A stretch of DNA of 64,000 bases from Mesostigma viride (Eukaryota > Streptophyta > Mesostigmatophyceae > Mesostigmatales > Mesostigmataceae): the NCBI GenBank assembly GCA_009746045.1, contig RPFO01000909.1:28773-92772 (forward strand), in the 5' to 3' direction. The translations under genes and the position numbers were made by a program. Below, piece after piece: positions 1 to 64,000 of this stretch; within the stretch, counting starts at the first letter, position 1; every line of letters begins with the position of its first letter. The notes below the pieces were generated by a model. It was given only the letters and a program-made list of their open reading frames with translations. It was not told the DNA's origin and ran no database searches.

Positions 1-93
1 ACTGTCATGAAATCATAGCCTTGCATCCAAGTGCACGACGCAAAGCCCCGTTGTTACCATGCGACAATCTGCAACCGTCAGCAAAAAACTTAC

Positions 94-513
94 ATCCATT
101 GATCTGGCAGACCGCATGTCGAGATTCTGGGCAGGGATCCGTGTACCACTCGGCAGTCCCTTGGTCGATGTTAACGCAGGCCCCCGATTGCGAAGGCTCG
201 CTATCTCCCCAGTTGAAGTAGGTAGCCACCGAGCCATCCTGCCAACGGAAAGTGCCTGGGACAGCAGTATCTGACAGGCCAATCCAAGATTCCTCATCTT
301 CTTCGGCCGTGGAGTTCACGGCGGTGTTGACATCTGCGCTGGCGATCTTGACGAGGTGCCCTTCGTTGTTGGTGCCCTCTGGGAACCTGGAAGACCAGGA
401 CGCCGCACATTCGGTCTGTGCCGTAGCAAAGGGAACGCCTGATGTGAGCAGCCTGGTCAGGCATCCGCCGGCGCCATCTGGGTGCCAGCCATCGGGACAC
501 CCGTCGATGACCT
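94..513 (-). CDS. C-type lectin domain exon
   Basis: This exon encodes one C-type lectin-like domain, an extracellular fold that often binds carbohydrate. Family landmarks are visible in order: CPDGW near the start, WIGLSD, FRWQDG, a FNWGDSEPS stretch, CVNI, W.TDPC and a final AVCQ. The cysteines fit the two conserved disulfides. The EPN-type sugar motif is EPS, and the WND site reads WYTDP, so calcium-dependent sugar binding is uncertain. A donor (GTAAGT on the minus strand, complement of 88-93) ends the exon and a CTGCAG acceptor precedes position 513. The exon is 420 nt, phase 1 at both ends, as in shuffled extracellular modules. The reading frame stays open upstream to about 628 with a hydrophobic stretch, so an alternative is that this is a first exon with signal peptide. 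LRR exons lie upstream on the same strand. Confidence 0.8.
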
Positions 514-1053
514 CTGCAGCCAATAGCCCACCCATACATGGTAGCACATGACGATGAGCTAGTGTGTAAAAAAGCTTACAAAAAAGGGGCACTACGAGGC
601 TGCAGAAGACTACATTATTGGGCAACACATACGCTTATCGTATCCTTTGGTGCATAGTGAGTGCTATTGAGATGCAAGGCAACCACATCATCCTGCAATG
701 TCGTTGCCATGTCATGTGCAATCATTCTCAGAGTGCTTCATAAAGCCCCAAGTCTTGGGCTCGAGCTTTAAACGGATTAAGCAATTATGTTAAGTGCCGG
801 CTGCCTGTTTTTCTTTACACGGTAAAAGAAAGGGACTGCATGCTTCACGGCATCCATTCACATCTTCACTAGTAGAAGGAGACAAGTGTTGCGCCCCCAA
901 CACAACAATTAAGTCCCTCAAACATAAGATCATTCTGGTACTGCCACGCCAAATATTGTAATGGTCATGCAGGCTGCATGCTGCATTTCCACCAAAGACT
1001 ATGCACTTTGTTCGTCCTCGTGTGTTGCTTGGCCCGGCCTGATGCAATAATTT
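514..1053. other. Gap between lectin exon and alpha element
   Basis: No gene is recognised. The lectin frame stays open on the minus strand to about 628; the rest shows no domain, RNA gene or repeat I can name. If the lectin and LRR exons belong to one gene this is intron. Confidence 0.4.
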
Positions 1054-3322
1054 CTTAGCTATCTGCTCATTTTATAGTTATGTTGCGGCGGGTTCAAAGG
1101 GGGCTGATCTGCCGCCTGTAGCGTAGCTCTACCGTACGTCACCTACACCATGCAAGTGAGGTGCTAATGTGTGGCAAATGTAGGACTAGAGTAGAAGGGG
1201 ACTAGCGTTCCACCGGTACTAATGCCTAGTGCAAACCATGCCCGCCCATTTGAGGGGGGTGCGGCGCCTTGATACCCTGTGCTCTGTTATGCATGTGCAC
1301 ACGTAACCTAGAGTGGTGTGGTGACCGTAGGGAGGCCATTTTGCAGCTCGCAACTTTCCAACGTGAAGAAAGATGGGCTGCCGCTATGGGGGCCGCTTTG
1401 TAGTCGCTATGGCGGTTGCGCCCAAAATAAGCTGATGCTGCCGGCCTTCTGATTCACGGGGAGGGGACCCACTGTTTTTCGAAATATTGGTGAAGGGTTT
1501 TAGCACTGGTCCTGGGGTGTTCCCCCATGGCTCTGGTGTGCGCCCGGGCTCCATTGGGAGCCAGTATTGGCTTCGATTTTGGAAGTCAGGACCGAGAGAG
1601 GGAAGGCGTTTTTGGCGCCGAGAGCCCTGAGAATAGACACCGCGAGGCGGAGATTCCTGAAGAAAGCGCTAGTTTTGCCCCAGCAGACGAGTATAGTGTC
1701 CGCCGGGAATTTCTTCCCCGTAGCGGTGCACGAGGGGCGGACAGGAGGGCGTTTTCAGACAGAGTGGGGACAAAAGAAAGCAGAGGCGTAGGAGGGTGCA
1801 CCAAGGGCAGCGGCTGCTAGCTGTGGGTCAGCTAGGCGTGCTGCACGGCGGCATGGGGAGGGCGCCAGGCACCCCGTACCCTCAATGTGCTCCGGCGAGC
1901 AGGCCCCTCCTGCCCTTGACAGTCAGGGTGGAGAGGAAAGCTGCGGTAAGCCATGGGTAGTCCGTGCGCAAGATAAATTCCTTACAAAATCCTACACGGC
2001 CTGGCAACCCTGGGAAGAAAATTTTACCCTCGCAAGGGGCGCTGGAAAGCGGCAAAGGCAAAGCGGAGCCCGCCCAAGGGCACCCGGCGTAGCGGAGACT
2101 TTGCCATTTTCCAGCGCCCCCCGCGAGGGGCGGTGTGCACGGACCTTATAGCAGTGAGGTCGGGGATGTTTGTAAGCAAAAAAAACATCATATACCATAA
2201 AGCTCGCCTCGGCTGCGGGGGGGTCAAGCGCTTGTGCGACCATGGGATGGTAACCAGGCACTTGGCCACCAGGAGGTCCGGAGCCATCATTTTCATCACA
2301 ATGGGGGGTAGAGCTAGTGGCAGTGGCTCTACTCCCGGGGAATCTCAGCGGCCTTGCCGGTGGGGCTGGTGATGGTGGTTGGGTAAGCTGGAGACGTTCC
2401 CAGGTGGCCTAAGGCAGCACTGGGATGCACCCCTCTACATAATCGGGGGAACGAATGTGGCTCCGCCCTGCGTCCGCCGGGAAGCCGTAGCAGCCACATG
2501 GGTGCGGGGGGGCATCATCACGCCAACGGAACCCCAGCATTTCAAGTGGTTGTGTTCCTACCAACAGGGCTGGAAACGGCCTGGGTGGCCATGCAGAGAT
2601 GGAGATGCGGGACAAGATTGGACCAAGGGGGCATATGCCGGGCCCCAGCATGGTGAATTGGCCTAACTTGACAGGAGCTTTTACAATGATTTTGAGGGTG
2701 TGGCTAGGCTCAACTGTGTGCCTGCACACACTTACTGTAAGAAGCTTGTTTCTCTGGTAGGAAGGCACTCCAATGGACCTTCAGCACCTGTTTTCTGAGC
2801 TATCTGCTCATTTTATAGTTATGTTGCAGCGGGCTCAAAGGGGGCCGATCTGCCGCCTGTCTAGCGTAGCTCTACCGTACATCACTTGTACGATGTGAGG
2901 TGCTTGTGCTACATATGACTAGATTAGCGGGGGGCTGTTGTTGCGCTGGTACTAGTGCCTAGGTACTGTCACCCGTGCCTGCCCTTTTGTTGTGCTCATA
3001 TGAGTGCCAAAGAGGGGGCCGCGGCGCCTTGATGCCATGTGATCTGTGATGCATGTGCACACATATCTAGGGTGGTGCGGTGAACGTAGGGAGGCCTTCT
3101 TGCAGCTCCCACCCACCCACAATCGCTGCTGTTGGGGGACAAGATTGGACCAAGAAGGGGGCATGTGCTGGGCACCAGCATGGTGACCTGGCCTAACTTG
3201 CGTACAATGTTTTTGTGGGTGTGGCAAAGCTCCACTATTCAAGCCTGCACACACTTACATATTGGAATCAACTTGTTTCTCTGGCAGGAAGGCACTCCAA
3301 TGGAGCTTGGCTTCAGCACCTA
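1054..3322 (+). mobile_element. Non-autonomous split-direct-repeat element, alpha family copy 1
   Basis: The layout is A1 (1054-1349), body (1350-2608), B1 (2609-2795), A2 (2796-3108), short spacer, B2 (3136-3322). A begins around AGCTATCTGCTCATTTTATA and ends near TTGCAGCTC. B begins GGGACAAGATTGG and ends near TTCAGCACCT. This is the arrangement of PAT, Ngaro and TOC1-type tyrosine-recombinase retroelements. The body has no credible coding frame, so the copy is presumably mobilised in trans. The A start resembles that of the autonomous element (GAGCTATGCTCATTTTAT on the minus strand near 50700), which makes that element a candidate helper. A1 and A2 differ at many sites, so this is an old copy. 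Orientation is assigned by the A-to-B order. Confidence 0.8.
2028..2128. repeat. Inverted repeat inside alpha body
   Basis: Arms near 2028-2050 (CCTCGCAAGGGGCGCTGGAA) and 2105-2128 (its near reverse complement) enclose a GC-rich centre rich in GGCAAAG/CGGAGCC motifs. Related sequence occurs in the second alpha body near 31641-31680 and again at 43240-43345, outside any recognised alpha element. Confidence 0.6.
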
Positions 3323-6300
3323 TGGCCTGATAGTCCCGGTGCGATATTTCTGGCGCCTAACTATGTTGCAGTACCGTTTAAAGTGGTGCAGAGTGCGCAC
3401 ACCCCTAGTGGTGTTTGCAATAGCGACGTTCTTTCAGGCAAAACTAGACAAACATTACATAGCATGCAGAATGAAAGACAAGTGTGCGGATCTCAGAGAC
3501 GTGGATTTCAGGATGTCACTGCACAGCGCATGTTGTACGTTTTGCAACGTCGATGACAATATCACTGACAATGGGCATGGGGGTCCAACCTGAAATTTTC
3601 ACGTCTGCGATGAATAAATTGGAATGAACGATAGCGGCGGTGATTGTCAGGTGTTATGGGCTTCAACGGACTTTAAGGATGCGCTTACATCATTATTAAC
3701 AAAGCCTTTAAAAGTTTGATAGGACTTGGCAAGATTTCTGTCATTACATATCTGTAAGACACTCTTTAGGCTCACGGGATGTGCGTCTTATGTTTCCAAG
3801 GAAGGTTGGCCTCTCTAGCTAGCGCCGCTGGGCGCAGGACAACGCCAATTATGGTACGATCCTGTGCTCAGCATCACCTTATAATAGTTTTGCTTCCTGA
3901 AGGGCTATCAATGCAAGTTTTTGGCTTTTTTCCGTGCAGTTAGCGCCGGTCAGCATCCCAACCCGTGCCACGCATCCCCAGGTTCGATCCTGGATTAGCT
4001 TTTAGCAATTTTATCTACGTTGCATGGCTGGCACGTGCCAAAGTGTGAGCCGTGGAATGTCGGCAAGTTGCCAGGGTTTTGTTGAGCGGTTTCTGTGAAG
4101 GAATTTGTTTGATACAAGCACACAGTTTTGTGTGAGTATAATTTGACACAGCCTTCCTAGGCAGGGGCTTCGCTACAGGTGCCAGAGGCCGTCAAGCTGA
4201 ATATTATTTCTCAGCAAGCCATTGTGCTGGAAAGAAAGAAAGAAAGATGATAGTGACTGTTCTGCAGGACATACTGCGTGGGTGGCGCTGCATTCAGGTA
4301 GGGATTGCCATGATTCTGTTTGGAGCTTCTCCGACTGATTAATGGAAGTCTGAGCCTTATCTTGTGCTAACAAGGCAAGGTATCCATGGTAAGAAGGCTG
4401 GCACACAGCATGTATGAAAACCATGCTTCCTCTATCTGTCAGATTCCTAATTAGTTGGGCGTTGTGCGCAGGGCTTTCTAGGGTGCGTCTGCATGGACCT
4501 GCATGATTTTGATATGATTCAGACACTGCAAAACCTGGGATTTGCTTGAGATGAGTTGGCTATGCATATAAAGCTACCAGGATTGTTGTTGTGCAGGCAC
4601 CCCCAGGATTGGCCATGCCAAGGGAAGGCATTAATGGTGTGCCCAGCCACCTGAGTCCCTGTACACTGTTGTCCAATTGGGCACGATCTGGGTCGTCTTG
4701 GATGGACTTATGTAGTGAGTTGAAATACATACTAGAGCCTTCGTTGGCATATGGTGAGGTGGCCAACTGCCCAACGGTATATCTTCAACCTTTCGAGTCA
4801 TAACGAGCTCGAATTTGGTGACTTGTCAATAATAATGCGTAATGTTTGTTTTATCTCCCCATGCGGCCCTAAAAATGTGCTGTTGATTTGATTTATTTGT
4901 TGCAGCAAAACTTAGGGGGGTTAGGGCAAAAATCATGACGTTAATAATACTCCGTAATTCCGGGGCTCCAATTAGGTATAGGTATGTAACCTCAGTATAT
5001 GGGAATATATTTAAACATATTACTATCGGGTGCCCTAGGCGATATGCCCCTGAAATAGCCTCGTTTGTCTACTTTTGCGTAATAACACCGGTCACTGAAC
5101 GGGGTATGTACCCCCTTCTGTGGGTGGGATGGACCCCCACACGTCCTATTTACGTGCCAACATCATCCCCTGCAAGTAGCCCCAGGTCAGCTTTGCATGT
5201 TATCCCATATGTTATTGTCAGTTGGGGGGTCCTGGCATGTGGGACCCTCACCTTGATTGTTGCCAATGGCGTGTCATGCTGAGAAAATTGCGCATTTCAT
5301 GGACGCGGGGTGGTAGAACAGCCCCACAGCTCGGTTCAATCTTGTTGAGTAAAACAATGCCGTGTCTCGCGGTGCGCACTGCGACACATGCCCTTGTTCT
5401 CTCTGGTCACGTATTTGGGCCCCAAGTGAGCCCTCAATCCAGCTGACTGTCTAATTCGAGCAAACCCTGTGTTCAACATAACATGCAATGCACTTACCCG
5501 GCTTGTTGCTCATCATGCATGGGGCACAAGTATAATCACTGATTACAGATACACAGGTTGGCCACACAGGTTTTGTACAAGAATTACAGTTGGTGTTTAA
5601 TTACAGATATGGATCTGCACGGTGCCAGCAGCGATGTATTGCTACATATGATCATACACCATCAATGTGGTATGCACTAGTGAACTATTTTAAGCGCTGC
5701 ATTGGTACATGGCCAACCCTCAGAATGCATTGGTACTGAATGCCAGCTTCCTGAACGTTATACTCACCCACACAGTTCTCTTGTATGCAGATTTCGATCT
5801 CGGCAAAGCAATTGGAGCTGCTGGTGCATTGAGCTGCGCATATTAGACAATGTCAAGCGAAATAAATGGAATGGACCACAGACGCATGTAAGGTCGTGAA
5901 GTCGGCATTTGATCAGGAATCACACATGGAACAATAGGGCATAATAATTTAATCTATTTAAAAGGTTTGTTGCGTTACCCCATGACTGTATGTATGCGGC
6001 CCAGAATTATGGGAGAAGTCAAACGACATCAAACCGTCTCCCGATTATAAGCTCTTTTTTCTTTGCCATACAGTACCAACCAGCAGTACTAAAACAGCTT
6101 TTCAGCAGAAAATATAAAATGTAAATGCCAGATAATGTCACTTTACACATGTATTATGTAAGTACATTGAGAAACTTCCACAATCAGTCGAGAGATAACA
6201 TCATTTGCATGTAGTGTCCTATCAGATCCTGCAGGCACTTTAGGTGCAGCCTGCAAGTTTATCCCATGCTGTGTTACATGTAAACCCTGGAAGAGAACGT

Positions 6301-6512
6301 TAACAACTAGGTGTCCGGGCTGTACTAAGCCTACAAAGTCTGCGAGGGAGGCAGCTGCATTAATTTAGGCAAGTCCATGAGATAATAGATGTCAGCATGA
6401 CTCAAGTGACTTGATAGTTACTAGGACACATTCACATGCACCTTACTAACATCACATGTTGAGTGCGTGAGTGGGCGCGCGTGTGTGCGTGCGTGCGTGC
6501 ATACGTGCATGC
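3323..6512. other. No recognised gene; minor repeats
   Basis: No domain-bearing gene is visible. A short (GAAA)4 run is at 4231-4246. A tRNA-like T-arm with the B-box motif GGTTCGATCC lies near 3971-3981 without a full cloverleaf. Minus-strand open frames at 4173-4526 and 4560-4766 have no recognisable domain. The rest is unassigned and may be intron. Confidence 0.35.
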
Positions 6513-6699
6513 GGGTGGGTGGGTGGGTGGGTGGGTGGGTGGGTGGGTGGGTGGGTGGGTGGGTGGGTGGGTGGGTGGGTGGGTGGGTGGGTGGGTGGGT
6601 GGGTGGGTGGGTGGGTGGGTGGGTGGGTGGGTGGGTGGGTGGGTGGGTGGGTGGGTGGGTGGGTGGGTGGGTGGGTGCGTGGGTGGGTGGGTGGGTGCA
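6513..6699 (+). repeat. (GGGT)n tetranucleotide array
   Basis: About 46 near-perfect GGGT units with one GCGT-type interruption near 6678, followed by a few more units to about 6697. Four-G-run spacing makes the plus strand a strong G-quadruplex former. It encodes only low-complexity frames on either strand, so it is not treated as coding. Confidence 0.97.
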
Positions 6700-6880
6700 T
6701 AAAAAAGGGGTCTCCCTACGTGCACCATACCACTATAAATATGTACGTGTGCCAAAGTATATATTATAGCCAAATATACCTAAGTAACGCGAACGCATTC
6801 CTCATGTGAATTTGCCACCTGCGCGCGTTTGTGTTACTTAACTAATATCTCTCTGATAACAGAACATTCCAGGCACTGCA

Positions 6881-6919
6881 CCCCCTTGTGGTACTTTTAT
6901 TATTACCACCACAAGGGGG
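6881..6919. repeat. Perfect 12-bp hairpin
   Basis: CCCCCTTGTGGT (6881-6892) is followed by a 15-nt AT-rich loop and its exact reverse complement (6908-6919). It sits directly beside an alpha-family A fragment and may be the tip of a small foldback insertion or a cruciform-forming site. Confidence 0.75.
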
Positions 6920-6924
6920 GCACA

Positions 6925-7062
6925 GAGCTTGCCTTTTCTACTCTAGTTCAATGTAGCATCCGAAACATGTACATGCATGGTGTATAGGTGACATACGGTA
7001 GAGCTACGCTACAGGCGGCATATCGTCCCCCTTTGAACCCGCCGCAACGCAACTATAAGAAA
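6925..7062 (-). mobile_element. Solo alpha A-repeat fragment
   Basis: On the minus strand this matches the start of the alpha A repeat, including GCGGCGGGTTCAAAGGGGG and GCCGCCTGTAGCGTAGCTCT. The first ~20 bases of A, the B repeats and the body are missing. It is a remnant or recombination product of an alpha element. Confidence 0.75.
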
Positions 7063-7699
7063 GTCACGAGGAAATAGCTCGATCAGTACACAACAAAGGA
7101 GCAGCGCAGCTCCCAGTGCATGTGAGATGGTTAACAAGGCACAGGCAGCAGGGTACTGTATAGCAAGGCACCATCGCATGGGAAGGGGGCTGATAGGGCC
7201 CCACGAGGCGAGCCCGGCCCGCGAGAATTCGCATGCCCCTACTGTACTGGCAGTCACCCGAAGCAGGCCAGTGATGAATATAAACTGGGCACTAAACATG
7301 CAGTCTAATCGCAAACTGAGACTTTCGCCTACTCTGGCAGAAGGCCCGACTCTGTGAGGCCACCGGGGGCTTGGAAATATAAACAGCAAGTACGTCAGAC
7401 CCGCACGAGTCTGCTAGCAGAAGAGGGACCCACGGCCCAGTCCTGGGTAAATACATGAGCCGGTACTCTAGGTGACTGATGGCATCGGCCTTATGCATGC
7501 AAGTCACATAATGGAAACAAAAACCATGTCAACGAGCTACACGCATAATGGCAATCATGCCAGAAGTCTTGCATTGCACACACAACAAACACGGAAAACA
7601 CGGGCCAAAGTACTGTAATGTCGCCCTCGCCTGTGCTAGGAATACTGAAGCCAGTAGTAAGTGAAACTCATGGGAGGGAGGTCGAGCACGGTAACTTAC
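7063..7699. other. No recognised gene
   Basis: A minus-strand open frame covers 7009-7389 and partly overlaps the alpha fragment; it has no recognisable domain. No RNA gene or repeat is seen. Confidence 0.3.
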
Positions 7700-7803
7700 G
7701 GGGGCAGGATGCAATGTTGACACCTGTGGACTCAGAGGAGAAATATAGGTTATCACCAATCCAGCTGAATGTCCCGCACATTGCACTGTTGCCGTCAACA
7801 ACA
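7700..7803 (-). CDS. Possible linker exon between LRR and lectin exons
   Basis: A 104-nt open segment on the minus strand lies between a GCGCGCAG acceptor and a GTAAGT donor (complement of 7694-7699). In the frame that stays open it reads a short Cys-containing stretch with CGTFSWIGDN and GVNIASCP. One base is needed at each end, giving phase 2 in and phase 1 out. That is exactly the change needed to join the phase-2 LRR exons upstream (right) to the phase-1 lectin exon downstream (left). No domain is recognised; the case rests on splice sites, phase and position, so it is tentative. Confidence 0.35.
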
Positions 7804-7941
7804 CTGCGCGCAGTGCAGCATGCAAGCCCGGATGAGGAAAAAATCAGTGTTACGTAGCATATGGTGTTGATAACAGGATCATTTGAAATTCACACATACA
7901 GTGCACAAAGACTTTGTCAATCTGATGGGCACTGCCAGCAA

Positions 7942-8104
7942 CCCTCCCTCCCTCCCTCCCTCCCTCCCTCCCTCCCTCCCTCCCTCCCTCCCTCCCTCCC
8001 TCCCTCCCTCCCTCCCTCCCTCCCTCCCTCCCTCCCTCCCTCCCTCCCTCCCTCCCTCCCTCCCTCCCTCCCTCCCTCCCTCCCTCCCTCCCTCCCTCCC
8101 TCCC
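7942..8104 (+). repeat. (CCCT)n tetranucleotide array
   Basis: About 40 uninterrupted CCCT units; the minus strand is (GGGA)n. It is a homopurine-homopyrimidine mirror repeat able to form triplex or G-quadruplex structures. Apparent proline/serine or glycine/arginine/glutamate frames here are artefacts of the repeat. Confidence 0.97.
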
Positions 8105-8540
8105 AGCCAACCATTAGTGCTAGCTCGATCATATTTCTATGTAGTACCAGAAACAGAATACACGGTACATACTGCACTGCCTGCACAGAATAAGATCTGT
8201 CCTGGACTTTGTTATAATATCGCAAACTAATTGCATCAGGCCGTGTGCTAGAATCATCCTACTAGTATTATGTGTGTTGGAGGAAGATCTTCAGCCCAGC
8301 CGTTCATATATAACAAAACGGAAGCGGAGAATTCATCCACTTACTATACTACTATTGCAACTTAAACATCAAGATAGTGTAGCGCCCATGTAGCTTAGTT
8401 AGGCCACCATCATTACAGGAGCAAGAAAGTCCAAGGTAAATAGCTAGCCAAGTTGCCTGAGGGGAAATTCACGACACTGTTACTATAGGCAGTATATGCC
8501 GCACGATTGTGGCGGCGCAATGCAAAGTGTCGGATGCACT
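8105..8540. other. No recognised gene
   Basis: AT-rich unassigned sequence between the CCCT array and a LINE tail scrap. Nothing recognisable. Confidence 0.3.
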
Positions 8541-8584
8541 GCATATATTCATTGAGAACGATAGATTACGGAGGTGAGATGCAC
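8541..8584 (-). mobile_element. LINE 3'-terminal scrap
   Basis: About 40 bp including TATATTCATTGAGAACGATA match the extreme 3' end of the LINE at 40612 and at about 12115. Such very short 3' pieces are typical of severe 5' truncation during target-primed reverse transcription. Confidence 0.55.
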
Positions 8585-9524
8585 TGCGTATATGCACACA
8601 TGTGCATGCATATGTCCATGCAAGGGCAAGACAGTGCAGTGCACTGCGCCAAAATACTCTACCTGTACAAAGGTTCCATGTACAATGTCTGGTTTCTTTC
8701 TCTAGGGGCGCATGCACTTAAGAGCTCAACCAAGTATAATGTTCCAACACTAGGAGCCTGAAACGAAGCGGCACGGCGCGACGCCAGTACTACAAACCCT
8801 ACAAGCACGGATGGGCGATAGTCAAGGCCAAGCGGAAGTCATCATTTCACATACCACGAAACCTAGCTCTAATTTTCCATTATGAGAGCATAATTTACCA
8901 AAAGTTGGCGTAATAATCTCACAAATTAACCAAAAACATATCTCACAAAATGCAAATCTTGCGCCGACGATGCGCCGAACAACAGTACTCAGTCCACGTG
9001 CGACCATTACTTACACGCCTAGGCCAGAAATTCGCTTCGAATGCTAGCAAAAGTATGTCAGCCATAGCATGTACACATATCAGGCAAGTGGACAAAACCC
9101 TTGAAACCATGGAAGTCCGACGGGTACTGATGAGTTGTTTGCCTGGCGGCTAGCGTCATATGCACATCGTGCCAAAGAGTACTGCCAACATGTCTGAGGA
9201 AATGTCGCGAATACAGCTATTGCCAAGAGCTGTAACATGTAGATTAGCGTGAACTAGTCAAGACGCTACTGACTTAATTTCCATTGACAAAAGTCTCTTT
9301 TTATGTCACACATACATCGGATGGATAGTGATCCCCATGGTCAAAGACAGGTTTTGGTGTGAATTCCTTTTTCTTATGTGCAGCATTGAAGACTACAAAG
9401 ATGCATGAGTGCAGGATAATGTCACTTTACACATGTATTATGTATCTGGCACATGCAGAGACCAGGCGCCTGAGATCTCCAAGACTCCAACAGACCTTAA
9501 CATACACCCGGCCCCATTGCACAA
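8585..9524. other. No recognised gene
   Basis: No domain, RNA gene or repeat family recognised. It ends where the beta element starts. Confidence 0.3.
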
Positions 9525-11854
9525 TCAGTTTTCTCTGAATTTAGTTTAATTAACGCATGCGGGAAAGATAGAGCCGCTATGCCTTGGCCTGCATGTGGAA
9601 GGCTGGCTGCGACATGGGTTAACTAATTCGATCTGTATAAGGGGTTTCATGCTCGCCTGAATTTCTCTTGGATGACCCGGTTGTTTATAAGGGTCGGTGG
9701 CTGTTAGTAAGTGGTCCGAGGAAATAGTTTTAGGTTTTATACGACTCGCTTGCAAGGATTTGTATTTGGTTGCACCGGCTGAGATTAGCTGGGGACCTGT
9801 ATGGTCGGCTGGTTGCTTGACGAATCTTTGACTGATTTGGTTTCTTTAGTGAGTCTAGATTAATTATTGTACAGTGTATTCGGACTGGCCCAAGCGGTCG
9901 ATGGGCGAGTCTTATGTTTGTCAGTCTTGAGAACCTTGTACGACTACCTGTACGGTTAACGCACTAGCCTGGGGGTGCGTGGCCACGTTGTTTGTAGTGG
10001 CATTTTCAGCACTGTTCCTGGGCCGGCGTGTGACGCATACCGGTGTTACTTAATTTCGGATGATGTCAGTTTGTGTGTCAGCGGACCATGCCTTGCAGCA
10101 TGCAGCAAGCTAGGCAGGCAATGATCCGCAATTGTTTCTTTCCAAAAGACAATGGCGGCAATGGTCGCCTGTGCAAAAATGCACATTCTACTGTAGCGCG
10201 GGTTGCATCTGTCTTGTAGCCGAGGCAGATGGTGGCACAACCGCTGAGTTGTTCGACCAAGCATAGCAGAGCTGGCCGTGCAACGGAAAGAAAATTTACC
10301 CCCATGACGTTTTCACCGGCTGCGGGTCTTTTTGACATGGGCGAAGGATGGGGCGCTACTTCAGCGGTTTGACCAGCTTCGGCGGAGCTGTACATAAATT
10401 TCTAAAACAACCCTAGTGTCACATCGCAGGCTTGCCACCTTGCGATGGTGCGTGTGACGTGACCTGGACTCTAAAGGTCACGACCCAGGTTCCTGTCAGC
10501 GACGGCCTTTTTTCATAGATTATTTCTTGTGGCGGCAGACCTGTTGTCCAGTTGCCCCTGCCGAGGAGGGGTAGTTGGAAACTACAGGAGCCGTGCGAGG
10601 GTTGCGCTCCGAAGCTAAAAATTATTCCCTATTGCGAGACTCGAGTCGGGGAGGGCATCTTAGGGAGGCGAGGCACGCCAGACCTTTGTTGTTCTTTTTC
10701 GTCTCAGCACCTGCTGCGCGGCTCAGTCTACTATGGTGTCGTAAAACCTCTTTCCTTTTTGGATCATTCCGGAATTGCGAAATGCTGGCTAATTTTGGGG
10801 AGAGGCTTGCTGTTGAGGTGGTCACTTGTGTCGCATTGTAAACAGCAGGCCCCTGCGGGGGTTAATATAGCCTAGCGCGGGCTGAGTCGCCATTTAAGAT
10901 GTTGAGAACGCTCTTTTGCGCACGGTGGTCATGAGATTAATCGGCGCAATGGGGTTGGCGCCAGGGGGGGGTAATTGGGTGGAGGCTTCTTGCTTCTGCG
11001 TGCGGATTGAGAAACCTTAAGGCCACTGTTAACTGCTGCATTTGTGGCAGGGCTCCACTTATTGTATTCAATCAAATGCTGGTCTTCTTGGGAGATTAGT
11101 GATCTTAATCGGTTTTCTCTGAATTGAGTTTAATTAACGCATGCGGGAAAGATAGGGCCACTATGCCTTGGCCTGCATGTGGAAGGCTGTCTGCGACATG
11201 GGTTGACTAATTCGATCTGTTTAAGGGGTTTCATGCTCGCCTGAATTTTCCTTGGATGACCCGGTTGTTTATAAGGGTCGGTGGATATGAATTAGTGGTC
11301 CGAGGAAATTAAGTTTAGGTTTTATACGACTTGCTTGCAAAGATTCATATTTGGTAATTGCACCGGCTGAGATTAGCTGGGGACCTGTATGGTCGGCTGG
11401 TTGCTAAAAGAATCTTGACTGATTTGGTTTCTTTAGTGAGTCCTGATTACTTATTGTATAGTGGATTCGGACTGGCCCAAGCGATCGATGGGCGAGTCTT
11501 ATGTTTGTCAGTCTTGAGAACCTTGTACGACTACCTGTACGGTTAACGCACTAGCCTGGGGGTGCGTGGCCACGTTGTTTGTAGTGGCATTTTCAGCACT
11601 GTTCAGGCCGGCGTTTGATGCATGCCTGTGTTACTTAATTTAGGATGATGTCAGCTTGTGTGTCGGCGGACCATGCCTTAAGCAAGCTAGGCTGGCAATG
11701 CAATTCTTTACCCTCCCTCCCACCCTGGAGGCCTCTTGCTTCCGCGTGCGAATTCAGAAATTTTAACCCCACTGTTAACTGCTGCATTTGAGGCAGGGCT
11801 CCACTTATGGTATTCAATCGAATGCTGGTCTTCTTGGGAGCTTTGTGACCTTAA
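9525..11854 (+). mobile_element. Non-autonomous split-direct-repeat element, beta family copy 1
   Basis: A1 (9525-10123), body (10124-10978), B1 (10979-11108), A2 (11109-11700), short spacer containing CCCTCCCTCCCACCC, B2 (about 11726-11854). A starts TCAGTTTTCTCTGAAT or TCGGTTTTCTCTGAAT and ends near AAGCTAGGCTGGCAATG. B runs from TGGAGGC.TCTTGCTTC to CTTCTTGGGAG. A1 and A2 align along nearly their whole length with scattered substitutions. No frame in the body resembles a retroelement protein. The arrangement is the same as in the coding element at 45413-50731, but the sequence is a separate family, so its helper is not identified here. Confidence 0.85.
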
Positions 11855-12109
11855 CATACAATCTTGTGATTTGTAAGCCTGACTCACAATGTTTGAAAGT
11901 TCTCCATGCTTCCCATGGAAGGTGGAACAGAGCCTTTTAGTCGATTGTTCTGAACCTCGCTGCAAGTCGTTGTAAAGTGAACACCAAGCCAGGGAAGGAC
12001 ACACAGAGTAGACGTGAAAAAGCATTAAAAATATATAATACATTCCCAAAATTTATCAGTCTACTAAGACATGGAGTTCTGTATGCTGTTGTACTCTATT
12101 TTACTAGTG
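11855..12109. other. Spacer between beta element and LINE tail
   Basis: Unassigned sequence; nothing recognised. Confidence 0.3.
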
Positions 12110-12605
12110 GTATTGTATATTAATTGAGAATGATAAATTACGGCTCCAGGTGAGAGCCGCATGCAGAATCAGGATATCAAACAAACCTCGGAAAGAAGAA
12201 CCCTACAGTAAAGACAATAGTGAGCATCCGACACGGGCATGCAAGGATCAGGCCTGGCAGCACAAGGTACAACTGACTACAACAAAAAACTACGACATGC
12301 AGCAACACCTCTGCCGGCCCACCAGACCCCGGGGAAGTGACCTACACCACCTGAGTCGCGACAAAGTCGGCCCGGATGCTGCGGAATAACACATCAGCCA
12401 CCATGCGAGTGAGGGCAAGGGACAGGCGCTGCCACCATGCAACACGAGGACCGTGTCCGGACAGACCACGGGGCAGTCTGACCCTCCTCGAGAACGAGGC
12501 GGTCTTCCCGCCGCAGGCAGCACTCGTGAAAAAACTCCGCCGTCTTGTAGCCCATGGCCCCGAACTCCTCACGGACAAAGGGGATGACCCGGTGGGGCCC
12601 GTAGG
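12110..12605 (-). pseudogene. 5'-truncated LINE: endonuclease C-terminus and 3' UTR
   Basis: On the minus strand this is the last part of the LINE seen in longer form at 40612-42785. The coding part (about 12605 to 12290) matches the end of its restriction-like endonuclease region: EEFGAMG.KTAEFF..CC, then WWQRLSLALTRMVADVLFR and RADFVAT. The two blocks are in different frames, so a frameshift is present. The 3' untranslated part (12110-12290) aligns with 40612-40790. The 5' truncation point coincides with the start of a G-rich tetranucleotide array, so the copy either inserted into the array or the array expanded at the truncation point. Confidence 0.7.
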
Positions 12606-12609
12606 AGTG

Positions 12610-12908
12610 GGCGGGAGAGCGGGCGGGCGGGCGGGCGGGAGGGAGGGAGGGAGGGAGGGAGGGTGGGCGGGAGGGAGTGCAAAAGAGAGGGAGGGAGGGA
12701 GGGAGGGAGGGAGGGAGGGAGGGAGGGAGGGAGGGAGGGAGGGAGGGAGGGAGGGAGGGAGGGAGGGAGGGAGGGAGGGAGGGAGGGAGGAGGGAGGGAG
12801 GGAGGGAGGGAGGGAGGGAGGGAGGGAGGGAGGGAGGGAGGGAGGGAGGGAGGGAGGAGGGAGGGAGGGAGGGAGGGAGGGAGGGAGGGAGGGAGGGAGG
12901 GAGGGAGG
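12610..12908 (+). repeat. (GGGC)/(GGGA) tetranucleotide array
   Basis: A few GGGC units pass into about 60 GGGA units, with one GGGT/GTGCAAAAG interruption near 12661-12686 and 3-base phase slips near 12789 and 12856. The array abuts the LINE tail. Long Gly-Arg-Glu or Pro-Ser-Leu frames crossing it are repeat artefacts. Confidence 0.97.
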
Positions 12909-13643
12909 CGTAGAACTTAAGTGCCTACATGCCGACGCCGAGCCACACTTTGAGACCTGTGTGCTTATTGACTCTGCCATGTACATACAGTATGTTACTC
13001 GTATGTATGGCATGACATGATATGCGTCGCGCAACTTGTGTGTGCCAGGGCGCCGCCACGCATAGCTAGTACCTAGTGTCAGTGCCGAGTGGTCGTAGTC
13101 CGGAGATTTCAAGATCGACTGTCGTATTCAGTGTTTGTCTTTGCAGAAACTTAGGCGGCGAGGTTCATGTTCACGGCTACCTTTGTTGTTTTTCATTGTT
13201 TGACTGCCCGGCAGCTATGGGCGGTTTGACCTGGCAAGGGTCGGCCAGTATGGTCTTTGTAGTGAACGACACCATTTCTTTACAATATCTAAAAGGTTGA
13301 AAGAATCTAACTTTCCTCCAATATACATACTGAGCACTGGTGACTGTACGTGCAGCTAGAATCCATCCCCCAAGTTGCTGACGGTGCCGAAAAACTGGTA
13401 AAACAAAAAGTGAAGGACATGCTCAATCTATGTGATCTCTAAGGTTGTTTTCATTTTGTGCTTCATTTCTTTTGCTGGTCTCATACAGTAACCATAACAT
13501 ATATACTTCTTATGAACCTACCGCAGAGTAACGAAACCACTCAAACCTGCCATGCATGCGAGGCATTGAAGCTTTGCAAACTACACAATGCGCCTTAGCC
13601 TCCAGTCAGTAATACTACTAGTATACACATATTGCAAGCTCAC
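12909..13643. other. No recognised gene
   Basis: Unassigned sequence between the GGGA array and an LRR exon; likely intron if the LRR exons form a gene. Confidence 0.3.
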
Positions 13644-13715
13644 AAATATAACAGCGATCTCAGAGATCCCAGCTTGGGTGAGAGTGTGCCACTCAGCCTC
13701 ATGTCATATAAGTAC
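13644..13715 (-). CDS. LRR exon (72 nt)
   Basis: The exon encodes one plant-type leucine-rich repeat of 24 residues with the core LSGTLSPKLGSLRSLLYL. The CTCGCAG acceptor and a GTGAGC donor delimit exactly 72 nt, phase 2 at both ends, so that split Leu codons join neighbouring repeats. LRRs of this class form the extracellular solenoid of receptor-like proteins and bind other proteins. It is the LRR exon nearest the lectin exon. No kinase or transmembrane exon is visible nearby. Confidence 0.75.
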
Positions 13716-14968
13716 CTGCGAGGGGCAGGGTGGGGTGAGACAGCAGGGCATCACTGAGTGAGCAGCCACAGTGACATGCAGGCTGTCAGAAAATGCCGAC
13801 CTTGAGTCACAGCCGGGTCGGGTGCCAGAGGGATACGTATGGTACACAATTGCCCATTCCAATACCCACAACATAAAGCCAATGATGGGGTTATAGCCTT
13901 ATGGAACTTTGGTGCCCTTCGTCCTTTGGCAGAAACTCACTGAGGTGGGAATACAGGGGAACGTTCATTTGCTCCAAACGGGCCTTGATGAGACCATATT
14001 ATGATCAGACAAAAAAAATCCGTCCGAAAAATTATTAGCAGTTCTATTAACCGTGTAACTCCAGGGCAAGCAGACTCTTTATTAAAACAATGAGTGGAGC
14101 AAATACAAAAGGGGCAGGCCACATCCCGGCAGCAACCGATGCTCATGGGAACAGTTATCGCTTGTCTGAGGCTGACCTTAGCTAGGTGGGTTTGCTGTCG
14201 TCTTTCTTGCGTGTCACGCAGCCTTGGCCAGGGCGGCATTTTTTTGCCACTCAAAAGTTTGCATCAAGACAAATGACGCAAATTGGCGTTCTAATTGCCG
14301 GCGGCTTTCGTAAGTTTGCGCGGGCTATTACGTCACATAGTAGTATCACAGCACATGGCTTTTACATAAATTATGGCAAGTTTATAGCTAGATTGACCTA
14401 GGATTCGATACCACCACTCTGGGCCGGGATGTATCCAGCTCGTGGTGGGGTAGTCGAGTAAAAATGCGAAGTTTACATGGTATTCCCTACTTAAGTTAAC
14501 TCCAGATCCAATCCCAAAACTGGCCATCTACACCACTTGCACTTGCATAGAAACATGAATTGATCTCGGATTAGGCTGTAACTTTGCAGCGGTGACGAAT
14601 AACAGTTGTTCTGACCTTGTACCAAGTTCCAGGGCATTTAGAGCCCTAATTGGTGACAAATGCTAGCAACATCTAGGATTTTTTTTTTCAATGTTGAATC
14701 CAAATAATGTCATAATGCCACCAAAACTTATTGCCATCATGCCAGCACTTGACACATGGCCTCAACAAGTCATGTGCGGAAATAAAGATCATGCAGAGCC
14801 CAAAATGGTGACATCAGCCAGCATTTGTCACCATTTTTTGCTTTTTTACTCACAATTTTAACAACACGAACCACCTAAATACATAGTAGTACTACCCAAG
14901 CTAGGGCACATCAGTTAGTCTCCATGATCTGTTGTAGACAAAGTCCCAAATGCAATGTGAATACAACG
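13716..14968. other. No recognised gene
   Basis: No domain recognised on either strand; poly-A and poly-T runs only. Probable intron or intergenic sequence. Confidence 0.3.
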
Positions 14969-16296
14969 GAATTAACTTTGGTGTACTGGCGAGTACTTAA
15001 CTTGTATGTACCGGCGAGTGGTTACCGCCGGCAAAATAGCTCCAGACCTATCGCCGCAGTGGCAAAAAGGTTCCGGCGCCATTTAGAGCTAGCTAAGACC
15101 TGTGTATCCTGGAGTGGACTTTCCGTGGCATGGACATGTGAAAGCATGGGCGATAGACCGGTGTACCGTAGCACAAAGGTACATTTTGGCGAATTAATTA
15201 TTTTTTTGGGTTGGGAGTCACAGATTTCGACCCCTGCAGTCCAAATAATGACCTTTCCTGGTATGTGGAGTTCAGATTCTGAGTGCCCTCATCAAGATCT
15301 ATCCATTGTGCTTCTGTAACTTGAGATTGGACCCCCTAATGTCGTACTTGGCCAGTCTTTACTTTCGATCATTATTGGCTAAGGGCCCAGCTTACATCCA
15401 TTTTTACCTGTCTTGTAGGCCGAGTATCGCTCAACTGAAAACGGACTTTCCAGTATCTAAGGCATGATCCAGAATCTTCTCAAGGAGATCTGTCATTTGC
15501 GCTACTCAAAATAAAAATCGAACTTGATTTTCCAGACCCAGTCTACGATGGTAGACTGGTCTATCGCCCATGCTTTCATGTGCTACCCTAGACGGGACGG
15601 GCTCACGCCCGGGCGTGAGCCCGGCCGGGCAGCCTCCAAGTTTGTCTGTGGTATGGATGGAGGCAGATGGCTTGCAAGGATAGGTGGCAAGTAGTGATGA
15701 AGGAGACCACCCCCACGTCAGTGGGAGCTCCGCGTGTAACCCAGTTTCGTGATAGACTCGGCATGGACATGTGCTACACTAGACGTGACGGGCTCACCCC
15801 CGGGCAGCCTCCTGGTTTGTCTGTAATATGGAGGCAGATGGTGCGCAAGGATAGATGGCAAGTAGTGATGAAGGAGACCACCCCCAAGTCTGTGGGGGCT
15901 GCGCGTGTGACCCAGTTTGGCATTCATAGCGATTCGGGACGTGGTGCCCACAACCCTGTAACTAGGAACTAGATAGCTAGCATCATCCATTCCATCCCAT
16001 GTTCCCCGAGTTCCCACTGAGGACTTATGCTCACGTGTGCATTAACTAATTAATTGATCCTAGAGGTCAGGGGTTCGAATCCGCACTTCCGTGAGACACG
16101 CTGGCGCCCAAGTGCGTGCTCTGAGCTGACAGCAGGCCACATGCGGGTGGCTCACAGTCGGCCCTTCACTCCCCCCCACGAGGCCAGGTCTTAGTTAGCT
16201 CTAAACAGCGCCGGAACCTTTTTGCCACCGCGGCAATCAGGTCAGGAGCTATTTAGCCGGCGGTAACCACTCGCCGATACACCCAAGTTAATTCTG
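14969..16296. mobile_element. TIR element, about 1.3 kb
   Basis: The left arm (14969-15101) and right arm (16186-16296) are imperfect inverted repeats. Shared blocks are GAATTAACTT..GGTGTA, CGGCGAGTGGTTACCGCCGG, AAAAAGGTTCCGGCGC and TTTAGAGCTA. The left arm carries an extra internal copy of the GGCGAGT segment. A second inverted pair inside (15137-15165 with 15558-15583) and a tandem duplication (15577-15925) fill the element. No transposase is encoded, so it is non-autonomous. Confidence 0.65.
15577..15925 (+). repeat. Tandem duplication with perfect palindrome
   Basis: Two copies with a 191-bp period start CATGTGCTACxCTAGACG at 15577 and 15768. Copy 1 carries a perfect 24-bp palindrome at 15599-15622 (GGGCTCACGCCC plus its reverse complement) that is reduced to one half-site in copy 2. 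An open frame runs through both copies but has no recognisable protein domain. Confidence 0.75.
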
Positions 16297-16405
16297 GAAT
16301 TTACGTGAGTGTACCAGCGAGTGGTTACCGCCGGCTAAATAGCTCCGTCCGGACCTAATTGCCGCAGTGGCAGAAAGGTTCCGGTGCTATTTAGAGCTAA
16401 CTACA
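16186..16405. repeat. Foldback inverted repeat
   Basis: Arm 16186-16296 is followed after about 12 bp by a reverse-complementary arm 16309-16405 containing GCGAGTGGTTACCGCCGGCT. The pair would form a long hairpin and shares its arm sequence with the TIR element at 14969-16296, so it is a third arm next to that element. Confidence 0.75.
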
Positions 16406-17796
16406 TCATGTTCAATCTTTGCAGGCAACTCAAGAATGATCAGTACAGTACAAACAGTGTGCAAAACCTTGGTGCATGTGAATGCCTGAGTGGTGACCAT
16501 TGCTAGCACAAGGCATCATGTAAGGTAGACATTGCCACTATGCCACAAAGCTGTGATGTGCGGTGCATGTCCATATACAACCATACCTCTAAACTACTTG
16601 GCACATTGCGAATTGGGGAGGAAAGGCGAACAATACATGCCACATCGCTGTGTAGCACAGCCATTCGATTGCTACCAACACGCACCATGCATGATACATC
16701 ATACGTGGAACACATGTCGACCGAGAATATGCCGAGCGAACATCAAAGTGCAGCGACACCAAGGCTGGCACCTGGCACCTGGCACCTGGCACCTGGCACC
16801 TGGCACCTGGCACCTGGCACCTGGCACCTGGCACCTGGCACCTGGCATCCACTAATGCTCACGTGATATGGCATTTGCATATCCCCATGTCTCCATCTCT
16901 TGCACTTTGTGCGTACCGAGCCACCCAGGCAGTCACCCACACATGCAGCACCCTGCCCCCCCCCCCCACACACACACACAACTGCTCATACACTCGCGCG
17001 ACCGTGCACCTGTCCACCCACCCATCCACCCACCTGTCCACCCACCCAGAGACCCACCACCCAGCCAGCCGACATGCTACACCACCCTATATGACCACAT
17101 GTGCACCTAGGCACCCAGCCACCTACTAACCCATAGCCACCTTTATGCGGAACCTTGGGCACGCCATATGTCCTGTTGACTCATTCCACAGGCTGGACAG
17201 TATAGGAACTAGGTCGGTCATAGCCTAAAGAGCTAATTATCTGGCTACAAAGATATGCATTGCATGAAGCAAGAAAAAGACAGATTTCGCACACCCAGAT
17301 TCATTCACGTCAATGCCGGAAAATTAAAATAAAAAATCAAAGAAAGAAAGAACTAGCGTTTTCGGGGATATCATAACGCATAATCTGTCAGAGCTATTGT
17401 GCCGGGATTTTCGTATCCTCTCGTGACCAAGACTTTGAGACACGTACCACATAGAAATGTGTTTTTTCGCGAAAAAACTGGTGCGCTGCAAAAAAATCAT
17501 TTATCCCGTTAAATGCCCTTGTCGCAATCACAGTGCATATCATTCCAAACTTATTCCATCAATCAACCGTGATGTAAGCTTCATTTTGACACCTCGATAA
17601 GCTGCAATGATGCAAGTTTCAGAACGCTAGCTAATGCTCGACCGCCATGGGTATTTTCGTCGTTTTCAACTCAGGTGTCACGGGAAAAATCGAGATTTTG
17701 GGCGAGATTCGGACAATAATTTATGAGTCTGGCGTGGCTTGCGGTGTTGTGTATTGCTTGGTGGCTTTTTCCTCCTGTTCACCTTTGCCCGGACTT
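16406..17796. other. No recognised gene; simple repeats
   Basis: This span holds the 7-bp satellite listed separately, a poly-C run with (CA)n near 16957-16980, and a CCCA-rich tract near 17017-17055. No gene is recognised. Confidence 0.4.
16766..16846 (+). repeat. 7-bp satellite (TGGCACC)n
   Basis: About 11.6 perfect TGGCACC units. Because seven is not a multiple of three, all frames cycle through the same LAPGTWH heptamer. It is not a telomeric repeat unit of any known class. Confidence 0.95.
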
Positions 17797-18491
17797 ACAG
17801 ACTTTTTTTTTGCAAGCTTATAGCCCGAGGCGGGGCCCGAGATGAGTTAAGAGGTACCTTGAAATTAAATAAGAGACATGCCTCTATCCAAATATATTTT
17901 TGGACGCGAGTTTCAATTGGCGTTAACTTGTAGTATTGGACGGCAAGTCGACAACATGTCAAGCCGTTTAATTCCTTTCGACTTTTACATTTTCTCGTTG
18001 TTGTAAAAAAAGGATCATTTTTATACCCGACTTCTCCGTTAAATCTCATCGACCGGGTTTCGAAACAACCCACGAACGCCGTAGATGCAGATCCAACGGA
18101 GTAAACAACGTCACGACCGACGCGGCGCCAAATAGGTAGTCGCCTAGGTTCCTAGCTTTTCTGCGAGCCATTTTCGTGCCGCGTCGTGTACCCGTGAGAT
18201 GTACCCGTGAGATGTAACCGTGAGATGCAAAATCCGCTTGCCAGACCGGGATTCCGGGAACTCCGTCCAATACCGTCGTGCAGTACCACCAATGCACTAC
18301 CAATCTATCAATCGTACAATACTACGACTTAACGCCAACAGAAACTCGCCTCCAAAACTATATATTCATAGAGGCACGCCTCTTATTTAATTTCAAGGTA
18401 CCTCTTATTTAATCTCAGCCCCCGCAGGCCGCAGACTTGTCTTCTCCCGGTCAGGGCTAAGTTTTGCAAAAAAACAAAGTCCTAAGTCGAA
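17797..18491. mobile_element. MITE-like element with long TIRs
   Basis: The two ends are imperfect inverted repeats of roughly 150 bp. Matching blocks, read inward, are GACTTA..GACTTT with a T run and GCAAxCTTA..GCCC, then GAGGTACCTTGAAATTAAAT, GCCTCTAT and GCGAGTTTC.xTTGGCGTTAA. The short interior has no coding frame. A related piece including one arm lies at 38035-38405. No target duplication could be fixed with confidence. Confidence 0.7.
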
Positions 18492-19781
18492 ACCATTTTT
18501 TCCTCCTGTTGCGTGAGAGAAAGATTCTCTAGAGATCTAGATAATCACTAGTACGCCATTGACAAAGAAACCTAGACAGTGGCAAGTTTATATGTCAAGG
18601 TACAGTAGCTCCTCCAAGCCAGGAAACTGGCCAAATGTTTTGCCACTGCCGATTCGGATCAGGCCGCACCCGCCTCAAAAGTCATCAGTCACGCGAACCC
18701 TATATCCTAGATACAGCCGGGCTACCCTTCCATCTCACTTTAAAGAAACTATGTCCAGAGAACCACGAACTTTATATGACGTGCTTACCGAGAATCGTAA
18801 TTGTCCTCAACTATCTCTGGCTCATGCCCACAAGCAGCCTTGAGTTGCAACATAGTAACGCCACAGAAGCCCCAATCCAGCCTAAAAAATATTTGTAGGC
18901 AGGTTGTAGGCAATACTTGGAACCGTCGCGGATGCACATCTAGGTAGGGCTACTTAAGGGTATTATTAGGGGGTGGTCTCAGTACAAGGTTCCTCTGCTC
19001 TATAGATACCCTAGCAACCCACTCACTGCGGCAAGTGTGTGATGTGACACCCTTGTAATGCATGATGGACCCGTAAACTTCTCCATGAGCTGGCCCTGGG
19101 ATCGATTCTGAAGGCACATTTTCTGCATAGGATGGCATCCCAGCACTGATACTTGTACCTCCATCAGGGACCCACTGCATGTAGCTGGTGCAAAAAAGTG
19201 TTTTTATTCTATATGTAATGTCAGACAGCTGTGCACCAGGGTACCCCGATGACTTAATTTGTCCATGGTGTTCACCCTGGTCCGGTGGTCAGATACGGTC
19301 AGACAATGTTCCTACGCTCAGTACCAATTTAGATCTGAGTCGGTGCTGACCTACAAATTTCCCGCGAAAACCTTCCCCCGCAATCTGCACAGCTGCCACA
19401 AACTCACGCCGATTGTCCACCGTGAGTTCAACTCATGGTCGACAGTCGGCATGAGGACGGATCATGGCGGTACAACGTGGTGGTGGGATATACTACTCCC
19501 ACACAAACACTTTAAGTGGAACCGTCATGCTGTGAAACACATAGTTACTTTGGTGGGACTTGGTGGGACATAGTAATTCAGTTTCAGGTGTGACGTCCTG
19601 CATGCATGGCTAGCAACCTGGTACCATCCTGTGATCACTCCACACGTCCCACCAGGGGGGGGGCATGAAAACGTGACAACAGTGATCGATATCATTTCTA
19701 TACCGGTATCTTTCAGGTATTCAGTCAGGTAAATCACATCAATAAGCTTCTTGATTCAGTTGATTGGCAGTTTGAGCTTAC
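18492..19781. other. Probable intron with a possible exon
   Basis: A minus-strand segment at 19027-19174 is open and bounded by CATGCAG and GTGAGT, but its phases (0 in, 1 out) do not fit the LRR exons, so it is not called as a gene. The segment 19575-19781 is paralogous to the flank of the LRR exon at 38748. Confidence 0.35.
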
Positions 19782-19853
19782 AGTTGCGCCAAGGCACTGA
19801 GAGATCCCAGCTGAGCCGGGATGGTGCCAGAAATCTTAGCGTAGGCAAGGTCC
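19782..19853 (-). CDS. LRR exon (72 nt)
   Basis: One 24-residue plant-type LRR with the core KISGTIPAQLGSLSALAQL. The acceptor is GATCGCAG and the donor GTAAGC, giving exactly 72 nt in phase 2-2. The exon and about 200 bp of its 3' intron flank resemble those of the exon at 38748-38819, so the two arose by duplication. Function of the repeat is protein binding by family knowledge; the parent protein is unknown. Confidence 0.78.
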
Positions 19854-20439
19854 CTGCGATCACATGCAGTTAAAGCAGATCGATACGCGCAAGCATTGAC
19901 AACTGATGATGTTAGAAGTTAACGATAGTTGTTATTTTGCTGGGCGGCAGCGCATAAAAGTGTATAAATATGTAATTGGTTAAATCTATGACATAATATG
20001 TATAAAAGTGCCCTTTTTGATTGTTGGACATATTGCACATATGTATGTATCCATTTCTGGCCTTGCGTTGCTTTGCGTGCATCACCACAAAACATCAAAT
20101 TTATTACAATATGTGTGCTAGCTCTATACGGTGGAATAACACAGACTTGTCTACCAGATGGCAACACGGCCATCTGTATGCTAGGGTGAGCACACTATGT
20201 GAATTTGCAGGGCCAGCCCACAGCAGCTGTGCCCCTCCTCTATCCACATCTCCTTACATGGCTAACAGCCGAATATACTATATGACATGCAAAAAAGAAA
20301 ACTTAAACTACCTACAGTTAGGGGGGTACTTTCTCCCAACCCAGGTTCACCCTGGGGTTAGTTAAACCATTTCGCCCCTGACCTCCCACGCAGGGGTGAG
20401 GTCAGTTGATAGCTAAAAGACGAGAGATAAAGACAGGAA

Positions 20440-23400
20440 GACGTCAAAACACAACGCCACCGAAGTGGCGCCGAAAAGCCGCTGGGTCAAAACCCAGGGC
20501 CTGAGACCAGAGGGCTGACGGAATGTCCCGCCCCAGGAGGCTGCGGTTGAGGCCAATGTAGCGCGTGACTGAGAGGGCCGAGGCCCACCGGGCGCGCAGC
20601 TGAATGGCCTGAGTCCGGCAACTCGCCAGCGATTGCGTCGTGCGTCGCCCCCCCATGCCAGAGGCTGTGAAAAGAAAACATCCCCAGGATGCCCATGCGG
20701 GCCTGCACTGCCTCCCACTGCTGCCTAGCCAGGCTGTACATTACGCCCTGAAAAAGAAGTGCATTCGGGGGCTGGCCAGCCGTCAGGCGTCGCAGGAGCC
20801 ACAAAGAAAGTGGATCCCGAACGAGACATGCTGGGCCGCCCCCTGCGCAGTTTCGGGGTTGCACAACACAAGGGCACCGACCGTGGGCCCTTGCTCGAGA
20901 AGAGGGTGGCCAGGATGGGCCACATCCCGAACCCGCAGCCCTGGCGCCTCGCTAATGCAAAAATACTGCTGCATGGAAAGCAAGAATAATCAACGCTCTC
21001 AAACGCACCTGTTGAATTGAAATTAGCAACAGGGCAGTGAAAAAGCAGAGGCGCCAGGGCATAGGCGGAGGGCTGACAGCAAGGAACAAGCCGCTGCCAT
21101 CGTGCAAGCAGGCGGTCCGCCAGTACCCTGGAATGCCGAACAATGTCGGGGTAGTACAGGTGCAGACAGGTCTTGGTGTGCTGGCATAAGGTACGTCCCC
21201 GCCCACCTCGGGCATGGTAGACAGCAGAAATCCACTCACAGAAAATGGCTTCCGTGTTAGCTGGGTCGACGGGTCCAGGTGGCCAGCGCACACGCCACGT
21301 AGACAACCACTGCGCCCCGGTACGCTGGCAAGGTAGACACAGGGTTGACTGTGCCCTCCAGCAGTGCCAAGTCCCGAGGGCGTCGCGCCCCCTCAGGCCC
21401 AGGGTTGGGATGCACGTCACCGCACCGGGTCAAGTCAGGAATCCAGCCGCTGGCCTTGTCAGCTGGGTTGTGGTCGGTAGCCACCCAGACCCACTGGCTG
21501 TGCCTGTCACCAGCCAGCGACAGAGCCCAGTAGCGCCGATCCAGCTGGTTGAGGCGGTAGGAAGACGAACGCCCTCTGACAAACGCCTCCACACAGTACT
21601 AGAGTCCACGAGCCGGACAACCCGCTTACCTTGACACACCTTGGTCCGGCACGGCCACTCGACCCCCAGCGTCGCAGCAATCGCCTCCTTGCCGTTGATG
21701 TGTTTCCGCTGCCCCCGCCACCTGAAAGGAAGTAAGTACTTGCTTGTAATGCGCATGGGCATGCCACCGAGTACTATGCTAATCTCATTAGAAAATAATT
21801 AGACGAAAGTTACAAATATCGTCTGCATCATGCCCCAACCATGTATAGTCACTAGAGGGGGATATAATACTCATCTGAGCTGTCCTCTACTATAATGGCA
21901 GATGAGGCGGTAGTGTGGCGGCTGTCCTCAGGGCAATAACCTCCACCAGCGGACTGCTACCCTGCATTCTAGCAATAGGCCGCGGGGTCCGTGGGGAGAA
22001 AACAGGAGCATGCCCCTCAGGAATTAAGGTGCTTAATCGCAGACACCAGCCCATTTCTCCTTGTCTATCATGCGGGCGCGGAGTACAGAAAATCCCAGAA
22101 GCCCTGCATCCTCAAGCAACAGTGTCACATAGGTCCGGGTCGCGCCGCGCCGGTGCCCGGCGCGCGCAAGTTTGCCACTGGGTTGCGACGGGACAAAGGG
22201 AATCGACCTTGCCATAGGAGGAGCTGTCGACCTGGTTGGCCAATCCTAATCAAGCCCGCAGGGCCCACATCAGTATTCACCTGGTCTGTGCGGGCAAGAT
22301 GGCCGGCAAAGAGGAGGCGGCGGTGTCGGATGGTATGGGTGACAAGAGGGAGCTCGCAGTATAGAGCTCTTCCGGGGTGCGGTGCTCTTGGTAGCGGACG
22401 CCGAGGATGTGACGGGGCATTCGAGTGACAGTGCCGTCAAGCTGCTTGCTCAGCGCTTGGTCCTGAACTTCCACGCCTTGCAGCAGTAAAGGAGGATGCT
22501 GAGGACAAGGGCCTTGAACAGAATGCCGCCACCTGTAGGACAGTGCCGTACGCCCGTGGCCACCACCCAGCAGGCTGTAGTCCCCCTCCTCCATGCGCTC
22601 CAGGTTCCAGTCCTCACCACAGGTTAAAGTTGTCGTCCGCCGCCCCCGCGCTTCGCGCCGGGTTGCCAGCCAGGCACAATCAGCCCAAGGCAGGTCCCTG
22701 TATGCAGACCACCCCACCGCCTGAGCTGCTTGCGTCACTAGCGACGACCCGATCAGAAAGGGGCCCAGCCCTGGCAGCCTTTACAAAGGGGGCCAGGTCG
22801 ATCGCCGCCAGAAGCTCCTGGCGGGACCTCTCAGGGAGCCGCTAGCGGCGCCCAGGCAGGGAGGAGTTCATGGTTGCGAGCAGCCGAATGTCTCAGACCA
22901 CATGCACCGAGAGCATGGGGCGACAAAGCATGGATGCATCCACACCCGCTTCCCAAGAACAAAACTAAGTTCGCGGTAGTATATTAATCCGCGATCCAAG
23001 ATTCTATGGGTAGCAGCGATAACCGCCACCACACGCTCAAGAACACGCACCACGTCACCATCTCTTTGGTGATAGACACCCACCGCCTGCACACCAGTCT
23101 GTTCTGCCGTCGCCCGTACCATGCCTTGTCAGACTTCTGCACCAGCCCAACAGCGGCGTACGCAGCCTGAACACGATCTAGCTGCTGATTCACTCCATCT
23201 GCCGAAGCACAGTGGGTAAAACGGAGGTCATCGATCGTCACGGCATGCATATTACAAGTCCAGATCCTGCCGAGATTCGAAGCACGGCGAGGGCGCCAAG
23301 GGCGCAACAGGGTCCTCCTACAGACTAAGCCGGACAGTCTGCCCGGCCTCGTCAGCGTCCGCCACCAAAATCAGCACTGACATGTCGATGCTCAGGCCAC

Positions 23401-24346
23401 GACTAGCCTCCAACGGGGGCTTGGGGCCACAGTGGTACAGCACAGACTGGTGCACGCACTGCATGGGCCACAGCGACGACCAACTTGTTTCCCATTGGCC
23501 AGCACAACATCCACGGCAAGACCTTCCGACGCGGCCCACTAAGGCCCACAAGATCCGACCGCACCAGCATCCACGCACAATACCACCGCATCCAAGTGGG
23601 CAGGCGAGGTCAGTTGTATGTACTAGTAGGAATCCAAATCTGATCCTCCCCAACGCGCGTGGGCAAATCGCAAATCACGCCAAGGTGTGGTAAAAAAGCG
23701 GGCATAGGATCTGGTAGTGGCATGTTGCCACGACAGTTGTCCACAATCAGCCGAATATGGCCGTCGGGCTTTCCGACCATAAAAGTACTATTCACCATAG
23801 GCGGCTCCTCAAAAAATCCACCCGAAATTCGCCCTCTCCACACACACCGTGCAAACCTGCCCGAATCCTCCATGCTACACCCCCACGAGATCCGCATCAA
23901 CTTCTGCAAGATCCGCTCTATGTCCGCCACGTCCTGGTCGGTCGCCCCAGGTGGCAGCGCCATCCTCCTCCCCACCGCTAGCCCCACCATAACCCGCCCC
24001 TCCGCCCCCACCTGCCGGAGGGGGAACACCCCTTGTTCCCACCGCATCTGTTGATGCCATGGAGGATCCGGCTCTGCTATAGCTTCCCCCAGCTGCGCCG
24101 CTAGCACATCGACCAGGTCCTCCTCCCTATCCCAATCACTGACAAATCCCTTTCCTCCAGTGCGTCCATGACGTTCTCGGCACACCCCTTGTTGAGCTTC
24201 TTGATTCGCTCTAGCCAACCCCCCGCCCCAAGGATCTTCTGAACGTCCGCAGTGGCGGCCTGGCCTTTGGGGTGCATCCCACCTTGGCTGCTTGCTTGAG
24301 TTTCGCTATGAAATTGCGTTCTGGGGCTGTCACTGTCCTGGTCATG
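20440..24346 (-). pseudogene. Gag-RT-RNase H-tyrosine recombinase remnants, copy I
   Basis: Homologous to the coding region of copy II. From the right: Gag N-terminus (ends near 23920), fused in one frame (24218 to 23610) to RT with ERILQK, VGKPDGHIRLIVDN and RGNMPLPDPMPAFLPH. RT motif C follows in another frame near 23225. RNase H is split by the LINE insertion; its later part keeps WVATDHNPADKAS, followed by RCGDVHPNPGP. The recombinase part retains the HGGATHDAIAGE region and a downstream RYIGL. In the first recombinase block HxLR reads HSLWHGGATHD, so the second catalytic Arg appears replaced by Trp. Frameshifts are numerous. The copy is dead. Confidence 0.8.
21724..22525 (-). mobile_element. 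5'-truncated LINE tail inserted in RNase H
   Basis: An 802-bp insertion relative to copy II, flanked by a 9-bp direct repeat CCGCCACCT (21715-21723 and 22526-22534), a target-site duplication. On the minus strand its first part has the post-RT region of a LINE: FKALVLSILLYCCKAW, then RHILGVRYQEHRTPEELY in a shifted frame, and near the end RTYVTLLLEDAGLL with DKEKWAGV. These match the C-terminal region common to several LINE clades. No RNase H, endonuclease or poly-A tail is visible. It is a different LINE from the one at 40612. Confidence 0.75.
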
Positions 24347-24664
24347 GTGCATGGGTTGTATTGCTTGATATGTTGCCTTGCGTTTTGTTTTTTGTAATGT
24401 GGTCACGTGAGGTTCTCAGGGAAAAGAAACAACCTGCTTCCCTAGAATGGAAGCCCGCCATTTATAGCAACCACCTGTCTGGCAGCCAACCCCTACACTG
24501 TACGTGGGTGGCTGGGGTACAGGTGCCAGCACAAAAAATATTTTTCTCAAAATTATTTTTTCTTTTTGCGCTTTACGGCGTTGCATTCTCCGCTCAGCAT
24601 GCAGGTTAGCCATATGAGCATTATTAAAATGAGCAAATTAAAATGAGCATTATTAGCTCACCAA

Positions 24665-25980
24665 TTGCGGCGCAAGACGGGTTCAGCCCACTGCCCACCC
24701 GCTGACATGCACATTTGCACACAACCTAGGACAAATTATATCGTAGGGGACAAAGGCTTCCGCATGCATGCCGTATGGTTTGGAAAGAATGGACATGAAG
24801 TAACTGGCCCGCCAAACCTGAGGCCGGGTCTGACATCTCAGTGCTGGGCTGCACATCTGCCACTTTAAGTGCAGCCTACGTAATAGCATACTTCGCGAAT
24901 CGCGGATTCCGGGTCAACTTAGGCGTATCTCGCGCTGGACTGGGATCTTTCTGAGTCGCAGGTGTGGCTCGTTACAGGTGGCGCCAATCGGCAACGTACC
25001 TGGAATTTATCCAGCCTGTATATGGTCCATCACTACATCAAGCTGGCAACCTCAGCATGTACAGTATCTTTACGCAGTATGCTCCGCCATCCGCAGGTGC
25101 TTACGCCAATTGTAATGCCTACGCAAAGAGTCCCTAGGGGACGGGTCAAAAAGAGTTGGACATAAGCTGCTCGCCTGCATGGCCAACCACTGGGCCACTG
25201 AGAAACGCACTGCAGCTCGACTGTCTTGCCGAGCTCCCTCTCCTGAGTAGGCTGGCAGTCTGCATGCTCATCCTTTTCTCGCTGAGACGTTCCGTAAAGA
25301 AATCTTTACATCCGGCATGCAGAACCTGTTTGCATCCTTGAATGCCATTGTTAGGCTTTCCGGCCAGATGTCAGAGCCAGGATGTGTGTGTACGTAGTCG
25401 CAACGGGTATATGCGGGGTGTCCATGTACTGCGCTGGATACCACAGTACATGATTACAATAAGTTACTTCCTTTCTTGCTTAGATATACCGCGGTCTGTG
25501 TAAATTGGTTGACCACATGAGTGTGCTCCAGTCCTCGGCTCGTTTACCGCCTCCCATCATGCTTACTACCATGGCTGTACATGTACCACTGACCAAACGC
25601 AGCTCCAGTATGTAAACTAGCTCGTCCTCACCAAAGTGATTTTCGTTGCTAACATATTACATACTGTGCACACAACTGGTTGGCTGCTTGCATGCTGGTC
25701 AAGTCATCAGCTCTGCACCTGTGCATGCTTGATAGCAGGGGCGGAAAGCCTGCGTGACCGCACCGCACAGCGTAAATTGGATTAGGGGAAAATGTAGTGA
25801 CTGCCATCGGCCATGGGCTGCACCACAAAAAGTAGCCGAATACGGACATAAATTACTGCGGGAACTTTCGTAGGGTACTTTTGATATACCCGTAAATACT
25901 GTACAGCGGGGGGGTGCCGTTCGTAACAGCACGGTGACCTGGCAGCACAATAAAATAATATTATTTAGTAGTACAGTGTA
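24665..25980. other. No recognised gene
   Basis: Between copy I and the gamma element. Short open frames exist on both strands but none shows a domain. No RNA gene or repeat recognised. Confidence 0.3.
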
Positions 25981-28057
25981 TCGGATTTCTCTGAAAATAG
26001 TTTCTTATAATGGGCGAGAACGAACGCCGCAATCGAAGTGTTCCTGACGGCGGCAAAGATTACGTGGCACGCTCTTGGGGTTCCAGTTTCGCTGGCATGG
26101 CCGGCGACTAGGGCCGTTTTTAGCGGATGATAATCAGTTTGGATTTTGTAACTGGGTGATTAGTTACGGGCAGTTTTCGTTGTTGTTCAGGCGGTTAAAA
26201 AGGTCGTATTTATAAGGCCTTTTAATTTTGTATGCTGGCCTGAAACTGCCTTTGATTGGCGACTAGTGTAGTTAAAAGTTCTGACTCGAATCATTTTGCT
26301 GACATTTTGTAGTTGCCGGTCTGACATTAGTTGTGTCAGTAAGGCTGGGATTTTTTTAGGGGCGTTGCCATGTAGCGTGTTGTGTCGTCTTTTTAGGGAC
26401 CTTGCGAGGAAGGGGAAGGTCTTTTTTCTTGCATGACGCTGGGCACGCGTTGGCCGAGGCTATGGTGATGCAAGGAATGCCGACGCCTCCCCGGCCTTGT
26501 GCCCGCTCGGGCGCAGGGCTTAATTAAATTAACAGACGGGCGGCAGCCCCTGAGCTTCCGGTTTCACGGAAGTCACAGCGGCTGCCAAGTGTCCGGACTG
26601 ATTCTCACTTTGGTACTGGGTCCGGATGGTTGGGAATCTGCGCAGGAGGTTGGGCTGCGCTAGTGCAATATTCAGATCGAATATGAAGGGGAAGATCTGC
26701 TTGTCGAAACGGAAGGGCTGGCCTGCGTGGCAGCCTTGTACCTGAGGATGCTTGCGCTTCGGGTTAAGGTTCTGTGACGTTGGCTGGCCTGCCTTGGGCT
26801 GGTTCGTACCTGGGGATGCTTGCGCTCCGGGTTGGACTAGTTGAGGTCGTGGCGATAATTTTAATAAATTTAAAAATATTTTCACTCACACCGTTGTTTG
26901 GCGCGCGGTCTCGGCGCTGGGGGTGAGGGCTGATATGCGGCCTTGATTATATGCCTAACGGTAAATCTGTTAGCATGGTAGGTGCGGGGGTGTGCCCCCT
27001 GTCAAGGACGATGCTCTCCTAAAGGGGTCGTGGCGAAATATAGTGAGAAACGAAACTTGGGGTTTCGGTAATTGCTTGATCGCTGTGTCTTCTGCTTTGT
27101 CTTCGCAACAACAACAACTCCTGTTGCCGATCAGAGGGGAGGCCTTCTTTGGGGTCGGTGGCGGGCCCTGCAAATTCGCGGAATGTGGTTACCTATAACA
27201 GTGCATCAATGCATCCACAGCTGCTGGTGTTAAAACGGGGTCCATTGCGGCAGGGCATTCTCGATGGACACGCGGTCCTGGGAGAGAGGGGAGCGGCTTT
27301 GAGTCAGCCAGGCGTGGGGGAGTTGGGGATTCGCAAACTTTGCTCGGAGAACTGCAAATGGCAGGGGACGCCATTTTGCTGTCCATTTTAAGCGACCACT
27401 TAATGTTTTCAATAAGAAGTTGGTGGAGTGGGAGCAATGGATACACGAATCGGATTTCTCTGAAAATAGTTTCTTATAATGGGCGAGAACGAACGCCGCA
27501 ATCGAAGTGTTCCTGACGGCGGCAAAGATTACGTGGCACGCTCTTGGGGTTCCAGTTTCGCTGGCATGGCCGGCGACTAGGGCCGTTTTTAGCGGATGAT
27601 AATCAGTTTGGATTTTGTAACTGGGTGATTAGTTACGGGCAGTTTTCGTTGTTGTTCAGGCGGTTAAAAAGGTCGTATTTATAAGGCCTTTTAATTTTGT
27701 ATGCTGGCCTGAAACTGCCTTTGATTGGCGACTAGTGTAGTTAAAAGTTCTGACTCGAATCATTTTGCTGACATTTTGTAGTTGCCGGTCTGACATTAGT
27801 TGTGTCAGTAAGGCTGGGATTTTTTTAGGGGCGTTGCCATGTAGCGTGTTGTGTCGTCTTTTTAGGGACCTTGCGAGGAAGGGGAAGGTCTTTTTTCTTG
27901 GCCACCCACCCTCCCTGTGTTTTGTTGTCTTGGGGATTCGCAAACTTTGCTCCGAGAACTGCAAATGGCAGGGGACGCCATTTTGCTGTCCATTTTAAGC
28001 GACCACTTAATGTTTTCAATAAGAAGTTGGTGGAGTGGGAGCAATGGATACACGAAT
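25981..28057 (+). mobile_element. Non-autonomous split-direct-repeat element, gamma family
   Basis: A1 (25981-26431) and A2 (27450-27900) are both 451 bp and appear identical. B1 (27323-27450) and B2 (27930-28057) are both 128 bp with one visible difference (CTCGGAG versus CTCCGAG). The order A1-body-B1-A2-B2 is complete. The 0.9-kb body has no credible retroelement frame. A starts TCGGATTTCTCTGAAAATAG, close to the beta A start, suggesting beta and gamma share a recombinase. Near-identity of repeats marks this as the youngest non-autonomous insertion in the window. Confidence 0.9.
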
Positions 28058-28951
28058 TTATATTACTACTACGATTAAAAGTATATCAGTATGACACCTA
28101 CCAAGGCCCATGGCCGGGCAAGGAGGGAGACTGTCCCCTTCCGGTCGCCGGAAGCCAATAACCTACATGAATACATAAGCTACGCAGCTGTACATATAGG
28201 GCAAGAGAGCGAGCGGGGATTATCTGAGAGAGAACAACATTGATACTAGAGGGTAACAAACAATACATCTGGAGGCAGAGGAGAGGAATTCTGAGCAAGT
28301 CTGCCCAAGTTACGCGGACTTGAGAACCTCTCTCCTCTGCATATATAGTCTCTGCTTGTTCCTATTGGCGGCAGCGCCTCTTCCTTGCCCTCGCTCGGCG
28401 GTGCCCACTGTGGCTGACATGTGTTATTGCACCGCATGCGGGCCGACATTGTTGCGACCCATATGTATGCGGTCTAAATCCTTCCCCGGCCTGGTGCCAG
28501 GGCTGGCAGCGATGTTGCTGCCTGTCGTAGTTTCGAGCTGTAGTTAGTTGTACCTCGTGCTGGCTTGGTTCTTGCCGATGCCCGTGTCAGATTACATATA
28601 ATCATTTTCAGACTTAAGGGTTCTTTTCGGGGTCATCCTTAATCGCGTTGCATGCCGATTGATTTCACCTCCGTATCGAACTCTCGATGAATACATAGTA
28701 AGGCCCTACAGACATAACAGTACGGGAAATGATCCTTATACATATACAGCAGCAGCTTACCAAGTTACATACAATGATAGTAACTGTAGGTGTGTCGCTG
28801 GTGGGCCACTCATGTATATGTGAGCCATGGATGCACAGGCCTCACTGTCTACACAATGTGCCAGTCCATTTTCCGAAACCCACCTCCAATGGTGGGCCAC
28901 GAAGCATTCCACTAATCAAAATAAACACCATCGTCATGCTTGTCATCTTAC
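28058..28951. other. No recognised gene; paralogous LRR intron flank
   Basis: The part from about 28730 resembles 44880-45116, the corresponding flank of the LRR exon at 45117. Nothing else is recognised. Confidence 0.4.
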
Positions 28952-29026
28952 AAAAAATCCAGGCTCGTCAATGATCCCAGAGAAGCTGGAAGGGTCCCGC
29001 TTACTTCGGGCAGGTCATATAAATTC
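28952..29026 (-). CDS. LRR exon (75 nt)
   Basis: One 25-residue plant-type LRR with the core EVSGTLPASLGSLTSLDF. Acceptor GATCCAG, donor GTAAGA, phase 2 at both ends. It is most similar to the exon at 45117-45188, with which it shares SGT.PASLGSLTSL and several hundred bases of flank, so the pair are recent duplicates. Confidence 0.75.
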
Positions 29027-29986
29027 CTGGATCAGGACGCCGCAGTAAAAGCAAAAACAAAGCACGGCCTTGTCAGAATGCCAGCAAGCTAGCTGCACAT
29101 CTATGCCGTCCAAAAATAAATATCTGCAATGTATCTCATCAATGAAAATTCACAATTCCCAATCATTGGCAATGTTCATGGTATGCGAGGTAAAAGCAGA
29201 AAATTACTTCAATAGGAGGCCCCACTACACAAAATACGAGAGAAAATTATTATTAGGTGACTGTCAGAGCTTAAATACTAATCATGGCTGACCTTTAAAT
29301 TAGACTTCAAGATAATTTGTAATTAGCTAAACAAATAATTAACATTATTGGTCACATGTATAGATTACATCTAGTTTGTGTGTAAGGTACACAGGTAAAC
29401 TATCACTGGCCAGCGCTGACTAGCCGACGTACTCTTTACGAGGTATGGCACAAACTGTCTCAAGATCATGTGCCCTGCTATTTACCGTAATTCCTGATTA
29501 GCCTGATTATTTCGTGATGTCCTCTCCAGTCGACAGCACTTGTCGCGCAACAGAAGTCAACATCAAGAAGTCACATGTCAATGATTTTGGACGCAGGAAC
29601 AACTAGGAATGACACTGAGTCAGCATAGGGCTACCAGTCAGATCTGGCACAGTTCGATGGGACTTCATGGGAATGGCTAGAGTGTCCATGCCAGATCTGA
29701 CCTCAGGCGCGATGCCGCTATGTGCATCCAGCGTGGTCACCAAGAAGGCGATATGTTCTGGCGTATAGTCGATTATTAAGTCGTTGGTGGACAATGCCGC
29801 ACAATGCAATAAAACACTGTACATCATCACTTGCAGTCATCAGCTAAGAAATACTGTACTGGCTCGTCGGTGAACTTCTGGCTGTTTCATCGAGTAAGAT
29901 TACCGTCAGCTAACACATGTATGTATTGCTGGGCACAAGCAGTGATTCGATTGTACAAGACAGTCACTCCTGCATATGTAACTTAC
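29027..29986. other. Probable intron between two LRR exons
   Basis: About 1 kb between the closest pair of LRR exons. A minus-strand open frame at 29603-29830 shows no domain. No other feature is seen. Confidence 0.4.
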
Positions 29987-30061
29987 AGAGACGCCAGGGA
30001 TCTTAACGATCCCAATGTCGCTGGGATAGTACCACTCACTGCTTCATTGATCTGGATGGTC
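29987..30061 (-). CDS. LRR exon (75 nt)
   Basis: One plant-type LRR with the core EAVSGTIPATLGSLRSLASL, acceptor GACCGCAG and strong donor GTAAGT, phase 2 at both ends. Only about 960 bp separate it from the exon at 28952, the shortest probable intron among these exons and the best evidence that at least two of them belong to one transcript. Confidence 0.75.
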
Positions 30062-30816
30062 CTGCGGTCATTGGGACGTGGTTGGATGGGTGGGGCCGGG
30101 CCAATACAGGGCGGGGGGTGGGGGGACGCGGGGGATACTGTAGTGTTGGGGCAAATCATCTCAGATTTACGTCATATACCCCATCAGAAAAAAACTATAC
30201 AATGGTAAGATTACATCACAGTCTATGCGACACCATACGCTGTGCCACCTCTAGCAACTACGGGATGACGCTGGCTAAGGATTATCAGCCTACCATCAAT
30301 CCCTAACTAAGCCCCCTACAGGGCTCGGCACCCAGATATATATAGTATATATCCGCCGCACCGCACCCAACACGATCCGTCACACACTCACACCACATAC
30401 TAGTAATGGTGGACAAGTTATGTAGACTCTTGCCAAGCACACGTGTCTCTGAAGGGTGACTGTAGTGCAAAAAATTGTACATAGTACAGCATTGTGCTAG
30501 AGTATCTGTGCACAGTATACAGCAGCTAGCAAAACTGTAGCGATTCGTACTTACACTGACATGAACTCCGCGCCCTCTTGCTTGGGCATACATACTGGGA
30601 TGACCACACACCCACCAAAAACTGGAAAACAACAGATCCAGTTCCATGGCTGCAGCCGGTCAAGGCAGTCGGGTAATTATTTACAACGGTAAGTTCCCCG
30701 GCTTTTCTGTTGTTTGAATCCTTGTGTAACAGTGAAAAGTGACATTTACGCACTCTTACATCCAGGTCGAGTTGAGTTGAGTTGAGATGAGTTGAGTTGA
30801 GTTAGAAGTTGCATTT
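30062..30816. other. No recognised gene; GAGTT repeat
   Basis: A (GAGTT)n pentanucleotide run of about seven units lies at 30769-30803, just before the alpha element. No gene recognised. Confidence 0.5.
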
Positions 30817-32862
30817 TTGAGCTATTTGCTCATTTTATAGTTATGTTGCGGCGGGCTCAAAGGGCGCCGATCTGCCGCCTGTAGCGTAGCTCTACCGTAC
30901 GTCACCTACACCATGTAAGGTGCTTGTTGTTACATAGGACTAGAGAGAAGGGGACCGGCGTTGCGTCGGTACTAGTGCCTGCTGGCAACCGTGCCCGCCC
31001 TTGATTGAGGGGGGCGCGGCGCCTTGAGACATGTGCTTTGTTTTTCATTTTCACACCGTACTTAGAGAGTGGCGTGGTGAACGTAGGGAGGCCTTTTTGC
31101 AGCTTGCAACTTTCCAATGTGCATGAGGAAAGGTGGGCTGGCCGCTAGCGGGGCCGCTTTGCAGCCACCATGGCTGTTACACCCAATGTAAGTCGACGTT
31201 GCCAGCCTCCCCGTGATGCGGATAGGTGACCCGCTGTTTTTCGAAATATTGGTGAAGGGTTGTAGTGCTGGTCCTAGGGTGTTCCCCCATGGCGCTGGGG
31301 TGCGCAAGCCGGGCTCCAGTTGGGAGCCCGTAGTGACTTTTGAAAGTCAAGGAAGAGGGAAGGTTTTAGAGGTGGATTTTGGCGGAGAGCCCTGCGAAAG
31401 GACAGCGCGAAAAAAGGGGGGTGCACCAATGGCAGCGGCTGCCGTGGGTCGGGGGAGTCCTGTCGGCAAGGGGAGGGCGGCAGGCGCCCTGTACCCTCTT
31501 GGCGCTCTGGCGAGCAGGCCTCTACTGCCCTTGGCGATAAGGGAGAGGTGGGAAGCTGCGGAAAACCGTGGGAATTCATGCGCACTTATAAAAACTCTTT
31601 GAAAAATGCTACAGTGCCTGGCAAGCCTGGAAAATTTTTTTCCCCTCGAGGGGGGCGCTGGAAAACGGCAGTGGGGTCGGGGGTTGTTTTAAGAAAATGC
31701 ATTACATGTCATCATAAATCTCGACTCAGATGCGGCTGCGTCAAGGCGCGTTCACGACACCATGGCGATGGAGAGCCTTGGCGCTAGGAGGTCCACAGCC
31801 ATCATTATCATCACGATGGGGGGGATGTACAGCCGGTGGCAGCGGCTCTACCCTCGGGAAATCCCAGCGGCTTTGCCGGTGGGCTGGTGCTGGTGGTTGG
31901 GTGAGCTGGAGACGTTCCCAGGTGCATGGCATACAGTAAGTCCTAAAGTGGCAGCACTGGGATGCGACCCTCTAATAAGGGGAACGCACGTGGCTCCGCC
32001 CTGCGTCCGCCGGGAAACCGTAGCGGCCGCACCGGGGCGGGAAGGGGGGCATCATCATGCCAACAAGAGCCCAGCATTCCAAGTGGTTGCGTTCCTACCA
32101 CCAGGGAGCCCTGGAAACGGCCTAGGTGGCCAGAGATGGAGATGTGGGACAAGATTCGACCAAGGGGGCATGTGCTGGGCCCCAGCATGGTGAACTGGCC
32201 TAACTTGACAATGACTTGTACAATGATTTGGAGGGTGTGGCTAGGCTCAACTGTTAAAGCCTGCACACAATTATTGTAATAAACTTGTTTCTCTGGTAGG
32301 AAGGCACTCCAATGGACCTTAGCTTCAGCAGCTATTTTTCGAGCTATTTGCTCATTTTATAGTTATGTTGCGGCGGGCTCAAAGGGGGCCGATCTGCCGC
32401 CTGTAGCGAAGCTCTACCGTACGTCACCTACACCATGTAAGGTGCTTGTTGTTACATATGACTATGTAGAGAGAAGGGGACCGGCGTTGCGCCGGTACTA
32501 GTGCCTGTTGGCAACCGTGCCCGCCCTTGAGAGGGGGGCGCGAGAGGGGGGCGCGGCGCCTTGAGACATGTGCTTTGTTTTCCATTTCACACCGTACTTA
32601 GAGTGGTGTGGTGAACGTAGGGAGGCCTTTTTGCAGCTCCCACCCACCCACCCTCGCTGCTGTTGGGGACAAGATTGGACCAAGGGGGCATGTGCTGGGC
32701 ACCAGCATGGTGAACTGGCCTTAGTAACTTTTTGACAATGACTTGTGCGATGATTTGGAGGGTGTGGCTAGGCTCAACTGTTGAAGCCTGCACACACACT
32801 TATTGTAACAAACTTGTTTGTCTGGTAGGAAAGCACTCCAATGGACCTTAGCTTCAGCACCT
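30817..32862 (+). mobile_element. Non-autonomous split-direct-repeat element, alpha family copy 2
   Basis: A1 (30817-31104), body (31105-32145), B1 (32146-32335), A2 (32336-32639), spacer with CCCACCCACCC, B2 (32666-32862). The same spacer motif separates A2 and B2 in alpha copy 1. A1 and A2 are more alike than in copy 1, so this insertion is younger. A2 has GACTATGTAGAG where A1 has GACTAGAG, a TA to TATGTA change. The body has no recognised coding frame. Confidence 0.85.
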
Positions 32863-34435
32863 ATACATTGATTTGTGAATTATACTGGGAATGAATCTGT
32901 TCCTGAGTGTTTGATTTATCAGTGCGTGCCGAGAAGTTGTTTGGCCCAGGCTTATTGCGGACAGTGGCATGCCTACTTTGCTGACGGTTTTATTTGTGCT
33001 TCCGCTCTGACCACCATGACAGAGCCGTTGGGGGTGTTTGTGCCATCCGGGCTAAAATTTAACGTAACGTGCACGGATCGATTCTAGTGTGATAGAAGTT
33101 TGAGGTCCATGCCACGCGTCACAATTATTTGGACCGCTGCGTTGCGTCCGAGGGCTATTTACTAGCCACGCGGACCGTTGTATGTTTGCTGACAGACTTT
33201 TGCTGTGCGTACGGTGTTAGTATGAACCAGTACGGTACCTAGAGTAGTATTTTGGATTTTCTCCTGAATTTTCAGTCCATTGCATGCTTTATTGTCCAAG
33301 TCCTTGGACCTGTAATGCGTTTGGGCCTTGGCGCCCCGCCAGTGTTTTTTTTTTGTCTTTTGCCGCATGACATGGAGTGTGAGTGTACCTTTGTGCGTGC
33401 GCGCCGTGCTTCATGCACCTATTATGCTTGGTGCTGCCTTGAAGGCATGCACTTGCCGCTTTGTCCCAGTATGCTAAGCGCCGCGTCTCCTTTTTTTAGT
33501 CTTTGCATGGTTTTGTATTACGCCGCGCCTAACGTATGCTAACTTATGTGTTGAGCGCGGCGGCCGCTCTTTGTGGCACAATCCCTTGGATGTGTGCAGG
33601 TGGAATTTATCATGCCGGGAGGTCTCAGGTCGTAGATTTCTGTGTCGATGGGTCCACTGGTAAATCAACAGCCGCCACTGAGATCTCAGGACAAAAGCGA
33701 TGCGCATGTGCACTTTGACTTACTCTCGTGTGTTCTTCGCAGCTTAAATATGTAGAGAGCATCACGGGTTCATGCCATGGAGCCCTGTGATCAGCGGGTC
33801 TCGACACAACTGTTAATGATGCTATGGTTTAATAAAAGCATGGCTATACATATTACAATTTGTATTGGAAAGATCGTATTGATTCCTCAAATATTTACTC
33901 GGTTTGTGCAACAATTTACGCGGACAAAGGCTTTTCCTGAAGGTCCTTAAATTTGGCAGCTGGTACGTACGTTGGGAACTTCCGAGTGTTATGTCCGGAC
34001 TGACTTATATGCGGTCTGCAGGCCGCCTGTGGACCGGTTTCTGAGACGGTCCGAATTCAGTGTGTATAAGTGCAAATGTAGGTTGCATCTTTCTTAATAA
34101 CAATGCACAATGTGGGGGCGGCGACATTGAGAAGAAATCGACACCAGTCTAATGGAGTCATACTAGACAGGTGGCTGAAATGTAAGCATCGACATGTGCA
34201 AATAAATATCAGCACATATATAGGATAGTCGTTTCACTCTGCTGTAAGTAATTATATTTTTAACATATATAGGATAGTCGACACATTTATGCGGACATAT
34301 TTCCGGCATCCAAATAACTAAGTCACTAGAAATCTCGAGGTACTGAGGGCCCTGGGGGCCGTAGCAACCAAATGTAGTGCCGGAATCACAACTTCGGCAC
34401 CCTGGCAATACTGCATATTTTTGTATACGTAGACT
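32863..34435. other. No recognised gene
   Basis: Open frames of up to 96 codons (33252-33542 on the plus strand) occur, but none shows a domain. Sequence near 34070-34130 is similar to 58575-58620, an unclassified dispersed repeat. Confidence 0.3.
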
Positions 34436-37400
34436 ATCAGTTTTCTCTGAACATACTTTAATTAACGCATGCCGGGAAGATAGGGCCGCTATGCCTTGGT
34501 CTGCATGTGGAAGGCTGTCTGCGACATGGGCTGACGAATTCGATTTGTGCAAAGGGTTTCATGCTCGCCTGAATTTTCCTTGGATGACCCAGTTGTTTAT
34601 AAGGGTCAGTGGCTATTAATTAGTGGTCCGAGAAAATTAATTGTAGGTTTTATGTGAAAAATGACAATGGACTGACAGGTCTTATTGCATGCAATGCTTG
34701 CTGCCTGTGCATGCTTGCCTTCGCAGGTTATCAAGCTTAGGTTGAAGAGCTGAGGTTCAAGACAGTAATGGTGTTGAGATTGGCACAAGAATGGTGGACT
34801 GGCTGTGTCCACGTTGTTTATTTCATAAGATTAGAGCTTCAGCGAGAGATACAGAACTTTCAGCGAGAGATAGAACGATGTGATTGGCTATCCCAGAATA
34901 TTCTGAGCATCATTCTGAACATCTGGTTGTGGACCAATCAGGTTGGAACAAGATCAACCTCATCCAAATGTAATCTAAAGTAATCCTAATGATATAATGT
35001 CAAAGACCCTTTCAAATGTGATCTGATGATGGAGTAAATCTGGCGTGAACATATCAGCGCCACATCTGACATGCACAGTGTACATGTCAGTCAGTCAGCT
35101 GTCCTGTCATAGATTCTCAGCTGACATGTCATAGGTCACCTGACATAAACAGATTAGTCGGCTGCCCATAAGGATCCACTTGGCATCTATAGGTATTAAT
35201 CCCTGATTACTAAAACTGGCCACAACTTTCTTGTTTGTAGGCCAAATCACACGGGGTAAAAAGCACTAGGTAAAGCACAACATCCTCTGGCTAACCAGGC
35301 AACATGCACATACACTTATGCATGCTAGGTGGGTACAAACCCCAGACATTTATAAGACTTGATTGCAAAGATTCGTATTTGGTTGCACCGGCTAAGATTA
35401 GCTGGGGACCTGTAGGGTCAGCTGGCTGCTAATGTAACGAATCTTTGACTGATTTGGTTTCTTTAGTGAGTCGTGACTAATTATTGTATAGTGGACTTGG
35501 ACCCGCCAAAGGGGACAATGGGCGAGTTTTATGTTTGTCAGTCTTGAGAACCTTGTACGACTACCTGTACGGTTAACGCACTAGCCTGGGGGTGCGTGGC
35601 CACGTTATTTGTAGTGACGTTTTCAGCACTGCTCAGGCCGGCGTGTGACGCATGCCGGTGCTACTTAACTTAGGATGATGTCAGCTTTTGTGTCGGCGGA
35701 CCATGCCTTAAGCAAGCTAGGCTGGCAATGATCCACAATTGTTTCTTTTACAATGGAGGCAATGGCCGCAGGCCTGTGCAAAATTGCACATTCTAGCGCA
35801 GGTTGCATCTGTCTTGTGGCCGAGGCAGATGGTGGCACAACCGCTAAGTTGTTCAACACAGCATGTACCAGAGTTGGCCGTGCAACCGAAGAAAATTTAA
35901 ATTTACCCCCATGTCGTTTTCCCCGGCTGCGGGTCTTGTTGACATGGGCGAAGGATGGGGCGCTACTTCGGCGGTTTGACCAGCTTCGGCGGAGCTGTTC
36001 ATAAGTTTCTAAAACAGCTCTAGTGTCACATCGCAGGCTTGCCACCTTGCGATGGTGCGTGTGACATGACCGGGACTCGATCTAAAGGTCACGACCCAGG
36101 TTCCTGTCATGCAGCGACGGCCTCTTTTCATAAATTATTTTTTGTGGCGGCAGGTCCGTTGTCCAGTTGCCCCTGCCGAGGAGGGGTAGTTGGGGACAGT
36201 CTACAGGAGTCGCGCGAGGGTTGCGCTCCGAAGCTAAAAATTATTCCCTACTGCGAGACTCAAGTCGGGGAGGGCGTCTTAGGGAGGCGAGGCAACGCCA
36301 GACCTTCGTCGTTCCTTTTCTTTTCGTCTCAGCACCTGCTGCGCCGCTCAGTCTATTATGGTGTCGTAAAACCTTTTTCCTTTTTGGATAATGCCGGCAT
36401 TGCGAAATGCTGGATTTTCTTTTGGGGCTTGCTTTTGAGGTGGTCAGCGACTTGTGTCGCATTGTGACCAGCAGGCCTGCCCCTGCGGGGATTAATATAG
36501 CCTAGAGCGGGCTGAGTCGCCATTTAAGATGTCGCGACACGCTCTTTCGCGCACGGTGGTCATGAGATTAATAGGCGCAATGGGGTTGGCGCCATGGGGG
36601 GGGGGGGTAATTGGGTGGAGGCTTCTTGCTTCCGCGAGCGGATTGAGAAACCTTAAGGCCACTGTTAACTGCTGCATTTGTAGCAGCCTGGCTCCACTTA
36701 TTGTATTCAATCAAATGCTGGTCTTCTTGGGAGCTTAGTGATCTGAATCGGTTTTCTCTGAATATAGTTTAATTAACGCATGCGGCAAAGATAGTGCCGC
36801 TATGCCTTGGCCTGCATGTGGAAGGCTGGACCTGCGACATGGGCTGACGAATTCGATTTGTGCAAAGGGTTTTATGCTCGCCTGAATCTTCCTTGGATCA
36901 CCCGGAGGTTGTTTATAAGGGTCGGTGGCTATTAAGTAGTGGTCCGACAAAATTAATTGTAGGTTTTATACGACTTGCTTGCAAAGATTCGTATTTGGTT
37001 GCACCGGCTGAAGTTAGCTGGGGACCTGACTGATTTGGTTTTTTGAGTCGTGATTAATTATTGTATAGTGGACTCGGACCCGCCCAAACGGTCGATGGGC
37101 AAGTTTTATGTTTGTCAGTCTTGAGAACCTTGTACGACTACCTGTACGGTCAACCCACTAGCCTCCTGGGGGGTGCGTGGCCACGTTATTTGTAGTGGCA
37201 TTTTCAGCACTGTACAGGCCGGTGTGTGAAACATGCCGGTGCTACTTAATTTAGGATGATGTCAGCTTGTGTGTCGGCGGACCATGCCTTATGTAAGCAA
37301 GCTAGGCTGGCCATGATCCGCGACGGTTCTTTTTCCTCCCTCCCACCCTGAATGCTTGATCTTGATTCCGCGTGCCGATTGAGAAACCTTAAGGCCACTG

Positions 37401-37442
37401 TCAACTGCTGCATTTGTGGCAGGGCTCGACTTATTGTATAAA
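34436..37442 (+). mobile_element. Non-autonomous split-direct-repeat element, beta family copy 2
   Basis: A1 is split in two (34436-34650 and about 35350-35730) by an insertion. Body to 36614, B1 (36615-36747), A2 (36748-37315), spacer with CCTCCCTCCCACCC, B2 truncated (about 37345-37442). Sequence and order match beta copy 1, including the pyrimidine spacer between A2 and B2. A2 has CCTTATGTAAGC where A1 and copy 1 have CCTTAAGC, again TA to TATGTA. No coding frame is recognised in the body. Confidence 0.82.
34651..35349. mobile_element. Insertion inside beta A1
   Basis: About 0.7 kb interrupts the A1 repeat inside the motif GGTTTTATACGACTT. The junctions read GGTTTTATGTGAAAA on the left and GACATTTATAAGACTT on the right, consistent with a TA or slightly longer target duplication. 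The interior has no coding frame or clear terminal inverted repeats; it contains a local duplication of CAGCGAGAGATA near 34840-34873. Confidence 0.5.
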
Positions 37443-38034
37443 TTTCAACCAGAAAAGAAGTGCCGTAAAGGGCACGGCACCCCCTACCTAGCCCTACCAA
37501 TCTTGGCCAGAAATATGGCGGGCGGAAGCGATTATTACTGTAAGGACGCATTCCTAGTTAAATTCCCCGTGTTTACAGAAATTACTGTATTAGGACGCAT
37601 TCCTAGATAACCCCCCCCTGTTTACAGAAATTAAGTTGACCACAACATTAAGTGGGATAGCAATTAACGGGCCCATTCCAGGATTATCTAAAATCCTGAC
37701 ATCATGGCTGCCTCCAGAGTTATAATGGTTTACTAAAATTAAAAATGTAAATATCAAGAAGTCTTCAGAGTGGCAAAGATCTTCCTCTACCAATGGGCTT
37801 GGTATAATTGGCAATTTTACCCCGACTCGATCCGTTGTCCCCAGTTCTCAAATTCTCAAATTCTCGCACGTGAGCCCTCTCTTACTGACTACCTACGGAC
37901 TACTTGCGGACTGCTTGACGCGGTGTCGCCGGGCTACAAGGTCTGCAACTTGCCAAACTTGTTTCCCAACGCCGCCGCGCCCTAATCTACACTGCTTTTC
38001 GTACATGGCTTGTGTTGGGTTCATCAACGACCAT
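37443..38034. other. No recognised gene
   Basis: A near-duplicate short segment (GACGCATTCCTAG with ATTACTGTA context) occurs at about 37545-37560 and 37590-37610. Nothing else is recognised. Confidence 0.35.
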
Positions 38035-38405
38035 AGATGCTCATCGACGGTGCAATCCAACGGCGGAGAATAAGTTCGCCACAGCACAGCGCGATGCAAC
38101 TGTCAGCTCTTTTCCACATGCAAGTACAGTGCGAGATGCATCGCTGACCGGAAATTCCGTCCAACACCGTCGTACAGTACTACCAATCAGTCGCGTCGCG
38201 TTGCGTCGCGCCGCGTCGCCCTTTTCCAGCTATATCTCTGACACTTCAACGATTTCAGTACTTTCCGTCACCCTTGACATGTTGTCGTACAACACTACAC
38301 ATTTACGCCATGTTCAAATCGAAGCTCGCTTCGGAAATATCTTGATAGAGGCATGCCTCTTATTCAAGGTACCTCTCAACTGACCCTCGGCCCCCGTCCT
38401 TTAAA
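38035..38405. mobile_element. Fragment of the MITE-like family
   Basis: Aligns with the right half of the element at 17797-18491: AACTCCGTCCAA/AATTCCGTCCAACACCGTCG, the GAGGCATGCCTCTTATT arm and AAGGTACCTCT. The left terminal arm is not evident. It lies about 350 bp from an LRR exon, as its relative does from the duplicated exon, so it may have been carried by the same duplication. Confidence 0.55.
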
Positions 38406-38747
38406 AATTTCATAATTGGGAACCAGAAGCCAATTTTACCCCGACTGGGTTCAATTATCTAACAGCGGAACATGCTGCGAAAGTCGAAACACATAATAAA
38501 TTTCGTGGGACAGAGTACTGTAATTCAGTTTCAGCAGGTGTGGTGTCTAATGGGCAGCAACCTGAGTTTAATGGTACCCCCTTGATCCGGGGGATCGCTC
38601 GAACATTCCACCATGCATGAGGTGAGCCACGGGTGACGGCATTCATGTGATAACAGTGATATTACTCTGCACTGTACAGTATAGCTAATCTCGGTATCGT
38701 TCAGGTATAGCGCATCAAGGAACTTCTTGTTTGGCAGTCGAGCTTAC

Positions 38748-38819
38748 AGTTCCACCAGAGAGCGGAGATTTCCCAGCTCAGGCGGGATGGTTCCAGAAAA
38801 GTAATTGTCGGCGAGGCGT
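38748..38819 (-). CDS. LRR exon (72 nt)
   Basis: The clearest of the LRR exons: LADNYFSGTIPPELGNLRSL, a textbook plant-type repeat of 24 residues. Acceptor CAATGCAG and donor GTAAGC enclose exactly 72 nt in phase 2-2. Flanking intron on its downstream side (38525-38747) resembles that of the exon at 19782. Expected role is one coil of an extracellular binding solenoid. Confidence 0.85.
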
Positions 38820-40490
38820 CTGCATTGACAACGATGACGCAGACACGCGTACGTAAGCATTGACAACTGACAATGTTAGAATCTTACGATACGTTTATGG
38901 GCGCGGCAGCACATAAATGTAGCCAAACATGTGCGTACATTCAAACCAAATACATATGTACAGTACAGTACTTTAAGTGCATGATAAACTACATATGTGT
39001 ACATGACAAACTCTGTACACTATGTATACTATGTATGAGTGCCCATTTCGTTTTAACTGGACCATGGACATACATGGTGTAGAACCTACATATAATGTGT
39101 TACACTACTTGATACGTGGAAATGAATACTAACCCCTAAATGGTCTGGCTGCCGATTTTCATTAAGCACATAGAGTCCATACGTATAGCCAATGATGTCC
39201 ATTTTCCCTGGCCATTGGGTCAGCCTGACCCATGCCAGGTGATTGCATCGCACATTATGGCTTGTACTTCTGCCACTTGTGCCGGCAACTCACAAAACAT
39301 AATCGCACATTCTAGATGTCTTGATATCGACTTAGCTGACAATACTGCTGGCAAACTATATGCAAACGCATCATGTACGGTGCATCTAGTACTCCGTGTC
39401 AGACGCAATATCGAACACCAAATATCATTTGTTGGGCTGACTGCTGAGGATGGTACTGGCGGCACCTAAATCACGGAAAAGTACTGTGCCAGAAATTCCA
39501 ACTTCGGCACGCTACAGTATATAATTTGCTATACTGCACTAATTTCAGTGCTATAAATTGGGCGGGAAAGCTCACGGCTAGCCCTATACCTAACCTATTT
39601 AGTTATTGGCCAGCCAGCCCGGCATACTTACGTAACGGCCAATGTTTTTGCTGAAGGTTTTTAGGCCGCGGTCGCAGTGGCCTGAGCCATTAAAATCCTG
39701 CGGCCGTGGTGGCCTCGGCTGTCAAAATCCCTTGGTCGCACGCCCTTATCACAAGGACACAAGGTCACAAGCACGCCAACATGGCAACAACTGACCACCA
39801 CCCTACAGCCGGCGATGCAAGCACACCTCGGCCTCGAGGTGGGTAAAAAAAAATGCTTGCCAGGAAACTTTAGGCCGAAAATTCATGAACTATCAGCTCC
39901 GGTACGGCAAGTGTAAAATATGAAAATGCGGTACTTGGTCAACATGATAATTGACATCTTTCATTAGAATTAAGTAACGCATACTGGCAGCATGGCTACG
40001 GCAGTGCCCTTGCCATATGGCAGCTATTAGCCTACATTGCTACATTGTCACTTGCTTGAGCAAGGAAAAAAAAGGGGGAGAGTTCATGGAGTCGCCAACC
40101 ACTAAACCACATGTGCACGGTGGCATGGGTTGGCGCTACCCTCGACGACAATCTGACAGCTGGCACAAAATGACAGGTCGGCATCACATGTGGTGTCGCA
40201 TGCATAGGGTGCACATCTACAAGTGTAGAAAGTGCTGTGCAAAAGTGCAGACGCAACCTGCCAGACCTGAACCTAGTACGGCCACTCTACATAATGAACG
40301 CCACTCAAATTGCGCGCTCAGTGCCGGAATATGACCATCGGCAAGTGCTCATACACATCACTCAAAACTATATAAATTGTGATGCGGAAAGTTGGAATAG
40401 CACACGGCTAGACTACCTACTGTAGGCAAGAGGTGGGCATAACCTCTGACAGGTTTCATCAAGTTGAATAGCTTTAAGCTATAACTTTGT
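38820..40490. other. Probable intron; no recognised gene
   Basis: Open frames of about 80-109 codons at 39140-39469 and 39220-39465 are on opposite strands and show no domain. No RNA gene recognised. Confidence 0.35.
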
Positions 40491-40554
40491 ATCGGCCAAT
40501 TACTAATTGGCCAACACCCTTCGCAGGATGTTGGCCATTTAGTAATTGGCCGAT
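40491..40554. repeat. 26-bp hairpin followed by A run
   Basis: Arms 40491-40516 and 40529-40554 (ATCGGCCAATTACTAATTGG and onward) pair with one mismatch around a 12-nt loop. Weaker complementarity continues outward (GAATAGCTTTAAGC with AGCTATTC). It lies just beyond the LINE 3' end and looks like a tiny foldback element. Confidence 0.7.
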
Positions 40555-40611
40555 AAAAAAGAATGGCTAACAGCTATTCAGCTGGTACAGTAGCAGTGTA
40601 TACATATGTAT

Positions 40612-42785
40612 ATATTCATTGAGAATGATAAATTAAGGAGGTGAGATTGGCATGCAACATAAGGAAAACCCCGAAAAGAAGAAGAACCCTGAAGAAATTA
40701 ATAGTAATCTGACACGGACATCCAAGGATCACGCCAGCTGCACAAGGTACAACTAACTACATCACAATACTACGACACGCAGCAACATCGCTGCCGGCCC
40801 ACCATGCAGGCCTGGGAGGGATCTAGACCGCATGGGTCGCGACAAAGTCGGCCCGGGTGCGGCGGAATAACACATTGATCAGCCACGGTGCGAGTGAGGG
40901 CGAGTGACAGGCGCTGCCGCCAATACGAGGATCGACCACGTGCGGGCAGACCACGGGGCGGTCTGACCCTCGAGGTCGACGCGGTCTTCACGGCGCTGGC
41001 AGCACTCGCGGAAAAACTCCGCTGTCTTGGGGCCCATGGCCCCAAACTCCTCAAGGACAAAGCGGATGACCCGGTGGGGCCCCACATTGCCGTAGGAGGC
41101 AAACTTGTCGCGCTCAGCCACAGCGGCACGAGCGCCGGCATCCACAGCCGCCCGGAGGATGTGGCGACCGGAGAGCGGCCGAGCCACGGAGACATCGATG
41201 AGCAGCAGGGGCCAACCCTGCCCGTCGTAGGCAAGCACGGTAATGCCGGGGCGGAGGTTGGGTGAGTACAGTAGAGGGCGGCCCCATCCGCGTCCTCGCA
41301 CTTGATGGTGGAGTGGGGAAAGACCGACCGAACCATGGCACACACCACCCGGAGGAGAGCGGTATGGAGATAGAGGAACCAGTTCTGGTTCTGCTGGCCA
41401 CCCATGCACGCGATGTAGTGCGTCCCAGTAGTATCGAGATCAAGCCCGCAGCTGCCGCAGGACGCACCTGCCGTGATGAGAGGTTGCAGGGCAAACAGCT
41501 GGTGGCGGAGAGCGATGGCGTACAGGGCCGGCACCAGCGTGAACAGAGGGCTCATGGGGAGGGCGCGCAGGAATGCGGCCCCCACGCTCCCCTCAATGGA
41601 AACGGAGTGAAGCCAAGCCTTCCCCTGATCGTTCAAGCTCGCATGCAGATCCATCCAGTCGGCACAGTGTAGTATACCCGCGTATGTCTATTGCTGTTTT
41701 CCATGAACGCAGGCAGGGAAGACACTAGGACTGACGACAGTAGACACGCCGGGCGTGCCCCGGGGCAGGCGACGGTGGACGGCCTGGGCGGAGCGGACGA
41801 GGTCGCAGGCCTGCTGGATCCCGAGGTAAGAATCCTGCACAGCCTGCACAAAGGGGAAGGGGGATGGGGTGACCAAGTCGGGAATGGCGCTGACGGCGCT
41901 GGGGACCAACCGGCGGATCTCCGCCCAGGCCTGAGCAACAGAGCGAAAAGGAAGGCGGCGGGGGCGTCGGAGGCGGGCGGCGCGGGTGAGCCCACAACCG
42001 CCCATGCGGCAGGGGAGGGTGGCCAAGCGCATGGAGTGAGCTGGCAGGCTAGGGCCAGGGAGGAGCACCTGCAAGGCGGCCTGAATGTGCTCATCGTGGC
42101 CTTCCGCGCGGCACGCCGCACCAAGTGGGGGGGAGCTCCACGGAGCCAGTGAACCACCCGCGGGTGGGCGCGAAACCAGCCAGAGGAGGAGTACTTTGGT
42201 CTGGGGGTCCTTGAGGCGCGCCCGAGTCTCGAGGACATGGGTGCGCTGTTCCACGGTGGCCCGGAGCTTTTCTTCGACGTAGTCAGGGTCACCCACAGGG
42301 ACGCCCAGGCACGAGAAACCACGCGCCCGCGCAAATGCCCCCGGGATAGCCGCAGGGAAGCCAGAGCAGTCCCCCTGGGGCGAGAAGACTGCACACTTGG
42401 GGAGGGTGAGCCGAAGGTTGATGGCCGCCATGGCCACTTCAAGGGCAGCCAGGGCGGTAACCACAGCGTCGGCCGGGCCAGGGGGCATGGATATCGTCCA
42501 TATAGGCGAGGAGCACGACATCCGGGTGCGCAGCGTGGACACCTTGGAGAGCCTTGTGCAGCGGGGCGGACAGGTAAAAGGGGCCGAGGGGGTCACCTTG
42601 CTGGGTTCCCGTGCGGGAGGCGATGTCGGCGAACGTCCCATCCTCCATGAGGAAGGAGAGTTGAGTGGGTTCGCCGTAGCAGGCTGCTGTCCACGCAAGA
42701 AGGTCAGGGAACGCCTCGCTGACGGCCTCAAAGATGCTAGCCTTGGTGACAGCAGTGAACGCATTGTGGCAATCCAATAATTGCT
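40612..42785 (-). pseudogene. 5'-truncated LINE with RT, zinc knuckle and restriction-like endonuclease
   Basis: A non-LTR retrotransposon relic. From the right: RT from motif A (LDCHNAF) through TQQGDPLGP (motif B) and AYMDDI (motif C) to about 42480; after a frameshift, the thumb region with FSCLGVPVGDPDYV; then, past a stop near 41690, a CCHC knuckle CGSCGLDLDTTGTHYIAC; then, in another frame, LRPGITVLAYDGQ, LLLIDVSVAR and ERDKFASYG, fitting the PD..D..K pattern of the R2/NeSL/Dualen-type restriction-like endonuclease. The expected PD is PG, which may remove a catalytic Asp. At least three frameshifts or stops. The 3' UTR runs to about 40612. No 5' ORF remains. Confidence 0.8.
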
Positions 42786-45116
42786 TTAGCCGGCCATTGG
42801 AGTAAGGGGCTGCCAGAAAGAACCAGATTTATTACATATAAGTGATAAGCCCACGTGAAGGCCGTAGCCAATCTGAGATCAATCTAGTCTAGCTAGGCCA
42901 CCCGACACGGGGGCTAGGACATCACACTACCAGGGCCACTTCACCTGGGCCAGTCATGAGGACCTGGACATGTCATACCCCGCACCCCCCAACCTGGCCC
43001 TCGGCAGGCTGTCGCGTGACCCCGCCTACCGTAGCTCCCCGTGTCCCCTGCCGCTACCAGCGGCTCCAGCAGCCCAGCCAGGCGGCAATACAACAGGGGG
43101 AGCTAATAGTCTCCCTGAGCAGGATGATTTATCCCCAGGCCCAGCACACATTCCCTCACCCTAACAGGTGCAGCTCGTCGAGGGTGTAGACACGCCGAGT
43201 AAAACACAACCCCACGGCCCCGCCACACAGGTGGGTCCTTACACGCCCCCCCCCTCGTGGGGAGCGGGGAAAACGCAAAGGCAGAGCGGAGCCCGCAGCC
43301 TTACCGCGGGCGTAGCGGAGCCCGCGAGGGGAAACATTTTTCGGAAACCTGTCAACCCGTAGAGGGTTTTCCACGCGAATTCCCCGCACCCAAGCTGCCG
43401 CCTTGGATTCCCCTCCGTCTGTACGCCATGCCCCGTCATCCCGTTTTTATGTTTTTGCACCATGGCAGCACCCCAACGATGTAACATAGTAGTATGTAAT
43501 CGGGTGCCCGTTAAGGCACCGGACCCTACCCTCTCGTCTGCAGCACGAGGCTCCCCCTCCTCCATGCGTCGGGTAAAATTCTGCCCTTATATACTGCATG
43601 GACACTTCCCCCAACAACTCGTCACCTCGCCCTCCCCCACACCTCCCCATCTGGCCCCCCCGGCCGGGTGTTCCTACAGTAACGGGGAGGTAATACGCCA
43701 GGCGATCTGAATTTCATGTTTCGGCAGCTTGGACAACGCAATACTGTTTTACAGTGATTCCTGCACCATCTCACGATTTTTACCACCCACGTGCACTATT
43801 CCACAGCTCCCATCGACTGTGGCCGGGCCTGCCCAACTCATCTCGTGGCAGGAGATGATGTTCCATAGTGTCGGTCGGCGCCCAAATAATGCAGTGGAAA
43901 TCGAGTCCTGTACTTCGAAAAAAAAGGGGCCCCGCCACCTTCCTCCCTCGGCGGCCAAAAATTCAAGTCACTCTGGGCCCTCCCGAATCAACGGGAAGGC
44001 TGGTAGCCATCGACTAATTTGGGCTTGTGCCGCCATGGCCAGCCACCACCGAATTTTGATGGTTGCGACAGCTGCAAAGAGGCCGGGTTGCGGTACTGCC
44101 ACAACCCTAAGTAGCCGGACCGCCCTAAGGTGGCGCGAGCCAGCCCACTGACCAAAAGGCCAGTGGTGCCGTGACGCGCGCCAGCCCACTGACCAAAAGG
44201 CCAGTGGTGCCGTGGCGCGCGCCAGCCCACTGACCAAGAGGCCGGTGGCGCCGCGCCACCCCGGGTCCACACTACCCCCCCCTCACTGCTAGTTGGGCTG
44301 TCTACTGCGGCCGCCCCTCCCCCTTTGAGTTTGCCGCAAGTCATAGATAATACGAGCGTGAGCTCACAAAATCCACCTTCAGCGCCACATGGGTCGGATG
44401 CGTCTCTGGGTAGGCCTGAACTGTGTGCACGATGATGTCGGTGCCCCCTTTGGTGGCGACGCCAAGCTAGGCCGCGACGGACTCCTCAGTATCACTCCGG
44501 TTGGGGCAGAAGTAGGCCCGAAACTCGGGGGCCTTTTGGCGACAAATGACCTTACTCACCAGCTTGCGTAGGAACTCTCCGCAAGCAATGGGACGAACGC
44601 GGCCAGCAGGCGGGGGGACGTCGTCTTTCAGGAGGGCAATGAGGCGTGCCCCAGCCAGCCAAGGGCGCGTATATATGCAGAGGAGAGAAATTCTTAAGTT
44701 TCAATGCGTTGGGCAGGCTTGAGAACCACTCAGACTCCTCTGCATATACATGACCCTTATTTTCTGAAGGGTTCTTCCTCTTTTCAAGGCCTAATTCCAT
44801 ATGTTGCTTCATATGCCGCTCTCACCAAGGTAATTTATCATTATCAATTTCAATATATATGACCCTACATGCGCGGGAAACTATCCCTATACACAGCAGC
44901 AGCTCACTAAGTCCCACCATACTGCATGCAGGTGTGTCGCTGCATGGTGGGCCACTGCTCAGGTACACATACATATGTAGGTGGGCCATGATGTGCACGT
45001 GCCTCACAATATACGATGTGCCAGTTCATTTTCCGATACTCACCTGTGACCAATGGTGGGCCATACAGCATTCCACTATCAAAATAAACACAATTGTCAT
45101 GCTAATGTAATCTTAC
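42786..45116. other. No recognised gene; GC-rich repeats
   Basis: Includes a GC-rich block at 43193-43345 related to the inverted repeat of the alpha bodies (GGCAGAGCGGAGCCCGC) and the 41-bp tandem repeat listed separately. The segment 44870-45116 is paralogous to the flank of the LRR exon at 28952. Open frames up to 140 codons at 43729-44151 cross repeats and show no domain. Confidence 0.4.
44140..44262 (+). repeat. 41-bp tandem repeat, three units
   Basis: Units start CCAGCCCACTGACCAAAAGG at 44140, 44181 and 44222. The first two differ by one base (GTGAC/GTGGC); the third is more diverged. Confidence 0.9.
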
Positions 45117-45188
45117 AGGTTAACCAGGCTTGTCAATGATCCCAGAGAAGCTGGGAAGGTTCCGCTGAGCTGCATCCCATTCATATGC
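45117..45188 (-). CDS. LRR exon (72 nt)
   Basis: One 24-residue LRR with core MQLSGTFPASLGSLTSLVN. Acceptor TTTCCAG and donor GTAAGA delimit exactly 72 nt, phase 2 at both ends. It is the rightmost (most 5') LRR exon found. The exon and flanks are closely related to 28952-29026. The next upstream exon is not recognised; the coding retroelement starts only about 220 bp away. Confidence 0.78.
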
Positions 45189-45412
45189 CTGGAAACGGGA
45201 TGCCACAAGACATTACAAGCAAAAACAATGTACGATGTACGGTGTTATGCCAGCATTACCTGCACATATATTATGCCGTCCAAAAATATGACCTAGAGCA
45301 CTTCATGATTCTAGATCATTGGATTATTTATTAAGTCCCAGTGTCCACTGCCAGTGGTATGTATTTAGTAATAATAACAAACAAATCACAATATATATTT
45401 TCATATTTTAGT

Positions 45413-45613
45413 ATCCATTTCTGGCCTTGCCTTGCTTTGCATGCATCACCACAAAACATCAAATTTATTACAATATGTGTGCTAGCTCTATGTATACGGT
45501 GGAATAACACAGACATGTCTACCAGATGGCAACACGGCCATCTGTATGCTAGGGTGAGCACACTATGTGAATGTGCAGGGCCAGCCCACAGCAGCTGTGC
45601 CCCTGCTCTACCC
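45413..45613 (-). repeat. B2 split direct repeat, copy II
   Basis: 201 bp, matching B1 (45843-46039, 197 bp) throughout except for four extra bases at 45491-45494 that change CTCTATACGG to CTCTATGTATACGG. Confidence 0.92.
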
Positions 45614-45636
45614 CTTTTGCCAGGGTGGGGGGTGGG

Positions 45637-45844
45637 AGGCAAAAGAAACAACCTGCTTCCCTAGAATGGAAGCCCACCTTTATAGCAACCACCTCTCCAG
45701 CCAACCCCTACCTGGGTGGCTGGGGTACGGGTGCCAGCACAAAAAATATTTTTTCTAAAATTATTTTTTCTTTTGGTGCTATACGGCGTTGCATTCTCCG
45801 CTCAGCAGGTTAGTCATAGATAAAATGAGCATAGCTCACCAAAT
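45637..45844 (-). repeat. A2 split direct repeat, copy II
   Basis: 208 bp and identical to A1 at 50524-50731 on reading both in full. Diverged relatives are at 24419-24664, 54880-55092 and 58367-58507. Confidence 0.95.
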
Positions 45845-46039
45845 CCATTTCTGGCCTTGCCTTGCTTTGCATGCATCACCACAAAACATCAAATTTATTA
45901 CAATATGTGTGCTAGCTCTATACGGTGGAATAACACAGACATGTCTACCAGATGGCAACACGGCCATCTGTATGCTAGGGTGAGCACACTATGTGAATGT
46001 GCAGGGCCAGCCCACAGCAGCTGTGCCCCTGCTCTACCC
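45843..46039 (-). repeat. B1 split direct repeat, copy II
   Basis: 197 bp lying directly between the coding region and A2. Its A-side end meets A2 with a 2-bp shared overlap (AT), as expected of a joined circle junction. Confidence 0.9.
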
Positions 46040-46234
46040 ACATCTCCTTACATGGCTAACAGCCGAAAATACGTAGGACATGCAAAAAAGAAAACTTAAA
46101 CTACCTAGCTATGGGGGTACTTTGTCCCAACCCAGGTTCACCCTCGGGTTAGTTAAACCATTTCCCCCCTGACCTCCCACACAAGGGTGAGGTCAGTTGA
46201 TAGCTAAAAGACGAGAGATAAAAACAGGAGGACG

Positions 46235-48050
46235 TCAAAACTCGACGCCACCGAAGTGGCGCCGGAAAGCCGCTGGGTCAAAACCCAGGGCCTGAGCCCA
46301 GAGGGCGGGTGGGATGTCGCGCCCCAGGAGGCTGCGGTGGAGGCCAATGTAGCGCGTGACCGAGAGGGCCGAAGCCCACCGGCCGCGCAGCTGGATGGCC
46401 TCCGGCGACTCGCCAGCGATGGCGTCGTGCGTCGCCCCCCCATGCCGGAGGCTGTGAAAAGAAAACATCCCTGGGATGCCATGCGGGCCTGCACAGCCTC
46501 CCACTGCTGCCTAGCCTGGCTGTACGTTAAGCCCGAAAGAGGAGTGCATCCGGGGGCTGGCCAGCCGTCAGACGTCGCAGGAGCCACAAAGAAAGTGGAT
46601 CCCGGACGAGGACGTGCTGGGCCGCCCCCTGCGCAGTTTTGGGGTTGCGCAGCACAAGGGCACCGACCATGGGCCCTGGCTCGAGAAGGGGGTGGCCGGG
46701 ATGAGCCACATCCCGAACCCGCAGCCCTAGCGCCTCGCTAATGCGTAAATACTGCTGGAAAGCAATAATAATCAACGCACTCAAATGCACCTGTCGACGT
46801 GAAACTAGCAACAGGGCAGTGAAATAGCAAAGGCGCCAGGGCATAGGCGGAGGGCTGACAGCCGGAACAAGCCGCTGCCAACCTGCTAGCAGGCGGTCCG
46901 CCAGTACCCAATTCCGAACAATGTCGGGGTAGTACAGGTGCAGACAGGCCTTGGCATGCTGGCATAAGGTACGCCCCCGCCCGCCTCTGGCATGGTAGAC
47001 AGCAGAAATCCACTCACAGAAAATGGCTTCCGCGTCAGCTGGGTCGACAGGGCCAGGTGGCGCCCACGCCACGTAGACAGCCGCCGCACGCCGGTACGCT
47101 GGCAAGGTAGACACAGGGTTGACTGTGCCCTCCAAAAGTGCCAAGTCCCGAGGGCGTCGCGCCCCCTCAGGCCCAGGGTTGGGATGCACGTCACCACACC
47201 GGGTCAAGTCAGGAATCCAAGCGCCACGCCGACTGGCCTTGTCAGCTGGGTTGTGGTCGGTAGCCACCCAGACCCAGTGGCTCTGCATGTCGCCAGCCAG
47301 TGACAGAGCGCAGTAGCGCCGAACCAGCTGGTTGAGGCGGTAGGAAGACGACCGCCCTCTGACAAACGCCCCCACCACAGCACTGGAGTCTACGAGCCGG
47401 ACGACTCGCTTACCTCGACACGCCTTGGTCCGGCACGACCACTCGACCCCCTGTGTCGCAGCAATCGCCTCCTTGACGTTGATGTGGTTAGGCTGCCCCC
47501 GCCACCGGTAGGACAGTGCCGTACGCCAGTGGCCACTATCCAGCAGGCTGTAGTCCCCCTCCTCCATGCGCTCCAGGTCCCAGTCCTCCCCAGACGTTAA
47601 AGCTGTCGTCCGCCACCCCCGCGCTTCGCGCCGGGTCGCCAGCCGGGCACAATCGGCCCCAGGCAGGTCCCTGTAGACCACCCCACCGCCGGAGCCGCTC
47701 GCATCACTTGCGACGACCCGGTCAGAAAGGGGCCGGGCCCTGGCCGCCCTCAAAAAGGGGGCCAGGTCGATCGCCGCCTGAAGCTCCTGGCGGGCCCCCG
47801 CAGGGAGGCGCCAGCGGCGCCCAGGCAGGGAGGCATTCATGGCTGCTAGCAGCCGGTACGTCTCAGACCACACCGAAAGCATGGGGCGGCACAGCAGATG
47901 CATCCACACCCACTTCCCAAGCACAGAACTAAGTTCGCGGTAGTATGTAAACCCGCGATCTAAGATTCTATGAGTAGCAGCGATAACTGCCACCACACGC
48001 TCAGGAACAGGCACCACGTCACCATCTCTTTGGTGAATGACCCCACCGCC
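46235..48050 (-). pseudogene. RNase H and tyrosine recombinase region, copy II
   Basis: An uninterrupted 496-codon frame (48017-46527) then a shifted frame (46504-46235). RNase H occupies residues about 100-265, with acidic residues in VASDASG (D104), VKEAIAA (E183), RLVDSS (D210) and ATDHNPAD (D254). A 2A-like motif GDVHPNPGP follows at 275-283. The recombinase covers about 300 onward: first catalytic Arg in YLRISEALGLRVRDV (R425), then, after the frameshift near 46515, HSLRHGGATHD (H-x-x-R) and LRGRWASALSVTRYIG with the nucleophile Tyr. All catalytic residues of the recombinase survive apart from the frame break. The upstream end joins RT through another frameshift near 48030. Confidence 0.85.
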
Positions 48051-48059
48051 TGCACACCA

Positions 48060-48994
48060 GTCTGCTCTGCTGTCGCCCGTACCACCTTGTCAGACTTCTG
48101 CACCAGCCCAACAGCGGCGTAGGCAGCCTGAACACGATCTAGCTGCTGATTCACCCCATCCACCGACGCACAGTGGGTGAAATGGAGGTCATCGATCGTC
48201 ACAGCATGCATACCTTCCAGATCCTGCCGAGATTCGAAGCACGGCGAGGGCGCCAAGGGCGCAGCAGGGTCCTCCTCCAGCCTCAGCCGGACGGTCTCCC
48301 CCGCCTCGTTGGCCTCCGCCACCAGGATCAGCGCGGACATGTTGATGCTCAGCCCACGACTAGCCTCCAACGGCGGCTTGGGGCCACAGCGGTACAACAC
48401 AGACTGATGCACACACTGGGCCACGGCGACGGCCAGCTTGTTGCCCATTGGCCAGCACAACATCCACGGCCACACCTTCCGACGAGCCCCACTCAGGCCC
48501 ACCAGATCCGACCACACCGGCATCCACGCACAGTACCGCCGCATCCAAACTGGCAGGCGGAGTCTGTTGTAGTACGAATCCAAATCTGATACGCCCCCAA
48601 AAACATCCTCCCCAGCGCGCGTGGGCAAATCGCAAATCACGCCAAGGTGTGGTAAAAAAGCGGGCATAGGATCTGGTAGTGGCATGTTGCCACGCCGGTT
48701 GTCCACAATCAGCCGTATACGGCCGTCGGGCTTTCCGACCCCAAAAGTACCGTTCACCATAGGCGGCTCCTCCTCAAAAAATCCACCCAAAATCCCCCTC
48801 TCCACACACACCGTGCAAACCCGCGCGAACTCCTCCATGCTACACCCCCGCGAGATCCGCATCGACTTCTGCAAGATCCGCTCTGCTGGGCTCAGCGTCC
48901 GTACCATCCTACTCTCATCATTCAAAATTGCTCCCCAAGAGGGGGGTAGTAAGTTCAGCACATCCACTTGGCCACCTTCCCCCGGACCAGGCAA
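48060..48994 (-). pseudogene. Reverse transcriptase region, copy II
   Basis: RNA-dependent DNA polymerase of the element. In the frame from 48994: FGVGKPDGRIRLIVDNRRGN (finger region, residues 84-103), motif A SDLDSYYNRLRL with D137, motif B WPMGNKLAVAVAQ at about 181-193, and motif C TIDDL with D268-D269. The usual YxDD box is TIDD. The reading then shifts near 48030 into the RNase H frame. Upstream coding sequence continues in a different frame to about 49161 (MPGPLQQAALDGIDDACRSF onward), so ORF2 probably starts there. The RT is most like those of DIRS-order elements by its context; a precise clade needs a tree. Confidence 0.82.
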
Positions 48995-49357
48995 GCCAAG
49001 CGTGCGGCCACTAACGGTTCGTAAGGGGCTCCTTCAGCATATTCACCCCCATCCACTACAGATCCTGCCATTGCCGCTACGGAACCACCGTTCCGGCGGA
49101 CAAAGGACCTGCAAGCATCATCGATCCCATCTAGGGCCGCCTGCTGCAGAGGCCCGGGCACACGGGCTGAATCTACAGCAGGCGGGTCTCGCCCCCCCCC
49201 CCCATCCAGTTTAACGCCCTAACCGTCTGACAGGCTAGTGTGCGAGCATTAAAAGCCCGACTCATCCTATCGCGCCTACGGCCTGAGCGTACCTGCTGCC
49301 ACCAGTCACGAGGTGGCAGGGGTGCTGGAAGAGGTAGTGGAAGAAGGCACCGCTCCC

Positions 49358-50455
49358 TCACTTGTTGTTGTTGGACGGGCCGCCCTGCCCCTTCTTGCCG
49401 GGACCCTGCTCCAGCTTGTGCTGCAGCTTCCCCATGCTCATCGCCGCCCGCACCGCCGGAGACGCCAGCATTGCTCCACCCTCCTGGAATGGCAGCATTG
49501 CCGACGGAGTCCCCTTCCAACCCGTCGACCCCACATCCACCAGCTGGCATGCCGTGATCAGCTTTGCCAGGTACTCGGCTGCTGCCAGCTCCAGAATTAC
49601 TTCGGAGCGTGGCGTGGCCCAGTAGCCAAATTCTGTCACCATCGTGTCCAGAATTCCTGCCATCTGCAGGAGCAGCATCCTCCTCTCCCCGCTGGCTGAG
49701 CTGCCGTGCATCGTCAGCATTAACGATGCACGGATGACTTCCCCCCCACGCTCTCTGCGTAGTCCAGCATCCCGGCAGCACCGCCTCCAGCATGTTGCTC
49801 ACCAGGACCGGCACTGCATGCCCGCTCAGCGCCACCCCCTTCGTGCGCGCCAGCCTGCCAGCAGTCGCCGCTGCGGCTGGGCTTGCAGTTGCTGGAGTCT
49901 TTGCCTGGTCCAGCAGCTTCGACATGGCCGATATCAGGTCGCCAATATCTCCGCCAGTGCGGGCGTTGCCCGGCGGGATGGAAGCCCTCCCGCTGGCGTT
50001 GCATAGCCCGTCTCGGTCCCCAGCAGCCGACCTATGTTCGGTCTAGGTCCGCCACATCCTGGTCGATCGCCCCAGGGCGCCATCCTCCTCGCCAGCGCCC
50101 GGTCCACCATGCCCCGCCCCTCCGCTTCCACCTGCCGAAGGGGGAACACCCCCAGCTCCCACCCACCTGCTGACACTGGTGGATCCGGCTCTGCAATAGC
50201 CTCCCCCAGTTGCGCTGCTAGCACATCGGCCAGGGCCTCCTCCCCATCCCAGTCGCTGACAAACCCCCTTTTCTCCAACACGTCCATGACGTTCTTGGCA
50301 CGCCCCGGATTGAGCTTCTGGATCCGCTCTAGCCAATGCCCCTCCCCTAGGATCTTCTGGACCGCAGTTGCGGCCTCCTTTGGGGTGCATCCTTCCCTGG
50401 CTTCTTGCTTGAGCTTTGCTATGAAATTTCGCTCTGGGGCTGTCACTGAGGTCAT
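49358..50455 (-). pseudogene. Gag-like ORF1, copy II
   Basis: A protein upstream of RT presumed to package the element RNA. It starts MTSVTAPERNFIAKLKQEAR at 50455, continues through FVSDWDGEEALADVLAAQLG, then in other frames through VLVSNMLEAVLPG, MLDYAESV and RMLLLQMAGILDTMVTEFGY, and ends KGQGGPSNNNK with a stop at 49358. At least two frameshifts. No zinc knuckle is visible. The same segments occur in copy III (58298-57150) in equivalent order, which supports the reconstruction of its extent. The Gag assignment is by position and conservation, not by a named domain. Confidence 0.65.
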
Positions 50456-50523
50456 GGTGGGTTATAATGCTTGATGTGTTATATTGCGTTTTGTTTTTTG
50501 TGATGTGGTCACTTGAGGTTCTC

Positions 50524-50731
50524 AGGCAAAAGAAACAACCTGCTTCCCTAGAATGGAAGCCCACCTTTATAGCAACCACCTCTCCAGCCAACCCCTACCT
50601 GGGTGGCTGGGGTACGGGTGCCAGCACAAAAAATATTTTTTCTAAAATTATTTTTTCTTTTGGTGCTATACGGCGTTGCATTCTCCGCTCAGCAGGTTAG
50701 TCATAGATAAAATGAGCATAGCTCACCAAAT
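50524..50731 (-). repeat. A1 split direct repeat, copy II
   Basis: The 5' terminal repeat of the element, identical to A2. Transcription of the element would be expected to start within or next to it, and the Gag start codon lies only about 70 bp inside. Confidence 0.95.
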
Positions 50732-51697
50732 TAAACCCTAGAGATGTGCCCGTTTGCCAGCCATTTAATGTTGACTGGCCAATCTTCTGTAAACGGGGGT
50801 ATTAATTAATTAGGAATGCGTCCTTAATAATCGCTCTCGCCCACCGTATTTCTGGCCAATGATACTATTAGGGCTGAGGGCTGCTCAAGGGCTTGCCGTG
50901 TTCTTTCCGACGGTACTTTCCTTAGTATGTGTACAGGCACAAAGAATCAAAGATATTAGGTGCCCAAATTAGGATTAATTTTGGCACTACCTAATTGTGG
51001 TTGGTACGGCTTGTAGGGCCTGAGTACAGTATCTCGTGACATTCCTATTGTATGTAGCGCCAGGCAATCTGTTGGCGCCGAATATTCGCATCATTGTCTA
51101 TGTAGTGATCAATTGTTGTGGTGGCCACTGACGATGCCACTGTTGTTCAAGTCGAGAAACTTTTAAGTTGTTAAGTTAACACGTGCAGAAGTACTGTAAT
51201 GTGTGCAGCCGAGTCACGTTGGACATTTGTCAGGGATATCAACCCTCTTATAGCACAATTCGCCGATGATGATTTGTTCATTATTTGGTCGTTGGTAGCC
51301 AAGGCCTACAGACCTTTTTCGATTTAATAGACTAGATCATTACAATTCGTACGTTTGGACAACAAAAGTAACAAAATTCAAACTGTGGCATTTAGTTTGG
51401 CGTCGCGCCGCGCTGGTCGTTGATGTTCGCCATGAGGGCAATTTTTACTTGCCATGCGTATGTGGTCATTCGACATGCAAAACGTCGCTGGTTAAGTTAA
51501 CCAAGGAGCTAAGCTAGACCTCAGGCTGGGTGGGCATGCGGATGCATGTGGAAATGTGCGTGTGATGATCTGACAGTCAAACGGAGCGCCGTCACATCCT
51601 ACGGCTGTCATTGACAGTGAAGTTGTGCTACCGAGGTGGCATGACTATCCGGTGGCCGGGAGTTACCGGCACGGACGCCTAGTTAGGCGGGCATTCA

Positions 51698-52300
51698 GTG
51701 CTGGTGCCCAGTTGCCAGTTGGCACATCAGTTAGGTACCATTGCATTACCGAACGAGGCAACATACGTTTCCGTTGAAAATTCAAGTACTACGGGTGGCG
51801 CGCAAATTTCAGTGCATACGCCGAGCATATGGACTGATCCAGGACCGGATCGACCATTGAAGCCGACGGGCCCAAATCTGCCAAAATCTTTCACTTCACG
51901 AGTCACTACAGGATCTGTACGGCAAATGTGGGCCGACTTCCTGATTCCATGGACAAAGCATAGAACATTTTTTCTGCAAGACGACATGCTTTTAGACCAA
52001 CCTCGGAGCTATATACTGGTCGTGGCCGTGTTCGATGGCATGGAAGCTCTTGCTGTCGTTCAAACAGCGCTGTCAAGTCTGTTGGTTTTTAATTTTGACA
52101 GGACTCGCCCAGCATGTTTCCGCGTATTTCCTCCAGGAGTTATAACAGCTGTAATAACACTTGTGGAATGCGGTAGGGGAGGTCGGGCTAAAGGAAAACT
52201 TTCTATCGTTGTCATGCCACCATTCATGCTCCGTGTTTACATGCACGACAGTGTAAGACCCCTTCAAGAGACGTTTCTGCGATCATATACCGATTATTAG
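51698..52300 (+). CDS. Hypothetical 200-codon open frame
   Basis: The longest open frame in the window lying outside any recognised repeat. The predicted protein has no domain I recognise, no signal peptide, and no clear transmembrane segment. It contains a moderately hydrophobic section (ILVVAVFDGMEALAVVQTAL) and ends SYTDY. It stands alone on the plus strand, opposite to the LRR and lectin exons. It may be a single-exon gene, an exon, or a chance frame; codon use could not be tested by eye. Confidence 0.3.
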   Translation: MLVPSCQLAHQLGTIALPNEATYVSVENSSTTGGAQISVHTPSIWTDPGPDRPLKPTGPNLPKSFTSRVTTGSVRQMWADFLIPWTKHRTFFLQDDMLLDQPRSYILVVAVFDGMEALAVVQTALSSLLVFNFDRTRPACFRVFPPGVITAVITLVECGRGGRAKGKLSIVVMPPFMLRVYMHDSVRPLQETFLRSYTDY

Positions 52301-52619
52301 TTAAGCCACCGGTAGCACGGTAGAGAAATTTCACGCGCTTCTTGGGACGCCTACAAATAGGCTCAATGACGGCTACTGGGCAAACGAGTTACTATCTCGC
52401 CCCGACTAATCTATGAAACGTAAGTGTGCCGCCTTTCCTGTGCGCAAGTGTGGGGATCTCGGCGGGTCATTCGTTGTCACGTTTACGAAGCGTCTATCCA
52501 TGTGTTCCATGGAAAATGCAGTGTGCCTGGCATACGCAATGTGCTCAGATGCATGGGTGTGTTCGGCATTGGTCTCGGCCGCAGGTTGTCAGGCCCTGGG
52601 TCGCGATGCACAAAGCACG

Positions 52620-52620
52620 G

Positions 52621-52656
<36 letters not shown>
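52620..52656 (+). repeat. (TG)n microsatellite
   Basis: About 18 TG units with one CG interruption. Confidence 0.95.
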
Positions 52657-54879
52657 ACTCTTTGTGTCCGTAGCCAGTGTTGCCGCTTTAGTTCTGATGT
52701 ATGACTTGCATCGCAGCACTTTGATATCAACACGGCTCACGTTACCAGATTACTAGCAACACTGGTAATAGATGTTGCGAACTGCATTAGCATACAAATT
52801 ATATTACAAATGCAAATAATCTGTATATAATAGTAATAATACAGTCATTCAAATGATGTCAGCATGAGCTGAAAATTTGGTGCTGTAAAATTCCCACCCT
52901 CTAGCACTCGGCAATATATTATTTGGACCTCTTGCACGAGAATCTGATTTTAAAGTGATTTTTTGCTTTAAAAAAGACGTATTTGGGGTGAAAATTTATA
53001 AGTGTACCGAAACGTGCTTATTTCCAAGGTGGTGCAAATTGGCTGGAATTACACTGTACTAGAAAGGGTGGGGATTTTATGGGAATGCATGGCAATGGTC
53101 ACAATGTGTTTGCCCATTGTCAGGACTGGGGAAAATATGCTAAATATAGCGTCTTTTCTATTTTTACCATATAACGGCCACAGGGTGGGAGACAGGGGGG
53201 TACTACCCCCCCCAAGTGGTTGATTTTTTTTTTATATAATATTTATGGTCCCCAATCATCACTGGATTTTTATCACATGCTTAGGCATGGCTTCTAGTTC
53301 AAAGTGCACTACGGGTATGTCTGGTCCCCTTGAAAAAAATGGAAGATCTATTTCCTCCAATATACCTTGGTAAACGCAACAAGTTTTGACGCACGTACGG
53401 AGAAAGAAACTAGCACTACTAGATATCATGAATGTCGAGATCTCGAACCACGATCCCCCCTTCATTGTCACATCAATCACTACACTGGTATCTTATCTTA
53501 GTAATGTCTGTTGGTTTATTTGTGGGAACATAGGCCCCCCACCATGCATACAGGTACTGTAGCTTAGACAATCAACTAGTTAACAAAAGCATGCGATAGA
53601 TAGCAGCTGCCACGAGTCGGATATGTACTGCAGTCGTATATATACCTTGAAAAGACAATAACAAGCAAACAGCAATTTGTAGCAAATACAACAAACATGA
53701 AGAAGCAACGACAGGCAGACAACAGCGCTACATGTAGTACCGCCCCCCGGAGGGCCCTGGGTACATCTAAACCGCCTTGAGCAGGGCCGCAATAAAATCG
53801 GGCTCCATGGGTGGAAATGCAGTTTACATGCAAGCTCTGCTTGGCGTGTACGAAACTGACATCAGCATCTGTCAAACTACTATAAGGGCTTACAAAGATG
53901 TAAGGGCCGTTAAGCTCCCAACGTCACTTGAAAGAAAGCCCCCTGTTAACAGTCCGCTACTTTCTCTGCAAGACGAGGCACGAAGTGACGCCAAGATTGG
54001 CAATTTGCAGCCAGTCCAACCAGTATGTGTGAATTACCCACATGAGAGCTAGTTAGTCATCAAGGGCAATCATGTATGTACAAGGGGCAGGCTGCATCAC
54101 TATTAATTAACTGGGTGCAGGCTGCATCACTATTAATTGCGGCATTAATTAATCAAGTAATATACACGTGACTGCGTCATTTCAATTGCGGCATGTCTAC
54201 CTATTTCTAAGCCCTAGAATATTCATGTCTTGATTTCTAGCTTATCGCCATGTGAGATACGTCATTTGTAGTGGTAAACGTGAAATGCAGCTTGGATCCA
54301 GCATGAAACGTTTATGGTATGGAATGTATAAATTGTTAGTGCAGACTATGAGTTACGTCAAGCTCTCATATATTGTGATGCGAATTGTCAGAGTCACGTG
54401 ATGTGCAAGATATTAAGTGACAAGGTTCCTGAGTGTCGTCATGTGTGTACTGTACCAAGTCCAATATTTTATCATTCGAATATCAGTCATACTTTAGTGC
54501 TGGCACATGGCACCGGTCTATCAGATTTTAGGTTACTGCCTGTGCAGTTATACGGTGGACTTATCCATAACACTTAGAGCATGCAGCCCATGCAAGCACA
54601 ATTGGTGATTTAACGTAACCAACTGTCCAGGATATGATTACATGCGTAATCTACCACACAATATTGATATGGATTATCTGCCACTGGCTCACAGTTGTGG
54701 CAGAAATCTAGTGCCATACCTGTGCTACTGTGGATAATTCATAAATAGTGCTATTGTGTATATATACCATCAGTGAGTTCAGCCTACCTTGGCTGATGGC
54801 TTGACGCACTTCTTTCATTCTTTCTCAGCATCTAACCTACTCCAGGTCCAATGCTTAATATATTTTCAGAATCCATTTC

Positions 54880-57800
54880 AGGCAAAAGAAACAACCTGCT
54901 TCCCTAGAATGGAAGACCACCATTTATAGCAACCACCTGTCCAGCCAACCCCTACCTGGGTGGCTGGGGTACAGGTGCAAGCACAAAAAATATTCTTTGA
55001 AAATTATTTTTTCTCTTTGTGCTTTACGGCGTTGCATTCTCCGCTCAGCAGGTTGGTCATATATAAAATGAGCATACAGTAGCTCACCAAATCCATTTCT
55101 GGCCTTCCTTTGCTAATTGCATGCATCACCACAAAACATCAAATTTATTACAATATGTGCGCTAGCTCTATTATACGGTGGAATAACACAGACATGTCTA
55201 CCAGATGGCAACACGGCCATCTGTATGCTAGGGTGAGCACACTATGTGAATTTGCAGGGCCAACCTAGCAGCTGTGCCCCTGCTCTAACCACATCTCCTT
55301 ACATGGCTATCAGCCCAATATACTATCTATGACATGCAAGAAAGAAAACCTTCTACCTACAGTAGGGGGGACTCTTTGTCCCGACCCAGGTTCACCCTCG
55401 GGTTAGTTATGTAAACCATTTTCCCCCTGACCTCCCTCGCAAGGGTACATAAGGTCACTAGATAGCTAAAAGACCAGAGATGAAATTTGGAAGACGTCAA
55501 AACTCGACGCCACCGAAGTGGCGCCGAGAAGCCGCTGGGTCAAAACCCAGGGCCTGAGCCCACAGGGCTGGCGGAATGTCCCGCCCCGGGAGGCTGCGGT
55601 GGAGGCCAATGTAGCGCGTGACTGAGAAGGCCGAAGCCCACCGGGCGCGCAGCTGAATGGCCTCTGGCGACTTGCCAGCGATGGCGTCGTGCGTCGCCCC
55701 CCCCATGTCGGGAGCTGTGAAAAGTAAACATCCCCAGGATGCCCATGCGGGCCTGCACTGCCTCCCACTACTGCTAGCCTCGCTGTACGTTACGTACGCC
55801 CCGAAAAAGAAGTGCATCCGGGGGCTGGCCAGCCGTCAGGCCCGTCGCAGGAGCCACAAAGAAAGTGGACGAGACATGTTGGGCCACCCCCTGCGCAGTT
55901 TCGGGGTTGCGCAGCTCAAGGGCACCGTCCGTGGGCCCTGGCTCGAGAAGGGGGGGGGGGCCAGGATGGGCCACATCCCGAGCCCGCAGCCCTAGCGCCT
56001 TGCTAATGCGTAATTACTGCTGGAAAGCAAGAATAATCAACGCCCTCAAATGCACCTGTCGACCTGAAACTAGCAACAGGGCAGTAAAATAGCAAAGGCG
56101 CACGGGCATTGGCGGTCGAGGGCTGACAGCCGGAACAAGCCGCTGCCAACCTGCTAGCAGGCGGTCCGCCAGTACCCCATTCCGAACAATGTCGGGGTAC
56201 ATAGTACAGGTGCAGACAGGCCTTGGCGTGCAGTGGCATAAGGTACGCCCCCCCCCCCTCTGGAATGGTAGACAGCAGAATCCACTCGCAGATAATGGCT
56301 TCCGCGTCAGCTGGGTCGATAGGGCCAGGTGGTGAGCACTCACGCCACGTACAAATCCGAATCTGATACGCCCCCCAAAACATCCTCCCCAGCGCGCGTG
56401 GGCAAATCGCAAATCACGCCAAGGTGTGGTAAAAAAGCGGGCATAGGATCTGGTAGTGGCATGTTGCCACGACGGTTGTCCACAATCAGCCGTATACGGC
56501 CGTCGGGCTTTCCGACCCCAAAAGTACCGTTCACCATACATGTAGGCGGCTCCTCAAAATATCCACCCAGCATCCCCCTCTCCACACACACCGTGCAAAC
56601 CCGCGCGAACTCCTCCATGCTACACCCCCGCGAGATCCGCATCGACTTCTGCGAGATCCGCTCTGCTGGGCTCTGAGCGTCCGTACCATCTTACATGAAC
56701 TCTCATCATTCAAAATTGCTCCCCAAGAGGTGGGTAGTAAGTTCAGCACATCCACTTGGCCACCTTCCCCCGGACCAGGCAAGGCCAAGCGTGCGGCTAC
56801 TAACAGTAGGTAAGGGGCTCCTTAAGCATATTCACCCCCATCCACTACAGATCCTGCCATTGCCGCTACGGAACCACCGTTCCGGCGGACAAAGGAACTG
56901 CAAGCATCATCGATCCCATCTAGGGCCGCCTGCTGCAGAGGCCCGGGCACACGGGCTGAATCTACAGCAGGCGGGTCTCGCCCCCACCCTCCATCCAGTT
57001 TAACGCCCTAACTGCTTGACAGGCTAGTGTGCGAGCTTTAAAAGCCAGACTCATCATATCGTGCCTACAGCCTAAGCGTACCTGCTGCCACCAGCCACGA
57101 GCTGGAAGCAGCGCTGGAAGAGGCAGCGGAAGGAGGTACCGCTCCCTCACTTGTTGTTGTTGGACGGGCCGCCCTGCCCCTTCTTGCCAGGACCCTGGTC
57201 CAGCTTGTGTTGCAGCTTCCCCATGCTCATCGCGGCCCGGACCGCCGGAGACGCCCACATTGCCCCACCCTCCTGGAATGGCAGCATGCCGACGGAGTGC
57301 CCTTCCAGCCCGTTGACCCCACATCCACCGGCTGACATGCCGTGACCAACTTCGCCAGGTACACACTCGTCTGCTCCAAGCTCCAGAATCACTTCGTCCG
57401 GAGCGTGGCGTTGCCCGGTAGCCGAATTCCGTGACCATCGTGTCCAGGATGCCAGCCATCCGCAGGATCAGCATGCGCCTCTCCCCGCTGGCTGTGCTGC
57501 CCCCCTGCATCGTCAGCATTATCGAGGCACGGATGGACTTCCCCCCCTGACGCTCTCCGCGTAGTCCAGCATCCCCGGCAGCACCGCCACCAGCATGTTG
57601 CTCAGCACGACCGGCACTGCATGCCCGCTAGGCGCCACAGCTCTCCCTTCGTGCGCGCCAGCCTTCCAGCAGTCGTCGCCGCCGCTGGGCTTGCAACTGC
57701 TGGAGTCTTTGCCTGGTCTGGACAGCAGCTTCGACATAGCCGCTATCAGGACGCCAATATCTCCGCCAGTGAGGGCGATGCCCGGCCGGGTTGGAAGCCC

Positions 57801-58507
57801 TCCAGCTGGGGTTGCATACATAGCCCGTCTCGGTCCCCAGCAGCCGCGACCTATGTTTCGGTCTATGTAGGTCCGCCGCATCTCTGTCGGGTGTGCACAC
57901 CTGGGCCGCCATCCTCCTCCCCACCGCCAGCCCAACCATGCCCCGCCCCTCCGCCCCCACCTGCCGGAAGGGGAATGTACCCCTTGTTCCCACCGCACCC
58001 GTTGACGCAACGGGATCCAGCTCTGCAATAGCCTCCCCCAGCTGCGCTGCTAGCACATCGAGACCAGGTCCTCGATCCTCCCCATCCCAATCGCTAACAA
58101 ACCCCCTTTCCTCCAATGCGTCCATGACGTTCTTGGCACGCCCCTTGTTGAGCTTCTTGATTCGCTCTAGCCGACCCCCCTCCCCTAGGATCTTCTGAAC
58201 CGCAGTGGCAGCCTCCTTTGGGGTGCATCCCTCCATGGCTGCTTGCTTGAGTTTCACTATATGAAATTCCGTTCCGGGGCTGTCAGTGTCGAGGTCATGG
58301 TGGGTTATAATGCTTGATGTGTTGCCTTGCGTTTTGGTTTTTGTGATGTGGTCACGTGAGGTTCTCAGGCAAAAGAAACAACCTGCTTCCCTACATAGAA
58401 TGGAAGCCCACCTTTTATACAGTAGCAACCACCTGTCCAGCCAACCCCTATTTGGGTGGCTAGGTTACAGGTGCCAGCACAAAAATATTTTTTTCTGAAA
58501 ATTATTT
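54880..58507 (-). mobile_element. Tyrosine-recombinase retroelement, copy III (deleted)
   Basis: On the minus strand: A1 (58507-58367, outer end lost), Gag, N-terminal RT, recombinase, B1 (about 55290-55091), A2 (55092-54880). The B2 repeat is missing at the left end. A deletion of about 1.5 kb joins the recombinase N-terminus to the RT at about 56345-56350, removing the catalytic half of RT and all of RNase H. The copy differs from copy II by many small insertions at TA sites listed in the findings. Confidence 0.88.
55466..58298 (-). pseudogene. Gag, partial RT and recombinase remnants, copy III
   Basis: Gag from 58298 in several frames (KGRAKNVMDALEERGFVSDW, VLSNMLVAVLPGMLDYAESV, RMLILRMAGILDTMVTEFGY, KGQGGPSNNNK at about 57150). 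RT N-terminus at 56642-56340 ends after VGKPDGRIRLIVDNRRGNMP and DLPTRAGED, before the catalytic Asp. Recombinase part 56330-55497 keeps LRVRDVAHPG-like sequence, then RWASAFSVTRYIG with the Tyr. The HxxR box is degraded. Non-functional. Confidence 0.8.
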
Positions 58508-59039
58508 GGGACCATACATGTAAGCGTCAGCCATAACTCATGGCTAGGACATTATGTAGGCATATTCAAACGTAGGTTGTGCACATCTTCCTTAACAATG
58601 CTCAATGTGGCGGCGGTGATCAATAGCAATTGTCAGATCTACAACATCATCATCTAGATGTCGCCGCAATTCCATCAACCAATTATTAAGGTACGTCCGC
58701 TGGGTCATTTCGTAACAGGATGGCCTGCAATCTTTTGCACTATGCGTGACGACATTGGTAGACCTAGTAGGCGAGCCGGCACTCAAGGACAGCTCAGCAT
58801 ACATATGTAGCGCCGGACAGCACTTAGTTGGACAAGTAATATCCGTCAGCATAAATGCAACATGCCTAGTCGAGTCATCAAACGGCCTCAGTGAAAATAG
58901 AGTACATATGTAGGCGCATTAATATAAATACCACTACGCCTCTCCTTGCATGGACGGCCAATTTGTACATAATCACGACTTTGGGCGCACATGGGCTTAA
59001 ATCAAAATTTATAGCCCAAACAATATGTATATGTACATA
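58508..59039. other. No recognised gene
   Basis: Unassigned; the part near 58575-58620 resembles 34070-34130. A minus-strand open frame of 86 codons at 58592-58852 has no recognised domain. Confidence 0.35.
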
Positions 59040-60180
59040 CAGATTGTACAAGACCTGTTGACTGTAAAATTACCAACCACAATTTCTTGCCAATTGACCC
59101 CAGCTGGGGCCGGTCCGAGTCCAAATTATACAGAATCTACATAATAGATAGTAATTAATCACGACTTACCAAAACTCTCCGACATTCAGATTGGTCAGGC
59201 ATGCAACTGGGTCATCCGATCCACAGGTCCCTTTAACATCATACATATGTATATAGCCGGTGCACAGTTAACAACCAATTACGAATCTTGGTAAGCAAGA
59301 CGTAGAAAGAAACAATGGCGGATCATAGCCAGCCTAGCTTGCTTAATGCATGGTCCCCGGACACACAAACTGGCATCATCCTAAATTAAGTAACACCGGC
59401 ATGCGTCACACGCCGGCCTGAACAGACAGTGCTGAAAACGCCACTAGAAACAACGTGGCCACGCACCCCAAGGCTACTGCGTTAACCGTACACGTAATTG
59501 TACAAGGTTCTCAAGACTGACAACATGAAACTCACCCATCGACCCCTTGGGCCGGTCCGAATCCACTATACAATAATTAATCACGACTCACTAAAAAACC
59601 AATTTAATCAGTCAAAGATTCGTTATAAAACCAGCCAACCCTACAGGTCCCCAGCTGATCTCAGCCGGTGCAACCAAATATGTACGAATCTTTGCAAGCA
59701 AGTCGTACGTATAAAACCTACAACTAATTTCCTCGGACCACTATGTAATTAATAGCCACCGACCTTTATAAACAACCGGGGCATCCAAGAGAGATTCCGG
59801 CAGGCGAGCATGAAACCCTTTGTACAGATCGAATTAGTCAGCCCATGTCGCAGACAGCCTTCCACATGCAGGCCAAGGCATAGCCGCCCTAACTTTCCCG
59901 CATGCGTTAAGTTAAACTATATTCAGAGAAAAGGAATTCTATTACTTAGTTTTCCGGACCATGCACCTATATAACAACAGCCGCCGACCATTAATACAAC
60001 CGGGTTCCCGGTCCTTCAAAGAAAATTTGGCGCTCAGCTTGGAACCCTTTGGAAAATCAAGTCAACCCATGTCGTAGACAGCCCTCCACATATGCCCTCC
60101 ACATATGTATCACCGCAGGCCAAGCCATAGAGGCCCTATCAATCGATCCGCATGCGTTATAATTAATCTATACATATATA
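59040..60180 (-). mobile_element. Tandem beta A-repeat remnants
   Basis: The main copy (59300-59934) is a nearly full beta A repeat on the minus strand with about 25 bp of adjoining body. Degenerate A-like copies precede (about 59095-59299, with GGGGCCGGTCCGAGTCCA) and follow it (59935-60180, with CGCATGCGTTATAATTAA). B repeats are not evident. This looks like an array of solo A repeats of different ages. Confidence 0.7.
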
Positions 60181-60506
60181 CTTCCAGACAGTGACGTGAA
60201 GTATGTAAACACGTATCATTACATGCTATGAGCCTCATGTCTGCCTTAGACATAACATTCATGATGTCACATCAGTCATCACATTATTAGATGGAACCGA
60301 TGTCATCATGATGATGATGACACACATGCCAGCCAAGCATTGACCTTGAAGCTAACACATATGGTGCACATCACACCAAGGTACAGTCAGTGCCACTTTT
60401 CATGCAAGCAAGTGCTGCCACAAGTGATCCATGTACTACATTATATGTACCCAACCGTGAGTGAATGACTCAGCCTAAAGCAAGCAATACAGCTGCGATG
60501 TAGTAT

Positions 60507-60590
60507 TAGCGATGAATGGCAATAGCAATAGCGATGAATGGCACTAGCAATAGCGATGAATGGCAATAGCAATAGCGATGAATGGCATAT
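60507..60590 (+). repeat. 22-bp tandem repeat
   Basis: Nearly four units of TAGCGATGAATGGCAATAGC plus two bases, starting at 60507, 60529, 60551 and 60573, with a single A/C difference in unit two. Confidence 0.93.
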
Positions 60591-61579
60591 ATAAACTGCC
60601 GGGTGTAGAACTTCGAGCCCGTTTCAAGAACTATGTACACAATTCTCAAAACCGACTACATAATTCTCAGCTCATGAATAATTAAATCAGCAACTATCTA
60701 AGCCAGCTGAAAATATATTGTGGGCATGTGCGAGGCATGTGGGACATTCCTAACAAACCCGGCCTTAGGCCTAATACCTCCGCTTACAACATTATGGCAA
60801 CTGAAATACTAAAAACGTAAGGAAGCAGTCAATTGGCACACACTGGGTTAAATTCAACCCTTGACACTGTCCATACCTTGCTTGTGAACGCAAGCGTCCT
60901 CGTTTGCAAATTGCAAGCCTCACAATTGTTTAACCTCGATCGCGTGACAGCCATGTATTGAGACGACACCAGCATTGATCAATCGAATAATTGTCACGGC
61001 TTTATATTCTCGAATTTTCAGGAAGGCGTGGTGGCCTGATTGAATGCCGGAGGCTGGCAGCTCCTCTTAAAAACATTGAGTAGCTCAGAGCTACGTACAT
61101 GTACATACACTGAAGTGTCGACATAGTTTTGTCAATGCATCTACATATGCATGTAGTACATACAGTCAGCGAATGCATTCGTCACGTGAGAAATATATTT
61201 GTGGACAGCATGGCATACGCACCGCTCGAGGTCACTTACATGCTTGTAACGCGGCCAGCTGCGTTCGAGAAAACGTAAGCAAAAGTTGTGATGGGATTCT
61301 CGACGGACCAAGAGCTCAGTGCAGGAGGGTCACCGAGCCCAGCCTTGAGGGCGAGCAGGTGCTCTTTGTCATCTGCTGGGTTCGGCCATCCATGGCCAAG
61401 AGGGACAACAGCCCTGGAGTTGGGTTAGAAAGATTTCAACATACTTACATATTAGTAGAGGCGGAAAAACATGCTTCATTTATAATTAATATTCATAATT
61501 TCATATTGATATCACAAAATACCACGGCTGCAGCCCCAGAGGCAGTGTACCTAACCCAGCTCAAGATTAACTACATTGT

Positions 61580-61664
61580 AGTAGTGTACATACATGTAGT
61601 GTACATACATGTAGTGTACTACATGTAGTGTACATACATGTAGTGTACTACATGTAGTACATAC
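61580..61664 (+). repeat. TACATGTAG-rich tandem repeat
   Basis: Alternating 15-bp (GTGTACATACATGTA) and 14-bp (GTGTACTACATGTA) units. Each contains the palindrome TACATGTA; the two unit types differ by TACATACATGTA versus TACTACATGTA. Confidence 0.9.
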
Positions 61665-63472
61665 TTAAATATATTAGACGTTTTCTTGGATTTTTCCCCA
61701 TTGGCATGTCCGATTGCTTTCTGGGGACAGGACATACAGTACCAGTGTATCTAACGGGCACTTTTCTGGGCCCCATACCTTAGCATGTGGCAAACAGCCT
61801 CCCTAAAAATTGGAGCTCATTAGAACTGACAACAATTAACGTGTAAGTTATATGGTTTGGCAGTTGGCCACCCAGTGTGCAGACGCTAAGGAACTTAGGC
61901 AATAGTGAGTATTAAGGCCCACTAACTAACACTTCGTATGCCATCCAAAAGGCTCCACACCATGCCAATTATTTGACCACAACGCACAAGGACGTGGCTG
62001 GGCACATCATGTGCCCTGGCCTTACCTCGGCACGGGCAACCTTATGTGGGTGTGTACAGCAACAAGGCAGGTAGCTAGAATGCCTAGCCAACACTTCTAA
62101 AGCATATTTAAGGTTTATGGTGTGAGCATCATACCAATTCAAACGCACCCTCAATGTAGAAAGCCATATCCACTATTAATTGCCCAACCATGCAAGGTTT
62201 ACTAAAAACAGTCTGTCGGTCTGACAGGACTTTATCGGAGAAAGCATAAGTATCATACATACATACTGCTTCAAGCCATTGAAGGGTTCTTACCATGGTT
62301 ACCTTGCCTTGCTTGCATATGATAATAGGTCTCTCCCATTTTAGTGGGAGAAAGGCCAATAAGACAACAATAACCCGAGGGCCTCAGTACCTACGTGCAG
62401 TTCCAACCATGCAGTACTTATGGGCCCCTCAGAACAACCACTGCCACCTTTCTTTCCAGAGCAACTGTTTGCGAAGAAACAACCTCGAGTTTGTGAGCCT
62501 CTAACCACAATGAAGCCGCTGCTAAGAAAGGCTGCGTCAATATTCATATAAAACTGAGTGATGTTAATAGCAAACTTCTTCCAAGATACCGCTCAACAAT
62601 TCCCTGACAGCTTGTCGAGATGCCACGGCTCACGCTTTGACACGTCCCAGCCATGCAACATGGATAAAAACACTGAAAGGTGCCAGGAATCCGGCGATGC
62701 AATTAGCATGGAATGGCATGCTACCTGGCGCTAATTGCACGGAAAGTTTAGCCAAAAACTTGCGTTGTAACCCTTTTAAGGAAGCGAAACATTAATGAGG
62801 CGACGCTGAGCACACGATGGTATACCATTAACGGCATTGGACATCCTTCGCACAGCGGCGCAAGAAAGAACTGAACCTTCCGTGGAATACATATTAGGAC
62901 GCGCATCCCGCGAGCCTGGAGAGTGTCTTACCCATAATGACGGAAATCTTGCCGAAACCCAACAAAAATTTTAAATGTTAACCAATAACAATTTAATAAA
63001 ACGCATCCTTGACAATAATTGAAGCGCACTAAACCAGACAACAATCACGGCCGCCATGCAGCGTGCTTGCAATCTCATGTATTCCTCTCGACAAAAATTT
63101 CAGATTGGACCCCCGTGGCGATCAGGTAATCAATAAAATCATCGACACTGCAAAACGCACAAACTCCGCCATGAAGTCAAATCATTAAGAAATTGTTTAA
63201 AAATTCAGATTCGCATTCAGATTCGCACGATTTCTCTGCATTCCGTGAGCTATCTTTGTCTACTTTGCCTGAAAGCACGTCGCCATGGCCAGCTCCGGTA
63301 GAGGTGCGCGCACCGTGCACCACTTTTTCACGGTACGGACGGACCTACCGCCAATTTTTTCAGCACCATAAAATTCGTGCTGGGACCGTCACCTTAAGCT
63401 CGATGCGAAACGCATTAGTTTTGCAAGTTGCGCAAGTTCCATAAGTAATGTGTTTCGCATTATTTAACTGAG

Positions 63473-64000
63473 GGAGGGTGGGAGGAAGGGAGGGAGGGGG
63501 GAAGGAAGGAGGGAGGGGGGGGGAGGGAGGGAGGGAGGGAGGGAGGGAGGGAGGGAGGGAGGGAGGGAGGGAGGGAGGGAGGGAGGGAGGGAGGGAGGGG
63601 GGAGGGAGGGAGGGAGGGAGGGAGGGAGGGAGGGAGGGAGGGAGGGAGGGAGGGAGGAGGGAGGGAGGGAGGGAGGGAGGGAGGAGGGAGGGAGGGAGGG
63701 AGGGAGGGAGGAGGGAGGGGAGGGAGGGAGGGAGGGAGGGAGGGAGGGAGGAGAGGGAGGGAGGGAGGGAGGGAGGGAGGGAGGGAGGGAGGGAGGGAGG
63801 GAGGGAGGGGGAGGGAGGGAGGGAGGGAGGGAGGGAGGGAGGGGGAGGGAGGGAGGAGGGAGGGGAGGAGGAGGGAGGGGAGGGAGGGAGGGAGGGAGGG
63901 AGGGAGGGAGGGAGGGGGAGGAGGGAGGGAGGGAGGAGGGAGGGAGGGAGGGGGGAGGGAGGGAGGGAGGGAGGGAGGGAGGGAGGGGAGGGAGGAGGGA
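63473..64000 (+). repeat. (GGGA)n array running off the window
   Basis: More than 520 bp of GGGA units with frequent one-base-longer (GGGGA) or shorter (GGA) variants, continuing to the end of the window. It is much more heterogeneous than the arrays at 7942 and 12610. Confidence 0.97.

Follow-up and report, generated by a model that had tools for sequence, protein, structure and literature searches.

Excision of mariner-type elements is described as keeping the target duplication together with bits of the element ends (PMC4561436). Excision footprints have also been described for Stowaway elements (PMC1925063), and the ZB element leaves footprints of 0–3 bp (PMC7913693). One class of the small insertions analyzed here resembles those of Tc1/mariner and Stowaway elements in that a TA duplication is kept with a few nucleotides of one or both ends (PMC1925063, PMC4561436, PMC7913693); it differs in that the scars are dense in old repeat copies, filled TA sites are rare, and the donor is putative. 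Excision of the Ac/Ds type, by comparison, leaves palindromes of the flank (PMC4561436).

A second class contains reverse-complement copies of adjacent letters. Its closest counterpart is four-point short-range template switching, in which a local sequence is copied as its reverse complement between a switch point and a return point, and copies that extend across the switch point imply that the other strand served as the template, as they do here (PMC7954356). The work on great apes deals with mutation clusters (PMC7954356), whereas the copied piece here is 2–4 nt long, lies at the insertion point itself, and is seen in 58 of 131 small insertions. The class also recalls Ac/Ds-type footprints, in which the added bases form a palindrome with the flank (PMC4561436), although the duplication here is 0–2 bp and the order of letters in copies that straddle the insertion point does not suit hairpin opening. 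Our search of the openly accessible literature on small palindromic or inverted insertions found no report of exactly such a signature. We favor, with a probability of about 0.68, a mixture of two processes: excision footprints of a TA-targeting element and very short strand switches that give inverted copies.

Materials and Methods

The window, a 64,000-nt stretch of Mesostigma viride DNA, is the end of the 92,772-base contig C1628 in a genome of 440 Mb and 2,243 contigs. Its main repeat occurs in three copies on the + strand. Copy I (20049–24589) is old, with 22 insertions in 3.7 kb aligned. Copy II (45413–50684) is young, with 3 private substitutions in 5,269 positions and one insertion. 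Copy III (54880–58507) is old and has an internal deletion, with 33 insertions (13 + 20) of all lengths in 3.5 kb aligned. The second repeat is the long terminal repeat (LTR) at 9523–10130. By our own reading, both main repeat families are probably retroelements; the main repeat appears to contain reverse-transcriptase, RNase H, and tyrosine-recombinase-like frames, and a Pfam scan of four of its frames gave no match at E 0.001.

For comparison, 20 more copies of the main element and 8 of the second repeat were fetched. Insertions were polarized with panels of 7 element copies (6 for copy II) and 8 LTR copies, covering 68,382 and 4,354 aligned bases, respectively; the old window copies of element and LTR total 10,156 nt. 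The count of inverted copies was made on 131 insertions, omitting lengths of 1 nt or >5 nt, insertions flagged beside another gap, and the genome-wide alleles of C1628, which the panel set already covered, and of the diverged C1391, C1435, and C1868; the C1779 allele was added by eye. A terminal-repeat segment with a usual inner length of 68–69 nt was read genome-wide in 598 copies. The first 80 letters of its 48 insertion alleles were used, and those of C96, C1578, and C1837 were left unclassed. The LTR family was also read genome-wide. One tally omitted C1635, which contains a large local duplication.

Insertions That Restore TA

The earlier note on this DNA had listed ten TA-type words in copy III and compared them with excision footprints of Tc1/mariner elements. 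All ten strings are present on the + strand, and eight are insertions into TA, or into a TA-containing word, relative to other genomic copies. The panel has a plain TA at TACAGTA (55075–55081), TATGTA (55408–55413 and 57864–57869), TACATA (56198–56203), and TACATGTA (56537–56544), the last being a 6-nt insertion of the both-ends form TA-CATG-TA. TACATA at 57817–57822 stands against CATA in the panel and can equally be read as a tandem copy of CATA. TACATA at 58392–58397 and TACAGTA at 58418–58424 stand against TA both in the panel and in the element's own left terminal repeat. Of the remaining two words, TACGTA (55791–55796) appears in a 13-row alignment as a private insertion of 4 nt, TACG, that could just as well be a tandem copy; the panel run left it uncalled. 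TACAGTA (55358–55364) has an ambiguous ancestor, in keeping with the looser match already remarked on there.

The terminal repeats of copy III thus differ, with TACATA and TACAGTA on the right and plain TA on the left. Provided that both repeats began identical, these two insertions postdate the arrival of the element. Read or assembly error, which the earlier note named as a possible undoing of its case, is an unlikely source of the insertions because the insertion alleles are spread over several contigs of multi-megabase length and one odd allele, ACC-G-ACC, is found on two contigs.

The preference of insertions for TA, for which a test had been proposed, is strong. The old window copies hold 36 insertions of 4–8 nt, polarized against other genomic copies. 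TA is restored in 14, as compared to a null mean of 0.69 and a maximum of 5 in 2,000 replicates, and a 2-bp direct duplication is present in 24 (null mean 5.68). When the letters of each insert are permuted in place, the null values become 2.44 for TA (maximum 9) and 6.70 for the duplication. A process confined to TA does not account for the whole set: 10 of the 24 duplicating insertions sit at other dinucleotides. TA events are a minority of the small insertions, a point absent from the earlier note, so that its comparison with Tc1/mariner footprints suits the TA class, but not most of the small insertions in the same copies.

The letters between the two TAs are few in kind. Among 18 distinct TA events of 4–5 nt, the middle is TG in eight, CA in five, CTG in two, CAG in two, and CTA in one; 17 of the 18 are therefore TG, CA, CTG, or CAG, consistent with a putative donor with CAG...CTG ends. 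Both panels and the genome-wide lists together give 60 distinct 4-nt insertions, of which 13 have the form TA-NN-TA, NN being TG (8) or CA (5), and seven, that at 57817 among them, are 4-bp tandem copies. Longer middles include CACTA and the two-ended forms CATG, CACTG, and CACGGTG. Slippage or microsatellite growth was rejected as the source because TA events add letters that are absent at the site; tandem copies (25/131) were set apart.

Similar events occur elsewhere in the window and the genome. Young copy II carries a recent TATGTA (45489–45494, +), copy I carries TACACTGTA in the both-ends form (24494–24502, +), and one LTR copy has TATGTA (37290–37295, +) where a neighboring copy has TA. 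By eye, nine of the 48 genome-wide insertion alleles of the terminal-repeat segment belong to the TA class, two of them the window's own and another, TACAGTACTGTA at C1713, a stacked footprint. A tenth, TAGCTA, can be read just as well as a tandem copy, and five more are plain changes of TA to TATA. Among 16 genome-wide alleles of the LTR family, one is TACACGGTGTA and one contains TATGTA. Unpolarized indels in other repeats supply ten further TA events, with middles TG (4), CA (2), CTG, CAG, GG, and G (1 each). TACATA occurs 96 times in the window outside the element against 38.7 expected (52 against 23.1 in the flanks of other loci), and TACAGTA 33 times against 7.1 (11 against 6.0). The densest cluster of TACATA and TACATGTA words in the window lies at 58500–62000.

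These features suggest how the TA class may have arisen. A cut-and-paste element of the Tc1/mariner/pogo kind, with ends of the CAG...CTG type, would insert at TA and duplicate it. When the element leaves, 2–3 nt of one or both of its ends would stay behind, giving TA-(CA, TG, CAG, CTG, CATG, CACTG)-TA.

Insertions That Carry Inverted Copies

The 131 distinct insertions of 2–5 nt comprise 18 TA events, 25 tandem copies, and 88 others. Of these 88, 58 reproduce in reverse complement the 2–4 nt found at the insertion point, whereas chance would give about 12; the other 30 fit neither the TA nor the inverted class. At lengths of 2, 3, 4, and 5 nt, the counts are 13/18, 18/28, 27/40, and 0/2, against null means of 3.97, 4.65, 3.41, and 0.05, and the null maxima at the first three lengths are 10, 11, and 9 in 500 replicates.

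Three forms recur. The simplest converts XY to XY-rc(XY)-XY, as in AA-TT-AA, TG-CA-TG, TC-GA-TC, CT-AG-CT, and GG-CC-GG. Copy I has TG-CA-TG at 20970–20975 (from TG), 23460–23465, and 24348–24353, and CA-TG-CA, from CA, at 22901–22906; copy III has TC-GA-TC, from TC, at 58072–58077 (all +). The other two forms straddle the insertion point. XYZ becomes XY-rc(XYZ)-YZ, as in CTC to CT-GAG-TC (20609–20615, +), and XYZW becomes XY-rc(XYZW)-ZW, as in TCCA to TC-TGGA-CA (57717–57724, +). Straddling copies make up 7 of the 28 insertions of 3 nt (null 1.10, maximum 6 in 1,000) and 13 of the 40 of 4 nt (null 0.79, maximum 5), twenty events altogether.

The excess extends to repeats outside the element, where unpolarized indels, with the tandem-array loci L014 and L021 omitted, contain inverted copies in 45 of 99 cases as compared to about 13 expected (20/36, 8/16, 17/39, and 0/8 at lengths 2–5, against 7.1, 2.7, 3.2, and 0.2). 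The excess is weaker in the LTR set. The LTR copies of the window give 1/6, 3/6, 6/21, and 1/4 at the same lengths, with nulls of 1.5, 0.8, 1.8, and 0.1, so that it is absent at length 2 and present at length 4; LTR copies of two other loci have inverted copies in 0 of 7. An LTR pair in the window differs by the inverted copy T-AA-T, present in one member (11353–11360, +) and absent in the other (9523–10130). A less strict palindrome test, run earlier, gave a positive result in the window (33/55, expected 17.0) and at L018 (12/17, expected 5.2) but no excess among insertions outside these two (8/17, expected 5.5). One LTR allele (G000:C1010:133683-133770) contains, as judged by eye, a 34-nt perfect palindrome that arose when about 17 nt were copied in inverted orientation.

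The straddling copies of 3–4 nt need a template that is intact across the insertion point and point to strand switching over a very short distance. Where DNA synthesis stalls or the DNA is broken, it would switch to the opposite strand for 2–4 nt at the same place and then switch back. The main rival, which we consider unlikely, holds that the inverted copies are scars left by a CACTA-like transposon that forms hairpins and duplicates 2 bp of its target. Hairpins can open with 2-nt ends. Annealing of opened hairpins with such palindromic ends would convert XY...XY to XY-rc(XY)-XY, and this rule describes the middle in 13 of the 18 non-TA 4-nt insertions with a 2–3 bp duplication (shuffle mean 2.26). 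The flank-palindromic footprints of Ac/Ds (PMC4561436) offer a precedent, and genes with the CACTA transposase domain Tnp2 (PF02992) are abundant: 239 candidates gave 150 scored matches, and many of these share the same score and have open frames. This search was made after the inverted class had pointed to such an element. However, the straddling events place the complement of the right flank before that of the left, an order that hairpin opening does not yield. The ends and the duplication length of a CACTA element were also searched for and not located; two near-identical copies were rejected as a guide to the ends because both are part of a more extensive duplication that lacks a CACTA-like end at its right edge. 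On account of the straddling forms, we rank strand switching first and hairpin footprints second for the inverted class.

It is improbable that a single process underlies both classes, with every insertion an end-joining scar made by local templating and TA-CA-TA an erroneous TA-TA-TA. TACATA and TATGTA are each one transition from TATATA, and TG and CA are frequent in both classes, which favors such a process. The middles CAG, CTG, CACTG, and CATG, however, are not near copies of TA, and the TATATA product itself is absent among the 60 insertions of 4 nt.

Insertion Load between Loci

Small insertions outnumber deletions. In the terminal-repeat segment, insertions of 2 nt or more are present in 48 of 598 copies, a figure that includes a few larger duplications or diverged copies, and deletions in 11, a ratio of 4.4; the inner length is 67–70 nt in 539 copies, 71–100 nt in 48, and 41–66 nt in 11. 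Tentatively, and with some doubt, we suggest that a distinct, locally intense process inserts reverse-complement copies of the 2–4 nt at the insertion point and contributes to the several-fold excess of small insertions over deletions.

Loci differ greatly in their load of insertions. Private substitutions and insertions of 2 nt or more number 288 and 50 in copies I and III, 206 and 1 in L013, 137 and 3 in L010, 33 and 0 in L017, and 44 and 20 in L018; private substitutions are not a clock here, being inflated in copies of thinly sampled subfamilies. Copies of the panel's own subfamily differ too, as the values for L017 and L018 illustrate. Many of the insertions in the segment L018:4742-6642 form palindromes, and private substitutions are denser there also, though L018 has few overall.

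We regard it as highly improbable that the insertions were errors of reverse transcription, made while the retroelements were copied. In favor of this reading, both main families are apparently retroelements, and L018, with few private substitutions, has nearly all of its 23 insertions (20 of them of 2 nt or more) within about 1.8 kb. Terminal repeats belonging to the same element nevertheless differ from each other. Moreover, of seven long segments with <10 private substitutions, four lack insertions of ≥2 nt altogether and three carry a single one, as compared to 50 in copies I and III together.

Donor and Resident Elements

The donor family of the TA footprints was not found. When inverted repeats with TA flanks were sought by structure, allowing ≤2 mismatches in 14 nt, no clear CAG-ended element emerged; one candidate starts with CAG but lies within a repeat tangle in L023. 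The examined copies contain one filled TA site, as compared to 18 distinct TA scars. A TA-flanked element of 188 nt with CACCCC...GGGGTG ends is present at L011:6313-6500, and it was rejected as the main donor because its 25-nt end word matches only 15 places at ≤3 mismatches. Transposase genes of the Tc1/mariner/pogo superfamily are present in the genome. The pogo-type domain DDE_1 has 33 matches, the best four in open frames of 411–816 aa, and DDE_3 has 96, most of them within atypical ORFs that reach about 1,400 aa; one or two of the latter appear, by our own reading, to be of the classic Tc1 type. The proposal of a TA-targeting element with CA or CAG termini, intensely active in the past, is partly supported: a rare CA...TG element and pogo-type genes exist, but no abundant CAG-ended donor was found. 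The earlier note had offered a programmed excision system as an alternative, and nothing in our analysis supports one. Ciliate internal eliminated sequences have similar TA boundaries and CAG ends, but we judge programmed excision to be very improbable here: the copies examined show only one filled TA site, and scars, numerous in the old copies of the window, are sparse in young copies.

Several other features were recorded. The DDE_3-like motif of L065 (C487:26067-29073) and most of the other DDE_3 matches sit in such long open frames; many of them share the same score, and small contigs often carry them. At L065 and L067 the DDE_3-like frame is followed by a gene that looks viral by our own reading. 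The ends of the element that holds the DDE_3 ORF were looked for and not found; one contig stops there, with the virus-like gene next. L009:2392-6316 holds a hAT-like insert of 3,909 nt, whose inverted ends are CAGTGTTTCTGC and whose duplication is 8 bp long, and L011:3839-4807 an insert of 969 nt with TTAA-like ends and CCC...GGG, piggyBac-like by look. An 803-nt insert in copy I (window 21715–22533) lacks clear inverted ends, and its ends overlap by 8 bp. Further filled sites contain a 584-nt element (L023), a 617-nt insert (L014), and a 28-nt insert (L018), and one LTR copy of the window contains a 695-nt insert. A frame with a C-type lectin domain (Pfam PF00059) lies at window 5–628 (−).

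Conclusions

Small insertions are usually ascribed to slippage, whereas two other sources appear to account for 76 of the 131 examined here, and the TA and inverted sources can be separated letter by letter. Because high-copy repeats supply hundreds of aligned sites, excision scars and ultra-short strand switching may become countable within one genome, and their patchiness between loci could be related to chromatin, age, or repair.
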